Below are positions 1 through 64,000 of a stretch of DNA of 64,000 nucleotides, piece after piece. Both the position numbers and the translations under genes were made by a program. Each line of letters opens with the position of its first letter. Position 1 is the stretch's first letter. Below the pieces are notes generated by a model. The model was given only the letters and a program-made list of their open reading frames with translations. It ran no database searches and was not told the origin of the DNA. The DNA comes from Cornus controversa (Eukaryota; Streptophyta; Magnoliopsida; Cornales; Cornaceae): contig CM048845.1 of NCBI GenBank assembly GCA_026545225.1, forward strand, positions 118,857,033 through 118,921,032, written 5' to 3'.

Positions 1-1302
1 AGTTCATTCAGTACAAAATAGTTATTGTTATTGTCATTGTTTTGGGAGGGGGAGAAGGATTTCTCCCAAGTTTTATACTTGAGGAAAAAAAAAACTACAA
101 AAACCAAATTTCTGAAATTCCCAATTGAAATAGTGATATTTTAGAGAAGCACGCATTCTTAACATATCCTATGGCACTCAACCCAAAGGTGTATTTTTTC
201 TTTTAATTATCTAGGATATTAAAACACTGCGGCAAGACAGTATAGTAAGAATATAGCCCAGTATCTAAGTCTTTCTAGACAATTACAAATATGCCTAAAC
301 ATGCACAGGTGCCTTTCATCTATCTGATTCAATTAAATTCACCATCTGGAAAAATGATCATCCTAAATGTGCCTCATTTTTGGTATCTAGAACTTTCTTG
401 AATATTCTTGGAAGATAAAAAATATATCAAAATACATTTGCAAAAGCATATGATATCTAGATTAAGCATTTACGCATCACTGTAGCACAACACTGTTGGA
501 AATGCTTTTTGAGGTTTCATATACCACTCGTATCTTCTTTTTTATTTCATTTTATTTTTTAATTTCTCATTCTCCACTGCTAACACAAAATGCAGTCACG
601 CCTTCAAGAGTGAGTTAGTCCCAGCCACACTAGATAACTACCATGGGCTTCAACTTTAACTTTTATAGTGTGAAGGTGTAAATAAGACTCAACCTTCAAT
701 TCCTTGAAAACGAGAAAATTTATTTCTCACCCCTTAATATTGAAATTTAAATTTGCTCTTTCTTTTCCTTTAAAGTCCAACAAAAACAATCATCGCTGGG
801 GGAAGAATTCCCCTCCCTCCACCAATGATAATTGTCCCACACTTTTAAAGTACATATCTTTTACATCCCAATTCACAAAATCGCCCTTAAGGAATTGAGA
901 AGATTCGATAAATGTGTGCTCATATGAGGTTGGTAGGATCTTGTTGGAGGGGCAATATTGAATGTTTAATTGGACCATGAAGACCATTGTGGGAGAACAA
1001 ATTAAATTCAATTCATCTTGGCATAAACAATTACACTCAAATAAATTACTGGGCCATTAGATAACTGAGGTGGTTTTTTAGTCTGATTTCGGCAAGATTT
1101 ATCAAAAATAAGTTATACACACCAAGAGACCAAAAAAAAAAGATTCAAGGCAAACAAGGAACGCTTTCAAACAGTGATGAACCTATTCCAAATGGTATAT
1201 CATAATAATCTATTCGTAAAAAAAACCAAAAAATACAGATGCAAGATGGAATGAAAAAACTTAAACAATAAAAATCTTGTTCAGGAAAAAGAAGTAACTT
1301 AC
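1..1302. other. Intron or 3' part of REP gene, no exon recognised
   Basis: This stretch follows the sixth recognised exon of the Rab escort protein gene in its reading direction. I looked on the minus strand for the expected C-terminal exons and found none I could defend. It is probably intron, with the last exons off the left edge. It is AT-rich with no clear repeat. Confidence 0.5.
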
Positions 1303-4300
1303 GTGCCAGAAGGACAAACAGCTAAATTGCTGGCTATTTGGAGAACTCGGATTGATGTCACCTGCTCAGGATACAGAGCTAGAGAGAGAGAATAGTCAAT
1401 AATATACTATACCCTTCATTCAACAAAGTACTAAAATAGAATGTGACAGTGATCTTGGTCTCACTTTGAGGAGGTAATACAACCAGAAAATTCAACGCAT
1501 CTGATTTTAAGGAACAGTTTGTAATGCATATTCCCCTAGCCACCTTCCCTTTAACATCTCTTGGGCCAAAAACTTCACAACTATCTTGCAGAAAATCTGG
1601 GGGAGAATTAAGAAATGGTGATGGAACTACAAACGATGGATCCAGAAGTAGCTGATGGCTAAATAAATCCTGACCGGAAGCCAACTTAACACCTTTATAA
1701 CTCTTGCTACCCTGCATAATTTCACAAGATAACAAATATAATCCATTTTACATTTATTTTAGTTTTTTTATAAGTATCATCCATTTTACATTTATTTTAG
1801 TTTTTTTATAAGTATCATCCATTTTACATTTATGTCAATTGAAGATTCCAGAAAATTAACAAAATTCAGCCAAATATTCTCAAACCTCTTCCATAAGCAA
1901 AGCAACCACAGGCATTCGAAGAACCTGTATCACAGAAATTTAGATGCAGATAAGTATTACAGCTTAAAATAGAATATATTCACATCAATTTCATATTAAT
2001 GTAGTGCAAACAGCAAAAATTATATCCAAAAAAATAAAAAGAAGTCCAAAACAAAGCCTTAGATCTTGAGTATCAAGCATCAGACAACATATGGAATAAA
2101 AAAGAACCTAATTTGCCAGAGCACATCAATGTCATATTACAAGTTCCCATTCATATTGGCACAAGAAGAAGACCAAACACGTGACTAGTTAGTTGCAGTA
2201 TATCCAGCGATACAGAGGGGAGGGAAAAAATTAAATGGTCCAACCAAGATAGCACAGGGCAAAAAGGGTGGTGATGACATGGCGAGCTAATTTCTAGAAA
2301 CTTTAAAAATGGAAAGGCAAAAAGAAAATGAGAATGAAGAAAAAAATGCAATATAAACAGACAATTACAGAGGTGCATTTAAACCATTCATGATTCACAA
2401 ATTCATCATGAATGCTTAAGCAAAAAGGCAAATTAACAATCACAATGATCCAAGAAAAAGTAGTTGAAAATACGTTCATGAAACTTACATAAAGACAACC
2501 TTTAACAGCAGCACGACGACAAAAGGCTTGTGGCAGCTCCCCTTGCCCATAAAGAGGATAAATCATAGCTCCAAGTGCATTTGGAAACCTGAAAATGTTG
2601 AGAACATTAAAGAACAGATTTATGGCAAAATGATGGAAACTTGCTCTCAAAAGAGATCAAAGAGAAAAAAGCAATGAATAAACAAACCGACTATATGGAT
2701 CAATGGCACATGCAGTGACTTCATCAGAGATTCAGAAACATAAGACATCACAGCACAACTCCATATGAAATTTTCCTTGTTATAGATATTTAAACTCATC
2801 ACAAAAAATAAATTCAAAAGAAAATTAAAAGACACCAAGAATATAATAATGCATCTACAAAGAGGACAATTATGCATATTATGCAAAAATGGACAGAAAT
2901 CATTAAGCAGAAGTAAGCATTTTGCAGCAGTAAGTAACTAGCCCTTTCAATAAAGGATCGCTGATTACCTTTATAAGACAATACTTGTATGGAACTCAAC
3001 GTCAATATATTCGGTCAGATGATTCTAAACATCAAACCACCATTGAATCAATTTTCACCACTTTACTAATTAAGAAGTCATTTTGACTCATCATATCTGT
3101 AAAATTAAAGTTCCTTAAGCTCTATAGTCATTCTTGAACTTTACTGTATATCAGTTGGGTTGTAGGCTGAATAGAGCAAGATGAACCAAAAGTTGTATCA
3201 TTACTTACCAGTTCTATCATACTTCATCTATACTCTAAATGTCTTTAGAAGAATTCCAAATCCTTACATCATTTTAAGGCTGAAACTAAGTATCAGCCAT
3301 CTTTTCTACCTTGTCCCGTTACCTCTTACATTTAGGAAGTTTCATGAGGATAATTCAGCATTGGGCAGCCAATCATTTAAGAAACAAGGTTTTCCCTTAG
3401 GCTCTTCCCATTTAGAAAAGAAGTTTGGTGAATAGAAGGGAGGTTTTAGATGATATTGAAGGTCAAAGTAACAAAGAAAAGCACTGTTGTTCTCAGGCTG
3501 ATCTACCCTTTTTATATGTTAACATCCACATGTTCAAAGAACCTTCATGATACAATGATTCTGTTGGTAGAATTACATACGGATAACTGATTAAGTATGA
3601 AACAGAAGGGTGATAAATAACCTGCCAACTGATGAATGGTGAAGTGCTAAACGGTCTATTCCATCTTTGGTGCTGAGAATATCTTTACAAACTTCTAAAT
3701 TGTCTTGGTCACAATCTGCCATGGCTATTGCATACAGAATTATCCTACAGGAAGAAAAAAAATTGATGTGGGTTATCACCATTCTGAAGAGCATCACACA
3801 TAAAGAACAAGGAATTAACAATAAAAAAAACTATCCATGAGAAAGATCATTCACCATGAAGATATCCAAGCAAACATTTCACATACAATCATAAGGACTA
3901 GGTATGAACTTCATCAGAAGAGAACATGTCCTCCACTAAACAATGAGCCTTCTCCCAAAAGTATCGGGTGTGTGGTTTAAGCCAAGCAACCAGATGGGCA
4001 GACACAGAGTTCACTGATGTGGTGAGAGTTGTGAGACCAAAATACATCTTAAAAAATAGAGTTGCATTGTCTAAAAATGGCCACCACATAGAAGAAGAAT
4101 CATGCAGTGTTCTTAGTTGAACTGAACGTCAAATCTGCTCACATGCTGATATATGGTTCAAAAAGTTATCTTCACTCCAGCAGAAGGAAGAAGGAAATCA
4201 TAGCAATGGAGAGAAAGAAAGATGTCGATGAGTATAGAAAATGGTATGCTCCATCTGGTTCTCGGAAAGCAACAAGGGCAAGGGAATGAAAACGCCTACA

Positions 4301-5612
4301 AATGGCTTCTCTCTTAGCGTATTCCTTTCCCTTTCCTCCATTCTCTCCGGAAAAGAAAAAAAAAAAAGAAGAAGAAAAAATACACATAAAGAGGACCAAA
4401 TTGTTCCTTTTCCAACATATAACTAAATGGAACAATTGAAATTTTTTTAATTATCATCTCATTTCTCTTCCTTGGTTAACTCAAGCCTAATCAACCATCA
4501 AAGGCAAATCAAAAGCTTAATACAGCAAGGCCAAATTTGGAATCAAATCCTTGATTATGCCCATTAAGAAGTTGATTAGGAGAAAAAGCACAAAGTAAGC
4601 ACTTCCAGTTACGCATTTTATACTATTTGTATGAATTGATTATCTTATACACCGTGTGTTGCATAAAAGGCCAGATAAATGAAAAAAGTTATATTTTCAA
4701 CTCAAGTTAAAAAAATTCTAGACACTAGGATCATCGTAGAAGCACATACATGAACACCTAAAACCAAAGTCAAACTGCTTGTAGATACTAAAAAATCACC
4801 AGAAAACACATGTATAAACTCCTAAGATTTGAATAGCACAGTGAAACAACACACAACAGTAAGGTAATTGAACAGAAACAAGAACTGTCACTAACAGATA
4901 AAGAAGGGCGATTTGATCTGTACGATTTTATCCGCGGTGGCAGTCCGATTTTATCCAAGAATTCGGCGAACGGACTATCCAAATCCTCCTCTGAAATCCT
5001 ACTCTCACTGCTCTCGGCACCATCAGAACCTCCTGCTCCCAAGTGCTCCTGAACAAGATTGAAGAACCTCCTCAACCGATTCTTCTCGATCAGCCCTAGA
5101 CTCTGGTCCTTGAATATAGCCTCACGCGAATCGGGCACAGTCAACAGTTTTCCATCGCCGTCGCACACAAAGATCGCATCAATGCTCTTGAATTCCATGT
5201 ACTGACTCGCGCCTGACTTCAACATGAGACCAACGGCCGAGTCCGCACAGTACAAAACCCTAGGTCCGGCCAAGTCGAGGTTGAACTTTCTGGAGGGTTC
5301 GAGAGGTTCGGCGGAGTGGGAGGAGATCTGAACGTCAGAGTACATGGGGCGGGTGTGGAGATCGACGCCCACGAAGTCTCCATCGGATGGACGGTGGGGA
5401 TGGGAGGAGGGGGATTGGAGGAAGGAGGTGAGTTCGTCTAGAGGGAGAGAGGAGAAGTGGCTACCGTAGAAGGGGTTGGGATCGAGGTGGAGGACGGATT
5501 TTCCGGCCGTGGAGGCGGCGGCGGCGATGACAGATTCCGTCGGGCCGGTGCCGACGACGATGAGGTCGAAATTGATGGGTTCGATTGGTGGATACGGCGA
5601 GTTTTCGTCCAT
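1303..5612 (-). CDS. REP: Rab escort protein (REP, GDI/CHM family), 5' six exons, partial
   Basis: REP binds newly made Rab GTPases in the cytosol and presents them to Rab geranylgeranyltransferase for double prenylation. Exons on the minus strand: 5612-4924, 3744-3622, 2588-2489, 1924-1886, 1711-1465 and 1378-1303; every junction has GT-AG ends and keeps frame, giving about 424 residues. The N terminus carries the GDI/REP dinucleotide-fold signature (residues from about 16: DLIVVGTGPTESVIAAAAS, then LHLDPNPFYGS). Later conserved segments are ILYAIAMAD (exons 1/2), RFPNALGAMIYPLYGQGELP (exon 3) and VLRMPVVALLMEE (exon 4). Plant REPs are about 550-570 residues, so roughly 130 C-terminal residues are missing, probably off the left edge. 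The start is the first ATG of the long first-exon frame. A GDI paralogue is less likely because of the acidic insert in exon 1 (EHLGAGGSDGAESSESR). Confidence 0.92.
1741..1833. repeat. 38-bp tandem repeat in REP intron 4
   Basis: The unit beginning atccattttacatttatttt occurs at 1741, 1779 and (partly) 1817, a 38-bp period of about 2.4 copies. It lies between exons 4 and 5 of REP. Confidence 0.85.
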
Positions 5613-7869
5613 CTCGGCGGAGACGGAGGTTGCTCGGAAGCTGCTTGACTTCCTCTCCTAGAATCAATCAATTTGACGTGTGACTTCCTTTTTACCGTAT
5701 TCTATTTTTGGTCCTTGCTGGGAAGAGCATTTTTAAAATAAAAAGTGACAGCATTAACATAAGGTTGAAGTTTAACTTTTTTTTATTTTTATTTTTTTTT
5801 AAGAAAATGTTATCGTGCGCAAGGTTGGTGACGAGTCGCATTAAAAACCCCTACTACTCAATTCCTTGCGTCGAATAACATTATTATATTCTAAACTTGA
5901 TATTACATGTTTTGTGTACATGAAAGCATACAGATTGTGTCAATTTAATAGCTTGTGTTATAATTTAAAAATTCTTAAATAAGGTAATTTGCTAGAAATG
6001 TTTTTAGGATGCCACCACCAATACTGGCTGGACACGGAAGTAATTGCTTAACAATATATTGTTTTCTGTCACACTGTCACAGCCAACAATTTTCCTCATC
6101 CAAAAGTTGTGTTCCTCGTCCTAAACAATAATTAAAGTGGAGATTTCCAAATAGCATCTTCATTTGAAGGCACAAAACTTCATTAACATTTCCAAACAGT
6201 AAAAATTTGAGCAACTTAAATTGAGTTAGTGGGCCTTTTGTGGACGGGCCTGTTGGGCAGGCTTACGAGTCGGGCTGAGTCGTATACCCAAGCCAGTCCC
6301 ATCCTCTTATAGGCTGGGCCTCGCCGGTCCTCCAAGGACTCAGGCTGATCTGTGGGTCGCGGGTGAATTGATCTACTATGCATAATCAAAATAGTACAAC
6401 AAATTTTAGTGTTTTTGAAACTACCCTTCACGGGGTCGTCAATTATAATATATTTAGAATCAGTTATGGGTCATCGATTATAATACATTCAGAATCAATT
6501 ATCGTTGATTTACTTCTAATACGTATTATAATCCAATGTCTTTCAAATCATCAACAAAGTTAATAAACTACAATGCAGTAATCTTATGATTATATGCTTC
6601 TCTTAGTAATCAAAGGCCTTTTGCCTTCTACAAGTGGGAATAACTCAAAGTGATTGATAATAAAAAATGTTGGAAAAAGTGAATCACAAATGTTACATAA
6701 ATTGTTTCTATTCAACTTCCAACAATAGATGAAAAAAACCAAAAATATTAATTTTAAAAAAAAAGTTTTTTCAAAATCTTATATGTATAGTTTATTTTTC
6801 ATGTAAACCAGAAACTTCTTTATTTAAGATTTAGAAACATTTGTTAAGTTTTAGAGTGATTACAAATTAATTAGGAGTCGTTCGCACGTGTTTTGATTGA
6901 GTTCATATTCAATTCGGATTGAACAATACTTAAGTACTCTCCGATGAATACCTACTATGTTTTGAGCATCCATCACAATTGGATACATTAGTTTTAATTA
7001 CATGCAATAAAATTTCACATATATTGTTTTGATTAATTTCTTTATGAAAGACTCATTTGCTTTTTCTCTCTCTACAACTTAAAAATAATTTGTTCAACTA
7101 TGATTGATGGTCAGAAACATAGTAAGTATTCACTTGTGAGTACCTAACTATTGTCCATTAGAATTTTAATATCAGAAAAAATGTATTAAAACAATTCTTG
7201 ACAAGTTGGACCCGTGCATGGCAAAATTTAGACTCATGCAACTGTTATATGGACCAAGTTAGACTGATAGCAATTGTTTTTGAAAATTTTTTGAAAGGAC
7301 TTGACTTTTTGAATTTTGTTGAGTAGTCAAGCAAACTCAAAATTGGGCATATAACATATTATTGCAAAAATTATAGAATCAAAATTGCATGTATAAGATG
7401 TTGCAAAATTTATCGAACTTACATTTTTGACCATATATGACCCCACAAAGACATAAAGATCAATATTGACTAAATAAAATTTCCCATATGAGTTATAGGG
7501 TACGGTACATACAATGCATGTTCTAGTATTTTTAAAACATTTTTATAACTATCCAAGATCAATATATGAAATTCTATCCACGTTAAACCAAGTCCAAACC
7601 CTTGGCCAAATGGTGCTCCAAATTATGTAGCCGTTACTAAACTATTTCCTAAGTTTTAGAAGATCTTATTAACCTTTATCTAAGTGTAATTGAATCCTAC
7701 GGAGTAGTTGAGATGTGTAGAGTGAGTAGTGGTTTCTCCATTGAAGCCAAATAGGCCACTCAAATGTCGAGTCTAAACAATATGGAGAGAGAGAGATGGG
7801 AGAGAGAAGGGGGTGTTTGTCAAAAATGCATGATCAACAGATGATAGATTATAAAAAACCTTTAGTTCA

Positions 7870-8010
7870 GTTATGAAGATGAACACGATTATAATTTTAT
7901 TAGTTATGGCTGCATCAAAGAAGTGGTCCATATATCATCTAAATATGAAAAATGCATTCCAACACAAAAAAAAAACAATAAGGAAGTATAATTTTGACTT
8001 TCACATGACT
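7870..8010 (+). mobile_element. Ty1/copia reverse transcriptase fossil fragment
   Basis: A short frame reads MAASKKWSIYHLNMKNAFQH, which resembles the copia reverse transcriptase segment usually reading (V/I)AA..W.(L/I)YQLDVKNAFLHG. Only about 45 residues are recognisable, with no LTR, gag, integrase or RNase H next to it. It is an old, heavily broken remnant of a Ty1/copia retrotransposon. Confidence 0.55.
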
Positions 8011-8879
8011 TTATTATTTCAGGCAATACTCTTCTTGTATGTGAACCTTATAGGTATCACCACTTGGTCAGTAAAAGTGGAAATAGTTTCACTATTCGTC
8101 TGAACTTGAAAGTTTAAGAATTACTATAACATCTATATGGTCGGACGATAATAATAAATATGTCTCGACTATTAATTATCGAAAAAGGCATTGACCCACT
8201 AGCTTTTCCAAATGTTACATGAAAATCTATAACCATAAAGTTTACTGTCAAATTGAAAATTTTGTAAGAAAATTCATTGGTTCACTTGGGGCAAGCCCAC
8301 AACCTATGAATCGTTAGGGTTTGCTTGTGGAGGAACATCAAGCTTGATTGAGCAAAGAAGTCGATGAATGAAGCTGCTTCTCTAATAGTCCCCTTAAATT
8401 AGACGGGGAAGGTTTTTGAAAAGTGTCTTTTTTTTGTCTGTAATTGCATTTTTTTTAAATTTCTTTTCAGAGAATGAGGCTTCAAGTTATTAGGAAGAGT
8501 CGTACGCACCATCCTTTCAAAGAGTACAGGGATGAGTAGGCACAAGATCTAGCAAGACGAGAAGGCTGAGAGTCCCACCTCTTTGAAGTACAAATTCTTT
8601 TTGAAATAGCGTAGAAATCCACTGCCTTGAGGGAGGTGTACGCGTGTAGCTCCAAATAGGTTAAGCTTAATTAGGTGTATTTTAGTCATTTTAGTAATAA
8701 ATATTTATATTTAAAAGATTACGATACATTACAATGACAATTCTTGTGATTTGAACTTATTTCACACTCTTATTAATTTTGCTTATAACTATAATGTAGA
8801 CTCAAATAGATTTTTTCGTTCGTAACTATGTTACTTACCACAAAATTATAGGCTTTAGTGGTGATCTGAGAAGCATGGA

Positions 8880-9365
8880 TATAAATACAGGACATGGGTA
8901 CGACACATACACGGCGATACAAAAATTTTTTAAAAAATACGATACGAACAGGACAAAGATATAACTATAAAATAATAATATAATATATATTAATTATTTA
9001 ATAAAAAAAAGACTACATTATAGAAATACTTCAATTCATCATCAAACAATTAAGAATCAAACAAACTTATAAACAAAAATAGACAAATAGATTAAAATAA
9101 ATTAAAGAACCAGACTTATTTAGTCTTCTACATATATTTAGCTTAAATTTTAATCATAATTTAATATTATATCATTTTCATTCGAAATATTTGAATATAT
9201 TTTATTGTTATGAAGTGTTTGACATGTCTGCAAGGCGTGTTTAAGAAGTGTCATAAAAAAAAATGTCAAGACACTTTTACAAAGTATTCGACATGTATTT
9301 GAAAAGTGTTTGAATGTCTCGTACGAATACAATATCATTAGTAAAGTATCCGAACTTTCTAAGTG
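8880..9365. repeat. Dispersed repeat, copy A (pair with 38028-38400)
   Basis: About 300 bp here (for example caattaagaatcaaacaaac, and the stretch around gacttatttagtcttctac) recurs near-identically at 38028-38400 in the same orientation. Both copies end in clusters of 'agtgt(c/t)c' words. No coding capacity or TIRs were seen, so this is an unclassified interspersed repeat. Confidence 0.75.
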
Positions 9366-9625
9366 GGGATCAAAACTCAATTGAGTGACATTGAATCTGA
9401 AGGTTAGAGATCTGTTCAAGGGAAATCAAGATAGAACAAAAAATAGAGAGGGAATGGCGTGAGATCAAAGTATTTTGAAATCCCGCCCAAACCCGGACTT
9501 CAATTCGTTGGTGATTCAATTTTAATTTCCAGACCCTTCATATTTCTTTCTTTATCGCCTCCGCACAATAACACACACATACCTCACCACACACAAGGCT
9601 AGTACGCTACACTAAAAGCCCAAAG

Positions 9626-9627
<2 letters not shown>

Positions 9628-9662
<35 letters not shown>
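9628..9662 (+). repeat. (CT)n microsatellite in HMGB 5' leader
   Basis: An almost pure CT run about 150 bp upstream of the HMGB start codon. Pyrimidine-rich CT tracts near transcription starts are common in plant promoters and leaders; a regulatory role here is only inferred. Confidence 0.85.
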
Positions 9663-9663
<1 letters not shown>

Positions 9664-9811
9664 TGCGTGTTTCCTACTATCCTTATCTCCAAAACCCTAT
9701 CCTTACAGGTAACGACACCTCTGCGGCGCCTACTCACTCCGAGTTGTATCGTTTTCCCCCGGTTCCGACCGATTCTGACCGATTTTCGTCGTTTTTTTCT
9801 CAGGTTTCGCC

Positions 9812-10494
9812 ATGAAAGGCGGCAGATCGAAGACCGAAACAAAAAAAGCTGATACCAAGTAAGTTTCGTTGACTAGCTTTGTCTGTGAGAATCTCTGAGT
9901 TTACAGTGTTTCAGTTATCTGATCTCTTATATGTTTATATATATGCTTGATGCTTTGTTGATGTGAATCGGCGATGAAGTTTAATCGTTCTTTGCACTTT
10001 TTGATGATTTGTTGTTAGGCTCTCTGTGAGCAAGAGACAGGTCAAGAAGGGGAAGCCTGTGAAGGACCCTAACAAGCCAAAGAGGCCTCCGAGTGCCTTC
10101 TTCGTCTTCATGTATATATATTTTTTTCTCTGAAGAACATCGAAAGACCATTTTTTTACAATTATAACTTGTTTAATCCGTTCAGCGTTGATTGTTTCGA
10201 TTATTTTTTATGAATTTAGGGAAGAGTTTAGGACGCAGTTTAAAGAAAAGCACCCAAACAACAAATCTGTCGCTGTTGTAAGCATTTTTGACCTAAAGAT
10301 CATCAATTTTGCTTAGGATTTTGTTGTCTTGTGATTTAATTTTACCTAATTATTATACAATATTTTTTTACAATTATTAATCAGGTCGGTAAAGCTGGTG
10401 GAGACAAATGGAAATCGTTGTCAGAAGCTGTGAGTAAATCTATGAAAAAATAGAATAATTTTGTTCTCTTATTACTTCATGATTGTTATTTAAC

Positions 10495-10526
<32 letters not shown>

Positions 10527-10984
10527 TTCATTTATTTGCTTTTATTGTTATTTATATATTTTCCCCAAAATCAGGAGAAAGCTCCTTATATTGCGAAGGC
10601 AGAGAAAAGGAAGACTGACTACAACAAAAACATCCTGGCTTACAATAAGAAATTGGTATTAATTTCCCGATGATCAATGCTATTTTTCCTAGTTTCTCTA
10701 AATTATTTTATTTTTTGAAAATGCTTCTTCATTTCTTGAATGTTGCAATGATGGTTTAATTTCAATGATAGGCTGAGGAAGAAGAGTCTGAGAAGTCAAA
10801 GTCAGAAGTGCAGGACGATGAGGATGAGGAAGATGAGAGTGGAGAGGTTTGGATAAATTTGAAAATTAATTACATTCTTTAAAAATATTTTTATTGTTTG
10901 TTGAATGATAAATACCATTATCAAGTGGTTTATATGTGTTTTTTTTTTTCCTTTTGTTTTCAGGAAGATGAGGATGATGATTGA
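9812..10984 (+). CDS. HMGB: HMGB-type high mobility group protein, complete
   Basis: A nuclear DNA-bending chromatin protein with one HMG box. Exons: 9812-9858, 10019-10111, 10220-10277, 10385-10429, 10575-10655, 10772-10846 and 10964-10984; all have GT-AG junctions in frame. Total 420 nt, 139 residues, the usual size of small plant HMGB2/3-type proteins. A basic N-terminal arm (residues 1-34, many K) precedes the box at about 35-104, with the hallmark DPNKPKRPPSAFFVFMEEF and later GGDKWKSLSEAEKAPYIAKA. The C-terminal tail from about 109 is almost entirely E, D, S and K and ends EEDEDDD, the acidic tail of the family. The seven small exons fit the plant HMGB gene pattern. The start is the only in-frame ATG before the basic arm. 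Family assignment is secure; which paralogue it is cannot be settled here. Confidence 0.96.
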
Positions 10985-11386
10985 AGGAATGGTGATCCAT
11001 GTGATAAGTCAAGTGTGGGGAAGATTGGCGCAAGTTGTGTAGTTCTTCAAGAATTCGATGGTCAGCCGTTTCGAATTAGTCTATCTTGATAAATGTTTTC
11101 ATTAAGAAAAAAAAATGTAAAAGAAAAATGAATCTGTAGGGGATAGAATGAAAGTAGTTTCAGGAGCTTCCTAAGCTCATATGGGCTATATGCAATATTA
11201 CAATCCTCGATGTTACTAATTATTAATTAATGTTAAGTGATTTACTTGTTGAAATGTATGTGTTTTTCTTTCTCATCTCAATTTTTTTATTTTTTGTTGT
11301 TGTTTTTAAGTGCACACTTATTTGAGGTAGAAACTTGTGATAGTGTTTGTCTCGTTTTCTGATGTCTTCTTATCGTTAATCATCTT

Positions 11387-11529
11387 ATGATATATTTTTT
11401 TGGTTTCAAATTATTCGGTTTGAATTGAAGAATATAGATTATGAGCAGTGATACTCTATGATATATTTTTTTGGTTTCAAATTATCCGGTTTGAATTGAA
11501 GAATATAGAATATGAGCAGTGGTACTCTA
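11387..11529. repeat. Two-copy 71-bp tandem duplication
   Basis: The block starting atgatatatttttttggttt is repeated immediately, at 11387 and 11458, with only a few differences (for example attattcgg/attatccgg and tagatt/tagaat). It is a recent local duplication about 400 bp downstream of the HMGB stop. Confidence 0.9.
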
Positions 11530-11669
11530 TCCGAAGATAAGGGTCCGAAAGGGGGAGTATACAAGACTCCCCCATTCGAGTTGGAGGTTGGGGAAAGGGA
11601 TATGAAGTTCAACCAGCGGTCTTGTAGTCAGACTGAAACTTGCTCTTATTTTCCCCTGTAAAATTTGAA

Positions 11670-11699
11670 ACTGATATATATATATATATATATATATAT
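11670..11699. repeat. (TA)n microsatellite
   Basis: A run of alternating ta repeats in intergenic DNA. Confidence 0.85.
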
Positions 11700-13334
11700 G
11701 TCTCAAACTCAAGGAATTGTTAGATAAAAATACTTTCATGGGTGTGAATAATAAGGTTGTCTTACTGTCCCTTGGTGAGTTGGTGTTGATAAATAGGAAT
11801 TAGGGTAGTTTGTGATGTTGTCTATGCCGGTGGCACAAGAGAGATGTTGTTTAGGCCTTAGCTGATCTGCTATTCTGATTGATTTGGTCTTTTGAATAGT
11901 ATGAGAAAATCTTGATTTGGTCTAAAAATATACTAATGATGCGTTTGGGAGCACCCACTTCGGTTTTATTGCTGGTTTGCTGCGTTTCGAAGCTGAATTA
12001 AATAACTGTATCTGCTTAATTGTATCTACTTGCATTTCGAATCCGAAATGAAATTCTGGATTCGGATTAACAAGTGAAGATATGGATCCAACTTTTATAA
12101 CATACTTTTCATTTCCTGTCTCAGTATCTAACATCTCTTTCATATGATAGATTAAAAAATTCAATTATAAATCACTTCTCTTCCTCTTCACTTCAGCTTG
12201 TGAAATGTCTAATTTTGTATTAATTCATGATCATAAAAATCAATCACCAGGTTCATACTTAAACCAGTTTTTTGCACCTCTACCTTACAGTCCCTTCACC
12301 TTTCCTCTTCACACATTCAAAATAGTCGTGGTACCCAATGCTTTATATATATATATTATTAATGCCCATTATGGAGATGGGGATCGAAACCCGACCTCCC
12401 TTTTGGGACTTGTGCGAATGGCTTGGTGCTGATATTTACTCAAATTTTGCATTTTTAATTTACTCAAATTTTATTTCTGTTGTTATTGATTGGCCTAAAC
12501 AGGTGGTTGAATTTACAATGTATAAAATGGAAATGAAATATTTTAGAAAAATTGAGGATCAACTTATTTTCATGTTCGTAATAAGAGGTGGAATATGAAG
12601 AAGAGATTGTTAAAGAACCGTTGGGAACAGTTCTGGTTCCGGTTCTTCCAATAACTAAAAAGAATCGAATCGTGTGCATTTTCCTACTTGTTAAAGTCTT
12701 TTGGGTTGGGTTGTGGGTTATTTTAAATTTACATTATCATTTGTAGTGTGTAGATATATATGTAACCCAATATTATTTATTTATTTTTTATGCATATTTT
12801 TTGCTCTATTATTCTTATATATATTTGTTGTAACATAAACTTGATTTTTTATGCAGTTTATTGTGTTTTTTTTTATGTTTTTTCGTTTATGATTTTTAAA
12901 ATAAGTCAAACGTTTTTTTGTTATCAAACAACACTCATGTTTATGAATAAACAAAATCGTAACATAAATATTGTTTATATAAATACTTAAACAATAAAGG
13001 CTAAATATAAACGGTTATCAAACGGGTCCTAAAACTTGACAGATTATTATTATTTAAAGGATAGAATGATGTTACTTAATCAGAATTCTCAGACCTATAA
13101 TTACTCAGTCATAGAATGCATAATTTCCTTATTTAAATTAAAGTAGTTTGGTTGTTTCGGACTGAATTGTTCACATTGGGCTCACAGAAAGGGTGGGCTC
13201 CATTTAGGGGGCGGGGGAGTTTCCCTGGCCTTTCCCGATGGGGGAATTCAGTTCGGGTCCATATGCAGGACCGATTATAGTTTCTTTTGTTTTTTTTTCT
13301 TTTACTAAAATGATGCAGTTCCAGGGTTTTTTTT

Positions 13335-13430
13335 TTCTTTTCAAAAACGTTGAAAGTGACGGGACTCAAACCCACCGGGATTCCTCTAAGAAAAAGAACC
13401 AAGCCTTTGCTCTAATTGTTACCAACTAAC
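13335..13430 (-). mobile_element. Possible tRNA-derived SINE remnant
   Basis: On the minus strand the sequence has a B-box-like gggtttgagtccc about 40 nt after an A-box-like tagagcaaagg, the spacing seen in tRNA-derived SINEs. There is no cloverleaf, poly-A or T tail, or target duplication that I can see. It could equally be a decayed tRNA-like fragment. Confidence 0.3.
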
Positions 13431-14589
13431 ACAATCATTATTTCTAATTTATTTTATATGTAAACAAAATTATATATTTATTTAATTTATTATTATTTTA
13501 TATAATTTGATTATTATTATTTTATCATTATTTTATATGATTTGATTATCTAGTAATGTACATAAAACTTCCATTTAGTTTCAAAAACATGCAAAAAACT
13601 TCTTTTATGTTCACTTTGCAACTTTGTAATTTTAAAAATGTGCAAATTAACCATTCTAGACTATAAACACATTTTAAGTTTCAATTTTACCCTTTTACAT
13701 AATTTCTTAATATTTTCAACAATAGCAAATTTATTCTTTTATATACTTTTTTAAAAATATTAATTTAATTATAAATAAAATATTCTTATTTTATTATTAT
13801 TTCGTGGCCGAGCAAAAAAAAACATCTTCATTGTTTTTTTTCTTTGGCAAAATAAAAAAAAAATCTTCATTGTTAAAAAAAACATTTGACATTACTTAAT
13901 TTTTTAATATTTTCAACAATAAAAATTTTATTTTATATATATATATATATTTAAAATATTAATTTAATTATATATAAAATATTATTGTTTTATTATCATT
14001 TCATGGCCAAGCAAAAATATTTTTAAAAAATTTTCATTGTTTTCAAATTATCTCTTTTCTGGCATTGTTTAAAAAAATGTATATTTTAAACAATAATAAT
14101 TGTTCTATGTTACTTGTGTTAATTACCTGTTGAATTATACGAAAACTATATAACCCTAATTATAAATTCATTAAAAAATTAAAAAAAATTGTATCAATAG
14201 AATTCCATTGATATCATCAATGACAACCATTGTCATCACCACCATATTGTATGCATACATTATCTAATAGTAAATTAATTTCAATTAAAACAGAGACTAT
14301 TATTAAATTGGATAAAATGCTCTAACACTTTTTAAGTTTTTGTTTATTGTTCTGAGATAATACTTGTGTCAAAAATTACTCTAACACTTCACCCCTCGAG
14401 ATTTAGTTTAACTAGCCCTAACACTTATTTATGCCAAAACTATTATTCTTTTTTACTTTTTTTTTTTGTTTTCTTTTTCCTTCTCTCCACACCTGTTATT
14501 CCTTTCCCTCTCTCATTTATTGGGGATATATGTTTGAAATGTTATTTTATAAATTCTTAATACTGTTATATTTTATATATTTAAATATT

Positions 14590-17541
14590 ATACAACAACA
14601 TCAAGATTCAGTTCAGGATAATGAATTTTGGTCTCTAATCCCAAACAAGATCAGTACTGAAATGAATGCAAGCCTTCTCAAAACAGGTACTGAAGAGGAA
14701 CTTTTCTCAGCCATTTCTTCTATGAGGCCATACAAAGCTCCTGGCCTTGATGGGCTTACCCCTTTATTTTTCCAATCAAACTGGAGCTCTTTAAAATCCG
14801 ACCTTCTTTTGGGCTTCAATTCCTTCTTATCAGGTGGTCACCTTCTAAAATCACTCAACCACACCAATATTGTTCTCATTCCAAAACTCAGAGGACCAAC
14901 CAAAATTTCTCAATTCCGTCCTATCTCACTGTGCAATGTGGTTTATAAGATTTTCTCCAAGGTGATTGCTAATAGATTAAAATCAATTCTCCCCAGCATC
15001 ATCAGCGAGAACCAATCGGCCTTCGTCCCTGGTCGTCTTCTCCACGACAATGCAATTCTAGCCCATGAACTCTTGCACTCCATGAAAACCAGCAGAAAGA
15101 AATTAAAATACCTTGCCCTCAAGCTGGATATGTCAAAAGCCTTTGATAGAGTAGAGTGGCTTTTTTTGAAAGAAATGTTCAGAAGATTGGGCTTTGCAGA
15201 TCAGTGGACCAACTTGGTAATGGAATGCATTTCCACAGTATCCTACTCGCTGGTGATCAACGGAGAAAGTGGTGATCTTTTTCATCCCCAAAGAGGTCTC
15301 CGTCAAGGCGATCCCCTTTCCCCATATCTTTTCTTGATCTGTACTGAAGGCCTCTCTATCCTTCTCCAAGAAGCAGAGCGACATCAACTCATAAGAGGCA
15401 TGCCCATGGGTAGAAACTGTGATCCAATCAATCATTTATTTTTTGTGGATGATGCGCTCCTGTTATGCGAAGCTTCCTTTCCCCAAGCTACAAACCTAAA
15501 AAACATCCTCTCAAGGTATGGCTCTCTTACTGGCCAAGTTATAAACTTTGACAAATCAAGCCTCTATTTCAGTAAAAATGCTAGCTTGCAGCTTCGAGAC
15601 CAAATCAAGAGAATCCTGCACATCCACAATGTCGATTGGATCAACAAATATCTTGGACTACCATCCATTCTTGGCAGGTCTAAACGCTTCACCTTCAACT
15701 ATATTCTAAACCAAACTTCTTCCAAAATCAAAACTCTTAAGGGAGAGTTCCTCTCCAAAGCCGGCCGGGAAGTTTTGCTGAAATCAGTTATATCTGCCCT
15801 TCCTAACCATTCCATGTTGAGCTTTAAATTGCCAAAAACTACCCTCAATACTCTCAATAGCAACATGCTCAATTTCTGGTGGAGCGGTAAATCAAAATCA
15901 AACAAAATCAAATGGATAAGCTGGTCCAAATTATGTGAGTCTAAGGAAAATGGGGGTCTGGGCTTCAGAAATCTAGAAACATTCAATCTTGCCCTGCTTG
16001 CAAAAACTGCGTGGAAACTTGAGACGGGGGATAACTCTTTGCTCTTTCGAACTCTCAAACAAAGGTATTTTCGAAATTGCAGTTTCATTAGCTCTTCCTG
16101 TTCGATAGGTGCCTCATGGATATGGCGCAGCCTTCACGAAACCAAACAGATCATTAGACAAGGCCTCAAATGGAGAGTTGGTAATGGCAATTCAATTGAT
16201 TGCTGGGTGGACCCTTGGCTTCCAGGCATCTCAAATCTCAAAGTTTCTTCAGCCTATAATGGAGGGGAGATCCACAAAGTCTCCGATCTTATTGACCATT
16301 CCAATCACACATGGAACACTTCGGCTGTTCTTAGTTCCTTCAATTCCAGTGATAGCACTCGAATTTTCCAAATCCCTCTCAGCCATGTCGATAGACCTGA
16401 TTCAAAAATCTGGGCTCTCACACCAAATGGCCACTTCACAGTTAAAAGTGCATATTACGCTGCTCTCTCAATGTTGAATCCTCAGCATATTGATTTTTCT
16501 GACTTGAAATTTATATGGAAATCCATTTGGAGAACTCAAGCGCCAAGAAAGCTTCAATTTTTTCTATGGCAAACTCTCCATGGCCGCCTCTCAGTTAATC
16601 AAATTCTTTATACAATGGGCATCAAGGATAATGCTATTTGCACAACATGTAATTGTGATGATGAATCCATTGATCATCTCCTATGCCTCTGTCCTCTCAC
16701 TCTTCAGGTCTGGAAGCTTAGCCCCCTGCGATTGGATTTCTCGGACTCTCCTCCAATGAACTGGCTTCAAAGATGGACTAACCTCACTTTCATGTGGAAA
16801 AGCCAAAACTGCTTAATTGAAAAGGCTAGCCTTGCTGCATTTATCTGTTGGAACATTTGAAAAAATAGGAATGCCCTTGTCTTCTCTAACAAACAGATCG
16901 ATAACCCTCTTATCATAGCCGATAAAGCTCTTCAAGAATTCAATGAATTCTCTGATCTTCAACAGAAAGAAACCAATTTGGAGTCTCAAATTCATTCTCA
17001 TAGGCTATCTTCACCGCGCTGGACTGCTCCATCAGAAGGATTTGTTAAATTAAATTTTGACGCTTCATTTGATGCCTCCTCACATTGTGCCGGAGGAGGT
17101 CTTGTTCTGAGAAATCATGAAGGTATCCTAATGCGATCAATTGCCTTGATTTTCCATAATGTTTGCTCAGCTACAGTTGCAGAAGCTCTTACTCTTCGTG
17201 CTGCTTTACAATCCTGCCTCCATTGGGGTCTCACAAAAATCTCCATTGAAGGCGATTGTCAAACCGTTATTAACCTTCGAATCACCGAAGAAGCATTATC
17301 CACGATAACTATGGATATTCGTAACTTACTTCAGAGGGGTGATAATCTCTCTCTCCACTGGACCCAAAGATCCAGCAATCGAGTCGCTCACGAAATCAGC
17401 AAGTTTGCTCTAAGAGATTCTTCTTTTGACTCTATTTTAGACTTGGGGCTTTCTCTTCCTCCTCGTGTGAGAGAAGCCTTATTTGATGACGGTTGCTTTG
17501 TCTTTTAATCCATTGTTTTGTCTTGCCAAAAAAAAAAAAAA
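14590..17541 (+). mobile_element. L1-type LINE, 5'-truncated, with RT, zinc-knuckle and RNase H
   Basis: A plant non-LTR retrotransposon lacking ORF1 and the endonuclease. The frame starts inside the pre-RT region (PYKAPGLDGLTPLFFQ at about 14727). The RT core follows: LIPKLRGPTKISQFRPISLC (about 14875), ALKLDMSKAFDRVEW (about 15115), RGLRQGDPLSPYLF (about 15294) and the catalytic FVDD at 15442-15453. A C-terminal zf-RVT zinc-knuckle region (LWQTLHGRLSVNQ ... CTTCNCDDESIDHLLCLCP) lies at about 16565-16700. An RNase H of the RVT_3 type begins at about 17040 (VKLNFDASFDASSHCAGGG) and the frame ends at 17508. One in-frame TGA at 16858, where the family has WNIW, separates RT and RNase H; otherwise the frame is intact for about 960 codons. 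A short 3' UTR ends in a poly-A run at 17528-17541. The clean frame suggests recent insertion. No target duplication was found, and the 5' boundary is approximate. Confidence 0.93.
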
Positions 17542-17839
17542 TATCGTAAAAATTCGATTAACTAAGAGGTCTATTTGAATTTTGAAGCATTTAATCTAAC
17601 ATTACATTACTACTTCCAATTGGTTCATATAAGCCATCTTAAGAATTTCTTAACGGGGCAATAATGGGGTGTAGGCGTTTGCTTAAATAAAATAATAATA
17701 AAATCCTTAGGAATTAATTTCCGAAAAAAAAAACCTTTTAAGTAGTGTTTCAGTGACGACGATTTGTAAGCTGTAAGCTGCTGCAACATTGCACCTTTGA
17801 TTGGATTTTTAAGTTGTAAATTTCACATATAGATATATA

Positions 17840-20800
17840 ATGGCAGCCCCCGGAAAATGCTTTCTCGTCACTGGCTCTCCTGTAAGTTTCAAATATCTTT
17901 TGCATTTATTTATACACATACATGTGTGTGTATATATATATATATATGATCATGTCCATCTATGTTTGAGATGGAACTTAATGTTTGTTCTCTCAGGGTG
18001 TGGGCAAAACAACTCTGATTATTAGAGCATTGGAGTGTCTTAGAATTTCAAACCCTAACTTAAAGGTTCAGGGTTTTTATACTCGTATGCGCTCTCTTCC
18101 TCGCCCTTTTGGTTTTAATTTATTTATAGATATATGTATATTAATGTGTACGTGTAATTATTTTTGGGCACGTTTATCTGATAGTATGATGGATTAGGTG
18201 AGATTAGGGAAGAAAGTGAAAGGGTTGGATTTGAAGTGGTTACAGTAGATGGTCGTAGAGGGCCTCTCGCGTCTACAAAGAATTCAAGGTAATTCTCTCT
18301 CTATATATATGTTTGTGTGTCAGTTTCAAAGATTTCATTCAATAATATTACGGAATGTTTATTCTCTATAAGAATGGGAGAAGACTTTGTCTCTCGTGAG
18401 GTTAGTGCTGTATTTATATATAGAGAGGGTTACATAATGCATATGTTATAGTAAGTTATTACACAGGTTACAAATATCATCATCATCACCCTTGATGGCC
18501 ATAAGCTCTCTGGCTAGAGCATTTTGAGTTAGGTTGTGTTGGATAGCCAAGGAGATTTCGGCATCCTCATTCTCCTCTTCCTCCACTAGTTCACTCCTGC
18601 TACGGAGACGATCAGTGAACTGGAGGTCAGAGGTGGTGGAATTGTGAGTTGTTGGTGGGAGGTTTGGTGACATGGGGGAAAAATTGGGTGTAAGGTCATC
18701 TGGGTTTGCAGTGGTTGAGGGTGGTTGACAAATTGAAAGTGGTGGTTGATGCAATGGTGGAAGGTTTGAAGGTTGAGGTCAAGGGAGCGAGAGGGAGGGG
18801 GAGAGGGTTCATGAATCATGGCTGTTTATTGGATGTTTTCATTTACACAAAACACATTTCAAATATTATAAAAGGCTCTTTTATGAAATTAGTCATTTTC
18901 TTATCTCAATTTTCTGAAATTGTTAACCAAATGAATTTTGTTTAACAAATATCACCATCATCATCCTTGCCTTTATCCCATATAAAATGGAGTTGGCCCC
19001 AAATTACAAATATAAGGACAAGAATATTCTACTGGCAAAGTAAGGAAGCAAAATTGTGAGACATGTGGATTCAGAAACATGTGAATTTATCTTCTTCTTA
19101 CCCCCCTTCAATATGATTGGTTAGGAGCAATCAGATTGTTCCGCAATGTAGTAAAACAAGCTGCTATGGATGCTGTTATTTTTCTGGTGAAATTATTAGT
19201 TTATTGCTTGGTGTTGGCATGAGTTAGAATAAGTTGCTTTGAGAGGTAAAATGAGTACAACTAAATGCGTGTTTAGCTAGAATCCGGTTTTGGTATCACA
19301 TGATATGGCACTTATCAGCTTGGCTTATTCCTCTGGCAGTTTGAAACTCTCTTTTTATTTGCATAAACTATGTTGATTCAGACTTGCCAATTTATATGAC
19401 AACAATAGGTTATTTCATGTCTCTTTCATTAACTTCTGAGTTAACCGAAAACTTGCTAAAGATTTGAAATTCTATTTATTTTATTATAGTTTTTGCTCAT
19501 ATGATGGTTTTAATGGGGTTTTACATTGATGTATATCCAATTCCAAGAATTGAATGCCAATTTAAATTTGTTAAAGTTAATGGCTTTTGAGTTCTGTATT
19601 GGGGAAGGCCTGCAAAGCATACATGTATGCATGCTGCATTGCTGAATGCTAAGGTATCCAATAGTAGATACAGAAACACCAAAACTGAATCTTCATTAGG
19701 GGTTAAGGAAGCAGTAATTTTGTATCCATGCTTTCCATTGGACGGTTATTAGAATAGATATATAACAGCAATGCGAGTTGACTTTGATTTTACTGTATAT
19801 ATAAACATGATAGATTTTGGCTTGAATTTTGATTTGGATAATAGCTTGAGTGATTATTTCTTGTTGTGTCCAGATCCAATCTTTTTTTTTTCCATACATT
19901 TTTTATTAACGAGCCTGGTGAAACTGTCTAAGTAAAGCATAGCAACAAGCCAACAATGACATTGTGGAATCTACTTCCTACTTAGTACTAGGAAATATTT
20001 CATTCGATAAGTTGCGCTACCATTGATCCAGTTTTTAATTGTACTAAATGAACTCTTCTATTCCCCTAAATGTACTTGTATCAACTTGGCATGTGTATGG
20101 ATATGGGGTACATGTCCTATACAGGAATCGAAATCAAACACCCTGAACTCTACATGAAATGATGTAAGAAGAAAAAATGTCATATATGATAGTAAAGAAG
20201 GGTTTCTTGATTTTGAGATGGATAGAAATCCCTTTTTTTCACCTTATCCCACCTAATTTAAATTCTAATTGGATATACCCTTCCAAGAACAATAGTATCA
20301 TATATTCACTATTAATATAATATATAATGTATTTTATTATGGTAAAACCGTAAAATACAATGACCTCCATTGATATTTGTCTTAATCACACTCGGAGAAA
20401 TTTTTTGCAAAAAAGTTGCACTGACCTTCCCTCCAACAATTTGGGGCTTATGGACGTAAAAAATTACAATGATTTTACTCTTATACCCCTGTTATTTTAA
20501 CAATAAAAGGACAAAATATCTACTTTTGTAAAATGATCAATTTGCCCACCCCTTTTCTTTCTCTCTCCTCTTCCCTCTGCCAATTCCTTTTTCTCCCTGG
20601 TCTTTCTCCTCTGTTGTCCTCCAGCCATCGGAGGTACACCGGTCATTGCGGGTGCAATATAGCATCCTCCACTGCAATCACATGAAGCAATCAACAGGTG
20701 TTTCTCTTCTCTCTCATCACCATTGATCAAAAAACCCAAACCAACCTCAATTCAAAATCAAAATCTCATGTTCTGTTTTAGAACAACCCCAGTCGTTGCC

Positions 20801-21351
20801 GTCGTACAGAGAATTTAAAACGCTTAATTCCCCCTCTCCTCTCCACCGTACAGAGACTCGAAGAAATCGACGATGTTGTCGAGATGCCGCCAGGTACAGA
20901 GTATTTGAAGATTATGGTGTCGAATCCTCGACTCAATGCTCTTCCCAGTTTCGAACAACGACAGTGTACAGAGAGAGAGAGGGGGAAGGAGAGATTATAA
21001 AGAGATTGGTATGGCGTGTTGTGTTAGATTGGTATAGTATATTGAATTTGAATGATCAAATTGTATAGAAGTGTAAACATATGTTTAAGCAAATCCAGTG
21101 ACTGTTCCATTTCTAGATTCCTCTAAATGTAAAGATATGTAGTCCATTTGTCTCCTATACTGTTTTGGGTTTCTTTTATTTTGCTTCAAAATCTTATGGG
21201 TTAAGATTCACTGTTAGATGTAACATACTGTTTTGGGTTTCTTTTATTTTGCTTCATAATCTTATGGGTTAAGATTCACTGTTAGATCTTATTGTGTTTG
21301 TTGTTGTTTTGGTTGTTCAGAGAGAGAGAGAAGCTATATGTACAGAGAGAG

Positions 21352-21422
<71 letters not shown>

Positions 21423-24400
21423 TTGATTATGTTACTTTCATGCTCTTCATACTGATTTCTAGAGTGAGAGTGTACAAAAAGAGAGAGACTGGATTCAAAT
21501 TATCAAACACAAAGCGATTAAACCCTAGGTTCTCAACACCTTATATACTACGTGTGTGTGTGTATATATATATATATGTTTATGTATATATGTATTTACA
21601 GAGAGGAATATGTCAGAGGTGATGAATTCTGGCCAATACAAATCCTTCGAACCCAAATGTTTTTCCTCTATACCAGTAGTGGAATTCATTTTGAAAACAA
21701 CATAAGGTTAGTGGGCGGATGTGGGAAGGGGCAGCTATGATGGTTTAAGACAGAGGAAAGATGTGTGAAGAGAGGGAAGAAGATAAGAATATATTCGCTC
21801 ATGAAAATGAGGCCTTTATGTAATTCGATGACACTCTAAGGGTTTTAGCATCTTTTCGTTTTAGTTGATGGGCATTTTGGTCACTACAACCAATTATTTT
21901 GACGGCACTGACGGAATTTTGGACGAAGGGTATCTTTGTAATCATGCGCTAAACCTCAGGGGAACACGGTGCAACTTTTTGCACAAGTTTCATCCGTGTG
22001 TAATTAGTGCAAACCTCAGGGGAGGTTATTGTATTTTACCCATTTTATTATGTTGGACGTGTCTATGTACACAACTGCATATGGACACATTCCCAACCAA
22101 ACCCTATATCCTAATACCTGTAATTCAAGAAAGTTCGACCTTAGACAGTCATTCACACCTAATACATATATGAGTTAGGGCTTAAAATGAAGCAGGATTG
22201 GCTTGAAATCCAATCTGATTCAAAGTCCATTTTAACGAGTTGGGATTTTAATTTTGTGTCTGAATTCCACAAAAATGGGTCAGATATGGATCTTTAGTGA
22301 AAGATTTGTCACATATTTGGGTTGGATAAGAAACAGATCAATTGTTAAATGGATCGGGTTTTTAACTAAGATCCGACCCAAATCAAGTAAACTTTACTCA
22401 ATTTGGACCTTGTTTAGATTATAGGACTGGATATGGATCATCTCCATGGGATCGGATCCGGATCTGAATCTAGAATCTGACATTAAAAGGTGGATCCGCA
22501 TCTGGATTCACATGAAATCGCTCCAAAACCGCTTTATTTTGAAACCTCATTGGAGTGCATGTTTTCTAAAACATGTATTGACAGATATAGTTTTATAGGA
22601 ATGAGAGCATGCTTCACCATGAATGGCAAAAATGAAATATTTGTTTGGAACTAGACAAAATGAAATAGTGAATATATTTTGGAAGAAGTATCGATCGTGA
22701 ATGCTCCTATACTCCCAATGCTCACATATCTTTTAAAATTCCCTTTACAAGCGAAGGGGTGCGATGTTCTTTCTGTTACATAATAACATTTCTCTTTTCG
22801 TTCTTAAAGTAATGAATTATGTTATGTCATCCAAATCCTGAACGAAGTTGAAAATTTTACAAATAATTTGGATAACATGCTAGGTAATATTCGAACAGCT
22901 TACTATGGGAGAAATAAATCTTTTTATGAATGGGGGAATTATCCAAATTCTAGGAAAATAAGGGCAAAACAGAAAATTAAGGTATTCCACCCTAGCGCTA
23001 TAAAAGTACACTCAGTTGTCAAGACATGTCCACCTTCACTGATATGCACTAATGAACAAATTGTCTATCTATTTTTTTTTTTTTTTTAATGTGCATGAAT
23101 CAGATTACCCTAGTTAGATTTTCTATATTGTTCATTTGATCTTTTCATCTAAAATTTATGAGAATGTTCAGTTTTACTGGTCACTAGCTGCCATATATTC
23201 TTTCATATTCAATATGAAATGTCTTATATTTTTCACTTCAAGCATCTCCCATAATGATAACATCTTATTTGACATTCAACTAAAGCATCTTTTGGCATGG
23301 CAGCCCAGAGTCTCTTAGATGGCCCACTGTGGGAAGGTACAGAGTAGATGTAGCATCATTTGAGTCATTGGCTTTGTCCGAGTTGCAGGTGGGTCTTTTT
23401 TGTATGTCCTCAGAGTAATTTCTAAGTTCTAACTGAGAAGCTTGTATAATAGACGTGAGGTTTCTGTCCTCACCAAAAGAGTAGAGATGGGAACAAATTA
23501 TTTATGGATACCCTGATCCTATAAACAAAATCATTTTCTCCAACTTCCTAAAGTTTAAGCGTTCTATATGATTTTCAATCATTAACCTCTCGAAGTGACT
23601 TTCCCACATTTTTTTGGTTTTCATTATCTTTCACCAAAACCATTATATCTTCACTCTTTTTTTGCCATTAATATGACTTCTTGCAACTCTATATTTTTCA
23701 AAACTTTCTTTGTTCTAGTTCTTTTTTCTTTTCAAAATTGTAACTCTTTATTTTTCTATCGTTTCTTTCCATCACCAAAATTTTCATCCTCTAAATTCTT
23801 AAAGAATGTATTCTTTTTAATACATTCAGGCATCGTACTCTACATCACATTCATTTCATCCTCAAAATTTTATGTTATTTCTCTACCATCTTATTCTTGA
23901 AATATTCTTCTGTCTTCCATTTTAAATTCTAACACCTAGTTCTTGAGTTCATAATATTCTTCTCTTTCCTGATTGTCCACTAATATATAGTATATACATT
24001 TAAAATCGGCAGCCTATGTTGTGAGGTCAAGCTCTCCTAAAATAACTGTACTTTTGCATGTTGGCCGATCGACTCTTCCAGTCAGATTAAAAAAAAAAAA
24101 AAAGAGGAGAAGAAAGAATATTACTTCTATTTAATTCACTTGTTATCTAATCATGAGATCATATATCACCAGGTATACAGCCTCCCAGCATCATTCCTGT
24201 TGCAAAATCCATGTCCACCATGCATTGTCTCGTACCTTCTATGATTTTTTCTTACATGACCATTAAATTTTTCTTGTTTAAGTATCTTCTCTCTTTCATG
24301 TATTCCTTGAATTAATTTACCTATATATTCTCAAAATTATACTTCAATGTGTTTATCTATTTCTAGATTGGAAGCATGAGTGCTAATTGTATTAACTATT

Positions 24401-25126
24401 TTTCTCCTAGTACAACATTAATTATCAAGATACTACTAATCCTACTGTATGGACTGCCTTGTTTGGGCATATTGCCTTGTCCCAATTTTTTCAGTGGTTT
24501 AATGATAAAATGTTCAAGTTAGCATTTAAGTTTTGCGCTTCCTTTGCAATTTTAGGAGTGGGTAGTTTATGTGTATTCTGTTTTTTAGGTGAAGGAAGAT
24601 ACTGAGCTCTTCATCATCGATGAAGTTGGTAAAATGGAGCTTTTCAGTTCTTCATTCTTCCCTGCAGTATTAAAAATCTTGGAATCTAATGTCCCAGTCT
24701 TGGCTTCTATCCCTATTCCGAGAGCTGGCCGAGATATACCTGGAGGTACATGTTTTTACTGGCAGTTTCTTGATGAAGCATTGTTTTGACGTGTTTCTCA
24801 TTATAGATAACATTATCCTTTTCCATTAATATTTGTTTTTTGGTTTTCATATTGTGTGTGTTTCTGTATCCATACAAGAAACATTTAATTAGAGTTGAAA
24901 TGGTTATTGTGATAAGAGGATTTCTCAAACCTTTTATTAATAGTGTAGCATGCCTCCCAATCTTTCTGTCCCTTTGATGTTGTTGACATGACGGGTGTGA
25001 AATTCCACAGTTGCAAGGCTGAGAAATCATCCAGGGGCAACAATTTTCACACTGAACACTAGTAATAGGGATGCTATTAAAGAACGCATTTACTCCCAGC
25101 TTCTGGATTTACTGCACAAGCATTAG
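17840..25126 (+). CDS. THEP1/NTPCR-type nucleoside-triphosphatase, complete
   Basis: A P-loop NTPase of the THEP1 (human NTPCR) family, which hydrolyses NTPs to NDPs; its role in plants is poorly defined. Exons: 17840-17881, 17997-18084, 18198-18288, 23304-23388, 24589-24745 and 25011-25126, all GT-AG and in phase, 579 nt or 192 residues, the family's usual length. Walker A, GSPGVGKTT, is at residues 12-20 and is split by intron 1 after GSP. Next come EVVTVDGRRGPLAS, WPTVGRYRVDVASFE and the Walker B-like signature LFIIDEVGKMELFS (D113, E114), then PVLASIPIPRAGRDIP. The last exon reads VARLRNHPGATIFTLNTSNRD. Intron 3 is 5 kb and carries a 1.7-kb TIR element. The start is the first ATG in frame with the P-loop. 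A LINE ends 300 bp upstream, so the promoter must be short or partly LINE-derived. Confidence 0.94.
18420..18830 (-). other. Unrecognised antisense open stretch in NTPase intron 3
   Basis: On the minus strand a frame of about 100 residues (18754-18446) is rich in P, T and N and then acidic (ELVEEEENEDAEISLAIQHN). Next to it, at about 18415-18425, is a tatatata-containing TATA-like box. I do not recognise the protein. It may be a worn retroelement piece. GC content is higher than in the surrounding intron. Confidence 0.25.
20085..20330. repeat. Dispersed repeat family copy in NTPase intron 3
   Basis: This block (acatgtcctatacagg, then gatagtaaagaagggtttcttg and ttgagatggatagaaat) parallels 32135-32520 in the WOX13 intron and 49005-49430 in the PIG-H intron, in the same order. 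The adjacent TIR element at 20342 seems to have landed inside it, since related sequence (ttggacgtgtctatg) resumes after 22052. Confidence 0.6.
20342..22041. mobile_element. 1.7-kb MULE-like TIR element with target duplication
   Basis: The left end reads ggtaaaaccgtaaaatacaa then tgacctcc. The right end, reverse-complemented, reads gggtaaaatacaataacctc then ccctgaggtttgc. TIR similarity continues for about 100 bp (cacacgga..., gcaaaaagttgcac). The word ATTTTATTATG flanks both sides (20331-20341 and 22042-22052), an 11-bp match that contains a 9-bp target duplication typical of Mutator-like elements. No transposase is visible, so it is non-autonomous. The interior has exon-like GC-richer sequence at 20780-20990, a 68-bp tandem pair at about 21157-21287 and (TA)n(GA)n at 21355-21419. 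It lies in intron 3 of the NTPase gene. Confidence 0.85.
21355..21419. repeat. (TA)n-(GA)n compound microsatellite
   Basis: About 18 ta units run directly into about 14 ag units inside the TIR element. Confidence 0.9.
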
Positions 25127-27650
25127 ATGCTGCACAAGTAAGGTACTCAAACTTCTACTTTGTGCTGCTGTTTCTTGCAAGCTTGGAGTGAGCTCATGAC
25201 GTGATAAGAAGTTTTACTTTTCTTTCTTCACCTCCCTTTTCAACATGTCAACTATAAGCATCTTGTACTGTAAAAGAACTGTTTACAATTTGCTTTGTAT
25301 GCTTCCAGAACCAATATAGTAAAAAATCTGATCAATAAATGGTAGTGAATTCTTAGAATTTCAGGTGTTCAAATACTGTCTTGGCATTTTTTCTGCACCT
25401 TTTCCATTTTGCATTACTATGTCAATCTAGGGTTGGTATTCAAACTTTCTATGCTGCTGTTTGTCGTGAATCTTGAACAAAACTTCTATAATTGATCAAA
25501 GCATTATTATATCAATCAATTTGCTTGTAGATGACTTTTGTTTATGGTCATATGTTAGTTATATAACCCACACTACCCTGCAAGCAACCAAAACCATGAG
25601 CGTGGAGAAGTAAAAGCTGCTTACAGTCTTCTTAGTCTGATATACCCTGGTGCCTGTTTGGTGTTGTGTCTTCTAATATAACACATTTTATTTATAGTGA
25701 GTGAAAAACATAGCCCCTTTTGGAGTGTCACATTGTGTCTGAAGATGCATTACTTAAAAAGTGCTTTTTGTGTTGGAATTATTTTTCTACTTGTCTGGAA
25801 ATGATGATATATGTTGAATTTAAAGTAGTACTCCTATTCTGAAGTGCTTTTAATGCATTGGTGCAAGAATATAGTACTAGCAAATCTTAAATGAGGAAAG
25901 GATTAAAGGTTTGATTCCTATAGCTGGAAAAAAAAAGAAAGAAAGAACTCCAAAAGCTAGAAGACAATGGCGTGGCTGACCCATTACCTACTCAAAATTG
26001 GGCAAACACTTTATGATTTCTTGTGAAGGAAATTCACAATTGAATCCTAGAAGAAAGAGAAAAAGGAAGCCTGAGTCAAAAGACATTATAAAAATGTTGA
26101 ATACTATAAAATACTACTAGTAGCAGTAAGAAAAAAATCCAGAAAGACTTCTTTACAAGATCTCCCACTAATATTTGCCCAACAAAAAGCAAAAAGAAAT
26201 CTCCCACAGATTGAGGAGATCACGGGGACTTCACAGAGATGGTAGAAAGATGGGCCCACTTAAGGGTCTCACTCTGTCTTGGAACAGTCATTTGAAGCTT
26301 GACATGTCCACTAACGGAGTTTATTTTTTCTTTTGTATTCATTTCTACATATGGACAGAATTTCATGGTCTTGTCAGGTACACCAAATTGTCTTGTTCAG
26401 AGAGAAGAATCCAAGCTAGAGAGCCTAACATGAGTTGCAATCTATAGTGTTTGTCCAGGTTTGAGCCATATTTTAGGGCTCAATCAAAGGGGGGCGTTCG
26501 TTCTATGTGATTACAACGTTTTGCCAGAAAGTAGTATAATTGTTTGGAGTAGGTGTAAGGGTCCCACTTCATGGGTCCAATAGCATTTATTTTGGACGGT
26601 GGGTATTGACAATTTGAATGTGAATCCATAATTACAGTTAAGCACCATCCTAATTCCTAACCTTTTTGTCTTTAGTTGTGGCACTATTGGTTTGTTCCAA
26701 CTATCATTTGTCCTTCACTTTTTCTTTATTTACAAAAAGATAAAATAAAAGCAAATTTATTTATTTAATCATTGTTTATAAAAGTGGTTCCTATAAAGCG
26801 GAAAGCCACCCATATAATTCAGTAATGGTGCAAAGGTTGGTCAAATAAAAAGTGTGACATGGGATTTTTCTGGGTATCACGTACTGTTCAACAGTTCAAT
26901 TCAATTCAGCACTTAAATTCAATCAAGTGCATTAACAATATTCACACACTAGACTGGTTTTGGTTTTAAAGTTGGTCGAGTTTTTGATCTGGTGTCATGT
27001 CAATACTTGAAGACCTCTTTGAAGAACTCATTGCTTAAATTCAAAATTTAGAAAATAGCGTTAAGAATTCTTTAAAAAAGTCGGCCATTATTTTTCAAAT
27101 ACATACATATAAACGATACAATACATATGGTGTAAATATATCGGGTGAGTTTCATTCGTATGTGTTTAATATGTATTGTAAAATTTATTCTACGTGTATA
27201 ATACGTACAATCCAAATTCATTCAATGTAAATAACGTAACTTAAATATACATATTGGAATGATCACATGCATCTAATCAATAGGAAGATTCATGTTCCTG
27301 CAGGTGGGTGGATGCATGCATGCATTGTGTTACAAGAATGCTATAACTCACATGCATGCTCTCATTGTTTAATGTGGACAAATTCAGCCACAACAAAGTC
27401 AAAATAAGAAATCCAACCTTTGTTTCTCATGATTGATGAGCCAATCTTATTATATTTGTTTTGACTCCATATTGGCAGTTACATCGTATTTTGTCTACAA
27501 AACAATGTCATTGAAGAACGAGGTTTGCATTAATTAAATCAATTTACTTGTCTTTTAGCTAGCATGTTCGAGAGAACGTGCATGAGGGTTAAACTATTTT
27601 TTCCTTTTCTTTCTTTCTTTTTTGTTTTATTATTTATGATGATAAACACT

Positions 27651-27897
27651 AAGGTTGTGTTTTGTTTCGAGGTAAAATATCGTCTGAAAAATATTTTTAA
27701 AATTTTTTTCATATTTGATTGCATATTTTAAAAAAATAATATTATATTCGTAAAATATTTTCACACCAAAATATTTGAATTTATACAACCAATATGTAAA
27801 ATATTGATTACCTAACTTGGTTGATGTTACCCAACGCTGAAAACTTTTAAAAATATTTTACAGAAAATATTTTATGCTAAAACAAACAGACATTAAG
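27651..27897. mobile_element. Small MITE-like element
   Basis: The left end aaggttgtgttttgtttcga and the reverse complement of the right end, cttaatgtctgtttgtttta, are related. The inner arms both read (t/g)aaaatattttnt...aaaaatatttttaaaa. About 245 bp long with no coding capacity. ACTAAG and ATTAAG at the two borders may be a worn target duplication. The superfamily is uncertain. Confidence 0.5.
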
Positions 27898-29099
27898 TCA
27901 CAAATTTTTTTTAAATAGGTGTCGCTCTCATGTTCGGTGCGCACTGTCACAAATGAATTAGTATGTAAACCAAATTAGAGTATTGGAATTCGTCAGAAGA
28001 TAATAAAACAAATGAATTTGCTTTGGAGTTGAGATGTCATCCATCAACTTTGGTCAACATATTAACAATAGTCGAGTTAATGAATCGAAATTTGGTTTTA
28101 ATTTGCTAATTTGTTAATAATTTGAATTTGATAATTTCTTAACTAAATAAACTCAATATGAATTACAATTGATCTAATCAGATAATAATTCGATCTCAAA
28201 AATATAATATATAATATACTATAAATATATTATCTAATTTTATAATATATAATATTTACATATTATTAAAATATTTTTAGTTTTATTTTTTCTGCTCTCA
28301 TCTCTCTTTTCTTTCTTACACCTTCCTTTTTTTTTCATTTAACAAGAAGTCAAATACCTAATTTTTATCTTTTCTTGTTCATATATTTTTTTTGTCTTCT
28401 TCTAATTTTCTGTTTTTTGAAATCATTATTTGTTGATCTCTTTTGATATTAGTATTTTTCGGATCGAATACCCAATTGCTAAAAAATCAAGTATGAATTC
28501 ATTCATAAATAATCCAACGAAATATCAGATTTGAATCCTATCAGTTTAGAGGTCTAATTAGGATTTGAATTCATACTTGATTAGACCTCGAAACTGATTG
28601 GAGGTCTAATCAAGAGTAATGAACACAAATTCTTTTCGGTGCAATTAAATCAATAATGCAACCCCACACAACAAAATTAAATTGAAAATGTAACAATAAT
28701 GTAAATGTGTTGTAATATTGGATCTCGATATAATATGTTGAAAGAGTGTCGCAGTCTACAGTAAATTCATGAGTTTTGCATCATCGAGAGATCTTGTTAC
28801 TCTTACATTTAAAAAAAAAATTATTATTAGAAAGTCAAACAACTCAAACTAATCATCGATGATCGATACAAAAAACCTATTGCGTTAGTGTGAAAGAGTA
28901 CGTTTTAAATAAAATTGTAAATTGCAAAGTTACTTTTGAGGGACAACTATGTTACTCGTTTTTTAATTTACGGAAAAAAAAACTTTGCTATTCCATTTTT
29001 AAATGAGAAAGCAGTATTTCCTCGCATTTTCAAAGTGAAAAGTTTAGGGTTCAAGTTTTTCGTAGGGACAAAGTAGAAGTGAGTGTTTTTTTGTCAAGG

Positions 29100-29599
29100 T
29101 GAAAAAAAAAAAATTCCGCACAAGTCCTACTGTTCAATTGTAAGGACCAATAAGTCTTAAAAAAAATTGTTAGGATAACTAAGTCCTACTTTTTATAAAT
29201 ATTTCAAACTAAGTTCACAATTCTATTACTAATAATTTTTTTCCAACATTGCCCTTTCTCATAAATCTCCTAAATGTTTTTTAATTAACATACTTAATAT
29301 AACCATTACCTCTAATTTTTGTAATTAGTATCAATTTACAATAATAATGAAAAAAATATATAGTTTTAATTGCCACCAAAATTAGCAATTTTTTAAAATA
29401 TTTAACAAGTTAGTTATTTAAATTCAACCAATTGTAATAAAAACAAATATTAAAACAAGTCAAAAACTTTCATAATTTTTTTTTCAATGAGGTGTATTTA
29501 TATACAATTAATGAATTATTTAATTTTTTTCAGTTTTTTCTATTTATATTGTTTTTAAAATATGCAATTTCAAGAATTAAAAGTAAATTTAAGAGTATG

Positions 29600-29658
<59 letters not shown>

Positions 29659-29890
29659 AAGTTTATCAAAATGATATAAATTTTTTTTTAATAATTTTAT
29701 ATAAGAATAACATTAATGATATTCTATTAAAAAAAAAGGTACTATTGGAAGAAAATCAATATGAATGGAGTTATGAACTTAATTGAAAATATTAACCAAA
29801 AGTAGGACTTAGTTGTCCTAACAAATTTTTTTTAGGACTTATTAGTTCTTATCGTTGAAAATTAAAACTTATAAAGATTTTTTTCTAAAA
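29100..29890. mobile_element. Non-autonomous TIR element, about 0.8 kb
   Basis: The left arm (aagtcctactgttcaattgt, then aaggaccaataagtctt, then ttgttaggataactaagtcc) matches the reverse complement of the right arm (ttaattttcaacgataagaa, then ctaataagtcc, then tttgttaggacaactaagtc) over about 95 bp. The interior is AT-rich and contains a (CA)n(TA)n microsatellite at 29602-29655. No transposase was seen. Confidence 0.75.
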
Positions 29891-30543
29891 AAAAAGTAAA
29901 TGAGAAACAATATTCACATTCTATTTTCTTACAACTGTATTCCATTTTTAAAAATACTTGCCATTATTACATCTAGTAAAAATATATGACTTATAATAGA
30001 AAAGAGTAAAAATAGAGAATTTTTACGAAATAAAAGCAAGAATGATGACGATAATCTTTTAACACATTAATAAGAAAATCAAATATTTAAGAGATTAGAA
30101 ACTTTTACTTTTTTATTTAAAAAATATGACAAAACTATAAGTTAAAAAGTGAAAATTGAATATTGCCTCTCTTTAAATAAAGAAATAAAATACAATTTGA
30201 ATATCATTTCTCTTTTTATTTTACCGCCACTTTAGTAGCAGTTAAAAAGGAATGAAAACATTCTCTACCGTCCCTAAAGAGAAGAGACGTAGCATTTAAG
30301 TCTCAGTCATGTCGGTAAAAATTACTATAAAAAAAATGCGCACGAGCCATATGGCCATTCTAAAGTGCGCCGATGAGGGAACTACACACCAATAACATGC
30401 GCCGTCTTCGTCCATGTTTTTATTGTCCTCCCATTTTCTTTACTTTGTCGCTACTTTTTCTCTCTACAGAGAACTGACTGACTTCTCGTTTACTTGTAGA
30501 GAGCGAGAGAGAAAGAAAGAGAGATTTAGAGAGGGAAGGGGTA

Positions 30544-30763
30544 ATGACAGAGGAGGCAAGGATGATGATGGAGTGGGAAAAGCAACAGCAAGAAGAATTG
30601 TTGTTGAATGTGAACAACAACAACAATGGGATGTTTGTGAAGGTGATGACAGATGAGCAAATGGAAGTACTCCGCAAACAAATCGCTGTCTACGCCACCA
30701 TTTGTGAGCAACTCGTTGAAATGCACAAATCCCTCACTTCTCACCACGATCTCGCAGGTCTCT

Positions 30764-30809
<46 letters not shown>

Positions 30810-33800
30810 GCACACACAAAGACACATCTGTTTGTATTATGTGCTTTCTACTTGTATTTATAAATTATGATCAGTTGTTATAGTCTGTGTTAATTGATTG
30901 AATGTTCTTAAAGACAATTGTAATTTGTAAATTGGGTTCAGTTTTTTTATCTACCAATTACCCTTTTTTTTCCTTTCTTTTTTTTTTTGCTAGTAGATAC
31001 TGCTTTTTTTTTTTTTCAAGTAAAAATAAATTAATATCGGATATATAAAATTTCGTTTGCTTCAATGTTTTCCTTTTTGAAATCCCACCAGTTTCATTCA
31101 AAAAGTTACCTAAAACAAGTAAAGAAACATTTTGAAAATTTTACTTTTTTATAAAACATAACATACTCTCATTCTTTTATGGAAATGCTATCAAAGGGCG
31201 GATTGTGAGATTCTCCTTGTTTTTCATTTTTGAAAATTTTATAATTAGTCTCAATATTCTTCTTACTCCAATTTTCAAACAATCATTACCAAATTCACAT
31301 AATCTGATTTTAATAGAACTCCAACAAGGGTCTTCATGAAGACTGTAATTGTGTCGCTGTTTTGATTTCTTCCTCTTTCTTTACAGTTATTTTCATCAGT
31401 TTTCAAACTTCTTTGAATTATTATCGTTTAGATTTACTATTCAAATAATTTGGTTGGACAAATGATGTCAATTATTGATAAATTTTTCCGGCAGTTTGAG
31501 CAAAGTTGCAATTATTAAAGTGGTTTGATTGGATTTGACAATGCTGCTAGGTACTGTATTGATTAATTTTAACCATACCATTATTCATAATAATTTTAGG
31601 TGGGAGAAACGGTTATTGTGGTGCTTTTTTCTACCCCTTTGTAAATTGATTTATTTTCCGAAAAATAGAAATGGTGCTTTGTTATATTAATTATTTGATT
31701 TTGTTTAAATTGGTTTTTATAGCAGAGACTGTCACCTCCACCTTTCTTCTCTTCCCGTATTAGTTCTCTGTTATCGCGAATTTAGTCTCAATGAGTCATT
31801 TGATTTGTATTTGTTATAATTTTTATTAAAAGCGGGATCAATCATATCATGCTATGCTACTCGAGTCCTTTCCTCTGACCTTTATTACCTTTATTGGTAT
31901 TGAAAGTGGCCACAATGTTTGTACTAGACCACCAATGCTTGCGTGCAAGCTCATATAAGTTCTTTCTTTTTTCTTCTTTAGCAAACTGAACATGAGCAAT
32001 TGAGCTGTATGAAAATTATGACATTGGATCCTAATTGTATCTTTAAATAATTTTGTTAAACAGGAAACTCCATATTTTTTTTGGATATATATATGTTCAT
32101 GAAGATTCGAGTCATCTGACTATAGATTAAGATACATGGACTCTCCTATTAACCTTAATGTACCCGTGTCAATACAACATGGCATGGGTATGGTTATGGG
32201 ATGTGTTTGACACACGTACCAAAACCGGATGATGGAAGAAGAAGAAAAACTCAAATGTGATAGCAAAGAACCGTTACGAACTTCTGAGATGGAAGCACTT
32301 CTTTTTTCTTTTTCTTTTTTACCATATACCATATAAGTTTGATTATTATTGTGAACCTTTTTAAAAAATAATTGCATCATGCATTATACTTATAATGTAG
32401 CATACTATGTTTTTAAGTGTGCAAGATGTTGTCCATCTATCTTAAGATTTTGGGATTTAGACACATAGGTACGATACAAATACCTGAGTCCAGGTAGCAT
32501 AGACTATAGGTATTATGGGTGTTAGCTACCTAACATTACTATCCAACTTTCTGCATGCATCAGGATGCTCACATGAGGAAAATGTTATTATGATCTGTAT
32601 ATTCACACACTTTCCTTTTTCTTTTTCCTGTGTCATCTGTGTTTTCTTCTGTTGCCATTTTGGAGTTCATGATTCTAATGTCTTTAATCTCCAACATGTT
32701 TATTTTCTTGACCCTCCTCCATCTTTCTCGGCATACGACTTTTATCCATCCCTTTTCTGTCAAAATGTATTTGTGGAAATAAGATATATTACCACTTAAT
32801 TAGTTATTAAGATTTTAACTTAAGAATCTTTCTTTTGTGCTCTCAGGAGTCAGGCTGGGAAATCTATATTGTGACCCCTTAGTGACATCTGCTGGCCACA
32901 AAATTACTGGCAGACAACGGTGGACTCCAACACCTGTGCAGCTTCAAATCCTGGAGCGTATCTTTGATCAAGGGAATGGGACTCCAAGCAAGCAGAAGAT
33001 CAAAGAGATAACCTCCGAATTGTCTCAACATGGCCAAATTTCTGAAACAAATGTCTATAATTGGTTTCAGAATAGGCGTGCTCGATCAAAAAGAAAGCAA
33101 CAGGTTACAGGAACAAGCAATGCTGAATCAGAAGTTGAGACAGAGGTTGAGTCACCCAATGAGAAGAAGACTAAGCCAGAGGATTTCCAGTCTCAGTCTA
33201 ACCCACCTCCAAGGGCCAAGGATTTGTGTTTCCATAACCCTGAGAAAAGCTCTGGGATGCATACTCTCGATTCACAATGCAACAAAATGGAGCCCATCCT
33301 TTCTTCAAATGGCAGTTCAAAATCTGAAAGGAGTTTGGGCCAAATGTCTTTCTACGAGAGTATGCCATCCAACCCAAGTATGTATACTTCTTAAAATCTG
33401 GCTTTTCTTCTGGTCAACCATGTAACCTGTTGTGGTGTTTAACAGATCAATTCTGATGGGCCTCATGTATTGATGATGTCATTTTGTCCAAATGAATGCA
33501 TATGGTAATTGGAACAATTAAGAAATATTATACTTGTATAAATTTCATTTCCTCTTGGATGAAATTCAGTAAGTTTACTTTCATAAGTATAGTAACTACT
33601 TACCACCTTTTCAATTGATCTGTCACTTTTACTGTGACAAATTATACACGCACATGTGCACACATTCTTGTGCATCCCAATTATTTGGTGAGGTTGCTTT
33701 TTTTTCCCATTAAAACCATTCTGCTCGCGTCGGTGCATCATCCGTGCATGTTCTTTTTTAAGAATGACTTTATCCTTTTGAAGTGCCTGAATCAAATCCA

Positions 33801-34477
33801 GTCCCGACTGTTGCACTCTTCAATGTCTGCTATGCACCTGAATTCACTTTTACTGTCAAACCTGCTTCCCTCTTTATAACTATCTCATGAGTAAATGGAA
33901 TAGGTAATCTTTTGGAGATTAGCTTGCCAAAGATTCATGTTCACTGCCATTTGTTTTTCGTAGCCAGATTGAGCAATTGCCACTCTTATAGATTTTGTGA
34001 ATATAGAGAAGTTAGTTTGCTATGAGCTCAAACTGTAGTTTTTTTTTTCCGGAAGTTTCAAACTGGAGTTGTTACATGCAACAAATATTAGAAACAAGTC
34101 AATTTTTGTAGATATTATTTAGACAGATTCTAAGCAAGATTTTAGGATTATCTCCTATTATCTGGGAATGTTATATGGAAGTTGTGAGGAATGCGGAAGT
34201 TGTAGGCTGTGGCTTATTAATTTATTAGATACGTGCTATGTGGTTGAACCTTGGCAATTCCTCTCTCTCTTGACACATTGATCATAGAGAAAAAGGATGC
34301 CTTCTTACAGTGATGAGATATTTGTTTTTTTGTTATGGTGAATTACTTACCAATGGCAATACTCTCTAATCACATGCCAAATTGACGAATGCAGGAATCG
34401 ACCACTTGATTGGAAAGATGGAAGCATCGGGGAGCTATAATCCATATTATACAGAAGATTATAACATGGCAGAATGA
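30544..34477 (+). CDS. WOX13: WUSCHEL-related homeobox protein, WOX13 clade, complete
   Basis: A nuclear homeodomain transcription factor of the ancient WOX clade, whose Arabidopsis members act in root, floral and replum development. Exons: 30544-30757, 32847-33377 and 34395-34477, in phase with GT-AG junctions, 828 nt or 275 residues. The clade-specific N-terminal region reads [20 protein letters not shown] (exon 1), then [18 protein letters not shown]. The WOX homeodomain spans about residues 93-158 with helix 3 [17 protein letters not shown] and the enlarged loop around [16 protein letters not shown] box (TLPLFP type) is absent, as expected for this clade. The C terminus [20 protein letters not shown] also matches the clade. 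The upstream leader is GA-rich (30500-30540). The start is the first ATG after that leader, directly before [13 protein letters not shown] (TA)n tract sits just after the first splice donor. Confidence 0.96.
30764..30806. repeat. (TA)n microsatellite at WOX13 intron 1 start
   Basis: About 20 ta units begin only six bases after the splice donor of exon 1. Confidence 0.9.
32135..32520. repeat. Dispersed repeat family copy in WOX13 intron 1
   Basis: Contains the family words acatggactc, catgggtatgg(t/a)tatggg, gatgatggaagaag, atagcaaag and gagatgga in the order seen at 49005-49430. It ends with agtccaggtagcatag, matching agtccatgtaacatag at about 49410. Confidence 0.65.
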
Positions 34478-35185
34478 CACTTATATCAGCTTTGATATTT
34501 TTGAACAACAAATTGAAATTGTGAACAGAAGCTCTGCGTAGCCTGGCTAGCAATTAGAAGTGAAAAGAACTGTTTGTCTGTGAAATATATGGTTCTTGCC
34601 TGACATAGTAAAGTTATATACTTAATAGTTTGATAATACGAAGGGCTGTGTTTCGTTGACCTGATGATTTTCAGGTTCATGTGTTTGATGGATTTTCTGT
34701 TGATCACTTCATGAACTTCTTGTTGAGAGTTGAACTACAGAAATGCTATATTGAAAGTCTCGACCGTCACTGTTATCCATTAGGAGGTTCCTTAGGAATC
34801 ATATTTTGGTGAAAATTGATAGCATCTCTCTGTTTTGATGTTGAACGTCGTCAAATTGTCACAGGACGCAAGTTTTGCAATATAATACAATTATACTAAT
34901 ATTTGATGTTGACTCTCTTTTAGGAAGGTGAATTGGAGCATCAACCATTACATTGAAAATATTATTTTCTTATCTCATATCATTTCTTTTCTTTACTTAG
35001 AAGTTTAGACTAATCTCATCTTACCACGTTAGCGAATCTTCATTTTCACCCCTGTCAATAATTTTTGGTTGACTTTGGTTAACAAAATGCTGAAATAACT
35101 AAACTACCCTACGTATACTCTATACTTGTCCAAGTTATATTTACTCCGCCTCCCAAACACTCCTCTATCTTTATTCTCACCTTCG
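34478..35185. other. WOX13 3' region and intergenic DNA
   Basis: The first few hundred bases are probably WOX13 3' UTR. No gene or clear repeat was identified in the rest. Confidence 0.5.
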
Positions 35186-35445
35186 ATGTCTCTCTCTCTC
35201 CATCCACCTCTCCAAAACTCTCTGATCCCATGTCTCCTCGCCGCTGCAATGTCTCTCTCTCCGCCAGATCACTCTGCTGCTAGCATGTGTTGCGTCGAGT
35301 ACATTGATGACCTTATCTCCTCCGACGCCGGCACGTTGATCTCTGATCCTGTTTCATCAGACCCCACTCACTCTCTATCGTTCGATGAAGCCTCCATCGA
35401 TTAGCTCATCGACTCCGAGTGCCATCGAATGCAGGTTCATGCCCA
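35186..35445 (+). pseudogene. Exon-like gene fragment, possibly captured by a TIR element
   Basis: A GC-richer frame reads SPPDHSAASMCCVEYIDDLI, then SSDAGTLISDP, then SFDEASID, a stop, then LIDSECHRMQ followed by a gt. It resembles the N-terminal part of a first exon; the 'SID.LIDSE..RM' end faintly recalls D-type cyclins, but I would not name it on that. It is isolated: no downstream exon follows, the frame has an internal stop, and the block runs into the hAT-like element at 35732 and a TIR-like end at 38027. A captured host fragment is the simplest reading. Confidence 0.35.
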
Positions 35446-35731
35446 CTGTCAATTTAGACCATCAGTAGTGTATCTCTTTGTAAACTGCTTCGATCAGTTT
35501 CTTTCATCTCATTCTCTTCTAGTACTCTCTTATTCCTTTTTTTTTTCTTTCTCTTTATATATGTGTGTGTTCGCACGGGAAATTTTAGAATTTTGGTGAC
35601 GGAATCTGACCCACTTGTGATTTTGTTGACAACAGGTGGCAGTGAAAATGGAGGAATTGTAGCTTCCATTACTTATTGAACTCCAAGTGTCCAACCTTAG
35701 ATTTGTGTTTGAAATGCCAGTGGATTGTGGG

Positions 35732-37658
35732 TAGGAGTGGCAAATCGTGTCATCGGGTCGTGTTCGTGTCGAGACACGAGTATTCAAATAAATGGGTCAA
35801 TACGAACACGATTACTGATCGTGTCACATAATTTGAACACGAACACGACTTATTTATTAAACGGGTGACACAACACGACCCGTTTAACCCGTTTATAAAC
35901 GGGTCGTAACGGGTGACACGATACGACCCACGACACGATCCGTGTAACCTGACTTTTTTTATAAAAAGAATGCTCTTGAAAGGAATCGAAACTAAAACTA
36001 AACCTAAACCAGCCAAACATTCCTACCACTAGTCCACCAATGTTTTTTGTTTATAAATGTCACAACAATAATATTTAATTTATAATAATGAAAATTTGAA
36101 CTTAATAAATTTTGAACATTAATTAAATTACAATAATATTTCCCTCTCATTTTTAATATAACAAACAAATGTTATTAATTATATTAACTAAGTAATTAAA
36201 TCAGTGACACAATTTCAGTATCTTGAAATCAAATAAAAATATTAATAGAACATTTAAAACAAACATTAAATATATATCTCATTGAATTAATATATTTTTT
36301 TAATTTATATTAATGTTGAAGTATTATTGAAAAAAAATAAATGAGTGGTTTAATTTATATTACTTTAACTATTATATGTTATACTATATATCTCGGGACA
36401 ATAAAAAAAACCTAATTTCATAAAACTAGATATTCAGATTAAATGGTTTAAACTAACTTATTAATTATTCTAATTGATTTTGTAGACACTTAACTAATTA
36501 ATCATAATTTGAGAAAATATAAGAGAATAGTTTAACTTATATTACTTATAATGATTATATGTTATACTATATATTTCGGGATACTAAAAAACAATTATGA
36601 CTATCATTCCTATATAATTATATTTATATATCCACCATATATATATATATATATATAATATTCCCATTCCAATTTTCACATGAACATTGGTATATCATAA
36701 TAAAAATTTTATACTCAAAGTTTTCAAAACCAACCAATAAAAAATATTATTTTCTTCAATAATCATCGCTCTCTCTTTTCATACATACAAGACGTTACAC
36801 TCACACCACTAGAGTCTAGCACAAACAGTATATATACTATATATAACATATTTGTAATAACTCAAATTTTTCATAAAGATCGAAATTTATTTAATTCAAA
36901 CGAGGATTAGATTGTAGAAACTGGTTTATTTTGATCGAGTATTATTATTTTTATGTAATGGTGGAGACACACACATACATATATATATAATGGGTGGTTT
37001 AGTTGATGATGACTAACATATTAGTTAGTTAATGCAGTAATGCACTCATTTGTAACTTGTAAGCCTTGGTGCTTGAGGGACATTAATAACTTTATATCAA
37101 ATTTCTTATCATTTTGTATATGTTATTCTTATGAGAAAGTTGGTTAATGAACGGCATGATTGATTAAAATAAAGAGTTTCTTTTATAAAACATCGTGTCA
37201 AGTTTTTATGGAGTGTGTGTGCCATATTTCAAGCATTCTAGATATTTTACTTTATTTACTTTATTTTATTTTAATTTTTTTTATATTTATCACAAATTTT
37301 TTATATTTATTAAAAATATAAGTTTACATGTTTTTAACATTTTAAAACAAATTTACAATATTAAGCTTTATATTTTTTACATTTTAAAACAAATTAATAA
37401 ATTAATGAATTATGCGAGTTAATGGGTCGTGTTGACACGACACGACACGTTAATGTAAACGGGTAACACGACATGACACGAATATTTAATCGGGTCAACC
37501 GTGTCAGTCTCGTGTTAGCGGGTCAAACACGAATACGACACGATTTTTTATCGGGTCTATCGTATAGACACGATAAGGACACGAACACGATAAGCCCAAA
37601 CTCATACCCGTTTATTTCGTGTCATATTAGCGTGTCATATCAAATATTGACACCCCTA
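35732..37658. mobile_element. hAT-like non-autonomous element, 1.93 kb
   Basis: Ends are TAGGAGTGGCAA on the left and, reverse-complemented, TAGGGGTGTCAA on the right, typical of plant hAT elements. The flanking 8-mers ATTGTGGG (35724-35731) and ATTATAGG (37659-37666) form an imperfect 8-bp target duplication. Both subterminal zones (about 230 bp each) are packed with cgtgtc/gacacg and acgggtc words in both orientations, as expected for transposase binding sites. The 1.4-kb middle is AT-rich with no transposase. Confidence 0.85.
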
Positions 37659-38027
37659 ATTATAGGACAGCTTTGTCTGGTGATGGGATGTTGACAAGAC
37701 GACACAAAGATACCGAGAGGCTAACCATCTTGCATCAAGAAAGAGTGCACACAGGAGACCATCTTGCTTAGAAAGTGGGTTATGAGAGATTGGGTTTGTA
37801 AAATCATTTTATTTTGTGAGATCAATTGGGCATTCTTGTAGAAGGGCATTCTGGACATTTTTGGCTACTATTTGCATGATGTAAGCAATTTGACTGTTGA
37901 CAATGATATGAGAGACTAAAGTGATGTATAATTTCAAACTTCAGGGGTGTAAAAGTCGATACACAAACGTGAGGGGATCAGATTGGCATATGGATAAACC
38001 TCAGGGGGTCAAAATGTATTTTGTCCT
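37659..38027. other. Right flank of hAT element, TIR-like end
   Basis: The end, reverse-complemented, reads ggacaaaatacattttgacc then ccctgaggttt, the same style as the MULE-like element at 20342-22041. The sequence continues the block broken by the hAT insertion. A matching left end was not found. Confidence 0.4.
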
Positions 38028-38400
38028 AATATATATTAATTATTAAAAAAAAATTATATTACATAAATACTTCAATTCATCAAAAGCAATTAAGAACCAA
38101 ACAAACTTATAAATAAAAATAGACAAATAGATTAAAGAACTAGACTTATTTAGTCCTCTATATATATTTAGGTTAGATTTTAATTATAATTTAGTCACAT
38201 AAAATTTTCTTTCAAAATACTTGTATATATATCACTAGCTCACTGCTACGAAGTGTCCATCACGTATTAAAGGAGTGTCCAATGAGTGTCCGAGAGGTGC
38301 CTAAAGAGTGTTCGAGAAAGAAAAATATCTTGTGTCCAAATGTCCAACACGGGTACAACACCTTCGATGAAGTGTCCATATCTTCTATCTTTTTTGTATT
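38028..38400. repeat. Dispersed repeat, copy B (pair with 8880-9365)
   Basis: Near-identical to 8935-9365: shared words include aacaaacttataaa, agacaaatagattaaa and cagacttatttagtc/ctagacttatttagtc. It ends in a run of 'agtgtcc' words at 38260-38375. Confidence 0.75.
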
Positions 38401-38693
38401 CTAAACTTGAAAAGTGATAAATAAGAAAGAGTTGACAGCAAACAAACAAGCATGAATGAATGAAGTTAACATTAATCATTTATACATACTCCAAACCAAA
38501 AAAAAATAAAGAGCAAGTAAGGTGTGGTGTTGTCATGAATTTTTCTTTTGTTTTTTTTTTATTTTTAAAATTAATAAAATTACATTACTTATGGGGAAAA
38601 ATATCACATCATCACAATTGCATATATTGTTTGTTTTTTGTTTTTTATTCTCTGATAGGCGATTGACAACACTAGAGTTCGTGATTAGCACGT

Positions 38694-39353
38694 TGTCACG
38701 GACTTAGAGTTTCCTAAGCACTCGTGCGGCCTTAGACACTTTCAAGCGCCCTTGAAGTGCTAAGTCAGCCTATCCGAATTGCTAGTTTAGTAAAGACTAA
38801 GGCTAGACAAATGAAGAAAGAGAAGTTAGGCAAAGTGAGCAAGAGAGAGTTTGAGAGAATGTAAAGAACTTGTATTGCACTTGAGAACTCTTACAAAGCT
38901 TGGTAGCTTGGGTGAGGAGCAAATGAACTCCCACCTCCTTATATAGGCACTTGGCCTTACAATAAATGACTAGGATATGTACAAGTGTCAACAATCTAAT
39001 GGTTAGGAGAATTCTAGAATAAGTTTCTAGAAAGCTCCATAGAAATATCTCTACAATACTAGACGTCTCTAGAAACTTCTATACAATTCTAGAGTGTCCT
39101 ATACAATTTTAGAATACTCCATATAAATCTAGAAAGTTCTAGAAAATACTAGAGAACTCCACACAAGTCTAGAGAGTTCCACACAATTATAAAATGTTTC
39201 ACACAATTCTAGAGAATTCTGGAAGAATCCACACTTGTGTAGAAAAGTCTAGAATGTTCCGGAAGCTTCCTCCATGCAGACTCTCATGTCATCATCCTGT
39301 TGCGCGCGCGCGTGGCGACTGTGTGGCATAGCTTCTAATTGCGGGACGTGACA
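38694..39353. mobile_element. Probable solo LTR (fossil)
   Basis: A 660-bp insertion relative to PIG-H copies 2 and 3. It starts TGTCACGGAC and ends GGGACGTGACA, so it has TG...CA ends inside a short inverted repeat (TGTCACG/CGTGACA). It is flanked by ACGT on both sides (38690-38693 and 39354-39357), while the empty site in the other copies reads agcacgtgctcc. A TATA-like cttatatagg occurs at about 38937. No internal retroelement genes are adjacent, so it looks like a solo LTR of an LTR retrotransposon, of moderate age. The family is not identified. Confidence 0.65.
39040..39260. repeat. Degenerate TCTAGA-rich short repeat array
   Basis: Inside the LTR-like insertion, words of the form (t/a)ctaga(a/g)..(t)cc with acacaa or atacaa spacers recur about every 20 bp, with variation, for roughly 200 bp. 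Confidence 0.65.
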
Positions 39354-40155
39354 ACGTGCTCCTGAACATTAGAATATTTAATGGACCAATTAGGGTTGTG
39401 AAACCCAAAAAGTTTGAAATGCAAAGAATGAGCCGTTTGTAAGCTTTGAGCCTCTCTATCTCTTTATATACAGTATTTATTTTTTTTTGTGTGTATATAT
39501 ATATATATGCGGGTTATCTAAAACTCAAATCAAACTGTGTCACTTCTTGCTAAGCTGAACTAAATGAAACTTAGATATACAATTTGAGAACGCATAACTG
39601 ATATTCAGAGATTATTTTTGGTCATCTATGACGTTCCTTGCTTTGCGAGCAAGGTATTTCCCAAACCACACTGTAATCGCAATTTTCGATTGATCACCCA
39701 GTGAAACCTTCAAATTCTTCGCATATGTTTGTTTGATGCACTTTTTGGTATTATTTATCAATTTTGATTTTGTATTTGAGAAATAAACCAAAACTCATTG
39801 GTATAAAATCAATTCGAGCCTTGTTTATTACTTTATGTGATTTTTTCCCTCTTATATTTGCGAATGTAGGTGGAGGAAATAATGATTTGAATGCACAAGT
39901 TTGAAAATGGCAGAGTCCTGTATTGCAAGTGCGAGATATACTTATATGTATGATGTCAAAAAGCGGCATCTTGAAGCAAACCACACACATATTGTAGTTC
40001 GAAAGAGCTTTGTGAAGGGTTTCGTCGTATACCTATGCACTATTTTTCTTATAACTAATGCTTCATTTCTCTTTTTGTTAAAGGTATATATGATTGTGTC
40101 TGCTGATTTTTTTATCTTCACTTATAGTACATTCCAATCACCTATATAATATAAT

Positions 40156-41036
40156 TAGGGCGGCAAATGAGCCGAGTCGTTTGCGAACAATTTGGACTCG
40201 ACTCGTTAAGAGCTCAGCTCGCATTCGTTTATTTAATAAACGAACCTAGCTCAAACAGGATTATGAAGCTCGATTTGTAAACGAGCCGAGTTTGAACAAT
40301 ATGATATAAACAGAGCTTGATGACAAGATTGATTACAAAACATATATATATATATATATATCTATGTGTGTGTGTATATATAACAAGCATATAACTTTAG
40401 CCCAGCCCAACCAAATCAATAAAATGGACAAAATCCAAGAGAATTAACATAGCTCGAACCTAAGCCCATGTTCTGAAAGCCCATCTCTATATATATTCTT
40501 TAACTACTCAATTCCTCTCCACCCTAGCCGCACAGCCGGCACTCCTCTCTCCACATCCTAAGTCCCAATTCACGACCGCCGATCTGTATTTTGTGTTTGC
40601 TCTCTCTCTCTCTCGTGGCATGGGAGGACGGTGACGATGGCTTTGGCGAGATCGGAGCAGTGGCTTTGACGAGATCGGTGATTTTTCAGGTATTTCTCCT
40701 TTTTATAATTTTGTATGAAATTTCTTTTGATGGAAACTTAGTTTTAGACAGATATGTGCATTGTGCATATGCGTGTGAAATATGTGTATGACAGATCTGT
40801 GCATGTGTGTGTAATGTGTGTGATAGATCTGTGCATGTGTGTGTTTTGTGTGTATCTGTATCTCTATACGAGTTTCGAGCCGAGCTCGAAAAGCTCGTGA
40901 ACCTGACCAAGCCGAGCTCGAACACTTGAGGTCGGAGCTCGATTCGAGCTCGAACACCATCCTACACTGTCGTACACTGTCGAGCCGAGTTCAAACATGC
41001 CACTATTCGGCTCGGCTCGATTCGATTGCAGCCCTA
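40156..41036. mobile_element. hAT-like element inserted in PIG-H copy 1
   Basis: Ends TAGGGCGGCAA and, reverse-complemented, TAGGGCTGCAA. It is absent from the same place in copies 2 and 3 (tataatataatcataccc). Both ends are dense in gagctcg/cgagcc words, a subterminal-motif pattern like that of the 35732 element but with a different word. Flanks are AT-rich and only an imperfect target duplication can be made out. About 880 bp, no transposase. Confidence 0.75.
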
Positions 41037-41405
41037 TAATTTATAATCATACCCATACTCTCACCCACCCACACACTCCATTTTCATCGTCACCATCATT
41101 ACCTTCGGTAGGTCAACATTTACCCGTTTGCCCATAATCTAGTGAAACTGGGCTCATTTGGGAACTGTAGTCTTTGGCATATTGAAGAATAAATGAATTT
41201 TTTTTAGTTCTATTTAGAATTTCATCCTCATTGTTACTTGGGAAAATTAATTTGACGATACCTCAAGCCTTTTGACATACATATTTTTTTTTAATTTTTT
41301 TTGTAAATTATATTGATAAAGAGAAATAGAAAATGAAGGTAGAATATTTAAATTACCAGGGACCTATAACATCCAAGAGTTTTACATGAAATAAATACTT
41401 GTTAT

Positions 41406-43184
41406 GGCCTGTTTGGTTGGCCTGTTATTGGTTTTGTGTTATGTTATAATTTTTTTGGCTCAAAACATGTTTGGGTTGTGTTGGTTTGGTTTCAAAAGTC
41501 TAAAAACAATAACAATTTTGGCCCAAAATCTGTATCACCGAATCCATGATATTGTTATGTTTTTATCACTGTAGCGGCCCAACTCCATATTAGTCACTGT
41601 AGCGGAGGAAACGCGATCTAACTTAACACACATAAAGTGCAACACATACAAAAACGCGTCTGAAAACACCGAGTTCATTTTTGCCTGATATTTCTCTCTC
41701 TTCGCTCTGGAATTAAAAGGGTTTTCTGAATGAATGTGAGAGAGAAGGGGATTTACGCATCAAAGGCAATTACAGAGGAATTAAGAGGGTTTTCTGAAAC
41801 TTACCTTGATTTGCGATGATTTAATCCAATTTCTCAACCAAACTTTTCAATGACAGCCACAGTTGAGAGAAGATGTCAATGACAACCAAGAGTTTTGAGC
41901 GTGAATCGCTGACCAAGTTGAGAACAAAAGGCTTTGTGGTCCTTCAACCAAGATTAGGGTTGTTGAGAGTGAATCGCCTTTGAATCGCCGAATGGAGTTG
42001 AGAGTGAAATGAAGAATCGGGCCAAGGCCCACTGTTTTCATTTTTTGATTTTGTGTGTGATGCGGGTGTTGCCTCCGCTACAGTAAATTTACATAACTGT
42101 TATTGATTTTGGGCTAGAAAATTTACAAACCATAACAATATCAGGACTGTTTGGATAGCCTGTTTTGTTGTTGTTTTGGTGTTATGTTTTCTAGTTTTGG
42201 GCCCAAAACATGTTTGGCAGGTGGGTGATATGGTTTGAAAGTTCAAAAAGGGTATCAATTTGGGCCCAAAACTCATATCATCCAATACATGATATTGTTA
42301 TGATTTATAAATTTTCTAGCCCAAAATCAATAACGGTTATGTAAATTTACTGTAGCGGAGGCAGCATCACACACAAAACCAAAAAATGAAAACAGTGTGC
42401 CAGGCCCGATCCTTCATTTTGCTCTCAACTCCATTCGGCGATTCACTCTCAACAACCCTAATCTTGGTTGAACGACCAGAGAACCCTTCATTTTCAACTT
42501 GGTCGGCGATTCACGCTCAAAACTCTTGGCTGTCGTTGAAAAGTTTGGTTGAAAAATTAGATTAAATCATCTCAAATCAACGTAAGTTTCAGAAATTCCT
42601 CTGTAATTGCCTTGTATGCGTAAATCCCCTTCTCTCTCTCATTCATTCTTGATTCATAGGGTTCCATGTATATATATATATTCTATTATGCTTATATACA
42701 TGTATATGTGTATATACTTTAATTTCCTTATGGGGAATAATGTATCATATTTTTTTTTTATTATCTTGGTTTATTGGCTTATGAATATTGTTTATTGAAT
42801 CTTTACTTGTGTGTTTTTGTTTTAAGGTTTCTTTGGGTCTGTTCTTTACAATGTGTCCACTTCAATTATTATTTTTTAATTAAATCCTCCTGTACGATCG
42901 TAAACTAGTTTTTTTTTTGTTGAAGTTAGTTTCACTCCTTTTCTTTGAGCATTGATCTCCTAATTGGATGGTGGATTCTAATATTGAATAATTATTAATT
43001 GTTAATAAAGTCATAAATTAAACCACTTGTATATATCATCTATCCAAGAGTTCTAGGTGATGGTGATACTAGACCCAAATAGATATTTTTTTAGATTTTT
43101 CAAACCATATCATCACCAGCTAAACATGTTTTGGGCCCAAAACTTGAAAACATAACACCAAAACAATAACAAAAGAGGCTATCC
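41406..43184. mobile_element. Two head-to-head TIR elements forming a large hairpin
   Basis: Three related termini are present: 41406 forward (ggcctgtttggttggcctgt), about 42144 forward (ggactgtttggatagcctgt) and 43184 reverse (ggatagcctcttttgttatt). All run into ttttgggcccaaaacatgtt-like sequence and later (c)actgtagcggagg. The inner parts are inverted copies of each other: 41715-42144 pairs with 42288-42655 across a spacer of about 145 bp. The arms contain an exon-like stretch ending in a donor-like caag/gtaagtttcag. No transposase was seen. The superfamily is uncertain (MULE-, hAT- or Harbinger-like ends). Confidence 0.75.
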
Positions 43185-44765
43185 AATGAATCCACTTAAA
43201 AGTATGCTCCACAAAAGGATGATAATTGATTTGTCTTGTTGATTACAAAATCATCATGTCAGATATTACTACAATTTACACATAACTCATGTCTTTTTAT
43301 AACTTCTGATATAATAACTTTAAAAATATATAACAAGTATTTATTTCATGAAGATTTCTTGTATGTTATAGGTCCATGATAATTTAAATAGTCTTCCTTC
43401 ATTTCCTGTTTCTGTTTATCAATATAATTTACAAAAAAAATTTAGGAAAAAATATATATGTTCAAAGGCTTGAGGTATCGTCAAATTAATTTTCTCAAGT
43501 AACAATGAGGATGAAATTCTAAATAGAACTAAAAAAAAATCCATTTTAGTGATTCTTCAGAATCCCAAAGACTAAGTAGTACATTGCTAATGAGCCAATA
43601 CAAAATGAGAAAAAGAGAGCTCCCAAATGAGCTCAGTTTCACTAGATTATGGGCAAACGAGTAAATGTTGACCTACCGAAGGTAATGATGGTGATGATGA
43701 AAATGGAGTGTGTGGGTGGGTGAGAGTATAGGTATGATTATATTATATAGGTGGTTGGAATGTACTATAAGTGAAGATAAAAAAATCAGCAGAGACAATC
43801 ATATATACCTTCAGCAAAAAGAGAAAGGAGGCATTAGTTATAAGAAAAATAGCGGATAGGTATACGACGAAACCCTTCACAAAGCTCTTTTGAACTACAA
43901 TATGGTGTGTGTCGATTGCTTCAAGAGGCCGCTTTTTGACATCATGCATATAAGTATATCTCGCATTTGCAATACAGGAATCTGCCATTTTCAAACTTGT
44001 GCATTCAGATCATTTTTTCCTCCACCTACATTCGCAAATATAAGAGGGAAAAAATCACATAAAGTAATGAACAAGGCTCGAATTGATTTTATACTTGTGA
44101 GTTTTGGTTTATTTCTCAAATACAGAATCAAAATTAATAAATAATACCAAAAAGTGCATCAAACAAACATATGCGAATAATTTGAAGGTTTCACTGGGTG
44201 ATCAATCAGAAATTGCGATTACAGTGTGGTTTGGGAAATACCTTAATCGTAAAGCAAGCAACCCCATAGATGACCAAAAATAATCTCGAAAAATCAGTTA
44301 TGCGTTCTCAAATTGTATATCTAAGCTTCGCTTAGCTTAGCTTAGCGGGAAGTGATACAGATCGATTTGGGTTTTAGATAACCCGCATATATAAATATAT
44401 ATATATACTACAACAACAACAACAACCAAGCCTTTTCCCAATTACTTGGGGTCGGCTACATGAATCCGATGTTCCATTCCACTTTATTTAAGGTCATCTC
44501 CTCAGTTAAATCACATGCTATCATATCTTTCTTTACTACCTCTACCTATGTTAGCTTTGGTCTTCCTCTTCCCCTAGCATTGCCCTCAATTTGGACTATG
44601 TCACTTTTCTCAGCAAATGGCTCATTCTTTGCATTTCGAACTTTTTTGGGTTTCGGGACCCTAATTGGTCCATTCAATATTTCAATGTGAAGGAGCACGT
44701 GCTGATCACGAACTTCGGTGCCATCAATCACCTATCGGAGAATAAAAAACAAAAAACAAACAATA
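43185..44765 (-). pseudogene. PIG-H 5' module, copy 2 (inverted; exon 1 and start of exon 2)
   Basis: An inverted duplicate of the PIG-H 5' part. Exon 1 (43988-43809) reads MADSCIANARYTYMHDVKKR ... VYLSAIFLITNASFLFLLK, 60 codons, differing from the functional exon at five residues (E3D, S8N, L14M, R33Q, C45S), with the same splice donor. Intron 1 is present in full, and exon 2 begins (DKSIIILLWSILLSGFI equivalent) but is cut at 43185 after ggattcatt. The acceptor is altered (aacaag where the gene has aacag), which would shift the frame. The leader and putative leader intron are kept. The upstream border at about 44765 is where the next transposon-like block begins. Truncated, so not a functional gene. 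Confidence 0.9.
44409..44610 (-). mobile_element. 3' end of an RTE-type LINE
   Basis: On the minus strand a frame reads KSDIVQIEGNARGRGRPKLT, followed after a stop by VEVVKKDMIACDLTEEMTL, then noncoding sequence ending in a (gtt)n tail. This is the C terminus and tail typical of plant RTE-clade LINEs. It is present only in PIG-H copy 2; copies 1 and 3 have a CT/TA-rich tract here. Confidence 0.7.
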
Positions 44766-44987
44766 TAATTGTTATGTTTTGTAATTTTTCTTGCCCAATT
44801 CTATAACATGTACTGTAGCGGAGGAAACAATAACGCCCTAATCGCATCACATATAAAAATCAAAACTAAAAACATTTTGGTCATTTTTGACCTAAATTTA
44901 TCTCTCCTCGCTGTGGCGATTTGAAGGCGATTCATGTTGGAAGCCCTAGTTTATTACATTTTCGGCAAGAAGACCAAGGTCTTGGCT

Positions 44988-45230
44988 ATGGGGAGAACCC
45001 TAGACGTTGAGAGCCTCATGAATGTTTTCGCCAATCAGATGACTTCGCAGCAATGGGACGACATGAAGACGCTCTTCGAGTTCTGGATTAGGTCACTGGA
45101 CAGCCACGGGAAGCCCAATAGGCCTGACCTGAGCTTGTACAATCACAACCTGAGGGCTAATCAGATGATCAAATCGTTGGCCGACGAGTTGCTGGATCTG
45201 GTGGCGCAAATGGAGAACTATGACATCAGT
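44988..45230 (+). pseudogene. PPR protein gene fragment (At1g26460-like)
   Basis: About 80 codons read MGRTLDVESLMNVFANQMTS, then QQWDDMKTLFEFWIRSLD, then GKPNRPDLSLYNHNLRAN and LADELLDLVAQMENYDIS. From memory this closely matches the N-terminal region of the plant mitochondrial pentatricopeptide repeat protein related to Arabidopsis At1g26460. Homology stops at a gttaag, and the frame then runs into unrelated sequence. The PPR repeats themselves are absent, so it is a fragment. The upstream codons (MLEALVYYIFGKKTKVLA) do not look like a mitochondrial presequence and may come from the element. Confidence 0.7.
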
Positions 45231-45648
45231 GTTAAGTTTTCATGGATCTCCCAGTTTTACATAAACAGGGTTAGGGTTTTAGTTCTCAAGCCTTCTTGGA
45301 TCTCTCTCTTTCATTACCTCGATGTGTTTGTACACTGAAAGGTGGGATTGAAGTTTTACAAGGGTTTTGTTGATGAATAATCTGTTATAGAATGTGAGCT
45401 CCATTTAAACATCATTGAAAAATTGGCTTAATTGATGGGTTCTTTTGGTTTATTTGTATCATGTTGTGAAAGTTGAGGTTAGGGTTTTTATCAGTTGATT
45501 TGATATGACTTCTCTGGAATCATACTTTGATGTATTGGAGTTAGGGATACAGTTTCTATTGGCTTTATTGTTCAGCTTTCATTGTTGAACTAAATTGAAG
45601 CTTTGTTGTGTTGAAGCCTTGAAAGGGAAGATCAATCTAAGGTGCCCA

Positions 45649-45991
45649 ATGGGATTTTCTTCTTTCTTCCGTACTGAAAATGCGAGTAAGCTTTTGGGGT
45701 CAACGCCTCATGATCAGCTCCTAATTCAGACCTCGTATTCATTTTCTGGGTTGCTTTTGTTTGCAATTGGTTTTCTTCTCTTCACGGTGGCATTTGTTAA
45801 GGACAAAGTTTCAGTGCTTCTTTGCTAAGGGGTGTGTAATTATTCATGTTTCCATGGCAATTTGGAGGGTTTACTTTGAGAGGAAGCTTGGAGATCTTGC
45901 CCATGATTGGCTGAGGCAGGTTGCTGGAGACACTGCCTTGGCACTTTCATGGGTTTTCGTTTTTGTATACTTGGGGAGGAAGTATGATTAA
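45649..45991 (+). pseudogene. Small plant membrane protein copy, frameshifted
   Basis: The first frame, from ATG 45649, reads MGFSSFFRTENASKLLGSTP, then DQLLIQTSYSFSGLLLFAIG and FLLFTVAFVKD. The continuation FQCFFAKGCVIIHVSMAIWR, then VYFERKLGDLAHDWLRQ and ALALSWVFVFVYLGRKYD, is in another frame, so there is a frameshift around 45800-45815. Together they describe a protein of about 115 residues with three or so membrane segments, a size and style I associate with an uncharacterised plant membrane protein; I cannot name it. UTR-like sequence follows, suggesting a genomic copy. It lies 0.4 kb from the PPR fragment and between TIR-element ends, so capture is likely. A live gene with an assembly error is the alternative. 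Confidence 0.6.
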
Positions 45992-46868
45992 CCACAGAGG
46001 GGGAACTGCAATGTATCTGTAAACCTTAAATTTGAGCTGAGTGGCATTTCTAAATAGAATTGTATCTGGAGACATTGAATGAAACTGATTTAGGACAGCG
46101 TTAAATTAGGTGTTGGAGTGGTTTTTGCTCTACTCTGTTGAATTTCATTTGGGTGTTGAATTGAAAGAGAGGCAAAAACAAAGCAAGGATAAAATCCTTG
46201 GTTCATGAGTTTGCTTGAATATTGTTTAACATCTTGAATGTCGCTGCTTTGGAAAAAATGAAGACTGCGCAGCTGGAATTGGGGTTTTAGAATGTTTGCT
46301 TGAATTTGAGCTAGATTATGGGAGTTAAGTGTAGTTGCTTTTCATGTTGTGGATAGAAAATATTACTCCTGTTGCCTTTGTATAATTGTTTCCTTGCATG
46401 TTTTTCTTCAAATTAAATGGATATGCTCTTACTCTTAGTTTCTTGGCTAATTGTTGTTCACTTCTGTGAAAGTGGTTTTTGATTGCATCTAAACCCAATG
46501 AAGTGATAATTATGAAGTAGAGGGGAAAATGTTAGACAATTAATTGGCTTCATGATTGGGTTAGCAATTTAAAAAAAAAAATCATAACAATACACTGTCA
46601 ATTTTTTTATAAAAATATTAACAAAGATTTGCCAAAACAAATTCGCAACAGGTAGAGCTACCAAACATTTTTTTAGTGTTTTGACATCGAATTCCTCAAA
46701 ACGCATTGACGTTACCAAACATGTTATGCATTTTCTATTTTTGTAAATCATGAAACACAACAATATTACCAAACGCGTTGTCCATTAATATTCAAAACAC
46801 TAATATAACATAACACATGTTATGTTATTTGCTAAAACAAAAACCAATATCAAAACACGCATCCAAAC

Positions 46869-47444
46869 GGGGCCTATATTGTTTGTTTTTTGTTTTTTAT
46901 TCTCCGATTGGTGATTGACAGCACCAGAGTTCGTGATCAGCACGTGCTCCCAAAAAAGTTTGAAATGCAAAGAATGAGCCGTTTGTTGGGGCTTTGAGCC
47001 TCTCTCTCTCTCTATATATACATTATTTATTTGTGTGTATATATATATTTATATATGCGGGTTATCTAAAACCCAAATCGAATTATATCACTTCCTGCTA
47101 AGCGAAGCTTAGATATACAATTTGGGAACGCATAACTGATTTTCAGAAATTATTTTTGGTCATCTATGGCGTTGCTTGCTTTACGATCAAGGTATTTCCC
47201 AAACCACACTGTAATCACAATTATTGATTGATCACCTAGTGAAACCTTCAAATTCTTCGCATATTTTTGTTTGATGCACCTTTTGGTATTATTTATCAAT
47301 TTTGATTATGTATTTGAGAAATAAACCAAAACTCATAGGTATAAAATCAATTCGAGCCTTGTTCATTACTTTATGTGATTTTTTCCCTCTTATATTTGCG
47401 AATGTAGGTGGAGTAAATAATGATCTGAATGCACAAGTTTGAAA
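46869..47444 (+). promoter_or_regulatory. PIG-H upstream region and putative leader intron
   Basis: This is the upstream part of the triplicated module at the functional locus. A CT tract and tatatata tracts lie at 47000-47055. A likely leader exon ends ...gatcaag/gtatttccc at about 47191 and the intron would end gcgaatgtag/gtgg at about 47407, just before the start codon. Copies 1 and 2 keep both sites. The start of the block at 46869 abuts a transposon terminus. Promoter function is inferred, not seen. Confidence 0.5.
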
Positions 47445-50400
47445 ATGGCAGAGTCCTGTATTGCAAGTGCGAGATATACTTATTTACATGATGTCAAAAA
47501 ACGGCCTCTTGAAGCAATCGACACACACCATATTGTAGTTCGAAAGAGCTTTGTGAAGGGGTTCGTCGTATACCTATGCGCTATTTTTCTTATAACTAAT
47601 GCCTCCTTTCTCTTTTTGCTGAAGGTATATGTGATTGTCTCTGCTGATTTTTTTATCTTCACTTGTAGTACATTCCAACCACCTATATAATATAATCATA
47701 CCCATACTCTCACACACTCCATTTTCATCATCACCATCATTACCTTCGGTAGGTCAACATTTACTCGTTTGCCCATAATCTAGTGAAACTGGGCTCATTT
47801 GGGAGCTGTCTTTTTCTCATTTTGTGTTGATGTATTAGCATCAACACAAAAAAAAAAAAGGATTTTTTTTTATAGTTATATTTAGAATTTCATCCTCATT
47901 GTTACTCAGGAAAATTAATTTGACGATACCTCAAGCCTTTTGACATACATATTTTTTTGTAAATTATATTGATAAACAGAAACATGAAATGAAGGAAGAA
48001 TATTTAAATTATCAGGGACCTATAACATCCAAGAGTTCTACATGAAATAAATACTTGTTATATATTTTTAAAGTTATTATATCATAAGTTATAAAAAGAC
48101 ATTAGTTATGTGTAAATTGTAGTAATATCTGACATGATGACTTTGTAATCAACAGGACAAATCAATTATCTTCCTTTTGTGGAGCATACTTTTAAGTGGA
48201 TTCATTGTCAAACAATTCATTCGGAAGCCCATTGAGAAAGGTGAGAATCTGGAAAACAGGCTCTCTCTTTTGACAATACTTGTGCATATTAAATTTAACT
48301 GGATCATCTTAATTTATTGTGTACTGGTTTGTCACATGTTCTCCTTGTCTAGGATTTTCTTATTTTAATACAAGAAAGTGTAGAAGCTGGTTGGAGTGTT
48401 GAGATTTTGGAGTCAATTTCCTGTCAAGAATTGGCATTGTCTAAATTCTATTGACCACCTATGACTAAAGTTGTCTGGTACCAATTTGGGCATTCAAATT
48501 AGTCTTATCTTTATCTGCTCCAAAATTCTGCGGAAGTATAACCCGCACTGGTAGTATAGTGGTAAGGGGCTAACCTGGGGTGAACTGTAAGCTCGGACTT
48601 TTTGGGTTCGACTCTTGCATGATGCAAACACCCAAACTTCACCGATATGTGTGCTTTGCGGGTATTTGCACATATCCGGGGTTTACCTTGTAGTCCCATG
48701 TACCAAAGGTCACCAGGTTGGAAGAGTTGCATGTTTTTTTTTTTTTAAAAGAAAGTCTGCAGAAGTACATTTGTATTGTGCTTTTTTGTCTTTGGACTTG
48801 TTACAAAGTTATTATTTCCTGAGTGTTAAGTACTTTAGGATGCATTGCTCAACAACCCATGGTGTTTTGTTTAAAATATATATGTCCAATACATTTTTAG
48901 TTGACTAATGAAGATTACTTTGTTATTCTTCCAAATAACACATTCAGAAGGACACATAAACATCATTCGTGTTACTTGGACTCTCTAATTTCCTTCAACA
49001 TACCTGTATTGACCCGGCACGACATTGATATAGGTATGGGATCTGTGTTTGGAACTTGTATTCATATCAGATACCTGGATTCTCTAATTGTGATGATGGA
49101 AGAAGTAAAATACATTCATGATAGCAAAAAAAAGGTTTTTCACTTATGAGATAGATGGAATTTTTTCTCACCGTATTTCATTTAATTCAAATCATCATTC
49201 AGTACGTTTTCAAAGAATAATGGTATCATGCATTAACACTTTTATGCAGTATATTATGTATTAAGTGTAGAAGATGCGTCCCCATACCTGTATCCAACTT
49301 TGGAACACATTTCAATTCGAGTCCTTGTATACTAAAATTTGGGTTTTAGGGAGGTCCAACACTTCAACACATAGCCGACATAGTCGCACCAGATACATGT
49401 ACATGAGTCCATGTAACATAGTACATCATTAAAATAAATAATATATATGAAAGCATTTAACTATTTATTGTCTTACTTTGTAAAGTTTTTTTATTCTTTC
49501 AGGAACGTAGAACTATAAAGTAATTTCTTTTTATTTGCTACAAATTGTAAATATTATGGTGGTTGCTTTTCATCTTTGAAATGTGGGGCTTATGTTAAAA
49601 AGTCTTTGCAATGTGGGATTTATAAACAGTATCCATCTAGATAATATTCTCTGGTTTAAGTCATTGAATAAAAAGATTGGGCCGCGGAGGAGGAGGGCTG
49701 TAATGTGATTTATTTATTTATTTTGTTGAGTAGAGAGCTGTAAATTGTAGCCTATTGTCAAATTCTAGTCTGGACACCTAGGATCCTTCTAATCGCCGAA
49801 GTGTTGGTTGCCTGGACCATTCCATGCCAGGAACTTTTGAGCTTTTCAAAACATGGTTTATATGTTTGTTTTATACTGGGCCTTCATCTAAATATTTATT
49901 AACTTAGATAAGTAACTAAAATGCATTTTGAATTTTAGAAGTAGATATTGAACTCAAACCCAACATTATAATTTGACTCGCCATCTCTTATATTTTTATC
50001 TTCTTGTTCAATCGCTTATTTTTATTTTTTTCATTTTTTTTTTTTGCTTAAAAATTCCGTTTTAATTTTTAATCACCTCTTGGAACTCTGTCGATCATCA
50101 TTAGTGCATTTATACTGTTCTAACTCTCATTTTCTTCTTCAAACTATTGCTTCTTGATTTAGGAGACTTGCACAAATATTCTTTCCTGTTCCTTAAGTTT
50201 TTTTAAAATGATAGATTCTTGAATGAAAAATATGTACCAAAGGATTTTCATATTGTTCCGAGTCAGTACCTGGGCTCACCTGGGTAACCCAATGGTCTGG
50301 GTTCATTGCCTAAGGTTGCCTAGGCTATCTGGCAACTATGTATCTTACTAATGTATTGTATTAAAACAAGTCTTTTATATATTACAATTTACAAATAATA

Positions 50401-51888
50401 AATTCTTTTTCTTTTTAATTAGATCCTTGCAATTAAAGAATAACACGCTTCTTACTTTAAGTTTACCGTGAGCTGTATGTTCCATAAGATGTGTGGTATT
50501 TTATGGGGAGAGATTGTTGTTATTGTTAAGTTCCGCACGTCTTTTGCCCTTTTTCCCATTTTATCCAAAAATGAAAAGCTAGCATAGAATACTGCATGTA
50601 TTGTTTCATTTTGGGAAAGCATTTTTGAAATATTAAACTTTGTTTTGTGTTGTGATGTTTCAGAGTCTGTCATAATTTTCCCAGCTTTTGGAGTCCAACT
50701 TGAAACTCAGTATGGAAGGTACTTCTTAGCATTGTCATGTGTGAGAATTTTCAATTCATTGGGGAAGTGAATTTAACTAACTACTATTTGCAAATTCATG
50801 TCATGGAGTATCCTGCTAAATAAGGAAAAGTCGGTTAGGGGGCATAGCATGCTTATTTTGAATATCATTTGATGTTCAGAACAGATTTGGAAGGGTAACA
50901 TTTAGTACAGATGCCTCCAAATCTTAGAAAGTTTTTGTTCACTATAGAATTAGAACGACCATGAGTTCCTTTGTGTATGAAATTCATATATAGTATCACA
51001 TGAGGACTATCTGCTGTAGAAATATATTGAATTTGGCATTGAGTAGACTTCCGTAGGTTTTTCTTTTCTTTGGGCTTGCCTGTCATTTTTGGTAATGAAG
51101 TTAATTCTTCTGCAGCAAATTTATCAGCTACACTCTCCCTGCCCTATCTGTTATTTAAGACCTAACAATCTCCCAATCTTTCTACCCTAACAAAAATATG
51201 GCAAACCTTGCCTTGGCCCTTCCAGCTGACTTAGCAATGGCTGAGCAGTTCATATTTGGATCTCCTGTGTACTGTCAATTTCAAAGATCATGAAAGACTA
51301 GAATCATTGTTTTGTATTTTTGTATTTTTTTTTTCTTTTTGCCTTTTCTGATTTCCTAATAGGACCTCTCTCTCTCTCTCTTTTTTTTTTTCTTTTTTTC
51401 CCCCTCTATTTGTTTATACAGTGGGAGAACAATTCGCCGCTTTGTTCCTATTGACAAAATTTTGAAACCTGTGCTGAATGAGTGTGTGACCCCAGTTACT
51501 TGTTACTGGTGCTTGTCTCTGATTGTACGTGGGGAAGAAGAACTTATGTTAGTTTTCAAGGTAAAAATGATCTTGTTTCAAATGCACATTCTATACTTGT
51601 CAGGATATTCTGTTTGATGGGTGTAACTTGACAATAAAGAGATACAACTTGGTGGACGTTGTGGGTTGTACATGATGATTTATTATTGCCTATTAAAAGA
51701 TGAAGCAAATTATATGGAGAACCATTGTTGGTTCCTCTTTCTTTTTAAAGTTTATTCCATGTTTCTACTGGCTTACAAGGTTTGATCATTTACAGGAATT
51801 ACGGCCGCCTGTGAAAATGTTAGTACCCATCTGGAAGGCTTTGTGTGCTGCCACTGATTGTCTAGAAACCGGAGAATCAGTTACATAA
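47445..51888 (+). CDS. PIGH: PIG-H, GPI-GlcNAc transferase subunit, complete
   Basis: PIG-H is a subunit of the ER complex that transfers GlcNAc from UDP-GlcNAc to phosphatidylinositol, the first step of GPI-anchor synthesis. Exons: 47445-47624, 48156-48240, 50664-50718, 51422-51560 and 51796-51888, in phase with GT-AG sites, 552 nt or 183 residues, close to the family length. Two membrane segments lie at about 38-60 (FVVYLCAIFLITNASFLFLL) and 64-80 (IFLLWSILLSGFIV), followed by the PIG-H domain: ESVIIFPAFGVQLETQYGSG, RTIRRFVPIDKILKPVL, ECVTPVTCYW, GEEELMLVFKELRPPVKMLV and PIWKALCAATD. The start ATG is supported by its conservation in two duplicated copies upstream. Intron 2 is 2.4 kb and holds a SINE and a dispersed repeat. 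It converges with MLH3. Confidence 0.95.
48539..48755 (+). mobile_element. tRNA-derived SINE with target duplication
   Basis: The 5' end resembles a tRNA gene: A-box-like tagtatagtggtaagggg at about 48551 and B box gggttcgactc at 48603. A tRNA-unrelated body and a T-rich then A-rich tail (48734-48750) follow. TCTGCGGAAGTA (48527-48538) and TCTGCAGAAGTA (48756-48767) form a 12-bp target duplication with one mismatch. It sits in PIG-H intron 2, same strand as the gene. It differs from the plant Au SINE. Confidence 0.85.
49005..49430. repeat. Dispersed repeat family copy in PIG-H intron 2
   Basis: Shares an ordered set of words with 32135-32520 and 20085-20330: cctgtattgacccggcacga, ataggtatgggatctgtg, gatgatggaagaag, catgatagcaaaaaa, tgagatagatgg and finally gagtccatgtaacatag. 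Confidence 0.65.
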
Positions 51889-52974
51889 GATGGTGAATGG
51901 TGTTGAACTAGATTTGAATCAAGAACTATGATGCAGAGCAATCCAATTTGTCATTGTACCTGATGCAACACAGCTATGGAATGAGTTGAAGTGATACCTC
52001 CTCTATCTTAAGGATTGATTGATTGATTGTGTACCGTAACGTGCATTTGATATGTTAAAAGGGGGTAAAATGCACAAAATGTACTTCGCAATGTCTTTTC
52101 CAGGATGTCTCCCACCCCCATTGCTCTAAAAAATGTAACATGAATTCATGATAAAACATTAGGTTCTCGGTTCGTGATGGGATTAGACATGAAATGAAAT
52201 ATATTTAAAATGAAGAAGAGCATTAATTTGTATTTCAGAATTACCATATAAGTCTCAATGAAATGTCTAAATTTAGATTCATTTCGAGCCTCATTCTTTT
52301 AACCATAAAAAGAAAATGTGGCATAGTTTGATATGGCTAGGGTGCAAGTCCATTATTTTGATTAGGATAGGTTATCAGAGCCTTGAACACTGTCATCTTA
52401 TAACATTGAAATACACAAGCAGCCAGATTTATTTCTATCATGCTAGGACATTTCACTGGGGTTGAACATCCACTTAGTTCGCTCATTGTGGAACTAGAGC
52501 TACCAATAGCTTGGTGAACCAGTGGCCTTCTGGAAACATGTTCCTCCACCTGCTCGCTATACCATAAATACAGACGCGGGATAAAAGAAAAAAGTCAAGT
52601 GCAGATATCTCTGTCGAGCCATAGACCCCTTTTTAGTTAAAATTCACCATAGTTGAACACTTCAACCTACAGTCAGTAATATCCTCAAACAGATTTTCTT
52701 CACCATTACTAAAAATGAATATTTGCAATAGAAAAAAGTCATTACACTGTCAAAATGCTGATGTTGCTTTGTATACTGGCCAGGACGGAGAACCAATGTA
52801 TTAATGGTACTTATGGGAACTACACACGAGGAATTATTTTTTTTATTTTTTATTTTGTTCCCTTTTTTTGGACTTAATGAGAATGAATTCTAAAGAATGA
52901 TTTTACAGTGGAAGTATGTGTTAAAAATACAAGCATACACGGATAATACCACAGAGATCCTGGATGGCTTCTAT
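51889..52974. other. Convergent 3' intergenic region, PIG-H/MLH3
   Basis: This holds the 3' UTRs of PIG-H (plus) and MLH3 (minus), which face each other. I see no gene or structured repeat. Confidence 0.6.
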
Positions 52975-55900
52975 TCAACACTCATCTCCAGAAGAGCTTA
53001 AACGTTGTGCCGCACGTTCTACAGTGAGTTTATGTCGATGTAACCCATGCCACAGCTCATTCGTATCACCATTCTCCAATCCAAGCTTCCTTATCTGGTC
53101 ATGCAATGCCCCCAAATTGACAAGAGGAACAGTTGTTGGTCGCCCATGAGCACACTGCAGAGAAAATTCCACACAATTATTCAATAAGTCCTCTCTCTCT
53201 ACCTGTACAGTCAAATCCACAAAAATGACTAAGACGTCATCAACTCACTTGGAAACACAATGAGGTCAGCTTCAGCTCTTCAACAAGGAGAGAACATTCG
53301 GAAGGTAGCAACGTGTCCCCGAACATGATTGCACCTAAATAGTGAAACTAATAAGCAAAGTAACCATTTTCTTTTGTAAATCTGAAAAAGAACTACGTAT
53401 CACCAAATACACATGAAATTTGAAATGCTCCATGTGAAGTGCTAGTCACATGCAATGTTTAAGCTACATACAAACCATTTAATGTGACAAATCAATACTA
53501 AATTCACTTGCTCATTTTTCCAGCAATTATTTTTCATTGAGATGCGGATGACATACCTCTGCATGCTTTGAAACTAAGGATCCGAAGAACAGATGGTGGT
53601 ATTGTTGATGATCCATCAGTATCAGCCAGCTGAGGTTGTAATACAATTTAGAGTTAGTAAAAACATCAAATATGATATATAGAGGATAAAAAAGGATCCC
53701 TGGAAGAAAAGAAAAGATTTAGATAACAATAGAAAAGTCCAAAATTTCAGGACAACTCAAGGAAATGAAACAGAAAGCTCCACATCACCTGTTGAAGAAA
53801 TTCTAGAAGATCTATTTCACTTAAATTGACTCCCAATATACATGGAACCTGCATGTCCGCTAAAGAGAATTATTATGTCTAGTAATCATGATGAAATGGC
53901 TGACAAATTATGGGCAGACAGAACTGAAACACAAAAGAATACAAAACAAATTTCAATAAAATTTCAGAAAATGGCTGCCCAAGCAACATAATGCAACAAC
54001 AAAAGGTAGGATGGAGATATGATCCCTGAATGTCTATATGGTTTGTATGTCTTGAGAAGGTTTAAATAAATATACCACGGTAAGGAACCTTCATCGGATT
54101 TGATTCAATGTATTTGCATGCATGAGCACACGTGCACGCATAGCCTAAATGCATATCTTATTTTATTGCCATTTAAAGAAATTGATTGGTCAACATTACT
54201 TGAAAGGGAGCAACAAGAAGTTTTCTAGCAATAACATTTCCTTCACATGTATGTATATGTAACTAGATAATGGACAATTGGGAAGGTCAAAGGTGACTGA
54301 GCAGCTGATTTCAGCTTGCAAAAGGATTTGAATGCCTAAGTTACAACAACAACCAAAAAAAAAAAGGGATGGTGCTTTACCGCCAGGAGTGTGACAACAG
54401 ATGGCTGCCTGTGTAGAAGGTTCAAATTCCTGTAGAAAAAAAGAATTAGATAAACAAGGAAATTCCCAGCTAGTATATTAATTATGTAACAAGGACATTC
54501 CACATTCACGTATTCTATAGGTGTTATCAGCACAAATACTGCTTCAGTTATAGCCACTCATAACATACTTCATATCATTCTCAGGTCATTTTAATGGATA
54601 ACAACCCCCGAATTTGTTTCTTAGTACATAGATCATGAATAGGACTTCAACATTTGCCAAATGGTGAGACAGGAATTACTTCTTGAAGGACCTTGAATCA
54701 CGAGCATGAATGTTGCAGATCCAACCCCAATTTTGAACTTGCTCAGCATAATTGTGCAGTAACTGATAGCCAATCTCATGCAGGACCTGTTATGACATGT
54801 TTGAAGACAATGAAAATCAATACTGAAAGAGCTCGAGAATTTCAGAAACATGTAGAACTTAAAGCAGCTTTAGTGCCATAATCAGACCATGCCATATTGC
54901 ATGAAATGTACATACCAACTCTTGTTCCGCATCCAGATAGGTAATTGTCTTCATTTCTCCAGATAGCACCTAAGAATTTTACTAGTCTTCTGAGACAACT
55001 TGATTATCAATTAAAAAAATAATAATAAATTAAATTTACAAAAGCATTTACCTTGTGACGCAGTTCTTCCAGTCGGATCCTTTCATCAGCGGCATGCTGT
55101 AAGAGACAACCACTGCCAAAAGTCATAAATATAGCCAAATGCCTGCAGCAGGCTGCAGCAACTCAACCATGTGTATATGTTTCTATGTGTGCACATGCAT
55201 TTTCACATACGGAAAAGTAAGCCCACAAAGGTTCGGACAGGTGTTTACACATACAAATATGTTTTTCTAGGCATATTTGTATGTCTGAAAGCTCTTTTTT
55301 TATTAATGCTGATGTCAATTCCCAGTTACAAATTCTCATACAAGAAACTTTTGTCAGGATCAATGTCTCCGGTGCCCTTTTAAGACTCCAGACTCTTACA
55401 CAAATGTGATGCAATAATGGGTCAAATGCATGCATAATTTACGATGCGAATGTCAACTTAGATGCAAACATAAAAATATCGTTTAGCAAGCATCACAATT
55501 CAATGTCATCAAGAAATAGAAAAAATAGAAGCTGCATCTTAAGAAAATAAATAGAAAAATAAACGTGCACAGACCTGGTCGATAATAGCAAGTACTTCAC
55601 CGGCCACAACTGGAATGAATTTCTTATCCACCTGTTGCAGAACTTTGGCCTTTTCCAGACAATTCTTGTTGATAGATTCAGGAACTAATGAGTCACCAGA
55701 AAGGTGCAAGAGCCCAGAAAAGATGTTAAGTATAGAATCCTGGTTGTGAAGGTTTTGTGATCTGTCTCCATTCTGTATAATGAAGGAAGATTAAAAACCA
55801 CAAATTTTGTAACTTAAGGAACCCAATTTCTTATAGTGAACTGCAATAGTAGCAAAATATATCATTTGAAACTGTTAAGGGAGGCAATTCTAAGGTACTC

Positions 55901-58900
55901 AACTGATATGCGTGGACAGCTGTTTCGCCATTTTAGCCCAGAATCCAATGAATCCTGAAATTCCTTTGATGCATCTGAAGGATGAGATGGCATGGAATAA
56001 GAAGCATATCATCGTCATGGGCATGATAAAGGTATTCAGAGGTAAGCTAATAGGCACAAGCTGTGTGCAAATAATGGAAAATAATTTTAAAAGACAAGAT
56101 AAACTTGAATTCTATGTCTTTGTTCGATCATTCATAACTACTTCTATATCATAAGAAAACTTAGGGGTCCAGAGTAGAAAAAGTTCCATCAGAGATTGTA
56201 AAATCAACAATTCAATTTCTGATCCTTGATTACGCCGATGCAAAAATACTATATAGACATCTGCCTATAAAACCTGTTAAGTTATTCCATTAACCAATGA
56301 GTACAAGTTTTCCCTATAAATAACAAAAGAATTACCTTGAGCTGAATCCTTATAGTAAATGTCAAGACCTTGGGACTTCTTTTGCATTTCACAATTTGGA
56401 ATCTCAATCACATCTACTGTTTCTTTTCTATCTGGTCTGCACAAACAGTAGTGAATGAAGTTAGCATTTTTACAGTGGATATGGAGATACAAAGGTTAAA
56501 ATACCTGTTAAAGAATGATAAATCTTCCACAGGACTTGGTTTAGAATGTAGATGGCTCACAACAGATGACAGTTGTGAACGCTTCAACTCACTAGTTTCT
56601 GCACAACATACAGGTATATCAGTTAGCCTCCAATTTCATACCTTCTATAAGTCCTACAAACAGTTTGTGTTTTAAGGAAAACCTTGTGAAGTAGAGGCAT
56701 CAAGGATGGTCTGATTGTTTAAGGCAAAAAATTTCTTCTTGCCTCTGTAAAATGGAGGAGCTGAATGGCTTCTTCTTGGCCTTATTTTACGAACAGAATT
56801 TTCTTTTTCGTATATAATCTGATCCCTTTGGTTTTCAACCTTTTCTTGGTAAACTGACGAAGGAATGTGGTCTGATGGTACTGAATAATTCTTAGCACTA
56901 TTGTTGCCGTGGGAGTCTAAACATAACCGCTCTGTTTCATTAGCAAACATATCAGAACACTTGGGAAGAAAAACATCATCTACAATATGCCCTTCGAGAA
57001 ATCTGCAAATATCTTCCTTGGAACCAGCATTACGCTTTCTATCAGACAAAATGTCTGTACAATTTGACGCAGACCAATATTCTTGGCTAGAGCTATTTCG
57101 CATACCATCATAAATATACATGCAGTCCTTCCCTACTCTATCTGCCCAAAAGTTATATCTAGAGTTGTTATCACATCTAATGGGCCTTTTAAGTGTATTC
57201 TTAACCATGAAATGTTCCACATCACGAGATTTAGTCCTAAATAAGGGAGAGGGCCATTCAGAATCAGAAGACCAATGACTTGAGCCAAATTTTCCAGTTT
57301 GCGTGACTGAGTCAGGTGGAAGGTCATTCTCTTCAGCAAGACACTCTCCACCAATTGGAAAGGACTTTTCTGAATCTCTTGACAAGAAGTCCAAACCCAT
57401 ATGCATGTCACATTTGGTTACAAGTTTGTGAGAGGACCAACCACTTGCTGCCTCCTCCTGCCATAGAGTCCCTGAACAGAAATCGAAGTCCTGGTAACCA
57501 TCATCAACTTCTCCAACATCAACACTATCATCAGAGTCAAGCCACTTCCGTTTGGTTCTGAAGCCATCAGTCTGGAACTCATATCCTCCATCACTCAAAA
57601 ATGAGGCCCCATCAGGTGGCAGGATTCTCCCTGAGGAGCAACTCTGCAGAAAGGGTTTTTTAAGAACATTACTGACCTTGTCTACATCATAAAAACAATC
57701 ACAAGATAATGAATTCCATGGAAATCCATTGCTCATGTCGGCACCAACATTAAGACGAGAATCCTCCCGTATGGAACCTATAATATTGTCAGCAAGTTCA
57801 TTGGACTTTTCCGTAGCAAAGAACTTATTCCCCAAGAAATCGTCTTTTGCAAAGAAAATATTATCATCAGATGCCCACAGGCTGTCACACTCTTGGTTTT
57901 CTGTCACTCTGCATTGGGCAGGAGATCCATCAAACGACTGGAATGGCTGGTAAGTTTGACTGACAAATCCTACCCCAGTTTGATGCTCTTCAAATTCTGT
58001 AGCATTTTCGTGAGACTTCCAAAATATGCTGTCCTTCATGTGACATTTATAGTCACTCTCTTCAGCTAGCGTCCCCGGGAGGGGGGAGGGAAGGCCACAA
58101 GAAGCCTGATGATTTTGGATCCTGCCTCTCTTCTTTGAAATTTCATAGTTTGCTGAAAAAATTGTCACAGAGAGAGAGAGAGAGAGAGAGCAACAAAGAG
58201 ATCTTCAGGTATGGGTGGGTGAAAACCAGAACACTTTTCTTTTTTCAGTTACAAGCATGCTATATAGACAGCATTCAAAAGATTATATTATTCTGCGAAG
58301 GTGGTGCTGTTTCTATTCAAATACCTTGAGGAATGCAACTGCTCAGACAACTAGACACAGTTCGCACTCGATTCATATTCGTATCAAAAAAATGTTGACT
58401 CTAAAAAAGAAAAATATGAATAATACCTTCTTCTGCTGATATCATATTGTCAGCTTCTTTCCACATATTACCTTTTCTTGATCTGTCAGTACCATGACTG
58501 TGGGATTCTCCTAAAAACACATCAACAAGTTATCACAAGTTTCAGAAACAAATTAATCAAAATTATGACAAAAGTCAGCAATACGTTTTTTCGTAAGTTT
58601 AGCAGTTTACCATAAATTGTATTTTCACTCCAAAACTGTGTGATGGTTTTCTCAATAAAAGTAAGTATGGGAATCCAATCCTGGAACCATAAAAAGAGAA
58701 AGAAGAGGATTCAGTGATTATCACAGATATTGTAGTCTCAAACTATTTTACAATAAAAGTACACCTAAATCAACCCAATTAGTAAGAAGCCCTGATGAAA
58801 AAAGAAAAAAAAAAGAAGAGAGAGAGAGAGAGAGAGAGAGGTGAAGAAAAGAAAAACAGGAAATAATAAGTGAATGGGGATAACTAAGCTTTAATATGGC

Positions 58901-61674
58901 AGAGTTTACGCAATTAAATCATGGACAAAAAAGACCATGAACATAGAACAAAGTCTTGACAAATATATCTATATATATATATATATATATATTCTTTGAT
59001 ATCACACATTGTACATGTGACTAATCTTTCATTTTTGTTCACGTTTATGTGCATTGAACAATGCATTCCCATAGTCCATTTGAGTGATGTCCTGAATTGT
59101 TCGTGATCCCAAAGGTTAGTAGAAGTTTATAGATTCTATATAAGACACGAATACCAGATGTAATACGAGGTTCTCAATTCCTCAATCCACACATAAGTAT
59201 GTCCCTTGTCAATGTTAAAACCTTTATTACATGGACTCGGATATGTGTGGGCATCTATCAAAGCGTTGGCCATGTCAAACTCCTCAAATAGGACACAGGG
59301 ATATTGCTAAATACTCATATTATTTAAAAGCGTTAGAGGATTAAAATATTAAAGTTACACCCTGTCTAGCACCTTAAGCTTTTTGAGTAGATGGTGGTTA
59401 ACATAGTATTAAAGCAAGTTGAACATGTGTTATCACTCTGAAATCATTGTCGTCATTATTGTTGGCGATGGTTGTCGTCGTCGTCGTCGTCGTTGAGTGT
59501 AGTTGATTTGCCATTGCTGTTTGTCAAAATCTGTTGTCATCACCGTTGTGTGGTGGTCAATGCGTGGTCTTTGTGTGGTGGTTGACATCGTCGAGTGGTG
59601 GTCGACATTGTTGTGGTGGCCACCGTTGTCGTGTGTGGCTGCTGTCGTCATCGTTGGGGAGATCTCTGCTTCGGCTAGGGTTTTCAACAACAAACAATAT
59701 ACAAAGAAGAGGTCCAACCCAGTATCTATCCACCCAATTCAACCTGATCCATTCCTACTCGGGTTGAACCGTCTGGGGTGACTCGATTCGGCCACCTAGA
59801 TCGACCTAATTTGGCTTGATTGGAGCGTCTGTTTAACCCAATTTGACTATTCTGACCTGGCCTGATTGAATCACATTTTGAACATGGTATTAGAACAGGC
59901 AAGGTCCTGAGTTCAAATTTCACCATCACCCTAATAATTAAAAATTGAAACATGAATTGGAGCAAAAGAAGATTTAAATTTTAAAGTAACATCCTCTCTA
60001 GCAGCAAAAATTTTTAAAGTAGATGGTGGTTAACAAATAGTTTTATTTTATTTTTTAGTGTAAAATAATGTCTTTATATAACAGTGCTCAATCTAGAAAT
60101 TTCACTATTTTGAAACAATAATATTGTAAAATTATGCTTTACTTGATATACTTATTAGGGGCATGTCTAACCTAAAGTATCAAACGTAACCCACACCTAT
60201 GTCCTAATATTTTGTGTCCAACACTGGTACTTCACCAACTTTTGAAGAGTCCATGTAACAAAAATTGAAGTTGGGCTCTCCGTTTTCAACAAAAATTGAC
60301 CTAAAGTTTGTCAAGAAGTGCAATGTTGTGAATATATTATTACTAATATCAAACGAACTGCAAAGTAGGCAGAACATAATAAAGATCCAAAGACTCAAGG
60401 AATCACAAACTTCTTCAAGAAAAATTGAAAGACCAATTATTTCTTTTGCTCAATCAGATTTTGAAACTATTTTCATTTGCACACAGAGATTCATTCTGAG
60501 TTTGCTAGAACACCTTGCCTTGTAGAGGGAGACTCCTAGAGCTGCTTTCTAGGTTCAATAAAAATTCAACAGCTTAGAAATCACAATATTTCTTCAAGGA
60601 ATTGAGACACCAATTCTTATCTGCTTTAGATTTTAAAACAAATTTCGTTTGCACAGAGGGATCTGCTTGAGTTTTCTAGAACATTTCAACATATAGAAGG
60701 ATTTCCTAGGTTATGATTTCACCTCAGCTAGTTAATTCACAAGAAGATGCACATTTTTTCAGAATCTTGATATAATATTCATAGCCACCAAAGATTGAAA
60801 AAAAAGGAAGCCCATAAATGATAACTTCTTGATTTAAAATCAAAAATCAAAATAAGAACTACACAATTGATTATCAAACAAGGAAAGGCGTTACCTTGAA
60901 TACAACAGATGTCTTTGACGGTTCAAATGTTAAATCATAGCAAAAACGTGGACATCTTAAGTTTAAAATGTAGGCCGCATATGTTTGAGACCTATTTTGC
61001 TTCCCATTTTGAGACGCAGAGTTGGCCTTCCAGAAATCCAAACAGTTGAACCTTGTGGCCAACTGATTCAGCAGTTTATGTATAGGGCCTTTGCAAATAT
61101 ATCGTGAATTGATGTCTACAGATTTGGAGGTTAAGAAAACAAATGCATAAAATACTTAATCCTCTTTGATACCAATCCATCCAAACCAAGATAAGCTCTC
61201 TACATCCTCACTGATAAGCAAAGTCGTGGATACAAACATAGTGAAAGGCCTGCAAAAACAACCACCCAGCATGGATAGTTATATGGGATATAAGAAACAC
61301 ATTACCATCAGTTATATCATCAGCATGAATTTTTATACCTTCACAGAGGAAGTATCACAAGGACCAGAGAGGTATCCAGAAAGCTTAAATTCATCATCAG
61401 AAACATTCAACTCATGCATAGAACTGGAAACCTCAAACCCAAAACCACTCGTCAATAGTGACAAAGGAGAGGGGGAAGCATATGTGCAGAGCAACTCATC
61501 ATCACTGCATGCAGATAAAAATTTAAAGAAACAGATACATTTGTATAAAAGTTCTATCTTGCAAATGGAGTGAGGGAGCACCTCTCAATATCAACAACTT
61601 TGAAGGAAATTTTCGGGTGCACAAGGGCAATCCTAAGTACACATTTTTTCACTGAGTGCAAGACCTTCTTTGGG
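52975..61674 (-). CDS. MLH3: MLH3, MutL homologue 3, partial (19 exons, N-terminal exons off window)
   Basis: The MutL-gamma partner of MLH1 in meiotic crossover resolution and mismatch repair. Minus-strand exons: 61674-61582, 61504-61339, 61249-61234 (16 nt), 61115-60895, 58680-58611, 58510-58427, 58152-56683, 56598-56505, 56436-56336, 55974-55904, 55772-55575, 55096-55052, 54969-54916, 54786-54680, 54429-54381, 53848-53789, 53629-53557, 53334-53249 and 53154-52975; all stay in phase, about 1,078 residues. The N-terminal part starts SPKKVLHSVKKCVLRIALVH, inside the GHKL-ATPase/transducer region. A divergent 490-codon linker exon follows. The C-terminal endonuclease/dimerisation domain has the metal-binding DQHAADERIRLEE, ACRGAIMFGD and CAHGRPTTVP motifs, as in active MLH3. 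The first 150 or so residues must lie beyond 64 kb; I found no exon for them at 61675-64000. Confidence 0.95.
58170..58192. repeat. (GA)n microsatellite next to MLH3 acceptor
   Basis: About 11 ga units lie 17 bases upstream (in gene direction a CT tract) of the acceptor of the large MLH3 exon; a second GA tract is at 58817-58842. Confidence 0.85.
58970..60894. other. Repeat-rich MLH3 intron
   Basis: The intron between the DWIPILTFIEK exon and the preceding one is 2.2 kb. Parts at 59171-59345 and 60040-60255 belong to the dispersed repeat family (acatggactcggatatgtgt; gtgtccaacactggtacttc). Between them a related pair of about 55 bp (59355-59405 and 59985-60035, both with gtagatggtggttaaca) brackets sequence with gtc-repeats (59474-59493) and tggtattagaacaggc (59885), which resembles an initiator-tRNA primer site of copia elements. 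It may be a fossil LTR-type piece, of low certainty. Confidence 0.45.
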
Positions 61675-64000
61675 CTTCCAATTTAGTTATGCAGATCACA
61701 TCCGCACCAAGTCAATGAAAAGCATCATCAGTACAATTATCATTGAAGGTAGTTGAGAACCATTTTGATAGATTTTAGGCCAAAACTAAAGAATGTACTA
61801 AGTAAAGAGAAACCTGGATTGCATATGCTTCCTCCGGACTGGTTGATTGTAAAATAAATCACGAATAATGACTGCGAAGAGCCGAGGATTTATAAATAAA
61901 CTAAAATTTTGTTCATGGTAATTGACAAGGGAAAAGAACATAATTTTGTTGTCCATAAAGAAAAAAAAACTTCATATATACATTCACCCTGGAATCATTA
62001 AAAAATGAGATATTTTGTGAAGATATGAGAGAATTTGGAAAAAGCATAGTCAAACAACTCAAACCCTCAAAGAAAACGGATGTTCCTACTTTTACTAATT
62101 AGCTAATACAATAAATCTGCAGTAGTTTTCTAGTGCTTGATTATTGATTTACTTTTCTTCTTAACAGGCTACAGAAACAACATCGCTTGCAAACACCCAT
62201 GCTTTAAAAAACAATTTAGGCAAACCTATTTGACATGGACAAAGTTACTCTCCATGTATGTCCCTGTCAATACTCATCCATTAGAGCATTTGTTATACAT
62301 TTTACCTTATCCTTTTCATAGACAGCATACCAAAAAATAATTTCTTTAAAAGGCAACATCGCATAACAATTACAATATAGTGAAAAATATTGTTCAAAGC
62401 AATGCTTTCTCATCACTTCTAACAAATATTTTTACAGAAAAAACTTCAGAAAAGTGACATAAAAATGTTGGATCTCTGTTTGCATTCTATGCCACACACA
62501 AAAAAAAAAAATTATCCATAACCAACATAGAATAGGGAAACAAAACAAAAAGCTCTGCCAGCACTAGGAAAATATTAATCAGATGTTGCCAGAGGAGAAT
62601 CTTAAGTTGAAATTCTGAACGGCTAATCAAATCCAGGATATATTCATAATACCTTTAGTTAACTGTTTGCAAATCAGCCACTGCTCACCTCAGATATCAC
62701 TCCATAAAGTATATATAAAAGTAAATATCAAGATCAACCAATGTTCCATGAACTCAAGTACATGTGTCGGATATATCAAATCCCCAAACTGTAACATATT
62801 CAAATAATTTAATTTTTTTTTTAGTTTGTAAAGTAGAATAATGTTTTTATGTAACATCGTGACCAACAACAGAATTCATTTGTTTTGAAGCAATAATCTA
62901 ATAAAACTGAAGTATAGGATATGCTTTTTAGTTGCATGTCAAATCAAATGTGTTGGAAGACATCTCATACCCTTGCCCGAATGTCATGTGTCAAACACTG
63001 ATATTTCACATACTTTTAAAAGTCCATGTACATAGAGTCGTAGACATCAATAGACAAGCTTTCTACTTCCAGTCAAATTCTCATATGCAGATATTTAGAA
63101 GTCTGCGGAAGTAACAGTACAGGGCTTAGAATTTTCATCTTAAATAGTACTCCACATACAGACCAAATCCCCTCACACAAATTTAGTACAGTTCAAATGG
63201 TATGGCAACAGATTCCCATCACTCTGGAAGAGACAGAGAGAGAGAGCGAGAGTCTTTCAGAGTTTCACTATGTAGCAGACTGGCAAGACAATAGTGTTGA
63301 GAATTCAGGAATCTGAGAAAGTTGACATCAATGTAACCCGGAATGCAGATTGCTTAGGTTTATGGAATGGCAATGGGTACATGATATGTGTTTGCAAAAT
63401 AACTAAAAGGAAGAGAAAATTCTCTTATAACAAGTGATGATTCATGATATCTAATAGGAGAATTATTAAGACCCACAAAGTTTATATTTGCTGACTTGCA
63501 TCAAATTCTCTCGTAAAGAAGTCAATCTTATTACATTTAATCCTTTTCGTTTGGTTGTTTCTTTTCACACATAAAAGAGAAAATTAACAAAGATGAGGGA
63601 AAATTTTCAGACAGGTAAATTAGTGCTTGGATCAATTTTGCACCAATTTTTGGAACTTGCATTCCAAAATGTTAATCACTAGGTATCAGCATATTTCTGG
63701 TAACTCTGCTTGAAATAAAAATTATTTCCTAAATGGTGTCTAGAATTCACGTGAACATTGAAATCATAATCTCAAGAAATACTTGGTATTATCTTTAACT
63801 GATTACATAGGAGGGGAACTAATAGATTTTGTTCCTATGTCTAAGAACTGATTGAATAGGACACAGTTTGCGCATAAGGAACCTATGCTACATGGACTCA
63901 GGTACGTGTATCGGGTGTAGGTATGTACCCACGTGTCGGACATGTCAAATCTCCAAACAAAAAGACACATGGACACTGCTAAATATTCATATTGTTTAAT
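61675..64000. other. MLH3 intron or upstream region, no exon recognised
   Basis: No conserved MutL segment was found on the minus strand. Dispersed repeat copies occur at about 62740-63045 (catgtgtcggatatatcaaa; gtgtcaaacactgatatttc) and 63870-64000 (ctacatggactcaggtacgt; gtgtcggacatgtcaaatct), the latter cut by the window end. Confidence 0.5.

Follow-up and report, generated by a model that had tools for sequence, protein, structure and literature searches.

Three unequal copies of the 5′ segment of a PIG-H gene in Cornus controversa, a possible scar of transposon-linked rearrangement

The PIG-H locus of Cornus controversa contains three copies of the 5′ segment of the gene (A, B and C; Table 1) within a window of 64,000 nucleotides, the whole stretch of DNA that was analysed. 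The locus looks like an old scar of a transposon-linked rearrangement, not like a working three-part gene. C is the only copy within a complete gene; A and B are fragments, most likely without function. The reading that we tentatively favour, while holding it somewhat short of probable, is that alternative transposition long ago duplicated part of PIG-H locally and left A and B as non-functional fragments and C as the gene.

Table 1. Features of the PIG-H locus (positions in the window).
Feature	Positions	Strand	Remarks
Flank 5′ of A, probably ancestral PIG-H upstream flank	38395..38622	+	own-genome search
Module copy A	38623..41405	+	leader, leader intron, exon 1, part of intron 1
Solo-LTR-like insert in A	38694..39353	+	TG..CA, 4-bp target duplication ACGT
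Exon 1 of A	39907..40083	+	open over 59 codons after in-frame loss of one; GT donor intact
MITE-like insert in intron 1 of A	40158..41034	+	ends GGGCGGC.. / ..GCAGCCC; missing from B and C
TE1, 305-bp repeat-family end region	41406..41710	+	terminus (T)GGCCTGTTTGG adjoins A
Inverted TE2-family element	41728..43186	-	parts 41728-42143 and 43044-43186; relatives L016-L018
TE2	42144..43043	+	nested in inverted TE2-family element 41728-43186
Module copy B	43187..44767	-	leader to ~52 nt of exon 2
High-copy repeat (SINE-like) in B	44413..44609	-	replaces TATA-like stretch of A and C
TE3, chimera carrying captured gene pieces	44770..46559	+	left terminus without ~150 bp
End region of another repeat family	46560..46874	-	terminus GGCCCCGTTTGG adjoins C; inner limit approximate
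Module copy C	46875..48207	+	part of complete PIG-H gene; self-BLAST and alignments
PIG-H gene	47445..51888	+	coding exons 47445-47624, 48156-48240, 50664-50718, 51422-51560, 51796-51888

The module copies and the PIG-H gene

The initial annotation had proposed a triplication in direct-inverted-direct order, and both the number and the order of the copies were borne out by self-BLAST of the window, which matched the module pairs (E-values from 6.5e-16 to 0), and by three-way alignments. As it had also stated, the leader, the leader intron, coding exon 1, the GT splice donor and intron 1 sequence are common to the three copies. Counted without inserts and with a few bases of flanking sequence at the 5′ edges, identity amounts to 1075/1186 positions (90.6%) between A and B, 1065/1161 (91.7%) between A and C and 1200/1285 (93.4%) between B and C, and sharing by chance is excluded by this length and identity. 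Noncoding K2P distances (0.079 for B-C, 0.090 for A-C and 0.105 for A-B) place B nearest to C, and the longest branch is that of A, with 52 singletons (B 44, C 27).

The proposed extents stood in outline, with the correction that the 3′ limits of the copies differ. All copies share the 5′ edge TATATTG (A begins at TATATTGTTTG), whereas A ends within intron 1, at the equivalent of ~48061, and B spans the whole of intron 1 and part of exon 2, running 146 bp past the 3′ edge of A; the homology of C ends at ~48207 against B and at ~48061 against A. Exon 1 is open in all copies (60 codons in both B and C), so that the decay of A and B is unproven. In A, the leader-intron signals are intact and exon 1 carries 4 synonymous versus 5 nonsynonymous changes. 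In B, exon 1 lies at 43988-43809, and the acceptor AG of exon 2 is altered by one base, with another AG one base downstream.

PIG-H is a GPI-anchor gene that encodes a subunit of the GPI-GlcNAc transferase. Its spliced coding sequence (552 nt, five exons, 183 amino acids) has GT/AG at the joints and no internal stop, and the protein carries the PIG-H domain PF10181 of Pfam (E = 1.1e-20, residues 90-153, profile positions 1-67 of 67). The claim that the last copy alone is joined to exons 3-5 was right in that C belongs to the sole complete gene, and fell short in that C is joined to exon 2 too. Upstream of the gene, ~140 bp of native sequence lie between transposon DNA and the TATA-like stretch of C, a stretch recognised by eye alone. 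No solved relative was found by sequence at E-values up to 0.1, and nothing was found with Rfam at the gathering score or with ARAGORN run with the bacterial code.

A search of the genome (772 Mb, 61 contigs) with the module returned 37 matches, 7 of them within the PIG-H locus; the remaining 30, each 35-66 bp long, correspond to query positions 124-200, a CT/TA-rich stretch. No long module copy came to light outside the locus in this genome (all 33 candidates scored), nor was a second PIG-H locus found in its 772 Mb for ancestral comparison.

Transposon sequences within and between the copies

The solo-LTR-like insert of A is missing from B and C. It has at least 41 matches, itself included, among the best 40 of 228 candidates, the nearly full-length ones being 88-97% identical, and several of its relatives among the matches listed are paired ~5.4 kb apart. 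The other insert of A, which we take to be MITE-like, and the repeat in B, presumably a SINE, were named from terminal motifs and structure. The latter has at least 40 matches including itself among the best 40 of 2266 candidates; the others are 93-97% identical, most of them with the same start base. Upstream of A, all matches listed for the query 37900-38625 besides itself fall in 38026-38394, a common repeat (best 40 of 2774 candidates), and the 228-bp flank 38395-38622 has no second match among these candidates, its uniqueness being unproven. Probably, though not with certainty, A therefore still has the ancestral flank on its 5′ side, while C retains the 3′ side; the flank is only probably ancestral because its lack of a second match rests on the best 40 of 2774 candidates, and the putative polarity of the duplication rests on it in turn.

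The copies are separated by spacers of ~1.8 kb (A-B) and ~2.1 kb (B-C), and B lies inside an insert of ~5.5 kb between A and C, amid truncated elements and captured gene pieces. Repeat sequence adjoins the 5′ edges of both B and C. The TE1 end is present in six of the seven family loci fetched (L027 and L029-L034, except L030), and the end motif of 46560-46874 was matched at 10 of the 13 loci fetched, with an eleventh recognised by eye. Repeat family sizes are lower bounds, the searches covering the best 40 of 166 candidates for the TE1/TE2 families and the best 40 of 352 for TE3 and the 46560-46874 region. The terminus of the inverted TE2-family element adjoins B ~8 bp short. Two relatives of TE3 (L036 and L038, 92% and 91% identical to it) run ~150 bp further, to a terminus, and pieces of TE3 correspond to a C4 site (L052) and to a DUF7865 gene of C3 (L037). 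From terminal motifs and structure, such elements may be PIF/Harbinger-like or Pack-type. Pack-type elements carry gene pieces, and TE3 resembles them in combining sequence from at least two places in the genome; in contrast to them, long copies of PIG-H pieces were not found elsewhere in the genome, so there is no sign of mobilised PIG-H pieces.

The short flanks beside family ends are not wholly random: a CACTAT-like word occurs in several loci, and the flanks of L053 and L054 have eight letters in common. These common words may reflect a target preference. A 9-bp target duplication considered at the TE2 relative L018 was discarded, the same letters recurring within L016 and L017.

Two further candidates concerned the setting of B. 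An originally direct B, inverted along with the missing end of TE3, was rejected since the 43074-43186 end (GGATAGCC..) is closer to the TE2 family (83-86% identity with seven of eight loci, 79% with the eighth) than to the TE3 relatives (82% for L036 and 80% for L038, with ends GGTTGGCC.. and GGTTATCT..); the margin is modest because the TE1-type locus L030 also reaches 83%. A single palindrome made of A, the two elements and B was likewise rejected, the flanking elements being ~80% alike over 99 bp versus ~91% for A and B.

Origin of the arrangement

Both outer ends of the A-C insert are outward-facing transposon termini within a base of the breakpoints. The 3′ edge of A (41405/41406) and the 5′ edge of C (46874/46875) coincide with the 12-bp terminus type GGGYCYGTTTGG, whose ends at these junctions are true ends as judged from family copies. 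The window holds 15 such motifs on both strands with up to 2 mismatches, the two junction ones included, and the chance of a coincidence at both edges is ~1e-7 (a post hoc estimate). Alternative transposition has been documented for Ac/Ds, hAT relatives and P elements, as far as the available parts of the sources go. The ancestral order would have been U-M-D, where U is the upstream flank, M the module and D the downstream exons; A would still border on U, and C on D. A transposition of the reversed-ends type would have put transposon ends into the 5′ flank of PIG-H, at the TATATTG site, giving U-A-[element]-C-D. The inverted B would then have been copied from C, because it has the 5′ edge of C and passes the 3′ edge of A, either during that same event or in a subsequent aberrant transposition or break repair, and later insertions would have come after B. 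Several observations count against this reading: the outer termini come from two different subfamilies with a common 12-bp end; the junctions of B are inexact, the termini being ~8 bp and ~150 bp short; exon 1 is open in every copy; and the donor element at the far end of C is missing, no element interrupting C at the 48061 position, so that the donor would have to have excised, as it could have done. A bolder version, which we regard as possible but rather doubtful, holds that a non-Ac reversed-ends transposition produced a direct duplicate of the 5′ portion of PIG-H, a single-copy and probably essential gene, that a second aberrant event (e.g., sister-chromatid transposition) added the inverted B, and that the gene was cut off from its ancestral upstream region, the ~140 bp of native promoter sequence left to it lying behind transposon DNA.

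A partial duplication through replication or break repair (patch repair, template switching, end joining), with the transposon pieces as filler or later insertions, no transposase and A and B equally non-functional, is a serious possibility. The junctions of B fall within transposon sequence, TTG is common to the B/transposon junction and exon 2, and TATAT is common to the A-C breakpoints (C near 48061 and the 5′ edge of A). In rice, moreover, tandem duplications of more than 1 kb occur within a set that was attributed to patch repair, according to the available part of the source (PMC7971508). This repair scenario nevertheless requires that two outward transposon termini lie at both A-C breakpoints by coincidence. 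We consider an error of assembly, by haplotype copies or a misjoin, which the initial annotation had named as a possible refutation, to be scarcely credible: A, B and C differ by 7-9% with copy-specific insertions, the contig is chromosome-sized (C1, 129 Mb) and the search of the 61 contigs found no further long module copy.

The special promoter/exon-1 architecture implied by the initial annotation is unsupported. The copies are unequal, mostly transposon-bounded fragments with insertions, and use of A or B is likewise unsupported. It is unlikely that A acts as an alternative promoter and first exon, which splicing would join across 8 kb to exon 2 (at 48156) to give a PIG-H isoform with a variant N-terminus. 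Its exon 1 is open, with an in-frame deletion and intact donor and leader-intron signals, but 9 substitutions in 177 nt cannot separate constraint from chance, its 5′ region and intron are interrupted by the two inserts and its branch is the longest. Very unlikely, to judge from the sequence, is that the A/B or B/C inverted pairs would be transcribed into hairpins giving rise to siRNAs that silence or tune PIG-H, in the manner of GmIRCHS. The inverted arms exceed 1 kb, the longest exact B-C match is 81 nt, and out of 426 21-mers in the assumed 5′ mRNA of C, 100 recur exactly in B (on either strand), as do 55 in A. Methylation would leave an excess of C-to-T/G-to-A changes at CG/CHG sites; such an excess is seen in the A lineage (11/77 versus 13/255 at CHH, p=0.011), but not in B (3/68 versus 13/256, p=1) and not significantly in C (4/66 versus 6/248, p=0.23), with three lineages tested and p-values uncorrected. 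The spacers are also far from the 78 bp of GmIRCHS.

Known systems and significance

Duplication by alternative transposition, the origin that we prefer, has its closest parallels in maize. Reversed-ends transposition of Ac/fAc at P1-rr alleles produced tandem direct duplications of ~460 kb and 5.3 Mb, as described in the available part of PMC3744419. There as here, the first copy is continuous with the old flank (only probably so at PIG-H), the inner junction is a transposon terminus on the target site and a transposon lies between the copies; the PIG-H locus differs in its element type, its size (~1.2 kb), the lack of target-duplication proof, the donor missing in C and the extra inverted copy. 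The maize allele bz1-m4-D6856 is a partial triplication with copies separated by Ds, likewise going by part of the source (PMC4270019). Both cases present three gene-segment copies split by transposons, one of them shortened, an insertion near the 5′ UTR and the absence of the expected donor element, whereas the bz1 copies are tandem and direct with Ds and the middle PIG-H copy is inverted and flanked by other elements. Soybean GmIRCHS, which silences chalcone synthase (PMC13051633, in the part available), shares with the PIG-H locus inverted, shortened gene copies of ~1.1 kb near a full family gene, forming an inverted repeat of target-gene sequence; in GmIRCHS, however, these are tail-to-tail, 78 bp apart and next to a captured promoter, and dsRNA was detected.

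The PIG-H triplication is a further natural example of an already known kind of duplication. If alternative transposition is its true origin, the locus would be a readable scar, beyond the Ac/Ds system of maize, of a duplication driven by transposon ends, and the gene concerned is one expected to be essential. Such events could then exchange what lies upstream of a single-copy gene while sparing the gene itself. If siRNA came from the inverted copies, the locus would be young and self-targeting; otherwise, it would represent ordinary gene-fragment debris in a transposon-rich plant genome.

Three copies of the PIG-H 5' segment

Self-comparison of the window and pairwise alignments bore out the three copies proposed in the initial annotation (modules A, B and C, with B inverted), and the leader, leader intron, exon 1, splice donor and intron-1 sequence are indeed common to all of them. 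Identical positions, inserts excluded, amount to 1075/1186 for A-B, 1065/1161 for A-C and 1200/1285 for B-C. The further claim that only C is joined to downstream exons also stood, its detail being extended to include exon 2: exons 2-5 are attached to C and not to A or B. The joined frame of the C gene (552 nt) encodes a protein of 183 aa in which the PIG-H domain is complete (PF10181, E=1.1e-20). B additionally spans the whole of intron 1 and ~52 nt of exon 2, its 3' limit lying beyond that of A, and both carry copy-specific insertions. The LTR-like insert in A shows a 4-bp duplication (ACGT) and is ~3% diverged from its nearest relatives (among the best 40 of 228 candidates), so it probably arrived after the duplication. 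In B, a high-copy repeat of ~197 bp has been inserted.

Features of the window (positions counted within it)
Feature	Position	Strand	Basis or remark
GDI-family exon, presumably Rab-escort-like	4788-5657	-	PF00996
Reverse transcriptase, presumably LINE-type, then RNase H-like frame	14422-17508		RVT_1, zf-RVT; RVT_3
Homeodomain gene, presumably WOX-like	32819-33394		PF00046
Module A	38623-41405	+	self-comparison, alignments
TE1, repeat end region	41406-41710		adjoins A
Module B	44767-43187	-	self-comparison, alignments
TE3, chimeric gene-capturing element	44770-46559		between B and C
End region of another family	46560-46874		adjoins C
Module C	start 46875	+	self-comparison, alignments
PIG-H	47445-51888
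Presumed MLH3-like C-terminus	53000-53157		no Pfam match

A search of the genome (772 Mb, 61 contigs, window included) with the module, in which all 33 candidates were scored, found 37 matches, 7 of them within this locus; the remaining 30 are short (35-66 bp) and correspond to a CT/TA-rich stretch of the query (124-200). All six matches of the PIG-H protein query fall at this locus, and no second PIG-H was found with it elsewhere in the 772 Mb. An assembly artefact, with unmerged haplotypes appearing as three modules, would not fit these sequences because of their 7-9% divergence and private insertions. The order homeodomain gene, PIG-H, MLH3-like is, we assume, that of Arabidopsis AT4G35520-35550, and thus suggests a conserved neighbourhood.

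Module edges and transposon ends

The three modules have one common 5' start, TATATTGTTTG. Upstream of A, 38395-38622 matched only itself among the best 40 of 2774 candidates in the genome search; the remainder of the queried sequence is a common repeat. C is preceded by a repeat-family end, GGCCCCGTTTGG, whose motif occurs at that end in 10 of 13 fetched loci and, by eye, in an eleventh; B is preceded by the interior of another element, the terminus of which, going by the relatives L036 and L038, would lie ~150 bp away. On the 3' side, A stops at the end of a further repeat family, (T)GGCCTGTTTGG, present in 6 of 7 fetched family loci, and B meets, within exon 2, an end of the family of TE2 (a transposon-like element between A and C) that lacks ~8 bp. 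Several repeat subfamilies, including TE1 and the end region adjoining C, have in common the 12-bp end GGGYCYGTTTGG and an end region of ~300 bp, beyond which the interiors vary; such ends often adjoin a CACTAT-like word.

In TE3, one piece (44996-45226) resembles a place on contig C4 and another (45219-46468) a DUF7865 gene on contig C3, where the copy has 78-bp and 91-bp stretches missing from TE3; contig C5 carries a relative of its left half (92%, L036). Gene-capturing elements are thus present in this genome, but none containing PIG-H was found elsewhere in it.

Origin of the copies

If the original upstream flank is the one next to A, and the original downstream exons are those of C, modules A and C form a direct duplication of ~1.2 kb, separated by 41406-46874. 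This insert has outward-facing transposon termini at both outer ends; as the window holds 15 such motifs (at most 2 mismatches, both strands), chance coincidence with both edges was put, post hoc, at ~1e-7. The A-C arrangement resembles tandem direct duplications by reversed-ends transposition, as described in one study: the target site is whole in the first copy, and in the second the old target site is joined to a transposon end. Sister-chromatid transposition, according to the same study, can yield flanking inverted duplications (PMC3744419). The maize allele bz1-m4-D6856 is a partial triplication with Ds elements between copies, and the expected donor element is missing there as it is here (PMC4270019).

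We tentatively place a duplication driven by transposon ends at slightly below an even chance, and as somewhat more likely than plain repair. Against it, the two outer ends come from different subfamilies, a donor element is missing from C, the joints of B are inexact and the ancestral status of A's upstream flank is not proven. Plain repair, the main rival, is itself a serious possibility: both A-C breakpoints have TATAT in common, and tandem duplications >1 kb are on record in rice (PMC7971508). C is the most likely source of B, judging from their common 5' edge, the 146 bp by which B extends beyond A's 3' edge and the smallest noncoding K2P distance (B-C 0.079, A-C 0.090, A-B 0.105); B would have been copied after the A-C event or together with it.

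Functional status of A and B

Private changes are fewest in C (27; 52 in A, 44 in B). Synonymous/nonsynonymous lineage changes in exon 1 (41 and 139 sites; a codon gapped in A was excluded) are 4/5 in A, 0/4 in B and 2/2 in C, and exon 1 of B looks unconstrained. The exon-2 acceptor AG of B is altered, an AG remaining one base downstream, and the insert takes the place of its TATA-like stretch. A shows a methylation-like excess of C-to-T/G-to-A changes at CG/CHG sites (p=0.011); B (p=1) and C (p=0.23) show none, and the values are uncorrected for three tests. Hairpin silencing by the inverted modules, by analogy with the soybean inverted chalcone synthase locus GmIRCHS (PMC13051633), is a weak possibility, given spacers of ~1.8 and 2.1 kb between the arms. 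Modules A and B are very probably inert fragments.
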